Of a stretch of 46,691 nt of DNA, positions 1-46,691 are shown piece by piece (within the stretch, counting starts at the first letter, position 1; each line of letters begins with the position of its first letter). This DNA comes from Nitrospirota bacterium (GTDB lineage: Bacteria; Nitrospirota; JACRHL01). The position numbers and the translations under genes were made by a program. The DNA is taken from NCBI GenBank assembly GCA_029881725.1, contig JAOUMB010000019.1, positions 1-46,691 on the forward strand, written 5' to 3'. Below the pieces are notes generated by a model. The model did not search any database. It saw only the letters and a program-made list of their open reading frames with translations, and was not told where the DNA came from.

Positions 1-161
1 TTCAATTGCGCATGCGGCGCATGGCGGAGTCGGCGCTGGAGGCGGGCGGTTTGTTGCCCCCGGCTTACGCCGTATACCTGCGCATCTGGATCGGGCTGGG
101 GGTGCTGGCCCTGCCGGCCATGCTGGCGATCTTCTGGTTGATGGTGGCCAAGCCGTCCTGA
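1..161 (+). CDS. DUF2269-like integral membrane protein, C-terminal part
   Basis: The reading frame is open from base 3 to a TGA at 159-161, so only the last 52 residues are present. They read as a short polar stretch with LPP and a Tyr-rich turn, then one hydrophobic helix ending in IFWLMVAKPS. A final helix closing with FWLMVAKP is what I recall from the DUF2269 family of small predicted membrane proteins, whose function is unknown. The start and most of the protein lie outside the window, so the family call rests on a short tail. Confidence 0.5.
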   Translation, partial: QLRMRRMAESALEAGGLLPPAYAVYLRIWIGLGVLALPAMLAIFWLMVAKPS

Positions 162-239
162 TCCCCCCTCTTGCGAACCGGCTCGGCAACCCCCTATTCT
201 GCACAACCGGTACTACCCATCCATCCGCCCAAGGACGCC

Positions 240-404
240 ATGCCCACCCAGATCAATTACGTACTCAAGGTCCACGACGCGAAGCTGGGCCAGGTAAAAA
301 AAGCCCTCACCGATGCGGGCATCGACGTGGTCAGCCTGGTGGAGGTGTACAAGGAGGAAAAGGCCGCAGAAGGCGGGGAACAGGCCCCGTCCGCTGCCGG
401 TTGA
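240..404 (+). CDS. Small uncharacterised protein (54 aa)
   Basis: The start is the ATG at 240, preceded by AAGGA at 231-235. The protein begins MPTQINYVLKVHDAKLGQVK, giving a beta-strand-like segment, then an amphipathic helix, a second strand (IDVVSLVEVY) and an acidic, Ala/Gly-rich tail. The strand-helix-strand pattern with GQVKKALTDAGI resembles half of a ferredoxin-like or ACT/HMA-type fold, but there is no metal-binding CxxC. I do not recognise a family. It lies 78 bp after the DUF2269-like gene and 91 bp before the next gene. Confidence 0.5.
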   Translation: MPTQINYVLKVHDAKLGQVKKALTDAGIDVVSLVEVYKEEKAAEGGEQAPSAAG

Positions 405-495
405 TTCCTCCCTTCCCGCCACGTACAATGCCCGCAGAGCCGCGTGGAATGCGGCACTTCGCAAAACCGACGTCTGTCCTGTGAGGAGAAACACC

Positions 496-1098
496 GTGGA
501 AAACCGGTGGTTTGGCGCCGTGGGCGCCGTTACGGTCCTGGCCCTGCTGTCCACCTGGATGCTGGCGGGTCCGGCACACGCAATCTGGGTGGACCTGACC
601 CCCGAGCAGAAGGACAGGGCCCAGAAAATCGGCGGCTTCAACGCCAGCATGGGCAGCGTCGAAAAGCTGGTGCAGCCGTGGATGGTGCAGGCGGAGGGCG
701 AGCACAAGGGCGCCGCCATCCTGATGACCGAGTTTCTCTCCCTGGCCTTTGCGGCCATGGACGCAGCCCGTAACTTCGCCGCCCTGCAACCGTGGGAAGC
801 CGAGGACGCCATCGGGCGCGCGCGCGGCAAGCTGGTATTCTCCGTGACCACCATCGGCCCCACCGACGGCTATGCGGACGGCCTGCGCGGCTGGGTGGAG
901 GTGGGCGGCAAGCGCATTCAGAACACCCACTGGCAGAACGGCAAGCCCGAGGCCCAGGACGGCGGCTTCATCGCCGATTCCACCTTCTGGTTCCCCATTC
1001 AGGGCATCGACCCGAACGCGCAGATCACCCTGCACGTGGTGCACGACAACGGCAAGCTGGAGTGGCGTTTCCCGGTGGATCTGTCCAAGATGCGTTAG
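496..1098 (+). CDS. Secreted protein of unknown function (200 aa)
   Basis: I chose the GTG at 496, which has GAGGAG at 483-488 and gives a clean signal peptide: a hydrophobic run over residues 9-25 ending in PAHA-IW at about residue 31. The mature protein of about 170 residues is soluble and probably periplasmic. It has an Ala-rich helical first half and a second half of beta-type segments (KLVFSVTTIG, QITLHVVHDN, LEWRFPVDL). There is no recognisable catalytic motif. It is followed by the groES leader, so it probably ends its own transcript. Function unknown. Confidence 0.7.
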   Translation: MENRWFGAVGAVTVLALLSTWMLAGPAHAIWVDLTPEQKDRAQKIGGFNASMGSVEKLVQPWMVQAEGEHKGAAILMTEFLSLAFAAMDAARNFAALQPWEAEDAIGRARGKLVFSVTTIGPTDGYADGLRGWVEVGGKRIQNTHWQNGKPEAQDGGFIADSTFWFPIQGIDPNAQITLHVVHDNGKLEWRFPVDLSKMR

Positions 1099-1184
1099 CG
1101 TCCCGCGCGGAACCCCCCGCGCTGTGGCGGGCCGGGGCGGGGTGCCCGGTTCCTGTTATTTTAAAAAAAATTGCGCCGGAGGGG

Positions 1185-1212
1185 TTGCCATGCCTTTGGA
1201 CCGGATTAAATA
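1185..1212 (+). promoter_or_regulatory. Candidate promoter of groESL
   Basis: TTGCCA (1185-1190), a 16-base spacer and TAAATA (1207-1212) lie about 110 bases before groES. No CIRCE dyad (TTAGCACTC-N9-GAGTGCTAA) and no clear sigma-32 signature are visible in 1099-1320, so HrcA control is not indicated by sequence. The match is only moderate. Confidence 0.25.
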
Positions 1213-1276
1213 CGTGGCTGCCGGTCGCTGGCGGCCGCAAGAATTTTGGCGTCCCGGTGGGACGCGACGGACCTGA
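1190..1276 (+). CDS. Possible leader peptide upstream of groES (28 aa)
   Basis: An ATG at 1190 is preceded by GGAGGGG (1178-1184) at a 5-base spacing, and opens a 28-codon frame rich in Arg and Trp that ends with TGA at 1276, 44 bases before groES. The ribosome site is as good as those of real genes nearby. The frame overlaps a hairpin at 1249-1265. It could be a regulatory uORF or chance. If the candidate promoter at 1185-1212 is the true one, the peptide would not be on the groES transcript. Confidence 0.25.
1249..1265 (+). promoter_or_regulatory. Perfect hairpin in the groES 5' leader
   Basis: GCGTCCC (1249-1255), loop GGT, GGGACGC (1259-1265) form a perfect 7-bp stem 55 bases before the groES start. 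It is not followed by a T run, so it is not a simple terminator. It could act in mRNA stability, thermosensing or regulator binding. Confidence 0.4.
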
Positions 1277-1320
1277 CCCTCAACAGAATTTAAAAAACGG
1301 TAATGGAGGACGATACCGCA

Positions 1321-1581
1321 ATGAACCTGAAACCGCTCAAGGATCGCGTTCTGATCAGCTACATCGAAGAGGCCGAGAAATCCGCCGGTGGCATCTACAT
1401 CCCGGATGCCGCCAAGGAGAAGCCGCAGCGCGGCAAGGTGGAGGCCATCGGTGGCGAGGTCAAGGAAATCAAGGTCGGCGACGAAGTGCTGTTCGGCAAG
1501 TACTCCGGCGACAAGTTCAAGGTCGGCAGCCAGGACATGCTGATCGTCAAGGAGGAAGACGTCCTCGCGGTCGTCGGCTAA
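1321..1581 (+). CDS. groES: Co-chaperonin GroES
   Basis: This is the 10-kDa lid that caps the GroEL folding chamber in the cytoplasm. The 86-residue length is slightly short of the usual 95-97. The protein starts [12 protein letters not shown], carries the mobile-loop region around residues 16-33 ([16 protein letters not shown]) and ends [15 protein letters not shown], as expected. The ATG at 1321 was chosen over an in-frame ATG at 1303 because GGAGGA at 1305-1310 sits 10 bases before it and the product then begins at the family consensus. groEL follows after 49 bp, so the two form the standard operon. Confidence 0.97.
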
Positions 1582-1630
1582 CCCCCATTTTTTTGATATT
1601 GAAGTCAATTTACAGGAGATAACGAGCATC

Positions 1631-3286
<1,656 letters not shown>

Positions 3287-3314
3287 CCCCCACCCGGACC
3301 GTCATCGTCCGTAA

Positions 3315-3349
3315 CCCGCCTCCCCGATCCCGGGGAGGCGGGTTTTTTT
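3315..3349 (+). terminator. Rho-independent terminator of groESL
   Basis: A perfect 12-bp stem (CCCGCCTCCCCG, 3315-3326, with CGGGGAGGCGGG, 3331-3342) closes a 4-base ATCC loop and is followed directly by seven T. It is the strongest intrinsic terminator in the window. Confidence 0.95.
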
Positions 3350-3467
3350 GTTTTTTAGTCTGGTTGGGGCGGTGGGAACGGTAGCCGATGCGCTCTCCAC
3401 CCATCGGGCGGTGGTTGTGCCGAATGCCTGGTAATTGGGCAATGTTGGGGGGTTTCCCGCTTTTTTT

Positions 3468-3490
3468 AAGGGTTTGCCGGGTAAACCCTT
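3468..3490. repeat. Inverted repeat upstream of the amidase gene
   Basis: AAGGGTTT (3468-3475), 7 bases, AAACCCTT (3483-3490) is a perfect 8-bp dyad in the otherwise empty 3350-3609 stretch, about 120 bases before the amidase start. It is preceded by a T7 run at 3461-3467. It could be an operator or a hairpin. I see nothing else in this intergenic region and no small gene. Confidence 0.4.
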
Positions 3491-3609
3491 GAAAATGTCC
3501 CGTTTGTGGGCTACTTTCTCGGATTGGGATGAGGGCCCGCGGAGCTACAGGAAATCACCACGCCGCACGGCGTCAACGTGCATTCGGGGCAAATCGTCTT
3601 TTTGCCCGG

Positions 3610-5661
3610 GTGTGTGAGGTGTTCCCGCGACCTTTTTTTGTCCTTTCCGCGCTGCTGCTGGTCGCGGCCCCGGCGCGCGCCGCTTCGGTATCCGTTACCG
3701 AGGTGCGCAGCTGGTCGGGCCCTGACAGTACCCGGGTGGTGCTCGACCTGAGTGACGAATCGGTCTATTCGGTGGAGCGCACCGCTTCCCCACCGGAACT
3801 GCTGGTTACCATCCGCGATGCCCGCGCGGACGCCCCCTCCCGCGAGTGGGACCAAGTGGACCAGCGCATCCGCTCGGTTTCCCTGGAACAGGGCGAGGGT
3901 GAAGCCCGGGTGCGCATCCGGCTGGCGGATTTTTCCCCCTACAAGCACTTTTCCCTGAAACCGTATGGGGACAGCAAACCCCACCGCATCGTTGTGGACG
4001 TGCTGCCGGGGCGCAGCGAGAGCCGCAGTGAACAGCAACTGACCCGGGCGCCGGAGCCGGAGCCCGCACCGGTGTTGGCGCAGGATTCCGGTCGCCCGTT
4101 TCTGGTGGTGATTGATGCTGGACACGGGGGTGAAGACCCCGGCGCCCTGGGACGCTATTACAAAACCCGTGAAAAGGACGTGGTGCTGGCCATCGCCCGC
4201 AACCTCAAGCGACAACTGGATGCCATGCCCGGAATCCGGGCCGAACTGACCCGCAACGGAGACTACTTCATCAGCCTGGGCAGCCGTGTGCGCAAGGCGG
4301 ATCGTCTGCGTGGTGACCTGTTCGTCAGCATCCATGCCGACTCCTCCGGTTCCCGCCGCACCCGTGGCACCCACATTTACACCCTGGCCCCGCGCACCTC
4401 CCGCGACCGGCGCGCCATCCGGGTGGCGCACATGGAAAACGCCTCCGACCAGGTGGGCGGCGTGGAGGACGCGGCGCGCCTTCCGGTGGTGTTCGACGGC
4501 GACGGCTCCCCCAATGACATGGTGGAGTCGCGGGTGCTTGCCTCCCTGGCCATGGAGCGACTGTCCCTGGTCAACCGGGGAGACCGGGAGGGGAGGGCCT
4601 CGGAAGCGCGTTTCTGGGTGCTCAAGGGGCAACGCCCGTCGATCCTGGTTGAAACCGGATTCCTTTCCAACCGGGAAGACGAGCGCCAGTTGCGCGACCC
4701 GGATTTCCAGAAACGACTGGCCTATCATCTGGCGCTGGCGGTCCGTGATTACCGCGACAGCCGGGTCGGGGGCGTGCCCCGGCAACACGTGGTCAGGAAC
4801 GGCGAGAACCTGGACCTGATCGCCCGCCGCTACGGAGTGGAGGTGCGCGATATCGCCGCCGAAAACAAGTTGCGCGATCCGTCGCGCCTGCTGGTGGGAC
4901 AGACGTTGCTGATTCCCGGCCGTGTTTCCGAACCGGCGCCGGTCACCCGGGCGCTGGCCCGGGCCGCGCGGGAGCGGGAAACCTCCTCCGCCACGCCGGT
5001 TTCGCTGCCCCGGAACGCGGAAGCGGCCGGCGGGCAGGTGCACCCGCACACGGTGCGCCGGGGTGAAAATGCTACCACCATCGCCCGTGACAACGGGATT
5101 CGCGTGGCCGACCTGCTGCGCGCCAACCGCCTGACCACCCATTCCTCCCTGCATGTGGGCCAGCGGCTGGTGATTCCCCCGGCCCGCAACACCGACGGCC
5201 AGCATGTGGTGCAGCGTGGAGACACCCTCACCCGGGTGGCGGAAAGTTACGGCATCAGCCTTTCGGAACTGGCCCGCGTCAACGATCTGCGCCGCAACAG
5301 CCGCCTGTATGCGGGCCGCACGCTGATTATCCCGGGTGCCGGCGCCGCTGCCCCCTATCAGACCTATTCCGTGGGCAAGGGGGATACGCTTTCGGAACTG
5401 GCCCTGCGGTTCGGAATTCCGCTTTCGCGGCTGGCCAAGATGAACGGCCTGTCCACCCGCGAGCGGCTGGAGATTGGCCAGAAGCTGAAGGTGCCCCAGC
5501 GGGACGGTGACGGTCAGCGTATCCACGTGGTGCGCCGGGGTGACTCCCTGAGCCGCATTGCGCGCCTGTATGCGGTTCCGGTGGAGCGCCTGCTGAGCAG
5601 TAATGGCCTGCGCAATGCAGACCAGTTGCTGGTTGGCGAGCGGCTGCTGATCCCCGACTGA
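3610..5661 (+). CDS. amiC: N-acetylmuramoyl-L-alanine amidase with AMIN domain and five LysM repeats
   Basis: AmiC-type periplasmic amidase that cleaves the MurNAc-L-Ala bond during cell separation. From the GTG at 3610 the protein has a hydrophobic signal ending APARA, an AMIN domain (about residues 25-110), an Amidase_3 domain starting VVIDAGHGGEDPGALG near residue 165 (with the metal-binding GHGG, then SIHAD and VETGFLSN), and five C-terminal LysM modules, each starting with a VVRRGD-type strand and ending in LLIP. E. coli AmiC has no LysM, so peptidoglycan targeting is reinforced here. The start is uncertain: an in-frame ATG at 3529 gives an over-long leader, and neither has a good ribosome site. 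Confidence 0.88.
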   Translation: MCEVFPRPFFVLSALLLVAAPARAASVSVTEVRSWSGPDSTRVVLDLSDESVYSVERTASPPELLVTIRDARADAPSREWDQVDQRIRSVSLEQGEGEARVRIRLADFSPYKHFSLKPYGDSKPHRIVVDVLPGRSESRSEQQLTRAPEPEPAPVLAQDSGRPFLVVIDAGHGGEDPGALGRYYKTREKDVVLAIARNLKRQLDAMPGIRAELTRNGDYFISLGSRVRKADRLRGDLFVSIHADSSGSRRTRGTHIYTLAPRTSRDRRAIRVAHMENASDQVGGVEDAARLPVVFDGDGSPNDMVESRVLASLAMERLSLVNRGDREGRASEARFWVLKGQRPSILVETGFLSNREDERQLRDPDFQKRLAYHLALAVRDYRDSRVGGVPRQHVVRNGENLDLIARRYGVEVRDIAAENKLRDPSRLLVGQTLLIPGRVSEPAPVTRALARAARERETSSATPVSLPRNAEAAGGQVHPHTVRRGENATTIARDNGIRVADLLRANRLTTHSSLHVGQRLVIPPARNTDGQHVVQRGDTLTRVAESYGISLSELARVNDLRRNSRLYAGRTLIIPGAGAAAPYQTYSVGKGDTLSELALRFGIPLSRLAKMNGLSTRERLEIGQKLKVPQRDGDGQRIHVVRRGDSLSRIARLYAVPVERLLSSNGLRNADQLLVGERLLIPD

Positions 5662-5701
5662 CACGGGATTGCGGCCTATTTGATGCTAAAATAACCGGGC
5701 T

Positions 5702-7267
5702 ATGGCCGACCTCAACCGGATTCAACAGGCGGTTGCGCTGCATCAGGCGGGCAGGTTGGCGGAAGCTGGTCCCCTCTATGCGGAACTGCTCCAATCCAGC
5801 CCCAAAGATCCCCAACTGTGGTACCTGTACGGCGCGTTGCTGACCCAAAGCAGCCGCTTTGCCGAGGCGGTTGCCCCACTGGAGCGGGCGGTTGGCCTGC
5901 GTGCCGATTATGCGGAGGCGTGGAGTGCCCTGGCCCGCTGTTTCAACGAACTTCGCCGCTATGACGAGGCGGAAAAGGCGTTGCGCAAGGTTCTGCGCGC
6001 GCAGCCCCGTGACCTGGGTGCCCATTGCAATCTGGCCAATGTGTTGCAAACGGTGGGGCGCTACGAGGCGTCTCTGAAGGTGTACGACGAGGCGCTTGCA
6101 CTGTATCCGGGGCATGTGGATGCGGTGTCGGGCAAGGCCGAAACGTTGCTGACCATGGGGCGCTACCAGGAGTCCTTCGATCTGGTGGAACCCTTGGTGG
6201 AGGGCGGGACAGATCACCCCGAGGTGGTGCGAGTCTACGCGGAAGCCAGCGTGCGCATGAAGTGCCCGGAGGCCGGTCTGGAGCAGGCCCGCGCCGTTCT
6301 GGCCCGCTCCGACATTTCGGAAGCGCACCGGCGCAAGCTGGCCTTTGCGGCGGGGCGTCTGGCCGACCGGCTGGATCATTACGACGAGGCGTTCGGCTAT
6401 TTCCAGCAGGGCAACCGGCTGGACCCCAACTACGGAGCCGAGGACACCTATCTGGACATGATGCGTCGCACCATCGATTGGTGGGATGCGGATCGGCACC
6501 GGTCGCTGCCCGCTACGGGAATCGACTCGGATCTGCCGGTGTTCATTGTCGGAATGCCGCGTTCCGGCACCAGCCTCACCGAACAGGTGTTGGACAGCCA
6601 CCCCCAGGTGCACGGGGCGGGGGAGTTAGACGACTTCGGTGACCTGGCGTTCGGTCTGGCGTGGGAGATCGGGTTGCCGTTTCCCGAATGTCTGGCCAAG
6701 GTAACTCCCCGAAAGTTGGAACGGTTGGGCAAGGATCACCTGAAGCGGCTGCGGGGCATGAACCGCAAGGTGCTGCGGGTGACGGACAAGATGCCGCACA
6801 ATTTTCTCTATCTGGGACTGATTGCCCGCATGTTCCCGGGGGCCCGCATCGTTCACTGCCGTCGCGGCGCCTTGGACACCTGTCTGTCGATCTATTTCCA
6901 GAACTTCAAGGCGCCGCACCCGTTTGCCACCGAACTGGCCGCCCTGGGGCGTCATTACCTGGGGTATCTGGACCTGATGGATCACTGGCGGCGGGTGTTG
7001 GATATGCCGGTGTTCGAGGTTTCCTACGAGGCGATGGTGGCGGATCAGGAGACGGTCAGCCGCGATCTGGTGGCATATCTGGGCCTGCCGTGGGACGACG
7101 CCTGTCTCCGTTTCCACGAGAACAAGCGGGTGGTGGATACCGCCAGCATGCATCAGGTGCGCAACCCGGTGTACAACCGCTCGGTGGAGCGCTGGCGCAA
7201 ATACGAATCCCACCTGCGTCCCCTGCTGGACGTGCTGGAGTCATCCGGCCGTCCGGTGGACCTTTAG
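5702..7267 (+). CDS. Tetratricopeptide-repeat sulfotransferase
   Basis: The N-terminal half (about residues 5-240) is a chain of TPR helical hairpins (AVALHQAGRLAEAGPLYAEL and similar). The C-terminal half is a PAPS-dependent sulfotransferase: PVFIVGMPRSGTS near residue 283 is the 5'-phosphosulfate-binding loop, and IVHCRRGALDTCLSIYFQ near residue 385 is the 3'-phosphate region. This two-part architecture is common in bacteria and is related to tyrosyl-protein-type sulfotransferases, but the acceptor (protein, glycan or lipid) cannot be read. There is no signal peptide. It is 40 bp downstream of the amidase and ends 5 bp from xerD, which points towards it. Confidence 0.85.
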   Translation: MADLNRIQQAVALHQAGRLAEAGPLYAELLQSSPKDPQLWYLYGALLTQSSRFAEAVAPLERAVGLRADYAEAWSALARCFNELRRYDEAEKALRKVLRAQPRDLGAHCNLANVLQTVGRYEASLKVYDEALALYPGHVDAVSGKAETLLTMGRYQESFDLVEPLVEGGTDHPEVVRVYAEASVRMKCPEAGLEQARAVLARSDISEAHRRKLAFAAGRLADRLDHYDEAFGYFQQGNRLDPNYGAEDTYLDMMRRTIDWWDADRHRSLPATGIDSDLPVFIVGMPRSGTSLTEQVLDSHPQVHGAGELDDFGDLAFGLAWEIGLPFPECLAKVTPRKLERLGKDHLKRLRGMNRKVLRVTDKMPHNFLYLGLIARMFPGARIVHCRRGALDTCLSIYFQNFKAPHPFATELAALGRHYLGYLDLMDHWRRVLDMPVFEVSYEAMVADQETVSRDLVAYLGLPWDDACLRFHENKRVVDTASMHQVRNPVYNRSVERWRKYESHLRPLLDVLESSGRPVDL

Positions 7268-7272
7268 TCGTC

Positions 7273-8211
7273 CTAGCCGCGGGGGTGATACCGCCGGTGC
7301 ACCTCCTTGAGCCGCTCGCGGGATACATGGGTATAGATCTGGGTGGTGCCGATATCCACGTGCCCGAGCAGTGCCTGCACCACCCGCAGGTCCGCGCCTC
7401 CCTCCAGCAGATGGGTGGCGAAGGTATGGCGGAGGGTGTGCGGGGAGATGCGCCGGATGCCGCACCGGTCGCCCCGCGCGCGCAGCATGTGCCAGCAGTT
7501 CTGGCGGGTCATCCCGCTGCCCCGGCGGCTCAGGAACAGGTGCGGCGAGGCGCTCTTTCCGGTCAGTTTCGGGCGGGCGTGGCGCAGGTATTCCGTCACC
7601 CGCTGGCGGGCGGCCATGCCCACCGGAACCCACCGTTCCTTGTCCCCCTTGCCGCACACCCGCAGCCGCCCGGCGGACAGGTCCAGACCGTCGAGGGTCA
7701 GGGTCACGGTTTCCGAGACGCGCAGACCCGCCGCGTACATCAGTTCCACAATGGCCAGATTGCGCAGGCCGAGCGGTCCGTCCTCCAGGGCCGGGTCCAG
7801 CAGCCGGTCCATATCCTCCAGGGACAGGGCATCGGGCAGGGGGCGCCAGGGGCGCGGTGTGCTCAGCCCGGCCACCATGTCGTCCGGGGTGCCTTCCGTG
7901 GCCGCCAGATGGCGCACGAAACCGCGCACCGCCGAGGCCGCGCGCCGCACCGAGGACGGGGCCTGCCCCTGCCCGGTGAGCCACCCCAGGTGATCCTCCA
8001 GCCGGTTGCGGGTCAGCCCCTCCGCCTGCTCCACTCCCAGGCCGGTGGCCCACCGCGCCAGGCGCTCCAGATCATGCCGGTATCCGGCGGCGGTGTGGGC
8101 CGACAGGCGGCGCTCCGCAAGCAGGTGATCCAGATAATCGCGGATCGGTCCCGAAAAACCCGGAGGAATGGGAACCCGGTCCGGAGGCGGAATGTCTGGC
8201 GTGTTTGGCAT
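7273..8211 (-). CDS. xerD: Tyrosine recombinase XerD
   Basis: Site-specific recombinase of the XerCD/dif system, which resolves chromosome dimers at division. The 312 residues comprise an N-terminal SAM-like core-binding domain (about 20-105) and a C-terminal catalytic domain. All catalytic residues are visible: R164 (AAGLRVSE), K188, H258 and R261 (SPHTLRHTFATHLL), H284 (LLGHVDIGTTQIYTH) and the nucleophile Y293. It is a lone housekeeping gene with no adjacent integrase context, so XerD is far likelier than a mobile-element integrase. It diverges from the LpoA-like gene across 37 bp. Confidence 0.92.
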   Translation of the reverse strand: MPNTPDIPPPDRVPIPPGFSGPIRDYLDHLLAERRLSAHTAAGYRHDLERLARWATGLGVEQAEGLTRNRLEDHLGWLTGQGQAPSSVRRAASAVRGFVRHLAATEGTPDDMVAGLSTPRPWRPLPDALSLEDMDRLLDPALEDGPLGLRNLAIVELMYAAGLRVSETVTLTLDGLDLSAGRLRVCGKGDKERWVPVGMAARQRVTEYLRHARPKLTGKSASPHLFLSRRGSGMTRQNCWHMLRARGDRCGIRRISPHTLRHTFATHLLEGGADLRVVQALLGHVDIGTTQIYTHVSRERLKEVHRRYHPRG

Positions 8212-8248
8212 CGAATGCTATATTAGCTTCTCACCACGGACGGTGGGC

Positions 8249-10633
8249 ATGAGAATTCGCACGAAAAATAATACATTTATGACTTTTCTGATCCTGTTGG
8301 CACTGATGACGGGAGTGCTGTATTCCCTTCCCGCGGAGGCACAACCCGCCCATCCGGTGACGGCCGCCTCGTCTTCCACTGCGGACGAGGACTCCGCCGG
8401 AATGGAAGGCCTGAACGGGGAGGAGGGAACCGAAGCGGCTCCGGTGATTCCGGACGACACCATGCTGGTGCTGGACGCCCACGCTCTCTATGAGGAACAG
8501 AAACTCGAGGAGGCGGCGGTCGCCTACCGGGAGATTCTGGTGGCGTTCCCGGACTCCATTCACCTGGAGGCGGTCCTGTTCCGCCTGGGTGACTCGCTGG
8601 ACCGGCTGAATCGCCTGCCGCAGGCTGTCCCCCTGTGGGAAAAACTGGTGCGCCGTTTCCCGGACCATCCGGAGGTGCCCCATGTGGAGGGACGCCTGCT
8701 CACGTTCTATCTGGAGCAGGGGCAACTGGCGGCGGCCCTGGATATTCAGTTGAAGCAGATGGCCCGTGCCCAACCGGCGGAAAAGGGGGCGGCGTTGCAC
8801 GCGGTGGCCCTTACCCGGTTGGCGCTGGGGGAGCCGGACAAGGGCATCCGGGACCTGTTGCGGCGGATGCGCCACTATCTGGGGCCGGAGGAAATTCCCG
8901 CTGCCGAGGAAGAACTGCGCACGCTGGTGGGGCAACTGCCGCTGGACGAACTGGAGACGCTGGTGGAGCGCTTCCCCGACCCGGTGCCGGGGGCGTGGAT
9001 CGTGGAACGGATGGCGCGTCATCATGCGGCGCGTTCCGACCTGTTTCAAACCCGCTTCTGGACCGAACGCTACCTGACCTCCTTCCCCGACGGCGTGGCG
9101 GCGGGGGAACTGCGGCAACTGGTGCACGATCAGGAAAGTGCGGTGCTGGACCATCGCTACCGGGTTGGGCTGCTTCTCCACCTGTCCGGGGAAATGGCCG
9201 GATATGGCGAACAGGTGCGCCGGGGGGCCCAACTGGCCTACGACCTGGCCATGCCCACCCTTCCGCCGGGTCAGGTGGGTTTTTGGGTATATGACCTGGA
9301 CGGCCCGCGCCCCTTGCTGGGGGGACATCTGCGCAAGCTGCTGCGGCAGGCCGATCCCGCGGTGGTGATCGGGCCCATGCTCACCAGCGAGGTGGAGGAG
9401 TTTTCGCGCACCGGCCGCGCGGTGGGCGTGCCGTTGATCGCGCCGCTGGTGGAGCGTCCGGACGGGAGCGAGCAGGCGGTCGTCGGCCTGGGCATCAGCC
9501 CCCGCACCGAGGGCATTGCCGCGGCCCGTTACGCCATGGCGGAACGGGGATTCCGGCGCATGAACATGCTGGTGGCGGACACCACCTACGGCCACGCGGT
9601 GGCCGATGCCTTCCGCGCCGAGTTCACGCGTCTGGGGGGGGAGGTTCCCGACGGATTTTTCTTTGCCACCGATGCCTCCGATCTGCGCGGCGGATTGCAG
9701 GGGATCGTGCGCAGGGATCTGAAAGCGGACGGGGTGGCCGAACTGACCGAAGAGGCCATGCTTGAAATGGGCCTGTCGGACCATGAACTGGAGTTGGCGG
9801 ATCTGTTGCCGGAGCCGGAATTGCCCAAGCTGGAAGAGATGCTCCCGGAAGGGGGAGATGCCGTTGAGGATGGGGAGGACATCCCGCCGGTGGAGGATGT
9901 GAATGCCAGCGTGGCGCCGGAACCGGACCAGCCGTTTGCACCGTTGCAGGGGCCGCCTCTGGGGCCGCATCCGTATTTCCCCGGTTTCGACGCGGTATTT
10001 CTGGCCGGCACCTGGGAGCAGGTGGTGCTGGCCGCGCCGCATTTGCCGTTCAATGACATCAGTCTGCCGATTATCGGTACCCGTGCCTGGAACGACCGGC
10101 GGTTGATCCGGAAGGGTGGGAACTCCGTGCGTGGCGCGGAGTTCCCCGCCCTGTTCTTCCGGGGTTCCAACGCTGCCAAGGCGTTTGTGGAAGCCTACCG
10201 CAAGGCATGGGGAGACGATCCGGGACTGTTCGCGGCGCTTGGATACGACGCCATGAATCTGGCGGTACGGTCCCTGGTCAATTCCCACGGAGAGCCGTGG
10301 ACTGCCCTTCCGGGTGCCTTTGAGGGGGTTACGGGAACCCTGCGGGTATTGTCGGATGGCGGGGTGGAGCGGGTTTTGCCGGTGCTGCGTGCCGGATCGC
10401 GGGGGTTCTCCCGGGTGGGGATGGTCACCCCGTTTGGCGAGATGGAGCCGCTGGCCGCGGACACCCTGCCGACCGGTCCGGTGGAATCGGCAGCCGGTGC
10501 GGGAGCCGGAGGCGTGCCCGCCGTCGAGGAGGTGATCGAGGACCTTCCCGAGGAGGCGCCGGTCCCGCTTCCGCCACCTGCGCCGGAGCCGTCCGGGCGC
10601 CGGGGATTCAAAAAGATCGGCATCGGGCAGTAG
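8249..10633 (+). CDS. LpoA-like periplasmic protein: TPR plus type-1 periplasmic-binding domain
   Basis: From the ATG at 8249 the protein has a signal segment (FLILLALMTGVLYSLPAEAQ), a TPR-like helical region over about residues 60-300, and a Peripla_BP_6/LppC-like domain from about residue 305 (YRVGLLLHLSGEMAGYGEQV) to 740. That layout is typical of LpoA, the activator of penicillin-binding protein 1A, and of related ABC-transporter-like receptors. There is no lipobox cysteine, so unlike E. coli LpoA it appears not to be a lipoprotein. A highly acidic Pro/Glu-rich insert of about 70 residues (around 505-570) interrupts the binding domain. The C-terminal tail is Pro/Glu-rich. Confidence 0.75.
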   Translation: MRIRTKNNTFMTFLILLALMTGVLYSLPAEAQPAHPVTAASSSTADEDSAGMEGLNGEEGTEAAPVIPDDTMLVLDAHALYEEQKLEEAAVAYREILVAFPDSIHLEAVLFRLGDSLDRLNRLPQAVPLWEKLVRRFPDHPEVPHVEGRLLTFYLEQGQLAAALDIQLKQMARAQPAEKGAALHAVALTRLALGEPDKGIRDLLRRMRHYLGPEEIPAAEEELRTLVGQLPLDELETLVERFPDPVPGAWIVERMARHHAARSDLFQTRFWTERYLTSFPDGVAAGELRQLVHDQESAVLDHRYRVGLLLHLSGEMAGYGEQVRRGAQLAYDLAMPTLPPGQVGFWVYDLDGPRPLLGGHLRKLLRQADPAVVIGPMLTSEVEEFSRTGRAVGVPLIAPLVERPDGSEQAVVGLGISPRTEGIAAARYAMAERGFRRMNMLVADTTYGHAVADAFRAEFTRLGGEVPDGFFFATDASDLRGGLQGIVRRDLKADGVAELTEEAMLEMGLSDHELELADLLPEPELPKLEEMLPEGGDAVEDGEDIPPVEDVNASVAPEPDQPFAPLQGPPLGPHPYFPGFDAVFLAGTWEQVVLAAPHLPFNDISLPIIGTRAWNDRRLIRKGGNSVRGAEFPALFFRGSNAAKAFVEAYRKAWGDDPGLFAALGYDAMNLAVRSLVNSHGEPWTALPGAFEGVTGTLRVLSDGGVERVLPVLRAGSRGFSRVGMVTPFGEMEPLAADTLPTGPVESAAGAGAGGVPAVEEVIEDLPEEAPVPLPPPAPEPSGRRGFKKIGIGQ

Positions 10634-10636
10634 CCG

Positions 10637-11350
10637 GTGGAGAACCTCGCGCGAACCGTGCAGACTGCCGCCGTGGTGGCATTGCCGCTGATGTTTGCGA
10701 TCACCCTGCACGAGGCCGCCCACGGATGGATGGCCGATCGAAAGGGCGACTCCACCGCCCGCATGCTGGGGCGGATTACCGCCAATCCGCTGGCGCACAT
10801 CGACCCGGTGGGGACCATTCTGATTCCGCTGGTGCTGCTGATTTCGGGAGCCGGATTTCTGTTCGGGTGGGCCAAACCGGTGCCGGTCAATTTTCCCGCC
10901 CTGCGTCGACCGCGCATCGACATGGCGTGGGTGGCCGTGGCCGGTCCCGGCGCCAACCTGCTCATGGCGCTGGCCGCGGCCAGCGTATGTCACGGGCTGG
11001 TGCTGGCCATGCCGGAACTGGCCGCCGTGCTGCGCTGGCCGCCGTTTGCCATGCCACAACAGATTCCGGAGGGCTTCAAAATCACCCTGCCGCTGCTGCT
11101 GATTTTCAAATGTGCGGTGGAGATCAACGTGTTGCTCATGTGCTTCAACCTGTTGCCGGTGCCTCCCCTGGATGGCGGTCGGGTGGCGGTCGGGCTGCTG
11201 CCGAAGGGGCCTGCCGAGACCCTGTCGCTGATCGAGCCGGTGGGCATCTTCGTGGTGCTGGCACTGATCTGGTTTGACCCGGGGGGGATCATGCACCAGT
11301 TGTTCTGGCCCGGCGTATTTGGCCTGGCGCGGTTGATGCTCGGGGGATAG
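10637..11350 (+). CDS. Site-2 protease family membrane metallopeptidase (M50)
   Basis: Polytopic zinc peptidase of 237 residues. The metal site is visible as HEAAH (H25, E26, H29) in the first helix, and the third ligand as NLLPVPPLDGGR near residue 171. There is no PDZ domain, so it belongs to the short, SpoIVFB/YwhC-like M50 group rather than RseP. Its substrate is unknown. The start is a GTG 3 bp after the upstream stop codon, so it is probably translated with the LpoA-like gene. Confidence 0.85.
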   Translation: MENLARTVQTAAVVALPLMFAITLHEAAHGWMADRKGDSTARMLGRITANPLAHIDPVGTILIPLVLLISGAGFLFGWAKPVPVNFPALRRPRIDMAWVAVAGPGANLLMALAAASVCHGLVLAMPELAAVLRWPPFAMPQQIPEGFKITLPLLLIFKCAVEINVLLMCFNLLPVPPLDGGRVAVGLLPKGPAETLSLIEPVGIFVVLALIWFDPGGIMHQLFWPGVFGLARLMLGG

Positions 11351-11391
11351 AAATGCGCAACAAATACTCAACAATTTGAAATTATTCCAGT

Positions 11392-11412
11392 TTTCGGCAG
11401 GTTATGCCGAAA
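11392..11412 (+). repeat. Perfect hairpin after the M50 peptidase gene
   Basis: TTTCGGCA (11392-11399), loop GGTTA, TGCCGAAA (11405-11412) form an 8-bp stem in an unusually AT-rich stretch (11351-11400) 41 bp after the stop. No T run follows, so it may be a Rho-assisted end or an RNA-stability element. The rest of 11413-11489 shows nothing I can name. Confidence 0.4.
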
Positions 11413-11489
11413 CGGTTGGATGTTCGCCTGCATGGAGGCAGGCGGCGTAAACGGGGCCGGGCACCAATGGAGCCGGTTTCGATGGAGTG

Positions 11490-11515
11490 GTAGCACGAAA
11501 TTTATAAATGTAGCA
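11490..11515 (-). promoter_or_regulatory. Operator copy A upstream of the porin
   Basis: On the minus strand this reads TGCTAC-ATTTATAAATTTCG-TGCTAC. It shares ATTT-TAAAAT-like centre and CGTGCTAC arm with copies at 11536-11562 and 13686-13714. It abuts the candidate -35 hexamer TTGACA (11516-11521). The three copies occur only around the nickel genes, which suggests a shared metal-responsive regulator such as NikR. Confidence 0.5.
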
Positions 11516-11544
11516 TTGACACCGTTCCGGTGGCGGTGTTACCT
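11516..11544 (+). promoter_or_regulatory. Candidate promoter of the porin gene
   Basis: TTGACA (11516-11521) is a perfect -35 hexamer. A 17-base spacer leads to TTACCT (11539-11544), a weak -10 that lies inside operator copy C. A repressor bound at copies A and C would flank or cover this promoter. Confidence 0.45.
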
Positions 11545-11562
11545 TTTATAAAAACGTGCCAC
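11536..11562 (+). promoter_or_regulatory. Operator copy C upstream of the porin
   Basis: GTGTTACC-N11-CGTGCCAC with an A/T-only centre (TTTTATAAAAA). It aligns with copy B before nikM (GTGTAGCC-N13-CGTGCTAC) in both arms and in the flanking CGCCCC/CGCTCC. It overlaps the weak -10 of the porin promoter. Confidence 0.5.
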
Positions 11563-11638
11563 GCCCCCGGGTTGGGGCAGTGGTCCCGTTGTGCGTGCAG
11601 GAGCCGTTGGGGTTCGGAAAATCCAAGGAGGAGTGGTA

Positions 11639-12775
11639 ATGGAATTCAGGAATTTTGCAGTTGCGGTGACCCTGGCCGCCGGTCTTGGTTTGGTTTCGGC
11701 GCCGGTGGCGGCGGCCGAGGCCGAGGAATCGGGGCGCATGGCCAACCTGGAGCATTTGGCGGAATCGCACCATGTTGAGATTGGTGCGGGCATGACCATC
11801 GTTGGACAAGGGGCGGATGGCCCCGCGAACGCCGATGGCGGGGTGACCTATTCGGTGGATGTGGCGTTGGAATCGGAGGTAGGTGATCTGGGTACGGCCT
11901 TCGTTTACATCAATACCTCCCAGGGAACGGGATTGTCGTTTGCCGACGCGCTTGGTAACGCGGTTTCTCCAAACGGTGGCTTCAACGCCGATGATGAGGG
12001 GGGGAATGTGACTGACGGTGGGTATGGAGATTCCCGTGTGGCCGAGGCGTGGTTGAAGATCCCGCTTGGAGGTGAAATGGCCGCCCTGACTGTCGGTAAG
12101 GTTGATGCGACCGGTATCTACGATGCCAACGAATATGCCAATGACGAAACCACCCAGTTTCTGGGTGATCCGTTTGTGAACAACATGGCGATCACCTTTC
12201 CCGGATATACCCTGGGTGCCAGTCTGGAAATTACCCCCACGGACGAATTGACGGTGAATGTCGGAGCCTTCGAGGCCGCCGGCGACTTTGCCGGTGCAAT
12301 GCGTGGTGGGGTGGTAATCGGCGAGGTTGCTTATGCCCATGACATGATGGGCGGAGGTAATGCCCGCTTCATCTACTGGCAGGCGGAAGACACGGACGCT
12401 GCGGCCGGTACGGTGCTTGACGAGAGCGGCTTCGCCGTAAACTTTGATCAGGTGGTCGCCGAGGGTGCCGGAGTATTCCTGCGGTATGGCGTGCGTGACG
12501 ACAACAATGCGACGCCGGGTGGTATCGACAGCGCTCTGAGCCTTGGTGGGCAATATGAGTTGGGTACTGGCGTGGTCGGCGTCGGTTACTCCATCCTGAC
12601 TGACGCGGCGGCCACCGCTGGAGACGACGAAAGCCAACTCGAAGTGTACTACAGCCACGAGGTGAGCGACTCGGTGCATATCACCGCCGACTTGCAGATG
12701 ATGTCCAGCCCGGAATTCAATTCCGCGAATGACGATATCACTGTGTTTGGTCTGCGCATGCAGGTGGACCTGTAA
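11639..12775 (+). CDS. Outer-membrane porin-like beta-barrel protein
   Basis: The start is the ATG at 11639, with AAGGAGGAG about 6 bases upstream. The 378-residue protein has a signal peptide (FAVAVTLAAGLGLVSAPVAAAEA) and then alternating hydrophobic/polar strands with Gly/Asp-rich turns, ending in VFGLRMQVDL. The pattern (AWLKIPLGGEMAALTVGKVD and later strands) resembles the OprB/LbtU-type porins. Its position directly before the DUF4198 and Nik transporter genes, under operators shared with them, suggests it admits nickel or a nickel chelate across the outer membrane. That substrate is an inference. Confidence 0.72.
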   Translation: MEFRNFAVAVTLAAGLGLVSAPVAAAEAEESGRMANLEHLAESHHVEIGAGMTIVGQGADGPANADGGVTYSVDVALESEVGDLGTAFVYINTSQGTGLSFADALGNAVSPNGGFNADDEGGNVTDGGYGDSRVAEAWLKIPLGGEMAALTVGKVDATGIYDANEYANDETTQFLGDPFVNNMAITFPGYTLGASLEITPTDELTVNVGAFEAAGDFAGAMRGGVVIGEVAYAHDMMGGGNARFIYWQAEDTDAAAGTVLDESGFAVNFDQVVAEGAGVFLRYGVRDDNNATPGGIDSALSLGGQYELGTGVVGVGYSILTDAAATAGDDESQLEVYYSHEVSDSVHITADLQMMSSPEFNSANDDITVFGLRMQVDL

Positions 12776-12790
12776 GAAGAAATCTTCGGG

Positions 12791-12827
12791 AGCGATCGGG
12801 TGGAAGTTTAAGGTCCGCCCGATCGCT
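12791..12827 (+). repeat. Long hairpin between porin and nikK-like gene
   Basis: AGCGATCGGGTGGA (12791-12804) pairs with TCCGCCCGATCGCT (12814-12827): a 14-bp stem with one T-G wobble around a 9-base loop. There is no T run. It may protect the highly expressed porin mRNA or partly attenuate downstream expression. Confidence 0.5.
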
Positions 12828-12895
12828 TCGGGAGTACAAGTGCAAAAACGGGCGCGGAAATTGCCGTGACCCAGAACAACAAAAAGGAGACGACC

Positions 12896-13672
12896 ATGAA
12901 ACGGTTGAGTGTTTGTGCAGCTTTGGCGGCTACCCTGTTCGCGGCCCCGGCGATGGCCCATTTTCAGATGATCATCCCGTCCGACGATATGGTGGAGCAG
13001 GGCGAAAACCGTACGGTCACGCTGGATCTGCGCTTCTGGCACCCGCTGGAAGGGATCGGCATGAACATGGTCAAACCGACCGCCTTCGGCGTGTTGGCGA
13101 ACGGCAAAAAAACCGATCTGACGGGCACCCTGAAGGAAGTCCAGCTCAAGGATCGGGAAGGCAACATGCATCCCGGATTTACCGCCAGCCAGCGCCTGGG
13201 GCGCGGCGATCACATCTTTTATGTGGAACCGAAGCCGTATTGGGAGCCGACCGAGGACTCCTTCATCATTCATTACACCAAGGTGATCGTGAACGGCCTT
13301 GGCGTGGAGGTGGGCTGGGACGAGCCGGTGGGTCTGAAAACCGAGATCGTGCCGTTGACCCGCCCCTATGGCCTGTGGGCCGGTAACGTGTTCCAGGGGC
13401 AGGTGCTGCTCCACGGCAAGCCGGTTCCGGGGGCCGAGGTGGAAGTGGAAATGTACGACCCCAAAGGCACGGTGAAGGCCCCCGCCGGCCCCATGGTCAC
13501 CCAGGTGGTCAAGGCCGACGGCAACGGCGTGTTCACCTACGCCATGCCCCGTGCCGGATGGTGGGGCTTTGCCGCCCTGTCCACCGACGACAAGCCGATG
13601 CAGCATGACGGGCAGGACAAGGATGTGGAGATCGGCGCCGTGTTGTGGGTCAACACCTACGACATGAAATAG
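12896..13672 (+). CDS. nikK: DUF4198 periplasmic protein, NikK-like nickel-uptake component
   Basis: The ATG at 12896 follows AAGGAG. The protein (258 aa) has a signal peptide cleaved near APAMA-HF, so the mature N-terminus is His, a feature of NikK/DUF4198 proteins in which the N-terminal amine and His can bind metal. Two beta-sandwich segments are suggested: about 20-150 and a carboxypeptidase-regulatory-like part from [23 protein letters not shown]4198 proteins accompany ECF nickel transporters, and nikM follows 165 bp later. It most likely delivers or captures Ni2+ in the periplasm. Confidence 0.8.
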
Positions 13673-13685
13673 GTCTCCCGAAAGC

Positions 13686-13714
13686 GTGTAGCCAAATTTT
13701 AAAATTCGTGCTAC
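13686..13714 (+). promoter_or_regulatory. Operator copy B upstream of nikM
   Basis: GTGTAGCC-N13-CGTGCTAC with outer arms GTAGC/GCTAC and an A/T-only centre containing TAAAAT (13700-13705), a possible -10. It is 124 bases before nikM and matches the two sites ahead of the porin. Confidence 0.5.
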
Positions 13715-13737
13715 GCTCCTTTTGTCGCCAATTTTAG

Positions 13738-13767
13738 GGGCCGCCCGGACCGGATTTCGGGCGGCCC
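13738..13767 (+). terminator. GC-rich hairpin between nikK and nikM
   Basis: GGGCCGCCCG (13738-13747) and CGGGCGGCCC (13758-13767) form a perfect 10-bp stem with a 10-base loop. No T run follows. It lies downstream of operator copy B, so it is either the end of the nikK transcript or a structured leader of nikM. Confidence 0.4.
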
Positions 13768-13837
13768 TTCGCGACGCCCCGGGTTGTGTGTGAGACCAGC
13801 CCCCGCGTTTTACAACCGTGTTGTGAGGTGGAAGCGG

Positions 13838-14989
13838 ATGCATATTTCTGACGGTGTTCTTTCCGGCCCGGTACTGGCCGGGGGCTTTGCCGCCACGGCG
13901 GTGATCGCGGGGATAACCCTGCGCAAGATGGATATGGAAGAGATTCCCAAGGTGGCGGTGATCACTGCGGTGTTCTTCGTGGCCGCTCTGGTGCGCTTCT
14001 CACTGGGCGGCATCAGTCTCCATCTCACATTAAATGGCTTGGTAGGGATGGTGCTGGGTGTACGCGCGTTCCCCGCCATTCTGGTGGGCATCATCCTGCA
14101 GGCCATTCTGTTCGGTCACGGTGGCGTATCGGTGATCGGCATCAACACCGCCATGCTGGGCGGCGGCGCGCTGATCGCATTTGGGGTGTGGCAGTTGCGC
14201 CACTTTGTTCCGGTGCCCAAACGAGAGGTGGTGTTCGGTGTGTTGGCCGGTGCGGCGGGTATCATGTCCTCCGGCATCATCATGTCGCTGGCCATGACCA
14301 CCACCGGCAAGGAGTTCGCGGTCCTTGCCAAGGCGGTGATCGGCGCCCACCTGGTGCTGATGGTTATCGAGGGCGCCGTGGTCGGCGCGGCGGCCGGGTT
14401 TCTGGCCAAGGTCAAGCCGGATGCCCTCGCCGGGCGGCGCGTTCCCAAGGTGGTGGCGGCCCCTGCCGCGCCCGCGCCATCTGATGCGCCAAAGGCTCCC
14501 ATGGCGGTCCTGGTGCTGGTGGCCGGCCTGCTGGCGGGCATGTTGTCCGCTCCCGGCACGGCTCAGGCCCACAAGCTGCTGATTGATTACACCCCCCAGG
14601 AGAACGGCCTGCTGGTGGAGGTGTTCTTCCCGGATGGCACCCCGGCCCGGGAGGTGAACGTGCGGCTGATGACCGAAACCGGCGACCTGATTCACCAGGC
14701 CACCACGGACCAGACCGGCGGCTACCTGTTTGCCATTCCCGACAAAATCAATCTGGTGGCGGACGGGGATGACGGCCTTGGCCACGCAGCCGAGGTGGAG
14801 ATTTCCGCTGCGGAACTGGCGCCGATCAATCTGGCCGCACAGACCGAGGGCGGCGCCCGCGCCGGTGCCAGCAAGGTGCATCGGGAAGCGATTCCGGTGG
14901 GCCGCCTGATTGCCGGGTTTGTGGTGATCGCCGCACTGGCTGGCGGCGCCTTGTTGATGAAAAAGCGGGGGGCTTCCAGTGGCGCTTGA
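13838..14989 (+). CDS. nikM: NikM-NikL fusion: substrate-binding membrane component of ECF nickel transporter
   Basis: The ATG at 13838 gives MHISDG, the CbiM/NikM N-terminus in which the amine and His2 bind the metal. The first 215 or so residues are the CbiM/NikM domain with about six membrane helices. A Pro/Ala linker then leads to another helix ending GTAQA-HKL, and to a periplasmic beta-sandwich (about 245-350, with VFFPDGTPAREVNVRLMTETG and DDGLGHAAEVEI) plus a C-terminal anchor helix. The second half matches the separate NikL/carboxypeptidase-regulatory partner seen elsewhere, so the two are fused here. Nickel rather than cobalt is inferred from the DUF4198 neighbour and the absence of cobalamin genes. 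Confidence 0.88.
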   Translation: MHISDGVLSGPVLAGGFAATAVIAGITLRKMDMEEIPKVAVITAVFFVAALVRFSLGGISLHLTLNGLVGMVLGVRAFPAILVGIILQAILFGHGGVSVIGINTAMLGGGALIAFGVWQLRHFVPVPKREVVFGVLAGAAGIMSSGIIMSLAMTTTGKEFAVLAKAVIGAHLVLMVIEGAVVGAAAGFLAKVKPDALAGRRVPKVVAAPAAPAPSDAPKAPMAVLVLVAGLLAGMLSAPGTAQAHKLLIDYTPQENGLLVEVFFPDGTPAREVNVRLMTETGDLIHQATTDQTGGYLFAIPDKINLVADGDDGLGHAAEVEISAAELAPINLAAQTEGGARAGASKVHREAIPVGRLIAGFVVIAALAGGALLMKKRGASSGA

Positions 14990-15767
14990 TATCGATCGTT
15001 ACGCCCACGTCGAATCGTCGGTGCAGCGGTGGGACCCGCGTTTCAAGATCTTCTCCCTGGGGATACTGATCCTGTGCATTTCGCTGCTGAAAACGTTGCC
15101 TATGGCGGCGGCGGCGTTGGCGATTGCGGCGCTGATGCTGGTGGTCACCGGCCTGCCGTACCACTTCATCTCGCACGGGCTGAACTGGGTGATCCTGTTT
15201 TTGCTGCCGTTCTTTCTGGTGATGCCGTTCACCTATCCGGGTGAGACCTCCATCCACATACTGGGGCTTGGATTCGCCCTGGAGGGGCTGCGGCTGGCGA
15301 GCCTGATCTTCATCAAGGCGGTGGCCATTGTGATGACCTCCTACGCCATCTTCGGCTCCGCGCGCTTCGACGTGTCGATGATCGCCCTGCAACGGCTCAA
15401 GTGCCCCACGGCGCTGGTGCAGATGTTGCTGTTCACCTACCGTTACATCTTCGTGTTCATGGAAGAGATGAAGCGCATGAACACGGCCATGCGGGTGCGC
15501 GGCTTTGTGTTGCGCAGCAACCTGTATACCCTGAAAGTGCTGGGCAACTTTATCGGCAGCCTTCTGGTGCGCAGCTTCGAGCGCACCGAACGGGTATACA
15601 AGGCGATGCTGTCCAAGGGGTATAACGGGCAGTTTCACACCCTGGTCACTTTTTCCGCCGGGGCCAAGGATCTGGTCAAGGCGGTGCTGGTCATTGCCCT
15701 GGCCGCCGGTCTTGTGGCCGGTGACCTGGGTGGCTGGTTCACCCAGGCCGCCGAAGGCTGGTATTAA
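14979..15767 (+). CDS. nikQ: ECF transporter T component NikQ/CbiQ
   Basis: Membrane coupling subunit (262 aa) joining NikM to the ATPase. It starts with GTG at 14979, overlapping the end of nikM by 11 bases, which implies coupled translation. It has about five hydrophobic helices and the cytoplasmic coupling motifs of the family: MRVRGF (about residue 170) and AMLSKGYNG (about residue 208), matching the Ala-Arg-Gly consensus helices. The N-terminal IDRYAHVESSVQRWDPRFKI is typical of CbiQ. Confidence 0.93.
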   Translation: MALDIDRYAHVESSVQRWDPRFKIFSLGILILCISLLKTLPMAAAALAIAALMLVVTGLPYHFISHGLNWVILFLLPFFLVMPFTYPGETSIHILGLGFALEGLRLASLIFIKAVAIVMTSYAIFGSARFDVSMIALQRLKCPTALVQMLLFTYRYIFVFMEEMKRMNTAMRVRGFVLRSNLYTLKVLGNFIGSLLVRSFERTERVYKAMLSKGYNGQFHTLVTFSAGAKDLVKAVLVIALAAGLVAGDLGGWFTQAAEGWY

Positions 15768-15799
15768 CGTTATTGGCCCATTTGGGCAGGGAGTCATCG

Positions 15800-17002
15800 A
15801 TGTCGGACCGTTTCGCCATTGAGGTGGACAACATCACCTTTACCTATCCCAACGGGCACTCGGTGCTCAAGGGGTTGTCGTGCGCCATCCGTCCCGGTGA
15901 GAAGGTGGCCCTGATCGGCCCCAACGGCGCCGGTAAATCCACCTTTATGAGTCACCTGAACGGGGTCAATATCGCCTCCTCCGGCTCCGTGCGCATTGCC
16001 GGGGTGGAGATCGGCAAGGAGACCCTCAAGGAGGTGCGCCGTCAGATCGGCATCGTGTTCCAGGATCCGGATGATCAGTTGTTCTGTCCCACCGTTTTTG
16101 ACGACGTGGCCTTCGGCCCGCTCAACCTGGGGCTGGGCCGGGACGAAATTGCCCAGCGCGTGGATGAAGCGTTGGAAACCGTGGGCCTGAAAGGGTATGA
16201 GGATCGCTCCAGCTACCACCTGTCCTTCGGTGAGCGAAAACGTCTGGCGCTGGCCACCGTGCTTAGCTACCAGCCCGATATTCTGGTGTTCGACGAGCCG
16301 TCCACCAACATGGACCCGCTCAACCGGCGCAAGCTGATCGAATGGCTGCAACAGACCCCGAAAACAGTGCTGCTGTGCACCCACGATCTGGACATCGCGC
16401 TGGATGTATGCGACCGCTGCCTGATGCTGGCCGACGGGACCATCGTGGCGGACGGACCGGCCTCGGAGATCCTGTATGATCGCCACTTGCTGGAATCGCA
16501 CCACCTGGAGCTGCCGCTGGCGCTGATGACCCACGAGCTGCTGCACGACAAGCTCAAGGCCGGGATCATGGATGAGGAGCACCGGCGCATCATCGAGCAG
16601 TTTCTGCATGCCCACCGGCACGTGCACGGGCCGGACGACCACGAGCACGTCCACCTGCACGCCCACGATCACGATCACGTCCACCTGCACCACGAGCACG
16701 GGGACGACCACGCCCACGAACTGGAGAAGGCCCACGCGGACGACCACGATCACGGTGAGGTAGCGGTACCACACACCCACGATCACGATCCGGGGCATAC
16801 CCACGATCACGGGCACGACCATTCCCAGGCGGCGGGTCACTCCCATGACGCCGGCCATGCCCACGATGCCGGACCCTCCCAGGCCGACGCGCCGGCCGCC
16901 CGGCACAACCACGGCCATTGCCACGATCACGAACACAACGGTCAGGTTCATTCCCACCACCACGGGGGTGGCCATCACGCCAAAGACACCGGTAAGAAGT
17001 GA
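15800..17002 (+). CDS. nikO: ECF transporter ATPase NikO/CbiO with a long polyhistidine tail
   Basis: ABC ATPase that powers the Nik transporter. The ATG at 15800 gives 400 residues. The ATPase domain (1-265) has Walker A GPNGAGKST at 40-48, Q-loop FQDPDDQLF, signature LSFGE, Walker B ILVFDEPS and the switch His in LLCTHDLD. From about residue 270 to the end there is a tail with about 44 histidines, mostly in HDH, HAH and HVH units with Asp/Glu. Ordinary CbiO/NikO proteins end near 270-280, so about 120 residues are extra. The tail is likely a cytoplasmic nickel buffer. Confidence 0.93.
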   Translation: MSDRFAIEVDNITFTYPNGHSVLKGLSCAIRPGEKVALIGPNGAGKSTFMSHLNGVNIASSGSVRIAGVEIGKETLKEVRRQIGIVFQDPDDQLFCPTVFDDVAFGPLNLGLGRDEIAQRVDEALETVGLKGYEDRSSYHLSFGERKRLALATVLSYQPDILVFDEPSTNMDPLNRRKLIEWLQQTPKTVLLCTHDLDIALDVCDRCLMLADGTIVADGPASEILYDRHLLESHHLELPLALMTHELLHDKLKAGIMDEEHRRIIEQFLHAHRHVHGPDDHEHVHLHAHDHDHVHLHHEHGDDHAHELEKAHADDHDHGEVAVPHTHDHDPGHTHDHGHDHSQAAGHSHDAGHAHDAGPSQADAPAARHNHGHCHDHEHNGQVHSHHHGGGHHAKDTGKK

Positions 17003-17004
17003 CC

Positions 17005-17646
17005 ATGCACATTCCGCGTCTTCGTGAGTTGCCTCTCTCCTGGCGGGTGCTGTTCAGTGCTTTTTTACTGGTGCTGGGGGTGGGGTACGGCGCTGCCGGA
17101 CTGAACGCGGCCCTGTCGGTGGGCTTGAGCCCGGCGGGCATCGCGGGGCATTACAAGGACCAGACCCTGTCCAGCGCCGAGGCGGAAATCATGGCCGAGC
17201 AGGGGTTCGTGGAGGAGGAATTCTCCTTCGACGACTTTGATGCGGAGCCCGCCGACGACGGTCATGGGCACGACCACGGCATGCAGGAACCCGGCATGGA
17301 AACGCACGACATGCCGGATGACATGCCCATGGACGGGGGTGGCAAGTCCATCAGTCTGGAAGATCTGGTGGAATTGGCCCACATCCACCTGATCTCGTTT
17401 TCCTTCATCCTGTTTTTCGTGGGCGTGCTGGCCTGTTTGAGCGGCTGGTCCGAGCGCACCAAGAGTCTTCTCATCGGGATACTGGCCACCTGTCTGCTGA
17501 TGGATATCGGGGGTCTGTTTCTGGTGCGTTTCGTGAATCAGGCGTTTGCGCCGTTCACCTTTATCGGCGGAGCCGGAATCGGCGTGTGCCTGCTGATTAC
17601 CGCCGCGCGCGCGCTTTGGGAAATGTGGGGGCCGGAGCCCGCCTGA
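17005..17646 (+). CDS. His-rich membrane protein of the nickel cluster
   Basis: Membrane protein of 213 residues, starting 2 bases after nikO. It has one N-terminal helix (VLFSAFLLVLGVGYGAAGL), a periplasmic acidic stretch with HGHDHG and Met/His-rich segments (about 55-115), then three helices. The first of these starts LAHIHLISFSFILFFVG; an AHxH motif of this kind also opens a helix in both short CcoN-like proteins downstream. It may bind nickel or heme. I do not recognise a named family. An in-frame GTG at 16999 is an alternative start. Confidence 0.7.
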   Translation: MHIPRLRELPLSWRVLFSAFLLVLGVGYGAAGLNAALSVGLSPAGIAGHYKDQTLSSAEAEIMAEQGFVEEEFSFDDFDAEPADDGHGHDHGMQEPGMETHDMPDDMPMDGGGKSISLEDLVELAHIHLISFSFILFFVGVLACLSGWSERTKSLLIGILATCLLMDIGGLFLVRFVNQAFAPFTFIGGAGIGVCLLITAARALWEMWGPEPA

Positions 17647-17688
17647 CGGCTCCGTGGCCCGATCGAGAATAATTTGGAGATAAGAACA

Positions 17689-18240
17689 ATGAACCGCGTT
17701 GGACGTCTGCTGGCATGTTTTTCGGTATTTTCGCTGCTGGCGGCGGCACTGCCGCTGCTGGCTCCGGCCCCGGCCCTGGCCCATTCCGGCCATGCCGGGC
17801 CGGTGATCACCTTTCTGGATGAGAGGGAGGCCCTGAAAGGCATGTTGCCGGACGGGGCCAAAATCACCCGCCGCAAGCAGGATTTGGACGGCACGGTGCA
17901 TACCTATTTTCTGGCCCGAAGTGGCGATGGCGGGCCGGTGGCCGGTGCCGCCATGACCCGCACCGTGAAGGTGGAGCACGGGGAAGTGAGCGTGGCGGTG
18001 GGTGTGGACGCGGACGGCAATGTCACCCAGGCAGCCGTGCTGTCGTCTCACCGCAAGTATGTGCCGCAGGTGACCGCGGAGGCGGGCAAGGGGGTGATTG
18101 ATACCCTGAGCGGCGTATCGGTGGCGGAACTGGCCAAACGCGCGGCTGCCTCCGGTGGAGAAACCGGCCGCGCGGTGTTGTCGGCCTTGCACGAGATGGC
18201 GCGCGCGCTGGTGGCCCTGTCCGCCGCCGCCGGGCAGTAG
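17689..18240 (+). CDS. Periplasmic FMN-binding-like protein, degenerate
   Basis: The ATG at 17689 is preceded by TTGGAG. The 183-residue protein has a signal peptide ending PALA-HS and a mature N-terminus HSGHAG. The fold pattern and IDTLSGVSVAELAKR near residue 138 resemble the FMN-binding domain of RnfG/NosR-type proteins, in which the flavin is attached to the Thr of SGAT. Here the equivalent is SGVS, so covalent FMN is uncertain. It closes the nickel cluster and could pair electronically with the preceding membrane protein. Confidence 0.55.
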   Translation: MNRVGRLLACFSVFSLLAAALPLLAPAPALAHSGHAGPVITFLDEREALKGMLPDGAKITRRKQDLDGTVHTYFLARSGDGGPVAGAAMTRTVKVEHGEVSVAVGVDADGNVTQAAVLSSHRKYVPQVTAEAGKGVIDTLSGVSVAELAKRAAASGGETGRAVLSALHEMARALVALSAAAGQ

Positions 18241-18321
18241 GCGCTATAATTGCTTTTTTGGGGGGTCCGGGTCCGGTAGCTGGGCCGGTGTCCACCCCGG
18301 CTTTGTTTTGTGGAGGAAATC

Positions 18322-18528
18322 ATGCAGACAACCCTGAAAGTGGACGGCATGACCTGTAACGGCTGTGTACAGAACGTGACCAACGTGCTCAAGGGGCTGC
18401 TGGGTGTCAGCGGCGTGGATGTGAACCTGGAGCAGGCCCGCGCGGTAGTCACTCACGAGGAGGCGGTAAGCGCCGAAATCCTGGTGGCCGCGGTGGAAGC
18501 CGCCGGGTTCGACGCCAGCCCGGCGTAG
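18322..18528 (+). CDS. copZ: Heavy-metal-associated domain protein, CopZ-like copper chaperone
   Basis: A single HMA domain of 68 residues beginning MQTTLKVDGMTCNGC, with C12 and C15 as the Cu(I) ligands and the beta-alpha-beta-beta-alpha-beta pattern of Atx1/CopZ. GGAGG lies 8 bases before the ATG at 18322. A TATAAT at 18245-18250 may be its promoter, with a poor -35. It probably supplies cytosolic copper, and its position before an oxidase-like cluster fits that. Confidence 0.88.
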   Translation: MQTTLKVDGMTCNGCVQNVTNVLKGLLGVSGVDVNLEQARAVVTHEEAVSAEILVAAVEAAGFDASPA

Positions 18529-18557
18529 TCCCGTCGTGGGGCCGGTGCCCCCTTTGT

Positions 18558-18587
18558 TTGTGAAAGCACCGCCAATCGTCCTATAAT
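18558..18587 (+). promoter_or_regulatory. Candidate promoter of the oxidase-like cluster
   Basis: TTGTGA (18558-18563), 18-base spacer, perfect TATAAT (18582-18587), 70 bases before the CcoS-like gene. All genes from there to 21881 are overlapping or nearly so, so this probably drives the whole cluster. Confidence 0.5.
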
Positions 18588-18656
18588 CTCCCGATTGCGA
18601 AAATTCGTTCCGCTTGGCGTGTGGGGTGCCGCCGGGCCAACACGGGAGAGATGTTC

Positions 18657-18941
18657 ATGCCCGAATTGCCAAGTCTGTGGGTCCCCTATGTGTGGGTGCT
18701 GTCCGCCGTCATTATGTTGATCGGCGTGGTGTTCGCCGTCACCTGGGGCTTCCGCGCCGGCCAGTTCAAGGAGGACATCAAGTACCAGATGTTCGAGGAA
18801 CTGGACGACGACATGTATCTGGACGAGCGGGAGCAGGAGCTTTCCATGCGCCAGAAGGGAATTTCCCGCGAGGCGCGCCTGAAGCAGGAGGCTTCGGAAT
18901 CCGGCAACGGCCATAATGGCGGAGCGGCGACCGGAACGTGA
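18657..18941 (+). CDS. CcoS-like single-pass membrane protein
   Basis: I chose the ATG at 18657 because GGAG at 18645-18648 then has an 8-base spacing; an ATG at 18651 is too close. The 94-residue protein has one membrane helix (WVLSAVIMLIGVVFAVTWGF) followed by RAGQFKEDIKYQMFEE, which recalls the helix plus WxxRSGQFDD signature of CcoS, a cbb3-oxidase maturation factor. The acidic and charged tail of about 55 residues is longer than in CcoS. CcoG at the end of the cluster supports the link. Confidence 0.6.
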   Translation: MPELPSLWVPYVWVLSAVIMLIGVVFAVTWGFRAGQFKEDIKYQMFEELDDDMYLDEREQELSMRQKGISREARLKQEASESGNGHNGGAATGT

Positions 18942-19390
18942 AAAAGGGCGAAACCGTGATCTGGGGGGTGGCCGGGCTGATTTCTCTGGTCGCCGTGGGC
19001 ATGGGTTTTGTGGCTTACAACGCGCCCCCCGAGCTAATGCCCACCTATCAGGTGGATAGCAAGGAGGCGGCGCGGGGCGAATTGGCTTACCGCAAGAACG
19101 GCTGCCCCTCCTGCCACAAGATATGGAACCTGGGAAGCAGCCGTGGCGGTCCGCTGGACGGTGTCGGCTCGCGCCGGGACCAGGACTGGCTGTATCGCTA
19201 CCTGAGCTCCAGCAACCCCCAGGTGATGCTGCCCTCCACCCAGAAAATGATTTACCGGATGCCGTCCTTCGCCCAGGTGGCGGAGCAGGACCGCGCCGAC
19301 ATGGCCGCGTTTCTGGCCAGCCTCAAGGATCGCGCCATCGAGGATGCGCGCGCCGGACAGGCATCCGCTTCGCAGGAAGGTACCCCATGA
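18938..19390 (+). CDS. Membrane-anchored monoheme cytochrome c
   Basis: The GTG at 18938 overlaps the preceding stop. An N-terminal helix (VIWGVAGLISLVAVGMGFVA) anchors a periplasmic class-I cytochrome c of about 110 residues. The heme-binding motif is CPSCH (56-60) and the likely axial Met is M108 (YRMPSF). The spacing of KNGCPSCH, GPLDGVGSRRD and DMAAFLASLK is that of the c-type subunits of cbb3 oxidases (CcoO/CcoP-like), in a single-heme version. It probably passes electrons to or from the CcoN-like proteins encoded next. Confidence 0.85.
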   Translation: MKKGETVIWGVAGLISLVAVGMGFVAYNAPPELMPTYQVDSKEAARGELAYRKNGCPSCHKIWNLGSSRGGPLDGVGSRRDQDWLYRYLSSSNPQVMLPSTQKMIYRMPSFAQVAEQDRADMAAFLASLKDRAIEDARAGQASASQEGTP

Positions 19391-19824
19391 GTGACCAGAC
19401 CGTTTCCGGCCCCCGCGTGATCCGCCCCGGCGTGCCGCGGGCCTTGATGCTGCTGGGCGTCGCCGTCGGCGTCACCGTCTATTTTGTCATCACCCGCTCT
19501 CTGGGCGTGGTGATTGAGCAGTGGCGCGGCATCGATACCTTTACCGATCCCTCCTGGTTTGCCGCCGTGGCGATTGCCCCGGTGGTGTCGGGCTTCGTAA
19601 CCGGGGCCATTGCGCGTCATCAGGGCAAGTGGCTGGCCATGCTTCCGGTGGGCCTGCTGCACCCGGTGGACTATTTTGAGGCGCTCCAGGTCCACCGTGG
19701 CGAGATGCTCAATTTCGGCATCTTCATCTTTCTCATGCTGGTGATGCTGGAACTGGCGCTGATGGCCGGATGGATTGCCGAGATTCTGCGTAACCGTCTG
19801 GCTGGCAAGGAAGTGCGCGCATGA
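19387..19824 (+). CDS. Small polytopic membrane protein of the oxidase-like cluster
   Basis: The ATG at 19387 overlaps the cytochrome stop by four bases (ATGA). The 145-residue protein has about four hydrophobic segments: RALMLLGVAVGVTVYFV, FAAVAIAPVVSGFVTGAIA, KWLAMLPVGLLHPVDYF and NFGIFIFLMLVMLELALMAG. Two histidines (LLHP and QVHRG) lie between helices 3 and 4. I do not recognise a family. Its strict overlap with both neighbours suggests it is a stoichiometric subunit of the same complex. Confidence 0.7.
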   Translation: MSDQTVSGPRVIRPGVPRALMLLGVAVGVTVYFVITRSLGVVIEQWRGIDTFTDPSWFAAVAIAPVVSGFVTGAIARHQGKWLAMLPVGLLHPVDYFEALQVHRGEMLNFGIFIFLMLVMLELALMAGWIAEILRNRLAGKEVRA

Positions 19825-20375
19825 GTGAGGCCGTCACCGCCGGTTCTGGCGGAACCCCCCTCACCCACAATACCGAGGGAACCGATCGGCTGGTGGCCGG
19901 GTTTGTGGTGTGGGCGGTTACCTTCCTGCTGGTGGGCACCATGCAGGGGGTGATTCAGGTGATGCCCAACATCCGCCGCTGGATCTTTTCCACCGGTGGC
20001 GCCGGGCACCTGATCGACCCACTGGCCCATGCCCACGTGAATCTGGTGGGTGGTGTGGTGATGATGGCCATGGCCACGGCCTATTACCTGCTGCCGCGGG
20101 TGCTGGGGCGGCCCATGTTTTCGGTCCGTCTGGCCCGCCTGTCCCTCTGGGGCATGGCCCTTGGGGTATCCGGCTGGTATTCGTGCATGGTGGCCCTTGG
20201 ATATCTGGAAGGCACCATGATGCTGGAGACCGGCATTGGCTTTCACGATGCCAAGGCGGCCCACCAGCCGTGGCACACCCTGGGTTTTGTGGTGCCGGCC
20301 ACGGTCATGGGCATCGGTCACTGGCTGTTCATTGCCAACGTGTATCTGACCGTATTCCGTAAGAACCGCCGCTAG
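19821..20375 (+). CDS. Short cbb3-oxidase subunit I (CcoN)-like membrane protein A
   Basis: The ATG at 19821 overlaps the previous stop by four bases. It has 184 residues and four helices. Helix 2 begins LAHAHVNLVGG and ends YYLLPRVLG, closely like the low-spin-heme helix of CcoN/NorB. Helix 4 carries GIGHWLFIANVY, with another His at its start (PWHTLGF). A real CcoN has 12 or more helices and six metal-binding His; the copper-B and high-spin-heme parts are absent here. It may hold a single b heme between helices 2 and 4. A paralogue lies 1 kb downstream. Confidence 0.75.
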   Translation: MSEAVTAGSGGTPLTHNTEGTDRLVAGFVVWAVTFLLVGTMQGVIQVMPNIRRWIFSTGGAGHLIDPLAHAHVNLVGGVVMMAMATAYYLLPRVLGRPMFSVRLARLSLWGMALGVSGWYSCMVALGYLEGTMMLETGIGFHDAKAAHQPWHTLGFVVPATVMGIGHWLFIANVYLTVFRKNRR

Positions 20376-20376
20376 C

Positions 20377-21375
20377 ATGCCACTCATCGACGATTTTACC
20401 GGGCGGCCCCAAGCGGGGCCCGGCGAGGAGGCGGACAACGCCGTCGAGCGCGATCTGCTGTCCATGCCCAACCTGCCTTGGCGGGCTGCCACGTTCACCC
20501 TGTTTGCGGTGGTGCTCGGCTTTTGTATCGCCCATGCCATCCTGCTGGCCACCAAGGAAAAGAACAAGCTGATCAACCAAACCCTGGCCCAGCGCGATGC
20601 GGAACTGGTCTACGGGGATGCGGGCCCCGTCATCAATGGCGACGAGGTGGTGCACATTCCCGCCGGTCCGTTCACCATGGGGCGCCCGGAGGGCGACCCG
20701 GAGTCCAACTCGGACGCCACGCCGGAGCACGTGGTTACCTTGCCTCCCTACTACATCGGTAAATACGAGGTGACCAACGCCCAGTACCGGGAGTTTGTGC
20801 AGGAAACCCGGCAACTCCCGCCCCCTCACTGGAACGGCGACGGCACCTACCCGGACGGCATGGGCAACCTGCCGGTAGCCTATATCAACTGGGAACAGGC
20901 CAAGGCCTACGCCGCCTGGAAGGGTGGGCGGCTGTGCCAGGAAGCGGAGTGGGAGAAGGCGGCGCGCGGTACCGACAAGCGGCTTTACCCCTACGGGAAC
21001 GAATACGACCCGTCCCTCGCCAACATCAACTATCTGGTGGACCGGCTTACTCCGGTGGGCAGCTATCCGGACGGCGTGAGCCCCTATGGGGTGCACGACA
21101 TGATGGGCAACCTGTATGAGTGGACCGCCAACCACTATGCCCCCTATCCCGGCAACCAGGACGACCCGGTGGCCTATGCGGCATTCAAGGTGGACGAGTT
21201 CGGCAACGTGATGATCGACCCGGATGAGGAAAGCTTTTACGTGGTCACCCGCGGCGGCTGCTGGAAGTGCGACCCGTGGTCCAGCCAGGTGACCACCCGC
21301 AACGCCACCCGGCCCGGCTATGCCTCGGACTTTTTCGGCGTGCGTGTCTGCTGGGACGACCCGGCCGCCAACTGA
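20377..21375 (+). CDS. Membrane-anchored FGE/SUMF-family protein
   Basis: The protein (332 aa) has an N-terminal cytoplasmic stretch, one membrane helix (FTLFAVVLGFCIAHAILLA, about 47-65) and a periplasmic formylglycine-generating-enzyme-sulfatase domain from about residue 90 (IPAGPFTMGRPEGDPESN) to 330. Family landmarks are visible: YEVTNAQYREFV, GRLCQEAEWEKAARG and GVHDMMGNLYEWT. In true FGE two Cys five apart bind copper; here GGCWKCDPWSS keeps the first but has Ser at the second, with a different Cys three before. Formylglycine synthesis is therefore doubtful. There is no sulfatase nearby. Its place between two CcoN-like genes suggests a structural or assembly role. Confidence 0.85.
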   Translation: MPLIDDFTGRPQAGPGEEADNAVERDLLSMPNLPWRAATFTLFAVVLGFCIAHAILLATKEKNKLINQTLAQRDAELVYGDAGPVINGDEVVHIPAGPFTMGRPEGDPESNSDATPEHVVTLPPYYIGKYEVTNAQYREFVQETRQLPPPHWNGDGTYPDGMGNLPVAYINWEQAKAYAAWKGGRLCQEAEWEKAARGTDKRLYPYGNEYDPSLANINYLVDRLTPVGSYPDGVSPYGVHDMMGNLYEWTANHYAPYPGNQDDPVAYAAFKVDEFGNVMIDPDEESFYVVTRGGCWKCDPWSSQVTTRNATRPGYASDFFGVRVCWDDPAAN

Positions 21376-21389
21376 CAGGAGAGGAAATC

Positions 21390-21881
21390 ATGCAACCCCT
21401 TGGAATCGTTGATCGCTACATCCTGCGCTTCTTTTATGCCTGCATCGGCTACGCCCTGATCGGCTTCTCGTGGGGGGCGATCCAGAGCGGCATTCCGGTA
21501 ATCCGCCACTTTCTGGAGGCGCCCCCGGCCCGCTTCATCATTCTGGCCCATGGTCACATCAACCTGCTGGGCTGGGTGGAGATGGCCATCTTCGGTGCCA
21601 GCTACTACATCATCCCGAAAATCCTCCAGCGCGAGGTGCATAGCGAGCGGCTGGTGAAGGTTCACTTCTGGACCCACAACCTGGGTCTGTGCCTGATGGT
21701 GATCGGTTTTTTCGTGGCCGGTTACAAGGGGGGGCAGCTGTTCTGGGCCGGGAACCCGCAACTCATCGCCGCCGCCAAGGGGCCGTGGATGGGGGTGGTG
21801 GGCATGGGTGGCTTTCTGGTGCTGGGTGCCAATGCCATCTTTGGCTGGAACATCTACAAGACCGCACGTGCCCGGGGGTAA
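21390..21881 (+). CDS. Short cbb3-oxidase subunit I (CcoN)-like membrane protein B
   Basis: The ATG at 21390 has AGGAGAGG upstream. It has 163 residues and four helices: YILRFFYACIGYALIGFSWG, then LAHGHINLLGWVEMAIFG, FWTHNLGLCLMVIGFFVAG and GVVGMGGFLVLGANAIFG. Helix 2 is a clear CcoN/NorB-type heme-ligand helix and helix 3 carries a second His. As in protein A, the remaining oxidase core is missing. A and B probably form a heterodimer or each bind one b heme. The stop codon lies within a 9-bp hairpin. Confidence 0.75.
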   Translation: MQPLGIVDRYILRFFYACIGYALIGFSWGAIQSGIPVIRHFLEAPPARFIILAHGHINLLGWVEMAIFGASYYIIPKILQREVHSERLVKVHFWTHNLGLCLMVIGFFVAGYKGGQLFWAGNPQLIAAAKGPWMGVVGMGGFLVLGANAIFGWNIYKTARARG

Positions 21882-21891
21882 TCCGGGCACG
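21867..21891 (+). repeat. Hairpin across the stop codon of CcoN-like gene B
   Basis: CGTGCCCGG (21867-21875), loop GGGTAAT, CCGGGCACG (21883-21891) is a perfect 9-bp stem whose loop contains the TAA stop. No T run follows. It may separate expression of the first half of the cluster from the second. Confidence 0.5.
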
Positions 21892-21922
21892 AATCGGGCA
21901 GAAAGCGGCGGAACCGGGTAAG

Positions 21923-21966
21923 ATGGGTCCGAACCCATTGTCAGGTTGCCGCCAACTGCCGCCAAC
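21923..21966. promoter_or_regulatory. Adjacent dyad and tandem repeat before the redoxin lipoprotein
   Basis: ATGGGT-CCGA-ACCCAT (21923-21938) is a perfect dyad. It is followed by two perfect head-to-tail copies of TGCCGCCAAC (21947-21956, 21957-21966). Both lie in the 120-bp gap before the lipoprotein gene, the largest gap in the cluster, and could be regulator-binding sites. Confidence 0.35.
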
Positions 21967-22001
21967 CGCGTCGCTGGACGCAAAATAAGGGAGCGTTTTT
22001 C

Positions 22002-22571
22002 ATGAAGCGCGCCATTGCCATACTATCCGCCACCGTTCTGTGGCTGCTGCCCGCCGCCTGTGGCGTGGACACCGCCAAAAACCGTGTGGGCTCCAAAATC
22101 GAGCCGGTAGTCAACGCCATTCCCGCCGCCGGTGAAAAGCTGGACCCGTATTGCACCGCCTACGATCCGGATCCGTCGCTGCACAACCACACCATCGCCG
22201 AACTGGCGGGGAAAAAGGCATTCATTCTGGTGTTCGGCACCCCCTCCCACTGCACCCAGTGCCAGAATCAGCTGGACACGGTGAAGAGCTACCGCGACAA
22301 GTACAACCGCGCCTTCGAGGTGATCCACATCGATCAGTACAAAAATTCGGATGTGTATACCAAATTGCGCGTGAAGGGCGACCCGTGGACCTTTCTGGTG
22401 GGGGCCGACGGGGTGGTGAAGGCAATTTTTCCGGGGGTGACCACCTGGGACAACCTGGATGAGCCGATCCGCCGCATGCTGGAGGCCGCGCCCGCCGACG
22501 ACGGTCCGGCCCAGGCACCGGATGCGCCGGTGCAGTCCGCCGCTGTGGCCTCGGCGGAGGTTGGGGTTTAA
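22002..22571 (+). CDS. Thioredoxin-like (TlpA/SCO-type) lipoprotein
   Basis: Signal peptide with lipobox LPAAC (Cys20), so the protein is membrane-tethered in the periplasm. The thioredoxin-like domain (about 55-165) contains SHCTQCQNQ, a CxxC active site after FILVFGTPS, and the cis-Pro region around VKGDPWTFLVG. Such proteins reduce apocytochrome Cys or build copper sites in oxidases. Its presence after cytochrome c and CcoN-like genes fits that role. The Ala/Pro-rich tail is unstructured. The next gene starts in the stop codon (TAATG). Confidence 0.82.
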   Translation: MKRAIAILSATVLWLLPAACGVDTAKNRVGSKIEPVVNAIPAAGEKLDPYCTAYDPDPSLHNHTIAELAGKKAFILVFGTPSHCTQCQNQLDTVKSYRDKYNRAFEVIHIDQYKNSDVYTKLRVKGDPWTFLVGADGVVKAIFPGVTTWDNLDEPIRRMLEAAPADDGPAQAPDAPVQSAAVASAEVGV

Positions 22572-22840
22572 TGCGCGCCGCGCTGGCCCTGGCCGCGGGG
22601 TGGGTCTCCCTGTGGTGGCCCGGCCTCGCTGCCGCCATCGAACTGCGTGAAGGGGAGGAGGGGTTCCGCTACGTGGAAATTTCCCTGACCGGTCTGTGGG
22701 GCGGTTTTTTTGTATTTCTGTTTGGCATCACCTTCGTACTGATCGGACTGTTGTTGTTCTTCCTGTGGCGCAAATCCCTGCGCCATCCGGGCGAGGAGGC
22801 GCTGGTATCCGAGCGGGAGGAGGACGGACAGGTCTTTTGA
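22571..22840 (+). CDS. Small membrane protein of the oxidase-like cluster (89 aa)
   Basis: It starts at the ATG overlapping the lipoprotein stop (TAATG). It has a signal-like N-terminus (ALALAAGWVSLWWPGLAAA), a short periplasmic stretch and one strong helix (GGFFVFLFGITFVLIGLLLFFLW), then a basic-acidic cytosolic tail. Size and layout recall small oxidase accessory subunits such as CcoQ, but there is no diagnostic motif. Its end overlaps the next start. Confidence 0.6.
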   Translation: MRAALALAAGWVSLWWPGLAAAIELREGEEGFRYVEISLTGLWGGFFVFLFGITFVLIGLLLFFLWRKSLRHPGEEALVSEREEDGQVF

Positions 22841-23721
22841 CCGCCCCCGGCCGTCACCGGTTCGGCCGCCTGTGGGTGGCGGCGTTGCTGGTGGCGGGAG
22901 TGCCGTTGGCCATTACGCTGCTCACCTTTTTGCGTGAAATCATCGATCTGTCCGTGTTGACCCGTACCAATCCGCTGCAGGAGGTCGCCTCCAGTCTGGT
23001 CCAACGGGTGGACCTGCGCCTGGCCGAAGCTGGGGCCAAAATGCGCGCGGTGGCCGGTGATCCATCGGCACATGATGCGGGCTTGGCCGTGTATGCGCCG
23101 TTCGTGGAGAACGGTCCGTTTGCCGCCGTGTCGGTTACCCATGCCCGCCAGCGTTCCCTGTTGCCCGCCGGCACCCCGCTGGCGGATGACCCGGTGTGGG
23201 AAGCGTTGCCGGAAGACGGTTTTTCGCCGTTGCGCTTTCTGGCCGACGGCCGCCCTGTGGTGGCGGTGGTGGTGACCGGGGAAGGGGGCCGCAAGGCGGT
23301 GGGTATGGTGGATCTGGAGCGCCTGTTGGGGCATGATCTGGTGGACCGCATGCGGCTGGCCCGCTGGGGGGAGGTGTTTATTGCCGCGCCGGACGGGAGA
23401 ATTTTCCTTTCCGCCCGGCGGGAACTGGTGGGGCGGCGGGTAACTGACCTTGGGCTGCGGCCGGTGGCCGGTGCCGAGGGTGTATGGCGGGACGGAAATG
23501 GCACGGATCACTGGGTGGGGCTGGCCGATGCCACTGGTGCGGGCAGCGCCGCGCGCGGCTGGCGGGTGGGGCTGACCGTGCCGGAGACGGTGCAGGCCAC
23601 CCGCAACCGGGGCACCCAGACGGCGGTGTGGGCCATCATCGGCGCGGTGCTGACCGTCACCGCCGGCCTGTTGGCGGTGTTCCTGCACAGCCTGCGCGGC
23701 CCGGCGCGGGAGTCGTCGTGA
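22837..23721 (+). CDS. Orphan Cache-type periplasmic sensor-like membrane protein
   Basis: The probable start is the TTG at 22837, overlapping the TGA of the previous gene (TTGA). The 294-residue protein has an N-terminal helix (FGRLWVAALLVAGVPLAITLL), an extracytoplasmic domain of about 220 residues with a double-Cache/PDC-like pattern (VYAPFVENGPFAAVSVT, VVAVVVTGEGGRKAVGMVDL, FIAAPDGRIFLSARRELVG), and a second helix (VWAIIGAVLTVTAGLLAVFL) followed by only about 12 residues. It thus lacks any kinase, cyclase or methyl-accepting output domain. It may sense a ligand for a partner or be a structural part of the complex. Confidence 0.6.
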   Translation: MTAPGRHRFGRLWVAALLVAGVPLAITLLTFLREIIDLSVLTRTNPLQEVASSLVQRVDLRLAEAGAKMRAVAGDPSAHDAGLAVYAPFVENGPFAAVSVTHARQRSLLPAGTPLADDPVWEALPEDGFSPLRFLADGRPVVAVVVTGEGGRKAVGMVDLERLLGHDLVDRMRLARWGEVFIAAPDGRIFLSARRELVGRRVTDLGLRPVAGAEGVWRDGNGTDHWVGLADATGAGSAARGWRVGLTVPETVQATRNRGTQTAVWAIIGAVLTVTAGLLAVFLHSLRGPARESS

Positions 23722-25019
23722 ACGCGCGCCGCCTGATCCGCATACGCCACCTGGTGCAGTGGTCCCTGCTGGCCCTGTTCGTGCTGATCCCGTTCACCGG
23801 CCTGTTCCGCGTGGACGTGGCCGCCGGGCGCTTCCTGGTGGCCGGGTGGCAGATATGGTGGGACGATTTTTTCATCGTATTCGGTTTCTGGTCCATGGTG
23901 TTCTTTTCCATGACCGCCTTCTATTCCAACCTGGGAATGATCTTCTGCGGCTGGATGTGCCCACAGCACACCCTTTCCGAATGGCTTAACAACCTGATCC
24001 GCACCCTGCTTGGGCGGCGGGTGCTGGCGGGCATCTCGCCGGAACGGCAGGAGGGGCGCTCCAAGCGCAAGGGATTGCCCGCCAAGGTGGCGGCGTGGAG
24101 TGTGTTCCTGGTGGTGGTACTGGCGCTGAGCACGGTGTTGACCCTGGCCTGCCTGCACTATTTCTTTACCGCCCCCGAACTGCTGGCCCATTTTTTGGGG
24201 GGTGAATTCAATCTGTACATTGCCGTGTTCACGGTCATGCTGGGCAGCTTCGTGGTGGTGGACCTGGGGCTGCTGCGCCATTTCTGGTGCAAGTACATGT
24301 GTCCCTACGGCCTGTGGCAGTACATGTTCCGGGGACCGGGCACATTGCAGATTCATTTTGCGACCGAACGTGAGGGCGACTGCAAAAGCTGCTCCCTGTG
24401 CAAGGACGTGTGCCCGGTGGATCTGGATCCCCGCCAGCCGGAGGTATACACGCGCTGCATCAACTGCGCGGTGTGCATCGACGCCTGCGAGGGCTACATG
24501 GGGCGTTTCGGCAAGGCGCCAATCCTCTCCTTCGGGTTCGGCACCCGTGCCCAGCAGGGGCTGCGCATCCAGAATCGGCGGAATCCGCTGCTGGCCCCCG
24601 GAGTGCTGTGGCCGCTGGCCGGAGTGGCCGCCGGTGCGGCGTTGTTTGCCGGTGGATTGAAGGCGTTCCAGCCGGTAAAACTGACGTTCTCCGCCGTGCA
24701 GCGCACCGCCCAGGTGGGCGCCGACGGGGTGGACTACAACGTATCCATCGTCAACAAGGACGATCGGCCGCACCGGTTTGTGATCCACGTGATCCCGCCG
24801 GACGGTGCCCGGGCCATCGTGACGACTCCGAGCGTGGCGCTGGGGGTGGGGGAGCGCGGCGATCTGCCGGTGCGCATCACCCACGGAAGCCTGGCCTATG
24901 ACCGCCCCTACACGGTGCAACTGGAGGTGGAGCAGGAAACCTCCGGCCGCCGCTTTGCCGACTCGGTCACCTATTATGTGGCCGCCCCGGTGTCCGCTGG
25001 ACAAGCGGGCGACCTGTGA
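23718..25019 (+). CDS. ccoG: Cytochrome oxidase accessory protein CcoG (RdxA/FixG)
   Basis: The GTG at 23718 overlaps the previous stop. The 433-residue protein has several N-terminal helices, the FCGWMCPQHTLSEW motif near residue 78, MCPYGLWQYMFRG near 195, and two 4Fe-4S motifs: CKSCSLCKDVCPVDL near 222 and CINCAVCIDACEG near 247. After another helix a C-terminal Ig-like (IG_FixG) domain occupies the last 120 residues. CcoG is a Cu(II) reductase for cbb3-oxidase copper delivery. No ccoNOP lies in this window, so here it probably serves the short CcoN-like proteins or acts on an oxidase elsewhere. Confidence 0.92.
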   Translation: MNARRLIRIRHLVQWSLLALFVLIPFTGLFRVDVAAGRFLVAGWQIWWDDFFIVFGFWSMVFFSMTAFYSNLGMIFCGWMCPQHTLSEWLNNLIRTLLGRRVLAGISPERQEGRSKRKGLPAKVAAWSVFLVVVLALSTVLTLACLHYFFTAPELLAHFLGGEFNLYIAVFTVMLGSFVVVDLGLLRHFWCKYMCPYGLWQYMFRGPGTLQIHFATEREGDCKSCSLCKDVCPVDLDPRQPEVYTRCINCAVCIDACEGYMGRFGKAPILSFGFGTRAQQGLRIQNRRNPLLAPGVLWPLAGVAAGAALFAGGLKAFQPVKLTFSAVQRTAQVGADGVDYNVSIVNKDDRPHRFVIHVIPPDGARAIVTTPSVALGVGERGDLPVRITHGSLAYDRPYTVQLEVEQETSGRRFADSVTYYVAAPVSAGQAGDL

Positions 25020-25081
25020 CATAGCATAAGCGGCCCGGGCCATGCATTTTGCGCGGCCCTGTTTTACCAATTTCCCCGAGC

Positions 25082-25618
25082 ATGACCATTCTGGCCCGCA
25101 GCGAAATCCTGCACGAAATTGCCAATGGACGCATCCGCGTTTCGCCTTACGACGAGTCGCTGGTGGGTCCGGCCAGTATCGACCTGCACCTGTCCAACGT
25201 GTTTCGCGTGTTCCGCTATATGAAGGAAAACGTGCGGGTGGACGTGAACGCGGATTTCAAGCAGGCCACCCGTGGCATTCGGGTCAAGGAGGGGGAGACC
25301 CTCCTGCTCAAGCCGGGCGAGACCGTGCTCGGCATCACCACCGAAAAGATCGAATTGCCGGATGACATCTGCGGCTGGCTGGAGGGGCGTTCGCGCTTCG
25401 CCCGCCTGGGGCTGCTGGTGCATATTTCGGCCAGTTTCATGCAGCCGGGCCTGTCCAACCATCAGGTTCTGGAGATGTCCAATTTCGGCCCGGCGCCGCT
25501 GGACATCTGTCCCGGCACCCCGATCTGCCAGTTTATATTTCAGCGCACCACCGGCCACGGCACCTATGAGGGCCGCTTCAGGGAACAGACGCCGGAGCGC
25601 TTTTTACATGACGATTGA
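25082..25618 (+). CDS. dcd: dCTP deaminase
   Basis: Converts dCTP to dUTP (or dUMP in bifunctional forms) for thymidylate synthesis. The ATG at 25082 gives 178 residues. The trimeric dUTPase-like fold is shown by GPASIDLHL (29-37), WLEGRSRFARLGL (99-111) and PGLSNHQVLEMSN (122-134). R103, S104 and R108 align with the substrate loop, and E131 with the catalytic Glu. The usual SSLAR is SRFAR and the usual PGW is PGL, so it is a divergent subgroup. A flavin-dependent thymidylate synthase lies 3 kb downstream. Confidence 0.9.
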   Translation: MTILARSEILHEIANGRIRVSPYDESLVGPASIDLHLSNVFRVFRYMKENVRVDVNADFKQATRGIRVKEGETLLLKPGETVLGITTEKIELPDDICGWLEGRSRFARLGLLVHISASFMQPGLSNHQVLEMSNFGPAPLDICPGTPICQFIFQRTTGHGTYEGRFREQTPERFLHDD

Positions 25619-25662
25619 CCCGGACGCCACGCGCCCGGTATTGAAAATGGATTGAACGACCC

Positions 25663-27138
25663 ATGCGGTTTGACGAATTTGACCTGCCTGCGCAGGTGAT
25701 CGAGGGGACCCGCACTGCGGGGTTTACCGAATGCACACCGATCCAGGAACTGAGCCTGCCGATCAGCCTGAGTGGTGCCGACATGGTGGGCCAGGCCCAG
25801 ACCGGCACCGGCAAGACCGCCGCGTTTCTGATCTCGGTCTACACCCGTCTGCTGACCCACGAGCGGGCCTACAAGGGCAGTGAGCCGGCGCCGCGCGCGC
25901 TGATCATCGCCCCCACCCGCGAATTGGTGGTGCAGATCGAAAAGGACGCCCAGGTGCTGGGCGCCCACACCGGTTTGAACACCATGGTGGTGTTCGGCGG
26001 CATGAATTACGACAAGCAACGCCAGGAACTGGCGGAAAACCCGGACATTCTGGTGGGCACGCCGGGGCGGCTGATCGACTACTTCAAGCAGCGCATCTAC
26101 ACCCTGAAGGGCATCGAGATCCTGGTGGTGGATGAAGCCGACCGCATGTTCGACATGGGCTTCATCGATGACATCCGCTACATGCTGCGCAGCATGCCGA
26201 AGCCGGGAGAGCGCCAGACCCTGCTGTTCTCGGCCACCTTCCCGCAGCGGGTGCAGGAACTGGCCTACGAGCACATGCACGAGGCCCAGAGCGTGTCGGT
26301 CACCCCCGATCAGGTGACCGCCGACCGGGTCACCCAGGTGCTGTATCTGGTGGCCAACCACGAAAAATTCAGCCTGCTGGCCGGGGTATTGGGCGGCATT
26401 ATCGGCGGCAAGACCATGGTGTTCGTGAACACCAAGCGCACTGGTGAGGACATTGAATACTGGCTGGAGGCCAACGGCATTCAGGCGCGCTTCATCAGTG
26501 GCGACGTGCCGCAAAAGAAGCGGCTGACCCTGCTGGATGCATTCAAGAGCGGCGAACTGCCGGTGCTGATCGCCACCGACGTGGCCAGCCGCGGGCTGCA
26601 CATCGATGCCGTGTCGCACGTGATCAACTATGACGTGCCGCAGGACCCGGAAGACTATGTGCACCGCATCGGCCGTACCGCCCGCGCCGGAGCCAAGGGC
26701 GACGCGATCACCTTCGGCTGCGAAACCTACTCCGAATACCTGATCGGTGTGGAGAAATTCATCGGCAACAAGATTCCCATCGAGGCGCCGGAGGATGAAT
26801 TGTTTGTGGAGGTGAAGCAGCCACACCGGCGGCGGGTACGCAAGGACGGTCCGGGAGGGCGTCCCGGAGGGCGTGGGGGCGAGTCGTCCGGCCGGGGCGG
26901 GCAGCGCCGCGACGGTCGTTCGGGTGGCGGGCGTTCCGAGGGGGGCCGGAGCCGTGGCGGCGGAGCACCGCGCCCGGAAGGCGACGCGGCCAAATCCCCG
27001 GTGCAGGCCGCCGGAGGGCCGAATCCTCCGGCCGAAGGGGAAAAGAAGCGTCGCCGCAGGCGGCGCAGAAAAGGCAGCGGTCAGGCGCCGGCCACGGGGG
27101 AGAGCGGCGCCCGCGTCATTCCGACCGACGGGGGGTGA
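25663..27138 (+). CDS. DEAD-box ATP-dependent RNA helicase (RhlB/RhlE-like)
   Basis: The full two-RecA core is visible: Q-motif FTECTPIQ, Walker [22 protein letters not shown] ([13 protein letters not shown]), SAT, then [23 protein letters not shown] and [10 protein letters not shown]. The last 115 residues are a disordered RGG/Arg-rich tail ending in a cluster of seven Arg and VIPTDGG, likely for RNA binding. The core is most like RhlB. The gene ends tail-to-tail with queF, overlapping it by 23 bases. Confidence 0.93.
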
Positions 27139-27493
27139 TCCGCTGTCCACCGGTGACGGTGACCACTGTATGAATCCCGCCGCGCACGTAAAAATCACCG
27201 GTGACGGTGATTTCGCGCGGGTTCACTGCGGTCACCAGGTCGTCCAGAATGCGGTTGGTGACCGCCTCGTGAAAATGCCCCTCGTCACGAAAGCTCCACA
27301 TGTACAGCTTGAGGCTCTTCAGCTCCACACACAGCACATCCGGTACGTAGCGGATGTCGAAGGTGGCGAAGTCGGGCTGGCCGGTCTTGGGGCACAGGCA
27401 GGTGAATTCGGGGCAGTTGAAATGGATTTCGTAGTCCCGCTCGGGGTTGGGATTTTCAAACGTTTCCAGTTGCCGGGTGGGGCGCGTGGTCAT
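27116..27493 (-). CDS. queF: NADPH-dependent preQ0 reductase QueF
   Basis: Reduces 7-cyano-7-deazaguanine to preQ1 in queuosine synthesis. The ATG at 27493 gives 125 residues, the short (YkvM/B. subtilis) type. [14 protein letters not shown] holds the catalytic C34 and the Asp D41. [22 protein letters not shown] has the family motif with substrate-binding Glu57 and the QueF-specific hinge. The rest of the queuosine pathway is not in this window, and I saw no preQ1 riboswitch upstream. Confidence 0.95.
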
Positions 27494-27582
27494 GGGCTCG
27501 GTCCTTGTCTGTCGTTCGGGGTTGCGGCGCACATGATACCCCACCGGCATATCCCTGTGCCGCAGGCAGGTAAAGGAGGAAG

Positions 27583-28344
27583 ATGAGACGTACGTGGATG
27601 CTGGCCCGGTTGTGGCTGCACCTGCTGGTGGGCGGCGGCTGGTCGTCGCTGGTGATTCCCTTTGCCGCCCTGGGCGGGCAGGGGGTTCTTTCGCGTTATA
27701 TTTTTGCTCGTGCCGCCGCCTGGGCACGCCGTGCGGTGCGCATCGCCGGGGGGCGCGTGGTCCTTGAGGGGGTGGAGAAAATCCCCGCTGAAGGGCCGGT
27801 TCTGTACGTGGTCAATCACCAGAGCGCCATGGATATCCCGGTGCTGCTTGGCCATCTGCCGGGGGCGCCCGGTTTTGTGGCCAAAAAGGAACTGCTCAAT
27901 CTGCCCATGCTGAGTTTCTGGATGCGCCGTTTGGGGTGTGTGCCCATCGACCGCTCCAACCCGCGTGCCGGTCTGAAGGCGGTGACCGAGGCCGCTGGGC
28001 GTGTGCGCGGCGGCCGACGCATTGTGTTGTTTCCGGAAGGAACCCGCACCCGCGAGCCGGACGGAACCATGTTGCCGTTCAAGCGGGGGGCATTCAAGCT
28101 GGCCCTGGAGTCGGACGCGGTGGTGGTGCCGGTGACCGTGGAGGGTAGCCGGTTTCTGCTGGCGCGCGGCTGGCCCGAGGGGTATCACGGGCAGGTGAAG
28201 CTGATCGTGCACGACCCGATCCCGGTGGCGGGTATGGATGACGCCGCGCGCAAGCTGCTCTCCGACCGGGTTGAAACGTTGATCTCCGGGGGGCTGAAAA
28301 GCCACTATATGGGTTCCCTTCCCAAGGAGTTGGCGGCGCCGTGA
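27583..28344 (+). CDS. plsC: 1-acyl-sn-glycerol-3-phosphate acyltransferase
   Basis: Makes phosphatidic acid from lysophosphatidic acid at the inner membrane. AGGAGGA precedes the ATG. N78, H79 and D84 form the NHxxxxD catalytic motif ([11 protein letters not shown]), followed by [15 protein letters not shown] and FPEGTRTR, the remaining acyltransferase blocks. It has two N-terminal hydrophobic segments. The stop overlaps the thyX start (GTGA), so the two genes are translationally coupled. Confidence 0.93.
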
Positions 28345-29903
28345 AGGTTACCCTGGTCAACATCTTCAACCGCCCGTTTGACAACGCCGTGGCGGCGGCC
28401 CGCACCTGCTATTCCGGCAGCGGGCTGGTCACCCCGGAGCAGGCGGCGGGAGAGCATCTGGCCGATGCGGAAAAGCGCCGCGCCGCCCATGCGCGCAAGC
28501 ACAATCTGGCCAAAAGTATTTTCGAGGCCGGGCACCACACCACGTTGCAGCATGCCCACGTGCAGTTTGCCCTGGAGGGGGTGAGCCGTCAGTTCATCTG
28601 GTCGTTTTTACATTCGCACCCGTTCTACAACTCGGAGCAGGTGTCCCAGCGCTACGTGTCCGTGTCGCCGGACGAGGTGGTGGTGCCGGAGGGGCTGCCT
28701 CCCGCTGCCCGTGACATATATCTGCAGTCGGTGGCGCGGCAGATGGCCGACTACCAGTGGCTGGTGGAGGTCCTCACGCCGCTGGCCGGTGAGGCCTATT
28801 TCAAGTTGTTTCCGGCCCGAAGGGATAAAAAACGCGGTGCCGTGGACGTGCAGAAAAAGGCGCAGGAAATTGCCCGCTATGTGTTGCCGGTGGGCACCTC
28901 GGCGTTTTTGTATCACACGATCAGCCTGCTTACCCTGCTGCGCTACCGGCGCGGCGCTGACCACTTCGACACCCCTGCCGAGCAACGGCGGGTGGTGGAC
29001 GAGATGGTGCGCCAGGTGCTGGCTACCGACCCGGAACTGGGCGGGCTGATCGAAGACCCCCTGCCCCTGGAGGAGACGCCCGAGTATCGGTGGATGGAGC
29101 GCATGTGGGGTGAGGCAGAGCCGGACGAGTCGTTTGCGGAACATTTTGAGCAGCGGCTGGATGGGTGTGTCTCGCGGCTGGTGGACTGGTCGGCGAACGC
29201 GGAGGCGACCCTGGCGGACGCGGTCCGGCAGGTGTTGGGAATTTCCCCCGATCGGCTGGACGATGCGGCGGCAATCGCTGCAGTGCTGGACCCGAAGGAA
29301 AACCCGTGGCTGGGGGAAACCCTGAACCTGAAGTCCCACGGCAAGCTCAGCCGGGCACTGGTCCACCCTCACTACACGTTTATCAAAAGGATTTCCCATA
29401 CTGCCGACAGCCAGGATCAGCGCCATCGCATGACCCCCGCCAGCCGTCCGATCCTGGCGGCCCAGGTGAACGGGCAGCCGGACTACGTGACCCCGCCTCT
29501 CTTGAGCCTGGACGACGCGGTGCTACGCCGCTACGAAGAGTCCATGCACCGCACCTGGGACGACATGGCCCGAATGCAGCAGGCCGGTGCCTCCACCGAG
29601 GCGGCCCACTACCTGCTGCCCAACGCGGTATCCATCCGCTTCACCGAAAGCGGGGACCTGTCCGCCCTGCACCACAAGATGGCCATGCGCCTGTGCTACA
29701 ACGCCCAGGAGGAAATCTGGCAGGCGTCTCTGGACGAGGCGGAACAGATTCGCGCCATTCACCCCCAAATCGGGCGCTGGCTGCTTCCCCCCTGCGGACT
29801 GCGAGACCGCGCCGGCGTGCGCCCGGTGTGCCCGGAGGGGGACCGCTACTGTGGGGTCAAGGTGTGGCGGCTGGACCTTTCGGACTACGTGCGCACCATC
29901 TGA
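28341..29903 (+). CDS. thyX: Double-length flavin-dependent thymidylate synthase (ThyX family)
   Basis: Methylates dUMP to dTMP using FAD and methylene-THF. A typical ThyX has 220-270 residues; this one has 520 and two ThyX-related halves. The N-half has AGHHTTLQHAHVQFALEGVS and ends its motif block NSEQVSQRY (about residues 84-104) but lacks the RHR part of RHRxxSxNExSxRY. The C-half has SQDQRHRMTPASRP (about 357-371) and the C-terminal block CYNAQEEIWQ (about 452-461). The residues of one active site thus seem divided between halves. Long ThyX proteins are known in some bacteria. The start is the GTG at 28341 overlapping plsC. Confidence 0.85.
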   Translation: MKVTLVNIFNRPFDNAVAAARTCYSGSGLVTPEQAAGEHLADAEKRRAAHARKHNLAKSIFEAGHHTTLQHAHVQFALEGVSRQFIWSFLHSHPFYNSEQVSQRYVSVSPDEVVVPEGLPPAARDIYLQSVARQMADYQWLVEVLTPLAGEAYFKLFPARRDKKRGAVDVQKKAQEIARYVLPVGTSAFLYHTISLLTLLRYRRGADHFDTPAEQRRVVDEMVRQVLATDPELGGLIEDPLPLEETPEYRWMERMWGEAEPDESFAEHFEQRLDGCVSRLVDWSANAEATLADAVRQVLGISPDRLDDAAAIAAVLDPKENPWLGETLNLKSHGKLSRALVHPHYTFIKRISHTADSQDQRHRMTPASRPILAAQVNGQPDYVTPPLLSLDDAVLRRYEESMHRTWDDMARMQQAGASTEAAHYLLPNAVSIRFTESGDLSALHHKMAMRLCYNAQEEIWQASLDEAEQIRAIHPQIGRWLLPPCGLRDRAGVRPVCPEGDRYCGVKVWRLDLSDYVRTI

Positions 29904-29930
29904 TTTTTGGGCCGGATCGCGCCCCTTTCA

Positions 29931-29960
29931 TTGAGCATTGCCCCCGTTCCGGCCTATCAT
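29931..29960 (+). promoter_or_regulatory. Candidate promoter of the first FeS paralogue
   Basis: TTGAGC (29931-29936), 18-base spacer, TATCAT (29955-29960), 53 bases before the GTG at 30013. The -35 hexamer is identical to that before the second paralogue. Confidence 0.5.
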
Positions 29961-30012
29961 GGGAGGTTCCGAATCGTTTTCTGAACTTTCCTGAACGGAG
30001 GCCCCTGCCCGC

Positions 30013-30720
30013 GTGGACCTGTTTGCCGCGTATACCGACCGTCCCATGGTGTCCGTCGAAATCGGCGGACAGCCACATGTGGTGCCGGAAGGGGTGACCG
30101 TGCTGCAGGCCATGTGGTACTCGGGAATCCCGGTGGTCAAGGGGGCGGGCTGCCTGGGCGGGGTGTGCGGTGCCTGCACCACCACATGGCGGATGCCCGG
30201 TGACCTGACCGCCAGAAGCGGCCTTGGCTGCCAGATCGCCGTGCGCGAGGGGATGTCGTTCACCCTGTATCCGGTGGATGCGCCGCAAAAGCCCCGTTAC
30301 CGTATGGCCGAACTGGACGACCCGGCGGAGGCGCTGTTTTCCATCTATCCGGAAACCCGCCGCTGCACCCTGTGTGACTCATGCACCCAAGTCTGTCCGC
30401 AGGGAATCACAGTCAAAAGCGGCGTGATGCGGGTGATGAACAAAATGTTCGAGCCGGTGGCGCCCATGTTCGACGAGTGCGTCATGTGCAACATGTGTTC
30501 CCTGGTGTGCGAAGTGGGAATCGCCCCCAATCTGCTGGGCCTGTATGCCCGCAAGGCGGTGGCCCGGGAGCGCCCGGCGCCGCCGGAACTGGAGACGGTG
30601 ATGCGGCGGGTGGCGGACGGGAAATGGGACGCCGAGTGGGGGGCGTTGCTGGAAGGGTCGGGAGAGGCACTGGCCGGGCGTTGCCGGGCGGTGTGGGAGC
30701 GGGACGCATCCCGCGATTGA
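30013..30720 (+). CDS. 2Fe-2S/4Fe-4S protein, SdhB/FrdB-HdrC-like (paralogue 1)
   Basis: Starts with GTG, with ACGGAGG upstream. The N-terminal ferredoxin-like domain (about 10-90) has GCLGGVCGAC and a distant GLGC, giving four Cys for a 2Fe-2S cluster. The C-terminal part has CTLCDSCTQVCP and CVMCNMCSLVCEVG, two full 4Fe-4S motifs. Size and order are those of the iron-sulfur subunit of succinate dehydrogenase/fumarate reductase, with an HdrC-like C-terminal half. It is roughly half identical to the next gene over the N-terminal domain. Two such subunits for one flavoprotein suggest alternative electron partners. Confidence 0.8.
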   Translation: MDLFAAYTDRPMVSVEIGGQPHVVPEGVTVLQAMWYSGIPVVKGAGCLGGVCGACTTTWRMPGDLTARSGLGCQIAVREGMSFTLYPVDAPQKPRYRMAELDDPAEALFSIYPETRRCTLCDSCTQVCPQGITVKSGVMRVMNKMFEPVAPMFDECVMCNMCSLVCEVGIAPNLLGLYARKAVARERPAPPELETVMRRVADGKWDAEWGALLEGSGEALAGRCRAVWERDASRD

Positions 30721-30745
30721 GCCGGGGGGGGTCGGGGTGTTAAAA
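30717..30745 (+). promoter_or_regulatory. Candidate promoter of the second FeS paralogue and frdA-like operon
   Basis: TTGAGC (30717-30722), 17-base G-rich spacer, TAAAAT (30740-30745), 48 bases before the ATG at 30794. It starts within the stop region of paralogue 1. The TTGAGC element is repeated from the preceding promoter. Confidence 0.55.
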
Positions 30746-30793
30746 TCCACCGGTTTTCCCCCAATTTATGTTTTTTAAACCGGGTTTGTCGCA

Positions 30794-31474
30794 ATGTCAG
30801 CCGAGACCGATACCAAACTGGTCACCGTCGAAATCATGGGAAAGCAGTACCAGGTTCCCGACGCCATGACCGTGATCGGAACCATGTGGTACACCGGTCA
30901 CAACATCATCCGCGGCGTGGGCTGTCTGGGTGGTGTGTGTGGCGCGTGCTCCACCGTGTACCGCACCAAGGACGATTTTGCCCTCAAGGTGGGTCTGGGT
31001 TGCCAGATGAAGATTGAGGACGGCATGAGCTTTTTCATGACGCCGTTCTATCCGACCGCCAAGCCCAACTACAACGTGCAGGAGATCGAGCACCCCAAAG
31101 AGGAACTGTTCCGCTACTTCCCGGAGGCGCTCAATTGCCGGAACTGCAACGCCTGCAACAAGGTGTGCCCGCAGGATATCGACATCAAGGGCGCGGTGAA
31201 GGATGCGGTCAAGGGAGACTTCGAAGCAGCCGCCGACAAGGCCCTGTCGTGCGTCATGTGCGGTCTGTGCGTGTCGCGCTGCATCGCTGAGATGGCGCCC
31301 AACATGATCGCCCTCTATGCCCGCCGCACCTGGAGTGTGTTCTACGCCACCAAGCACGAGCGGCTCGACCAGCAGATGAAGCAGATCACTGACGGCGTCT
31401 GGAACGACGAGTGGGACCAGATATCCCAGCTGGATGAGGCGGGGCTCAAGGAATTTTGCAAGGCCCGCCGCTAA
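30794..31474 (+). CDS. 2Fe-2S/4Fe-4S protein, SdhB/FrdB-HdrC-like (paralogue 2)
   Basis: Its 226 residues have the same architecture as paralogue 1: GCLGGVCGAC plus GLGC for a 2Fe-2S cluster, then CRNCNACNKVCPQDI and CVMCGLCVSRC for two 4Fe-4S clusters. It directly precedes the flavoprotein, 17 bases apart, and so is the more likely permanent partner. Unlike canonical SdhB it has no 3Fe-4S-type ligand set; all three motifs are complete. This favours low-potential chemistry such as fumarate reduction or ferredoxin-linked transfer over quinone reduction. Confidence 0.83.
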   Translation: MSAETDTKLVTVEIMGKQYQVPDAMTVIGTMWYTGHNIIRGVGCLGGVCGACSTVYRTKDDFALKVGLGCQMKIEDGMSFFMTPFYPTAKPNYNVQEIEHPKEELFRYFPEALNCRNCNACNKVCPQDIDIKGAVKDAVKGDFEAAADKALSCVMCGLCVSRCIAEMAPNMIALYARRTWSVFYATKHERLDQQMKQITDGVWNDEWDQISQLDEAGLKEFCKARR

Positions 31475-31491
31475 TGGGCCCGGAGACACGC

Positions 31492-33108
31492 ATGGATTCA
31501 TTGCTGGAAAAATACATCGGGGTCATCGAGGCCACCCGGGACAAACGTATCGCACAGGCCATGCCGCTGATGCGCGAGGCGGACAAGGAGCACCTGCTCA
31601 CCGCCCACCACCCGGACTATCGCAAGGAGGCCTATCGGCCCATTGCCTTCGGTCCCAATCAGGGTGAGGAAACGGTGCATGAACTGGCCGCCCTGCTGGA
31701 GGCCGACAGCCCGCTCAGCGTCGCCCCGGCAGGCCTCGCCAAGCCTGATTTTGAAGTGGATGTGCTGATCCTGGGTGGCGGTGGCGCCGGTGCCACCGCG
31801 GCGCTGATGGCCCGGGAACTGGGCGCCAGCGTGATGATTGCCACCAAACTGCGCTTGGGCGATTCCAACACCGTGATGGCCGAGGGCGGCGTGCAGGTGG
31901 CGGTCAAGGAGGACGACTCCCCCATCCAGCACTTTGTGGATGCCATGCACGGCGGCCACTACAAGAACGATCCGCGCCTGCTGAAGGTGATGGTGGAGGA
32001 CGCCCCATTCTCCATCAACTGGCTGGACTCGCTGGGGGTGCTGTTCGACCGGGATGCGGACGGCAACCTGAAGGTCAAGAAGGGCGGCGGCACCAGCCGC
32101 GCGCGCCTGCTGGCCTGCAAGGACTACACCGGTCTGGACATGATGCGGGTGCTGAAGGACACGGTGCTCAACACCGAGGGCATCCAGATCATGGAGTTTG
32201 CCCCGGCCATTGAGTTGCTCACCAATTCCAACGGTCAGGTAACCGGCGCGGTGCTGCAAAACCTGGACGTGGACCAGCGCATCGTGGTGCGTGCCAAGAG
32301 CGTGATCATGGCCACCGGAGGCATCGGTCGCCTGCACATTCAGAATTTCCCCACCAGCAACCACTTCGGCGCCACCGGCGACGCACTGCCACTGTGCTAC
32401 CGGCTGGGCGCCCGGCTGGCCTTCCCCGGCACCTTCCAGTACCACCCCACCGGAGCCATCTATCCGGAGCAGATGGCGGGCCTGCTGGTGACCGAGGCCA
32501 TCCGTTCCGGCGGCGCCCACCTGATCAACAGGAACGGCGAGCGGTTCGTCAATGAACTGGAGGCGCGTGACGTGGTGTGTGCCGCCATCATCCGCGAATG
32601 CGCCGAAGGGCGCGGGGTGGATACGCCGTTTGGCCGTCAGGGGGTTTGGCTGGACATTCCGGTGATCGACGCCATGAACGGCGAGGGAGTGGTCAAGCGC
32701 CGCTACCCGGGCATGCTGCGCAAGTATGAACGGCACGGCATCGACATCCCCACTCAGCCGGTGCTGATCTACCCCACCCTGCACTATCAGAACGGCGGCG
32801 TGGCCATCGGCACCGAGGGTGAAACCGAGATTGCCGGGCTGTATGTGGCCGGTGAGGCGGCGGGCGGGATTCATGGCACCAATCGCCTGATGGGCAACTC
32901 GTTGCTGGACATTATCGTTTTTGGTGCGCGGGCGGGCAGAGCGGCTGCCCAACGCGCCACGGAGGTGGATTTCGGGGAATTGACCCTGAACCACCTGGAT
33001 GCCTTCCGCAAACAGATGAAGAAGGCGGGCGTCGAGCCTACCCGAACCTCCCCCATGCTGCTGCCCGATTATGTGCGGCGGCCCGAGGAGGCGGTCGGCT
33101 CGGCCTGA
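31492..33108 (+). CDS. frdA: Fumarate reductase/succinate dehydrogenase flavoprotein subunit
   Basis: The ATG at 31492 follows CCCGGAGA; an ATG at 31474 overlapping the previous stop lacks a ribosome site. The protein (538 aa) has an N-terminal extension of about 90 residues before the FAD-binding VLILGGGGAGATAALMA, the segment HYKNDPRLLKVMVEDAP, the substrate loop QYHPTGAIYPEQMAGLLVTEAIRSGG and GEAAGGIHGTNRLMGNSLLD. No SdhC/SdhD membrane anchor genes are next to it, so the enzyme is probably soluble or uses another docking protein. L-aspartate oxidase is less likely given the FeS partners and sucCD. Confidence 0.85.
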   Translation: MDSLLEKYIGVIEATRDKRIAQAMPLMREADKEHLLTAHHPDYRKEAYRPIAFGPNQGEETVHELAALLEADSPLSVAPAGLAKPDFEVDVLILGGGGAGATAALMARELGASVMIATKLRLGDSNTVMAEGGVQVAVKEDDSPIQHFVDAMHGGHYKNDPRLLKVMVEDAPFSINWLDSLGVLFDRDADGNLKVKKGGGTSRARLLACKDYTGLDMMRVLKDTVLNTEGIQIMEFAPAIELLTNSNGQVTGAVLQNLDVDQRIVVRAKSVIMATGGIGRLHIQNFPTSNHFGATGDALPLCYRLGARLAFPGTFQYHPTGAIYPEQMAGLLVTEAIRSGGAHLINRNGERFVNELEARDVVCAAIIRECAEGRGVDTPFGRQGVWLDIPVIDAMNGEGVVKRRYPGMLRKYERHGIDIPTQPVLIYPTLHYQNGGVAIGTEGETEIAGLYVAGEAAGGIHGTNRLMGNSLLDIIVFGARAGRAAAQRATEVDFGELTLNHLDAFRKQMKKAGVEPTRTSPMLLPDYVRRPEEAVGSA

Positions 33109-33110
33109 TT

Positions 33111-33150
33111 TCCGGCCCGCGCCGTGGGGCGCGGGAATCCGGATTGTTGT
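33111..33150 (+). terminator. Terminator-like hairpin after the flavoprotein gene
   Basis: TCCGG-CCCGCGCC (33111-33123), loop GTGG, GGCGCGGG (33128-33135), three bulged bases, CCGGA (33139-33143), then TTGTTGT. The 13-bp stem is strong but the T run is broken, so termination is probably partial before sucC. Confidence 0.4.
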
Positions 33151-33231
33151 GCGTGCAAACCGGCAGCCGCCGGGTGGGGTGTTGGTCAGTGTCCCCCACC
33201 GGTTTGAGGCCGCCCAGGAGCAAAGGGACGG

Positions 33232-34392
33232 ATGAACGTTCACGAGTATCAAGCCAAGGAAATTCTGAAGGGCTACGGCGTTGCCGTGCCGGAGGGCGGA
33301 GTGGCCCATACCCCGGACGAGGCGGTCAAAGCCGCACAGATGCTGGGTGGTCCGGTATGGGTGGTGAAGTCCCAGATCCATGCGGGCGGTCGCGGACTGG
33401 CCGGGGGCGTCAAGGTGGTCAAGTCCATCGACGACGTGAGGAAAGAGGCGGAGCGCATGCTCGGCATGACCCTGGTGACCCACCAGACCGGCCCCGAGGG
33501 CAAGGAGGTGCAGCGCGTCTACATCGAGGACGGCTGTGACATCGCCCGCGAACTGTATCTGGGTGCGGTGATCGACCGCGAGCACGGCGGCGTGACCATC
33601 ATGGCCTCCACCGAAGGTGGCATGGAAATCGAGGAGGTGGCTGCCCACTCCCCGGAGAAGATTCTCAAGGAAAAGGTGGATCCGGCGGTGGGCCTGCAGC
33701 CGTTCCAGTGCCGCAATTTGGCCTTCCAACTGGGGCTGGAGGGGGGACAGATCAAGTCGTTCTCCAAGTTCATGAGCGCCCTGTACACCGCCTTTGTGGA
33801 AACGGACGCCGCCCTGCTGGAGATCAACCCGCTGGTGGTGACCGGTTCCGGCGACGTGTTGGCCCTGGACGCCAAGCTGAACTTCGATTCCAACGCCCTG
33901 TACCGCCATCCGCAGATCGAAGCCCTGCGCGACCTGAGCGAGGAGGATCCGAAGGAGCTGGAAGCCAGCCGCCACGGCCTCAACTACATCGCCCTGGACG
34001 GTAATATCGGCTGCATGGTGAACGGCGCGGGCCTGGCCATGTCCACCTTGGACATCATCCAGCTCAAGGGCGGAACCCCGGCCAACTTCCTGGACGTGGG
34101 TGGCGGCGCCAATGCCGACCAGGTGCGTGAGGCATTCAAGCTGATCCTGTCGGACAGCAACGTGAAGGCCATCCTGATCAACATCTTCGGCGGCATCATG
34201 CGCTGCGACATCATTGCCCAGGGCATTATCGAAGCCGCCAAGCAGATCAATGTGCATGTGCCGCTGATCGTGCGCCTGGAAGGAACCAATGTGGAGCAGG
34301 GCAAGAAGCTGCTGGCGGAGAGCGACGTGGACGTCATCGCTGCCGATAACCTGAACGACGCTGCCGAAAAGGCCGTGGCTGCGGTCGCCTAA
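33232..34392 (+). CDS. sucC: Succinyl-CoA synthetase beta subunit
   Basis: ADP/GDP-forming subunit of 386 residues beginning [17 protein letters not shown]. The ATP-grasp region has [38 protein letters not shown] (metal-binding) and the C-terminal CoA-ligase part with [19 protein letters not shown]. It is paired with sucD 12 bp downstream. It can run in either direction, making succinyl-CoA for a reductive TCA cycle or ATP in the oxidative one. Confidence 0.97.
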
Positions 34393-34404
34393 GGGGAATT
34401 TGTA

Positions 34405-35277
34405 ATGAGTGTACTGGTAAACAAGAATACGAAGGTCATCTGTCAGGGCTTCACCGGTGCCCAGGGCACCTTCCACTCCGAGCAGGCCATCGCCTACGGC
34501 ACCCGGATGGTCGGCGGCGTGACCCCCGGCAAGGGCGGGGCCGAACACCTGGGCTTGCCGGTGTTCAACACCGTGGCCGATGCGGTCAGGACCACTGGCG
34601 CGGACGCCACCATGATTTACGTTCCGCCCCCCTTCGCCGCGGACGCCATCATGGAGGCCGCCGCCGCGGAGATTCCGCTCATCGTGTGCATTACCGAGGG
34701 CATTCCGGTGATGGACATGGTGGCGGTCAAGCGCTACCTGTCCGGTCGTAAAAGCCGCCTGATCGGCCCCAACTGCCCGGGGGTGATCACCCCGGACGAG
34801 TGCAAGATCGGCATCATGCCGGGGCACATCCATAAGCGTGGCAACATCGGTATCGTCAGCCGCTCCGGCACCCTGACCTACGAAGCGGTCAAGCAGACCG
34901 CCGACGCGGGGCTGGGCCAGAGCACCTGCATCGGCATCGGTGGGGACCCGGTCAATGGCACCAACTTCATTGACTGCCTGGAGATGTTCCAGAACGATCC
35001 AGAGACCGAGGGCATCATCATGATCGGTGAGATCGGCGGGAGTGCCGAGGAGGAAGCCGCCGAGTACATCAAGGCCCACGTGAAGAAGCCGGTGGTCAGC
35101 TTCATCGCCGGTGCCACCGCACCTCCGGGACGCCGCATGGGCCATGCCGGGGCGATCATCGCCGGTGGCAAAGGTGGTGCCGAGGACAAGTTCAAGGCGC
35201 TCGAGTCCGCCGGGGTGGCCACTGTGCGCAACCCGACCGAACTCGGCATCCGCATGAAGGAGGTGCTGGGGGGGTAA
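34405..35277 (+). CDS. sucD: Succinyl-CoA synthetase alpha subunit
   Basis: The 290-residue protein has the CoA-binding Rossmann domain ([19 protein letters not shown], then [17 protein letters not shown]), [21 protein letters not shown], and the phosphohistidine loop [17 protein letters not shown] near residue 246. All are typical of SucD. It is cotranscribed with sucC and followed 41 bp later by the FeS genes, so the enzyme is embedded in an electron-transfer operon. Confidence 0.97.
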
Positions 35278-35318
35278 CCCCCGGCACGGCCTTGCAAGGG
35301 GCCGCTCGGAAAGCAAGC

Positions 35319-36281
35319 ATGATCTATTCCACCGGGTATCACGCCCTGAAACGCTACGCGTCCGCTGAAGAGGTGGTCGTGGATGCCAAGTCATGGCTGG
35401 AGGAGGGCCGCATCGGCATGCTGGTGTGCTACAGCCGCCAGAGCCCGTTTACGGAACTGACCATGCCCAACTTCCTCAACCGCCCCGAGATGCTCGACTC
35501 GGAGGTGGTGTGGAACTCCTTCTGCGATTACAACCTGCTGGGGTACGCCAACATGGGCCCCAAGGAGGCGGCGCGGGGTCGTGGTGGCGTGGCCATCGTG
35601 GTCAAGCCGTGCGAGTTGCACAACCTGGACATCCTCACCGAGGAAGGGTCCATGTCCGGCATCAGCCGGGACAACGTGCTGCCGATGGTCATGCGCTGCG
35701 AGGGCGTGTATGAGACCAAGGGCCTCAACAACTACACCGCCAAGGACGCCGCCCCGAACGTGCAGACCAAGTGCCTGGACTGCCCGGAATACCTGACCGC
35801 CCACGGGGACGAGGCGGTGGCCAGGGAAAAGGCGGAGCGCACCGATTACCAGGCCTACCGGGCGGCCATTGACGACGATGCGGGGATGGACTGGGGCATG
35901 ACCCTGGACAAATGCCTGCACTGCTATGCCTGCCGCAACATCTGTCCGAGCTGTTACTGCACCAACGGCTGCCCGGCGGACGAGGCGGCCACTACCCATG
36001 TGACCAGCGCCCTGAAAATGATCAAGGGCATCGATGCCAGCAGTCAGTTGGTCTACAACCTGGTACGCACCTGGCACATTCAGGCCCGTTGTTCCGAATG
36101 TCAGGAGTGTGAACGGGTGTGTCCGGTGGGCATCCCGATCATGGCCCTGAAGGCCAAGCTGGGACGCGATTTCGCGGGTGAGGGAAGCCCTGGCGACGTG
36201 ATCGGCTTCCTGACCGACTTTGCGGAAAAGGTCATTCAGCCCAAGGGCGAGCGGTGGCCGCCGGAGGAGCCGAAGGAGTGA
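35319..36281 (+). CDS. Multi-cluster iron-sulfur protein, FdhB/Hdr-like electron-transfer subunit
   Basis: The ATG at 35319 gives 320 residues. The first half contains VVKPCELHNLDILTEEG, a segment shared with AsrA/HydB and FrhB-type flavin/FeS subunits. The second half has CLHCYACRNICPSCYC and CSECQECERVCPVG, two 4Fe-4S motifs with extra Cys, and KCLDCPEYL between. This arrangement recalls the FeS subunits that feed heterodisulfide-reductase-like or formate-dehydrogenase modules. It is immediately upstream of, and overlaps, the AsrA-like gene, and likely forms a complex with it. Confidence 0.75.
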   Translation: MIYSTGYHALKRYASAEEVVVDAKSWLEEGRIGMLVCYSRQSPFTELTMPNFLNRPEMLDSEVVWNSFCDYNLLGYANMGPKEAARGRGGVAIVVKPCELHNLDILTEEGSMSGISRDNVLPMVMRCEGVYETKGLNNYTAKDAAPNVQTKCLDCPEYLTAHGDEAVAREKAERTDYQAYRAAIDDDAGMDWGMTLDKCLHCYACRNICPSCYCTNGCPADEAATTHVTSALKMIKGIDASSQLVYNLVRTWHIQARCSECQECERVCPVGIPIMALKAKLGRDFAGEGSPGDVIGFLTDFAEKVIQPKGERWPPEEPKE

Positions 36282-37363
36282 AGCTGGCCGGAACCATCCG
36301 CCCGCAGGGGCTTTGGGCACTGGTGGACCACCTGACCGGGCAGGGGGTGCGTGTGGTCGCGCCGACACTGATCGACGGCCTGTGCCAGTTTGGCCCGGTC
36401 GACTCCGCCGACCAGGTGGTTAAGGACTACCTGCTGCCGCAGAACACCTTCAAGGAATTTCTGTTTCCAAAAGAGGAGCGGGTTTTTACCTGGCTCAAGC
36501 GGGAGGACGGAAGCTTTGTTGTCGACCAGCCGTCCCGTGACTTTCCGGAAACCGTCATTCTGGGGGGGCGTCCCTGCGATGCCGCCGCCATTGGTGTATC
36601 GCTCAGGAGCGTCTTTTCCGGCGACAAGTTCGAGCATGCCGACCCCCTTTTCCTGGAACGCTTCGAGCGCACCACCGTGGTATCGGTGAGCTGTGACCGG
36701 CCCGACCTGTCGTGCTTCTGTACCACCATGGGGCTCGGTCCGGACGATCCCACCGGCAGTGACGTGCTGATCACCGCCACCGGACTGGACGGGGAACTGG
36801 TGGTGGAGGTTGGCTCTCCCAAGGGTGAGAAATTCGCCCAGCGCCTGGGCAGTCATCTGGTCACCGGCCAGCCGGAAACCGAACTGCGCGAACGCCGCAG
36901 CCAGGCCGGGGCGGAGGCCAGGAAAAAATTTGTGCGGGTGTTCGATATCGAGCACGTAAAAAGCTTCCTGGACAATCCGGACAATTTCGACGACGAGATG
37001 TTCGCGCGGCTGGGTACCAAGTGTGTATCCTGCGGCGTGTGCACCTTTGAGTGCCCTACCTGTCACTGCTTCGATTTCAAGGATCTGGGCGGAACCGAGG
37101 GGGGGGAGCGGGTGAAGGTGTGGGATTCCTGCCAGTTCCCCGTGTTCACCGTGCACGCCACCGGGCACCAGCCCCGGCCCGATCAATGGCAGCGTTACCG
37201 CAACCGGTTTCTGTGCAAATTCAAGATCTACGAGGACGTGTTCGACAACCTGGGCTGCACCGGTTGCGGCCGTTGTGTGCGCGACTGTCCGGTACACGTG
37301 GACATCACCAGTTACGCCATGCAGGCCAACAAAAAACAGCAGTTGATTCAGGTGACCCCGTGA
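36278..37363 (+). CDS. AsrA/HydB-like 4Fe-4S dicluster protein
   Basis: The GTG at 36278 overlaps the previous stop, with GAAGGA upstream. The 361-residue protein has LGGRPCDAAAIGV and SCDRPDLSCFCTTMGLGP (about 145-160), typical of the beta subunit of sulfhydrogenase/anaerobic sulfite reductase A, then CVSCGVCTFECPTCHC and CTGCGRCVRDCPVHVDI near the C-terminus. Such subunits carry electrons between a NAD(P)H diaphorase and a catalytic partner. No hydrogenase or siroheme sulfite reductase genes are nearby, so the partner is probably the fumarate reductase-like or other FeS enzyme. Confidence 0.82.
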   Translation: MKLAGTIRPQGLWALVDHLTGQGVRVVAPTLIDGLCQFGPVDSADQVVKDYLLPQNTFKEFLFPKEERVFTWLKREDGSFVVDQPSRDFPETVILGGRPCDAAAIGVSLRSVFSGDKFEHADPLFLERFERTTVVSVSCDRPDLSCFCTTMGLGPDDPTGSDVLITATGLDGELVVEVGSPKGEKFAQRLGSHLVTGQPETELRERRSQAGAEARKKFVRVFDIEHVKSFLDNPDNFDDEMFARLGTKCVSCGVCTFECPTCHCFDFKDLGGTEGGERVKVWDSCQFPVFTVHATGHQPRPDQWQRYRNRFLCKFKIYEDVFDNLGCTGCGRCVRDCPVHVDITSYAMQANKKQQLIQVTP

Positions 37364-38256
37364 GTGCTCCCGCCCTGCATACCGCCCCCGGAGCCGAGGC
37401 CGCGAATCTGTATGTTCCCAAGCTGGTGCGGATCCGAAAGATCATCCGCGAAACCCACGATGTGAACACCCTGCAACTGGAGTTCGTCGATCCGGCGCAC
37501 GCCGCCTCGTTTACGTACAAGACCGGCCAGTTCGGCGAATTTTCCATCTTCGGGGTGGGCGAGGCCACCTTCAACATCTCCTCCTCCCCCAACTGGGAGG
37601 GATTCTTTGAGTGCTGCTTCCGCAAGGTGGGGGTGGTCACCACCGCCTTGGCCAAGATGAAGGAGGGCGATATCATCGGCTTCCGCGGCCCCTACGGAAA
37701 CAGCTACGACCTGGAGGGGATGCACGGCAAGGATCTGATCTTTGCCGCTGGCGGGATCGGCTTTCCGCCCATCCGCTGCCTGGTGCACCGGGTGCTGGAG
37801 GAGCGTGACAAGTTCGGTGCCGTGGTCATTGTACATGGGGCCCGGACGCACCGTGATCTGGTCTATCAGCGAGAGATGGACGAGTGGACCAGACGGCGCG
37901 ACATCCATATGATCAAGACCGTCGATCCTGGAGGCGACCCGGAAAACTGGGACGGCGAGGTAGGCTTCGTTCCCACGGTGCTGGAGGAGCGGGTGCCGTG
38001 GATTCTGGAGCGGGAGGGGAAGGGTGCGTCCAACGCCCTGGCCTTCACCTGTGGACCTCCGGTGATGACCAAGTTTGTGATCGCTGCCCTGGGCCGCATG
38101 GGCGTGGGACCGGATCAGGTGGTCATGACCCTGGAAAATAAAATGAAATGCGCGGTGGGCAAGTGCGGCCGGTGTAATATCGGCAATACCTATGTCTGCT
38201 TGGAAGGTCCGATCTTCACCGCCGCGCAGGTACAGGCCATGCCGGCCGACCAGTAA
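37360..38256 (+). CDS. AsrB/HydG-like FAD/NAD(P)-binding oxidoreductase
   Basis: The GTG at 37360 overlaps the previous stop by four bases. The 298-residue protein has a ferredoxin-reductase-like FAD domain (GQFGEFSIFGVGEATFNISS), an NAD-binding domain (DLIFAAGGIGFPPIRCLVHR, then AFTCGPPVMTKFVI) and a C-terminal 2Fe-2S motif CAVGKCGRCNIG followed by a fourth Cys in TYVCLEGP. This is the diaphorase (gamma) partner of the preceding AsrA/HydB-like protein. Together they should interconvert NAD(P)H and low-potential FeS electrons. Confidence 0.87.
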   Translation: MSAPALHTAPGAEAANLYVPKLVRIRKIIRETHDVNTLQLEFVDPAHAASFTYKTGQFGEFSIFGVGEATFNISSSPNWEGFFECCFRKVGVVTTALAKMKEGDIIGFRGPYGNSYDLEGMHGKDLIFAAGGIGFPPIRCLVHRVLEERDKFGAVVIVHGARTHRDLVYQREMDEWTRRRDIHMIKTVDPGGDPENWDGEVGFVPTVLEERVPWILEREGKGASNALAFTCGPPVMTKFVIAALGRMGVGPDQVVMTLENKMKCAVGKCGRCNIGNTYVCLEGPIFTAAQVQAMPADQ

Positions 38257-38315
38257 CGGTCGCCCGGTACGGAAACGGCAATTCGGGTCCCGCAGGGAGG
38301 GGCAAAGGAAGGGAA

Positions 38316-38846
38316 ATGAAACTCACCGATCTTTCCATCCTGGAGGTGCGCATCCTGAAGCACCTCTATTGCCAGAATCCAAACCGCAACTATGCTGATC
38401 CGGAGGCTCGTTTCGGGTATGAAAACGGCCTGGAAATGACCTCTGCCGACGGCATGAAGCTGCGGCTGTACCTGATAAGCATCAAGACAGGGTCCGACCT
38501 GCACCGGCGCATCAATCCAGGTGTGTGCATTCCGGGTGGCACCTACCGCTTCATCGGCAGCCAGCTCAAGGCGCCGAAGCTGGACCCGGAAACCTGCACC
38601 GAGATGCCCGAATCGTTCAAGCGCTCTTACCACGATTCCCTGCGCAATCTGATCGCGCGGGGTCTGGTGATCGGATTTATCGCGGGCTATACCATCGCCG
38701 AGGGGGAGGACGGTTTCCGTTCCCCGGTGCCGGCCCGTGTGGAGCACGCGGCGGACGGCTGCAAGGTGGTGGGGGTGTCGCTCACCGAGGCGGGTTTTGC
38801 CGCCGCCCGTGAACTGTTCCTGCAATTGGCGGAACAGGGGGATTAG
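38316..38846 (+). CDS. Uncharacterised protein (176 aa)
   Basis: A good ribosome site (AAGGAAGGG) precedes the ATG. The protein is soluble and without signal peptide. It starts MKLTDLSILEVRILKHLYC, like the first helices of a winged-helix domain, and later has MPESFKRSYHDSLRNLIARG and VGVSLTEAGFAAARELFLQL, which again look like helices of a DNA-binding or PadR-like fold. I do not recognise a family and see no catalytic motif. It lies between the diaphorase gene and a phosphatase gene. Confidence 0.65.
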   Translation: MKLTDLSILEVRILKHLYCQNPNRNYADPEARFGYENGLEMTSADGMKLRLYLISIKTGSDLHRRINPGVCIPGGTYRFIGSQLKAPKLDPETCTEMPESFKRSYHDSLRNLIARGLVIGFIAGYTIAEGEDGFRSPVPARVEHAADGCKVVGVSLTEAGFAAARELFLQLAEQGD

Positions 38847-38852
38847 CCGGTT

Positions 38853-39470
38853 ATGACCGGGCGCGCCACCTGGCTGTATATCACCCGTCACGGGCAGACC
38901 GATGCCAATCTGCAAAAGCGCGTGCAGGGACAGGGTGACACCCCGTTGAACGCCACCGGCCTGTCTCAGTCGGCGGAATTGGCGGCCTATTTCACCTGCC
39001 AGCCAGCGGATGCCGTGTTTTCGTCCGACCTGCCTCGCGCGCGCCAGACCGCCGACACCCTGCGCAAGGCCCTGGGGATTCCGGTCAGCTACCATCCGGA
39101 ACTGCGCGCCCGGCGCATGGGTGATTACGAAAACCGCACCCACGCCGAACTTGAAGCGGCCGATCCTGAGAATTTCCGGCGTCTCAAGCACGACCCGGCC
39201 TTCGTTCCTCCCGGTGGCGGCGAGTCCACCAACGATCTGCGGGCCCGCGCCCTGCCGTTTGTGCAGATGCTGGCCATCGAAAACCCGGGCAAGCGGCTCG
39301 TGATCCTGTCCCACCACAAGGTGTGCCAGTTGCTGATTGCCGAACTGGCCGGTACCGGCCGCATGGACCCAATCCCCAACGCCCGCCCGGCTACCATTCT
39401 GTTCGAGGGGGGTGAATTCCGGGTAGTGGGTGACGAGGAGGCATTTGTATCCAGCCATGGCACTGCTTGA
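38853..39470 (+). CDS. Histidine phosphatase (phosphoglycerate-mutase-like)
   Basis: The 205-residue protein begins with the catalytic LYITRHGQTDANLQKRVQGQ: R12, H13 (phosphorylated His) and G14. SSDLPRARQTADTL and the later ILSHHKVCQLL (second catalytic His) complete the active site. Members include CobC, GpmB and small-molecule phosphatases, so the substrate cannot be assigned. The gene follows the unknown protein by 6 bp and overlaps the redoxin gene by 14 bp. Confidence 0.88.
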   Translation: MTGRATWLYITRHGQTDANLQKRVQGQGDTPLNATGLSQSAELAAYFTCQPADAVFSSDLPRARQTADTLRKALGIPVSYHPELRARRMGDYENRTHAELEAADPENFRRLKHDPAFVPPGGGESTNDLRARALPFVQMLAIENPGKRLVILSHHKVCQLLIAELAGTGRMDPIPNARPATILFEGGEFRVVGDEEAFVSSHGTA

Positions 39471-40020
39471 GACCGAAAGCATCCCCCTGGGCACCCCGTG
39501 CCCCGATTTCGATCTGCCGGGGGTGGATGACCGCAACCACCGCCGGGACGACTTTGCCGACGCCGATGTGCTGGTGGTCATGTTTATCTGCAACCACTGC
39601 CCCTATGTGGTGGCCATTGAAGACCGGCTGGTGGCCCTGGCGCGGCATTTTGCGGGGCGCAGCGTGCAGTTTGTCGCTATCTGCTCCAACGACCCGGAGG
39701 ACTACCCGGCGGACAATTTTGAGAACATGACCAAGCGCGCCATCCAGAAGGGGTATCCGTTCCCCTATCTGCAGGACCTGTCCCAGCAGGTGGCCCGGAA
39801 TTTTCGGGCGGTGTGCACCCCGGACCTGTTTGTCTACGGCCCGGATCGCGGGCTGGCATACCACGGGCGCCTGGACGACAATTGGCAACTCCCCTCCCAG
39901 GTGACCCGTCAGGATCTGAAAGATGCCATCGACACCCTGTTGGCGGGCAATAATCCCTCCCCCGAGCAGGTTCCCAGCATGGGCTGCTCTATCAAATGGC
40001 GTGAGCGACGCGTTCCATGA
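39457..40020 (+). CDS. Thioredoxin-family redoxin (AhpC/TSA-like)
   Basis: The ATG at 39457 overlaps the phosphatase gene. The 187-residue cytoplasmic protein has GTPCPDFDLPGVD and the active site FICNHCPYVV, with C45 and C48, then AICSNDPEDYPADNFENM and the C-terminal GCSIKWR, a pattern characteristic of a widespread family of ResA/TlpA-like redoxins of the peroxiredoxin superfamily. No signal peptide is present. It ends convergently with the DUF4153 gene. Confidence 0.88.
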   Translation: MALLETESIPLGTPCPDFDLPGVDDRNHRRDDFADADVLVVMFICNHCPYVVAIEDRLVALARHFAGRSVQFVAICSNDPEDYPADNFENMTKRAIQKGYPFPYLQDLSQQVARNFRAVCTPDLFVYGPDRGLAYHGRLDDNWQLPSQVTRQDLKDAIDTLLAGNNPSPEQVPSMGCSIKWRERRVP

Positions 40021-40029
40021 GGGCTGCTA

Positions 40030-40062
40030 TCCGGGGCGGATCCCCGGAGTTCGGCTGATTTT
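40030..40062. terminator. Hairpin between convergent genes
   Basis: TCCGGGG (40030-40036), loop CGGAT, CCCCGGA (40042-40048) is a perfect 7-bp stem in the 56-bp gap between the redoxin and the convergent DUF4153 gene. A short TTTT lies at 40059-40062. It may serve both strands. Confidence 0.45.
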
Positions 40063-40076
40063 CACGATAAACGGGA

Positions 40077-41840
40077 TTACCGGTCCGCGCCGTCCGGCGA
40101 GCCCACCAGCAGGTAGCCGCGCAGCGACCTGACCACGGGCACGTCTTGCATCAGGCGCCCCTCGATCCGCTCCACATACAGACGCACGCGCAGTGTGTTG
40201 TTATGCGCCTCCAGGGTCATCCTGGGTCCGGGCACCACCGGGGTCATCCCCGCTTTCCTCCGGCCGCCATTCAGGCGGGTAAGGTCGATCTCCACGGCCT
40301 GTTCCGGCAGGCCGTCGCGCCACACCTTCAGGACCGTACCCTTTACCGCAAAGGTGACATCGCCGCCGGAGGTGGAAAAGGTCCGGAGGCTGGTGCAGGA
40401 ATCGCATCGGGTGAGCGGCAGCAGGGTGTCGTATCCGGTTACCTCCACGCCGTCCTCGAAATCACCGGTGTGCAGTGCGAACCACTTGCCCAAGCGCATG
40501 GGTTCCGGCTCCGTGAGCATGTCCCAGGTGGTGGCGTCCGTCTTTTCCTCTGTAAATCCGTACCGGGCCAGCCACGCCTGATAGGCGTCCTGCTTGGGAT
40601 CGGCCTGCAGGTATTTCGCCACTGACCGGATGCGCTCTCGCACATCGGCCACCGGGAGTGCGCCGACAGAAGCTTCCCCCGGCAGGTCGCCGTGGGCCGT
40701 CAGCAGGGCCTCCAGTTGCGCCAGCTGGCTGCGGGTAGAAACCGGCCCCGCGCCCCACGGCCCGAAACAGGCCAGCAACAGCAGCGCCGCCAGCGCCGCC
40801 GGGGCCACCATCAGACGCGGCGGGCGCGCCAGGTTTCCGTATGCGGCCAGCCCCGCCAGCCACACGGCGAGCAGCAGCAGTCCGTAGCGGGATTCGGTGA
40901 CGCCATACGCGCCCATTCGCTCCAGCGCGGCGGTGGTCAGCAGCAGCACCGGCACCGGCAGCGCCAGCGGGAACCACCGCCCCCACAGGCGCAGCAGGCG
41001 GTTGTCCCCCTCGCGCCACGGCCACGCAGCCAGCCAAGCGGCCACGCCAAAGGCGGCGAAACAGGCGATGGTCCAGCCGGTCCTGCCCTCCGGCAACTGC
41101 CAGCGCACCAGCGACAACACGGCAAAGGCATGTATCAGCACTCCATACACTACCGCCAGCGGCACCAGCATCCCGGTCACCAACCACCGCTCCGCGCGTG
41201 GCGGGCGGGAATCCGGCGGGGTGAACCCGCGCGGGATTCCCGCCAACGCCAGCCACGCGGCACCGGTGCCGAGACAGCCGAACCAGATCAACCGCGTCAC
41301 CCACTGTTCCGGGTTGGCGTCAAACAGTACCTTCAGGCCCGAGACCAGCGCCACCAGTCCTGCCGCGGCCACCAGTGCCACCACCAGCGCCAGCCCCATG
41401 TGACGGAGGGAAACAGCCACGAATTGCCATGCAGCGCGGTCGTCCACTCCGCGCCTCAGGAACGGCGCGCAGATGGCGGCCAGAAAGGCGGTGGGCATGG
41501 CCAGCCACCAGCGGGCGGTGACCACGTTTTCCGGTCCTCCCAGCGCACCCCACGGAAACAATGCCACCAGCCCGGCACCACCCGTTGCGGCAAGGATGCC
41601 CGCCCACGATCGCCAGCCCCGGCTTTCCGCCAGCAGGTGTGCCGCCAGCGAGGCGAACAGGGCCGCTGGCAGATACAGTGATGCCTGCCCCCGGAGTTCG
41701 TACGGGAGGGAATGCCCGGCATTCGTCATCACTGCCGTCCACGCCACCGCGCATAGCAGCGGCAGGGGAAATCGCAGCGGCACGCGCAGGGCTTGTTGCG
41801 CGAATCCGCGCAGCCGGGATGCCGGCGTGGATGCGTCCAT
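40077..41840 (-). CDS. DUF4153-type multi-pass membrane protein
   Basis: The 587-residue protein has about ten to twelve hydrophobic helices in its first 370 residues (for example GLALVVALVAAAGLVALVSG and FPLALPVPVLLLTTAALERMGAYGVTESRYG) and then a soluble C-terminal domain of about 200 residues with a CDSC motif. The helix containing ERMGAYGVTESRY is the landmark of DUF4153 proteins, whose function is unknown. AGGA lies about 9 bases upstream of the ATG, inside the end of the small frameshifted gene. It is last in the minus-strand operon of the giant repeat protein. Confidence 0.75.
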   Translation of the reverse strand: MDASTPASRLRGFAQQALRVPLRFPLPLLCAVAWTAVMTNAGHSLPYELRGQASLYLPAALFASLAAHLLAESRGWRSWAGILAATGGAGLVALFPWGALGGPENVVTARWWLAMPTAFLAAICAPFLRRGVDDRAAWQFVAVSLRHMGLALVVALVAAAGLVALVSGLKVLFDANPEQWVTRLIWFGCLGTGAAWLALAGIPRGFTPPDSRPPRAERWLVTGMLVPLAVVYGVLIHAFAVLSLVRWQLPEGRTGWTIACFAAFGVAAWLAAWPWREGDNRLLRLWGRWFPLALPVPVLLLTTAALERMGAYGVTESRYGLLLLAVWLAGLAAYGNLARPPRLMVAPAALAALLLLACFGPWGAGPVSTRSQLAQLEALLTAHGDLPGEASVGALPVADVRERIRSVAKYLQADPKQDAYQAWLARYGFTEEKTDATTWDMLTEPEPMRLGKWFALHTGDFEDGVEVTGYDTLLPLTRCDSCTSLRTFSTSGGDVTFAVKGTVLKVWRDGLPEQAVEIDLTRLNGGRRKAGMTPVVPGPRMTLEAHNNTLRVRLYVERIEGRLMQDVPVVRSLRGYLLVGSPDGADR

Positions 41841-41849
41841 GGGGTTTTC

Positions 41850-42066
41850 CTATCCTTGGTCGGGTACGGTTTTTTGGGTATCTTCCAGCGCCGCTACCAG
41901 CAACGTGGAGCCGCCCGCGCCGATCATTGCCACGCGAGTTTCGGCGGGAAGGTTCTGGCTGAGGATCGACTCACACGGAGTCATCCAGCCGGATGCGGCC
42001 GCCGTTGATGACAGTCGGTTTCTCCGCGACCGATGCCCTGTGACGGGCGTCCTGAGGTGTGGACAC
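41850..42066 (-). pseudogene. Small gene needing a +1 shift at UGA (about 71 aa), unknown function
   Basis: From a GTG at 42066, 5 bases after the stop of the giant repeat gene, a frame reads 31 codons (ending NGGRIRLDDSV) to TGA at 41973-41971. Skipping one base at GTG-TGA-G continues into ESILSQNLPAETRVAMIGAG and then STLLVAALEDTQKTVPDQG, to TAG at 41850. Codon third positions are GC-rich in both parts, which supports real coding. It could be a programmed +1 shift of the prfB type, a broken gene, or two overlapping genes (the second could start at ATG 41984 and give 44 aa). It fills the gap otherwise empty between the two annotated genes. Confidence 0.4.
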
Positions 42067-42071
42067 GCGCT

Positions 42072-45000
42072 CTAAAACCCGAAAATTAACAGGTCACCGG
42101 TGCCGTCGGGTCGGGTGCGGTGGCCGATGATGCCGAACAGGGCCCACCATTCACGCACCTTGCCGGTGTCATCCCGATCCCAGCCGAACAGGGGATTGAA
42201 CTCGAAGCTGCTTCCGTTGGCGTTGCGATCCCAGTAGATCAGCCGCCACAGGAAGCGGAACCGGGATTCGTCTCCGTTTTTCCGATAGGAGACCAGACTC
42301 AGCATTGGGTCCGGGTTTTGCCGGTATGTGGCCGAGCGGTCGATGGAGAACAGGGGCCACAGCACCGAGAATGCCTTGCGCCCGGCAGCGGGTTCCGCCT
42401 GGTAGCCGTACAGGGGGAACAGCCGGTCCTTGATCGTGCCGCGCTCGCTCAGATGGTGATACAGGCTGAGTTGCGGGATACCCAGGGTGATAATGCCCCG
42501 TGCGTCCCGGTCGAATGTGGTGTTTTTATCGTGATAGTAGAACGGCAGGGCGGTGGTGCGCAGCCGGTCCGGGGTGTTGAGGCGCGAATAGAACGGCAGG
42601 AACTGGGTACGGGTGGTGGTTCCGGTCACCTCGCGGGAGTAGAGCAGGGCGCGGAACTTCCTGCGGTCGTGGGTCGGATCGTTCCTCCACGATACCAGCC
42701 CTGCCGCCGCCCATCCCTCATTCAGCCCGGTGTCCCGGTTGCCGGTATGCCGATAGAGGGGAAACAGGCGATGGGTTACCTCGCTTCCCTCGCGGGCGTA
42801 GCGCCAGACGGAGATTTCCGGATGGATCAGCCACAGCACCGAGTGGGCCGACAGGTCCATCAGTGGATCGTGTTCCCCATGGTAAAGCAACGGAATGGCG
42901 GTGGAGGAGGCTTCGCCGTTGCGGGTGTGCCACCAGAGCGGTAGCAGTGCGGTGCGCTGATAATTGCCTTCCCGCCGATTTTCAAACAACAGCACGCGGG
43001 TCAGTGAGAAATCGCGGGTCGGGTCGGTTTGGTGGGCGATCAGGCCCCCCAGACTGTTCCATCCCCGGGCACCGGTCCGGTGGTTGGACGTGTAGCCATA
43101 AACCAGTGGAATGCGGTGACGGGTGTACTCCGGGTTGGACTGTTTGCGCCACAGGCTTATTTCCGGGTGGATCAGCCACACCAAAGCGGTGTCCTTCCAC
43201 TGGTCCACCGGGTTGCGCGCGTGGCGGTACAGCAGCGGTATGGAGTCGGTTACCGTGTCGCCGCGTTCGGTGCGCCACCACACCGGAAGCAGCATGCGGA
43301 AGTCGCGCTCGGGATTTTTTCGTCGGTAATAGAGCAGGGCATTGACGGAAAGGGTGCCTGCCTGCGGATCCCGCGCATACCAGGTGAGGGGCGGCACGAT
43401 GCCCCAGCGCAGCACACCGGTGGCGTGGTTGCGATGGTAACTGTAGAGCGGGAACAGCCGGTGGGCGGTGCGCTCGGGGCCAAAGCGGGAACGCCACAAG
43501 GACAGTTCCGGGCTGCCCAGCCACAAGGCTGAAAAGGCGGTCTCGCCACTTACCCGGTCACGCCGGTAGTGGTGCAACAGGGGTGACAGGTCGGTAATCC
43601 GTTCCGGGGTGCGCTCGTGCCACCAGAACGGGAGTGCCCAGGCGCGGGAGTTTTCCCCCTGCCGCTCTCCATGGCCCAGACCGAATATGGCGCTCCACGA
43701 CGTCAGATCCTTTTCCTGATCCCGCAGGGTGGTAAACAGCGGCCCGAGGAAATACTGGCGCCGGTGCCCTTCATTGCGCTGGATGCGACTGTAGAGGGGG
43801 AACAGGTGCAATTGGCTGCGGTCCTGCTCGCGCCAGGACCAGTACAGGGGGAATACCACGCGCAGGGAATTGTCGGTTCCGGCACTATACCAGTAAAGGG
43901 GCAGTGCGCGGGTGTGCCGGTGATCCGGTCCGGAGTCGTGATGGAACAGGGGCCACAGCACATCCCACCCGACGGTGCCCATGGTGGTGTCCTTATAGCG
44001 GGCATAGAGGGGGAAGAACAGCAGGTGGCGTGAATAATGCTGCCCTTGCCGGTAGGTGCCGTAAAACGGAAACCAGTAGGTCAACTCCCGATCCAGCGCG
44101 CGGTCTTTCATGTGCCAGTAAAAAGGGAATTGCACGGTAAAGTCGCGTTCCGGGGTGCGGTTGTCGAACCACAGGGCGGGCAGGGCGACCGTGAACCGGG
44201 AACCCGTCCCGGAGTCGCGCAGGTCCAGCGCCAGTGGAAACAGCACGCGGGTGCGGCGGGTGCCGGTTTCGGTCCGGGTGGCCGTGTCGAACCAAAACGG
44301 GGTAATGAAGCGGCTGTGGCCGTTCGCGCGGCGCTGGTTCAGGTAGAACGGCAGCAGCATGGTCAGGCCGGTGCCATCCACCTTTTCTCCCTGGTGCCAC
44401 AGGGGGAAAACTCCTTTGTGGCGGCCCGCTTCATTTTCCCGCCAGTAGTACAGTCCCGCGTAGCCACTGCGGCTGCCGTCTGCGCTGGTGCGGGAATAGG
44501 CCAGTGGAAACAGGCCTCGAGAGGTGCCGTCCGCGTTCTTTTTCCAGAAATAGAGCCCGGCAAAGCCGAACGTATCACCCCCCGCACCGGCGTGCATATA
44601 CCAGAGGGGCGGCAGGGTGTTGGTGATGTTCTCACCCACCCGCTTGCGGTAGAACAGGAGGGCCTGGGTGATCACCCGATCCCCTTCCGGATCGCGTTCG
44701 TAGCGGAATAACGGTCCCAGCATCGACCACCCGACCGCTCCGGTGGCCAGATTGCGGTGTTGTCTGTACAGGGGGAACACACCGCGCGAACGCAGGTCGC
44801 CCTTGCGTTTCCAGTAGTAGAGGGTGGCAAAGCCATGGGCGTCGCCATTGGCGTCGAGGTGAGCGTACCAGAGGGGTGGCAGGGTGTTGGTAACCGCTTC
44901 GCCTGTGCGTTCGCGGTAGAACAGCAGGGCGCGAGCGGCCACCCGGTCGGCGGCGGGGTCGCGCTGATAGCTGAACAGGGGGCCAAGCATGGAAAAGGAG

Positions 45001-45962
45001 CGTGCTCCCGTATCCCGTTGTGCCCGATAGCTGTAAATGGGGAACAACCGGTGGTGCAGGCGGGTGTCGGAAGCCTTCAGGCGAAACAGACTGATCTCCG
45101 GATGGATCAGCCATGGCGTGGCGAACTCTGTAATGTTGGGGCCTTTTCTGAAGTGATACAGGGGCATCAGTCCGTCGGTAACGGCGTCCCCTTTCCGTTC
45201 GTGGGACCACAGAGGGAACAGGCCGGTGCGGCTGTGCGACGGAGCACGGTTCCAATAGAACAGGGTGAAAAATCCACGGGAATGGTCCGGGCCGGCGTTA
45301 CGCATGTAGACGGGCAGCACGTTTTGACTGACCACGCCGTTCCGTTCCGCAAAGTGGACAATGGGCCATGGCAGGTGGCGTTCATAGCCGCCGTCCACGT
45401 AGCGACGCCAGCGGAACAGGGGATACATAAACCCCGCCTCCCGGTATTCATCCTGCTTTTCAATGCGGCTGTAAAAGGGCCACACATGCAGGGAGTCGTA
45501 CCCGGGGTGCTGGTTGTGGAAGTAGAACGGTGCCAGCATGCGCGAGCGGTAATCGGGCCCCCACCGGTGCCGGTACAGGGGAAAGGCGTAGGACCTTCCG
45601 TAATCTCCCCGGCGATCGAAGGACGAAAGCGGCCACAGAATATTCAGGCGGCGGAATTCGCGGGCCGGGTCGGTGGCCAGAGAATAGAAGGGGCGCACCC
45701 CGTGGTAGGTGAATGTCCCGTCGCGTTCATAGTGATAAAAGGGGAACAGGATATCGATATTGGTGCGTTCCGGGCCGACGGTACCGGACACCAGCGGCCA
45801 CGGATGCAGGCGGCGGGTGTCACCGGGAGAGACGGCGGAGGCGGTGGCGGCACACAGGGACAGGAGTAACAGTGCCGCGATCAGGAGCAGCACCGCATGG
45901 ATTCCCCGCCCCGGGCGGGTGCCGCCCGTCGGGAAGTGCATATCGTGCCATCGCCCCGCCAT
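42072..45962 (-). CDS. Giant secreted aromatic-repeat protein (1296 aa), possible outer-membrane barrel
   Basis: A basic N-terminus and a hydrophobic segment (IHAVLLLIAALLLLSLCAAT, about 21-40) ending TASA form a signal peptide. The rest is made almost wholly of degenerate 18-25-residue units of the type LFPLYSYHRNHATG: alternating aromatic strand, basic/aspartate turn, Gly. Higher-order copies exist: units anchored at P818, P933, P1048 and P1163 (PELSL, PEISL, PEISV, PQLSL) are exactly 115 residues apart, and two copies anchored at M325 and M414 (MLGPLF) are 89 apart. The protein ends LLIFGF, with alternating hydrophobics and a terminal Phe like a BAM beta-signal. I know no named family. A surface or barrel role is inferred. 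Confidence 0.85.
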   Translation of the reverse strand: MAGRWHDMHFPTGGTRPGRGIHAVLLLIAALLLLSLCAATASAVSPGDTRRLHPWPLVSGTVGPERTNIDILFPFYHYERDGTFTYHGVRPFYSLATDPAREFRRLNILWPLSSFDRRGDYGRSYAFPLYRHRWGPDYRSRMLAPFYFHNQHPGYDSLHVWPFYSRIEKQDEYREAGFMYPLFRWRRYVDGGYERHLPWPIVHFAERNGVVSQNVLPVYMRNAGPDHSRGFFTLFYWNRAPSHSRTGLFPLWSHERKGDAVTDGLMPLYHFRKGPNITEFATPWLIHPEISLFRLKASDTRLHHRLFPIYSYRAQRDTGARSFSMLGPLFSYQRDPAADRVAARALLFYRERTGEAVTNTLPPLWYAHLDANGDAHGFATLYYWKRKGDLRSRGVFPLYRQHRNLATGAVGWSMLGPLFRYERDPEGDRVITQALLFYRKRVGENITNTLPPLWYMHAGAGGDTFGFAGLYFWKKNADGTSRGLFPLAYSRTSADGSRSGYAGLYYWRENEAGRHKGVFPLWHQGEKVDGTGLTMLLPFYLNQRRANGHSRFITPFWFDTATRTETGTRRTRVLFPLALDLRDSGTGSRFTVALPALWFDNRTPERDFTVQFPFYWHMKDRALDRELTYWFPFYGTYRQGQHYSRHLLFFPLYARYKDTTMGTVGWDVLWPLFHHDSGPDHRHTRALPLYWYSAGTDNSLRVVFPLYWSWREQDRSQLHLFPLYSRIQRNEGHRRQYFLGPLFTTLRDQEKDLTSWSAIFGLGHGERQGENSRAWALPFWWHERTPERITDLSPLLHHYRRDRVSGETAFSALWLGSPELSLWRSRFGPERTAHRLFPLYSYHRNHATGVLRWGIVPPLTWYARDPQAGTLSVNALLYYRRKNPERDFRMLLPVWWRTERGDTVTDSIPLLYRHARNPVDQWKDTALVWLIHPEISLWRKQSNPEYTRHRIPLVYGYTSNHRTGARGWNSLGGLIAHQTDPTRDFSLTRVLLFENRREGNYQRTALLPLWWHTRNGEASSTAIPLLYHGEHDPLMDLSAHSVLWLIHPEISVWRYAREGSEVTHRLFPLYRHTGNRDTGLNEGWAAAGLVSWRNDPTHDRRKFRALLYSREVTGTTTRTQFLPFYSRLNTPDRLRTTALPFYYHDKNTTFDRDARGIITLGIPQLSLYHHLSERGTIKDRLFPLYGYQAEPAAGRKAFSVLWPLFSIDRSATYRQNPDPMLSLVSYRKNGDESRFRFLWRLIYWDRNANGSSFEFNPLFGWDRDDTGKVREWWALFGIIGHRTRPDGTGDLLIFGF
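42132..43511 (-). repeat. Four in-register copies of a 115-residue (345-bp) coding repeat
   Basis: Anchors PELSLWR, PEISLWR, PEISVWR and PQLSLYH recur at residues 818, 933, 1048 and 1163 of the giant protein. Each is followed by RLFPLY or RIPLVY about 15-20 residues later, then TG, then LLYYRR- or LLFENR-type strands. The exact spacing with diverged sequence indicates old tandem duplication without indels. Confidence 0.85.
44457..44990 (-). repeat. Two copies of an 89-residue (267-bp) coding repeat
   Basis: MLGPLFSYQRDP at residue 325 recurs as MLGPLFRYERDP at 414. ALLFYRERTGEAVTNTLPPL recurs as ALLFYRKRVGENITNTLPPL, and GVFPLYR (394) as GLFPLAY (483), each shifted by 89. Identity is much higher than among the 115-residue copies, so this duplication is more recent. 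Confidence 0.85.
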
Positions 45963-46082
45963 GGATTATGTATACCCGTTTGGATTCATGGGAGATATGG
46001 CAATCGTCATCATCTGGTGGCGTTTGTCTCACGGGCCGGCATATGGCATTGTACGCAAAACCGTTGCCGATAAGGAGTTGAT
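45963..46082. other. Divergent intergenic region
   Basis: This 120-bp gap separates the giant repeat gene from the lipoprotein gene. It is less GC-rich than its surroundings, as promoters usually are, and contains GTATAC and CATATG palindromes, but I could not find a convincing -35/-10 pair on either strand. Confidence 0.3.
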
Positions 46083-46691
46083 ATGGTCCGTTTCGCAACA
46101 TGTCCCAGGCTGGTTTCGGGGGCGCTTCCGATGCTGCTGTCCGCATTGCTGCTGTCCGCCTGTGCGCGCAATACGGAAGGTCCTGTGTTACCGGGAAAAG
46201 CGGGGCCGGAATATGCCACCCAGATTCCTCAGCCGAAACTGGACGGCAACCTGTCGGATGCATTCGGAAAACTGGGGCTGGACGGCCTGGAACTTCCCGC
46301 GATTCCCGAAATTCCCAGTGAATCGGCGCTGGCCGACCCGGCTCTGCTGGAGCGGGCGCTGAAGGCCTATCGTGAATTGGTGACCTTTGCCGATCGTCTG
46401 TTGCCGGTATTGGATCAGGCCCTGGAAGGACTGCGGGAAATGCTTGGCGAGATTCCACCCTCCAGCCCGGGGTCGCCCCCCTCCCTGTCCGACATGGTAG
46501 AGGCCGCCCGCGATCAAATGCAGTATTTGCGGGATCTTGCCGGTGAAATGGCTGCCATGCTGGATTTTCTGAAGCGCCGGGAGGGGCACTTTGCACCCGG
46601 AGGGTTGGCGCTGTCCTTCGAGTTTCCGGACGATGCCCGGGTCTATCGTGAGTTCCGCCGTCGGCTGGCGCTAATCAGCGAGCGGGTGGAG
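46083..46691 (+). CDS. Lipoprotein of unknown function, N-terminal part
   Basis: The ATG at 46083 is preceded by AAGGAG at a 5-base spacing. The signal peptide ends in the lipobox LLSAC (Cys27). After a Pro-rich linker (IPEIPSES) come long amphipathic helices (LLERALKAYRELVTFADRLL, DMVEAARDQMQYLRDL) that suggest a coiled-coil. The frame is still open at the window end after 203 codons. It is divergent from the giant repeat protein and may act with it at the envelope. Confidence 0.8.
   Translation, partial: MVRFATCPRLVSGALPMLLSALLLSACARNTEGPVLPGKAGPEYATQIPQPKLDGNLSDAFGKLGLDGLELPAIPEIPSESALADPALLERALKAYRELVTFADRLLPVLDQALEGLREMLGEIPPSSPGSPPSLSDMVEAARDQMQYLRDLAGEMAAMLDFLKRREGHFAPGGLALSFEFPDDARVYREFRRRLALISERVE

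Follow-up and report, generated by a model that had tools for sequence, protein, structure and literature searches.

Several kinds of protein are built as sheets a single layer thick, among them ApoB100, whose belt is a long, lipid-facing, antiparallel sheet, the RHS/YD shells of teneurins and Tc BC complexes, formed from tandem beta units of about 20 residues, and MORN proteins, which are mostly cytoplasmic and in which short tandem beta units make up an open sheet. Large outer-membrane barrels such as LptD and SprA form another all-beta group, with a signal peptide and about 17-20 residues per strand. Here we describe a bacterial protein that shares features with each of these systems and belongs to a rare, undescribed family of this broadly known kind, the single-layer beta repeat proteins.

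The window, that is, the whole 46,691-nucleotide stretch analysed here, is contig 25 of a 2.96-Mb Nitrospirota draft genome in which the gene for this protein is present in single copy. A preliminary description made from the DNA letters had proposed a secreted protein of aromatic repeats with an exact super-period, forming either a very large outer-membrane barrel or a long beta-solenoid. What it observed proved to be real, and was if anything somewhat understated, while its interpretation was half right. Our own leading interpretation, which we hold tentatively and at a little below even likelihood, is that the protein is a giant extracytoplasmic single-layer antiparallel beta-meander bearing an aromatic stripe, and that it acts as a binding scaffold in the cell envelope.

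A predicted exported protein made of tandem aromatic units

The reading frame and signal peptide of the proposed secreted protein were both borne out (Table 1). The signal peptide, judged by eye, is of type I with an A-S-A cleavage site, and the sole cysteine of the protein, residue 37, is preceded by leucine, placing it outside any lipobox. N-terminal segments resembling signal peptides are also found in the homologs. Since the genome encodes both LptD and TamB (the latter separately, on contig C36), the organism has an outer membrane; the window protein itself has no TamB/AsmA family match in Pfam. Its signal peptide suggests that the protein is exported and is periplasmic, associated with the outer membrane or exposed at the surface. 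While the GC-rich contig carries many long antisense frames, so that the frame could conceivably be degenerate or artefactual and yield no protein, this is extremely improbable: frame and motif are kept in homologs at 23-33% identity, codon GC is 78% at the third position as against 49% at position two, and both the signal peptide and the repeats are intact.

Table 1 Features of the repeat-protein gene and its downstream neighbour in the window
Feature	Position	Strand	Basis and remarks
DUF4153 membrane protein gene, downstream of the repeat gene	40077..41840	-	Pfam; adjoining, same strand
Repeat-protein ORF (P0001)	42072..45962	-	1296 aa, ATG start; frame kept in homologs of 603-1359 aa
Signal peptide, residues 1-43	45834..45962	-	Read from sequence; hydrophobic core AVLLLIAALLLLSL, then ATASA, with VSP after the predicted cut
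Tandem array, residues 49-1296, about 67 units of 16-26 residues (mode 17)	42075..45818	-	Segmentation with shuffle control; position-specific composition
Two tandem 89-residue blocks, residues 287-464, five units each, 51% identical	44571..45104	-	Self-comparison, segmentation, block identity
3.6 tandem 115-residue blocks, residues 777-1194, six units each, 33-36% identical, WLIHPEIS-type anchor	42381..43634	-	Autocorrelation, self-comparison, segmentation, block identity
Last predicted strand, ...TGDLLIFGF at the C terminus	42075..42113	-	Sequence

To delimit the units, we trained a position-specific model on the family and used dynamic programming to fit it along the chain. This segmentation yielded 67 units with a mean length of 18.5 residues, and a mean unit score of 6.8 compared with -2.0 for shuffled sequence; the tandem aromatic array described earlier therefore stands, but not its count and size of roughly fifty units of 18-25 residues. 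The spacing between units is exactly 17 residues in 30 of 66 cases, and lags 17, 115 and 34 are the strongest in the autocorrelation of the protein. Position-specific composition defines a core motif, [LVA][FL]P[LF][YW], in which two hydrophobic residues are followed by proline, leucine or phenylalanine, and tyrosine or tryptophan, and which is flanked by polar turns rich in Thr, Arg, Asp and Gly. The array is uninterrupted and runs to the last residue, and its final unit, of 27 residues, probably comprises two strands.

Both of the longer periods seen previously were recovered. Anchors of the type PEIS, PELS or PQLS lie at residues 818, 933, 1048 and 1163, exactly 115 apart, and ungapped self-comparison returned a lag-115 segment with a score of 458 (residues 777-1079 against 892-1194) and a lag-89 segment with a score of 310, compared with top scores of 36-44 in each of ten shuffles. 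Because identity between the blocks is low, both in the protein (Table 1) and in the DNA (47% between 115-residue blocks and 57% between 89-residue blocks), we take them to be old duplications.

A rare family with a patchy distribution

Searches of Pfam, PHROGs and PDB sequences gave no match, so that no solved structure in the PDB is a relative by sequence; no match was found in the plasmid records searched, and the literature, searched for LA_1737, for motifs of the LFPLY type and for repeat proteins in Nitrospira, yielded nothing relevant. The one family whose model is matched by the window protein and by all six homologs tested, with no other matched convincingly, is LA_1737_Cterm (NF047486), a function-unknown NCBIfam entry named after a Leptospira locus. 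However, none of the scores (31 bits and E 2e-7 for the window protein, 27-44 bits for the homologs) reaches the curated 60-bit cut-off, and the matches are partial over the 158-position model and fall at varying positions in the repeats. Apart from this sub-threshold match, the preliminary description was right that no named family has this design.

Relatives were located on eight Nitrospirota contigs through a degenerate DNA pattern for FEFNPxxPLY, and homologs are present in 20-22 of 379 Nitrospirota genomes, the number varying with query and threshold. Their hosts include Nitrospira sp. palsa_1310 and Candidatus Troglogloeales. The proteins segment into about 29 to 69 units, and the C-terminal region (FEFNP...W...G) ranks with the best-conserved parts of the family. 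The closest homolog, a protein of about 780 residues in genome G052, is 33% identical. Some genomes (G117, G137 and G147) have two copies of the gene, and it was not found in the other three genomes from the taxonomic family to which the window belongs. Most homologs, including those of loci L037, L038, L044, L045 and L050, carry a conserved segment with two cysteines, RxCxGLLWCxE, directly after the signal peptide; its absence from the window and G052 proteins divides the family into two subfamilies. The distribution is patchy and that of an accessory gene. In genome G130 a remnant with in-frame stops (C11:48297-48661) adjoins a gene for an Aas-like enzyme, and because this copy is decaying, the repeat gene seems to be dispensable there.

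Such a distribution, with its decaying copy, would also suit a surface adhesin or glycan-binding array, in which tandem aromatic units of about 18 residues, exported by a signal peptide, would form a hairpin solenoid with aromatics between the hairpins, as in choline- or glucan-binding repeats. We nevertheless judge this unlikely, as neither the window protein nor its homologs have a cell-wall-, choline- or glucan-binding family match in Pfam, no sorting signal or anchor was seen, and no solved structure matches.

Pairing of consecutive units

To assign strands to units, we drew on covariation, indels and unit lengths. For covariation, neighbouring 17-residue units from the window protein and its G052 homolog were pooled into a deep set (49 unit pairs, with the register chosen post hoc). 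Within it, the strongest signal lies in the antiparallel register i+j=-1, a level reached in 0 of 300 permutations, and extends to pairs on the unit's far side; none of the parallel registers reaches significance (p=0.2). In the window protein alone (n=29), antiparallel covariation falls below significance and a one-off parallel register reaches p=0.04; in the Nitrospira-type set, unit-unit covariation is confounded by unit classes.

Indels point in the same direction as the deep set. Strand-number parity across homologs is too error-prone to be of use, and we relied on clean indels alone, which between close homologs are mostly of 34, 43 or 45 residues, or two units. Odd changes are nonetheless tolerated, as seen in one single-unit indel and in the five-unit block of the window protein. 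In several Nitrospira-type members unit length alternates with a period of two; the window protein has no such alternation of short and long turns (p=0.74).

As consecutive units covary in antiparallel fashion and clean indels mostly span two units, a pair of units is more likely than a single unit to form a hairpin, and the earlier suggestion of one hairpin per unit is probably incorrect. A unit probably contributes a single kinked strand, two units making up the hairpin, although the evidence is moderate, with small numbers and post hoc tests. A hairpin within each unit had been considered on account of covariation around the proline (-3/+3 and -4/+4), but the signal was lost in the deep subset, and unit classes account for it best.

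On the interpretation that we favour, each unit of about 18 residues would be a beta-strand kinked at its central proline and followed by a polar turn; two units would make a hairpin, and successive hairpins would join into one giant antiparallel meander. The hydrophobic and aromatic centres of the strands would then lie side by side and form an unbroken aromatic stripe bordered by charged margins. Tandem duplication has lengthened the chain by blocks of units, two in the relatives and five and six in the window protein. We infer both the antiparallel sheet and the stripe along the strand centres.

Structure prediction and comparison with known folds

AlphaFold gave no usable model for residues 97-1296 of the window protein from an eight-sequence alignment (pLDDT 29). 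For the complete mature Troglogloeales homolog (1017 residues), the mean pLDDT was 57, with a better middle and 249 residues at 70 or more. This all-beta model has about 51 strand segments in 494 residues and no helix there. There are two strand segments per unit, often separated only at proline or by one residue, so that a kinked strand fits better than a turn. The structure prediction called for at the outset thus fell short for the window protein itself, while its homolog resembles single-layer meanders locally.

Foldseek comparison of the homolog model with the PDB placed ApoB100 first (E 7e-9), followed by teneurin (6e-6) and the Tc BC shell (4e-4); MORN proteins were among the named viral matches (1e-3). 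As global TM-scores to the best matches are low (0.05-0.17), only local architecture is informative. ApoB100, the best local match, is eukaryotic, has 7% identity over the alignment, which implies no sequence relation, and a global TM-score of 0.13. The matches to viral MORN proteins are weak, the motif is unlike theirs, and Pfam detected no RHS, YD or MORN family match at E<=1 in the window protein or its homologs. A beta-propeller was also considered for the model, with four strand segments per roughly 38 residues, but no propeller scored usefully in Foldseek.

The teneurin and Tc BC matches raise the alternative of a closed or spiral shell, in which short hairpins would surround a hollow interior as in RHS/YD cocoons. 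The unit length is similar and the homolog model has two short strand segments per unit, and yet, besides lacking an RHS/YD family match, the protein has no separate C-terminal cargo domain, the array running through to the last residue, and the Foldseek probabilities of the shell matches are just 0.1-0.3. We therefore regard a shell as improbable.

The outer-membrane barrel would have about 66-68 strands, one per unit, inserted by BAM; to our knowledge no single-chain barrel is larger than SprA, which has 36 strands, and the window protein would need about twice that number. Besides the signal peptide, a barrel would accord with the 17-19 residues per strand, which is normal for large barrels, and with weak Foldseek matches of the homolog model to LptD-type chains (E about 0.02-0.1). 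We compared the family with the barrel domains of E. coli LptD, FhuA, OmpF and BtuB, and with the LptD locus of the same genome. The density of barrel-like 9-mers in the window protein, 2.95 per 100, is inside the control range of 2.4-3.6 (1.3-2.2 in the homologs), but in other respects the composition and strand pattern of the family depart from those of the controls: lag-1 hydrophobicity autocorrelation is +0.12 to +0.23, compared with -0.16 to 0.00 in the five controls, and the pattern hhPhh occurs 1.8-3.3 times per 100 residues as against 0-0.18, about ten or more times as often. The positive correlation and frequent hhPhh together imply that both faces of the strand centre are hydrophobic and proline-bearing, and a barrel of such composition would have a hydrophobic lumen and proline in many of its strands. 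In addition, a five-unit duplication would flip strand direction, turns do not alternate in the window protein, and strand number would range from about 29 to 69 inside one family. The C-terminal phenylalanine likened earlier to that of BAM substrates is present, giving the window protein the expected aromatic end, but homologs finish in F, Y, L or D or in an extra polar tail. Taken together, these features disfavour a barrel, which we consider distinctly unlikely. For a parallel solenoid, the other fold first proposed, there is no good positive evidence, given the covariation described above and a Foldseek list with no solenoid among the top structure matches of the homolog model.

Gene neighbourhood and a possible link to lipids

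In the short Nitrospira clade, the repeat gene is followed immediately downstream by the Aas-like gene, on the same strand and with little or no gap. The latter combines an MFS transporter, an acyltransferase and an AMP ligase, the make-up of the lysophospholipid recycling type. Pairs were seen at L044:8086-14762 and L045:8887-15492, and at L047, L048, L054, L063, L065, L068, L070 and L071. At L041, a second, shorter repeat ORF (11065-12102) sits between the full repeat gene (7802-10702) and the Aas gene, which suggests gene duplication or fission.

Under the meander interpretation, the protein would serve the envelope as an accessory scaffold, its aromatic stripe acting as the binding site for a ligand that is either hydrophobic or a glycan; ligand and role are guesses, and lipid is the first guess because of the position of the repeat gene immediately before the Aas-type gene in these relatives. 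The lipid link is suggestive only, as nearly every Nitrospira has the enzyme, in most cases unaccompanied by the repeat gene, no Aas match was found in the window's genome, and the neighbour there is instead the DUF4153 gene. A more specific proposal, in which the protein is a bacterial extracytoplasmic lipid-binding beta-belt or bridge, an open single-layer antiparallel sheet of about 67 strands with a continuous aromatic stripe and a strand unit of 17 residues, comparable in action to the ApoB belt or to a bridge-like lipid carrier but related to neither, seems to us unlikely. If the stripe does bind lipid, it would be the bacterial equivalent of the belts of lipoproteins. If the anatomy alone is right, more than 60 strands, all from the same 17-residue unit, can be strung along one exported polypeptide, and the homologs offer a natural length series (603-1359 residues) for the folding, periplasm crossing and aggregation avoidance of very long beta-sheets.

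The DUF4153 gene, like the repeat gene, was not found in the three same-family genomes, and the two may therefore have arrived together at the contig end. Beyond the repeat gene, a divergent lipoprotein-like gene (46083-46691, plus strand) runs off the contig and has a weak PspM match (E 4e-4; 20 bits, against a cut-off of 80). Elsewhere in the window, a cluster at 31456-38256 encodes an FAD-binding oxidoreductase, an ATP-grasp CoA ligase, a 4Fe-4S protein and an NAD-binding oxidoreductase, and is perhaps part of a (reductive) TCA-type pathway.
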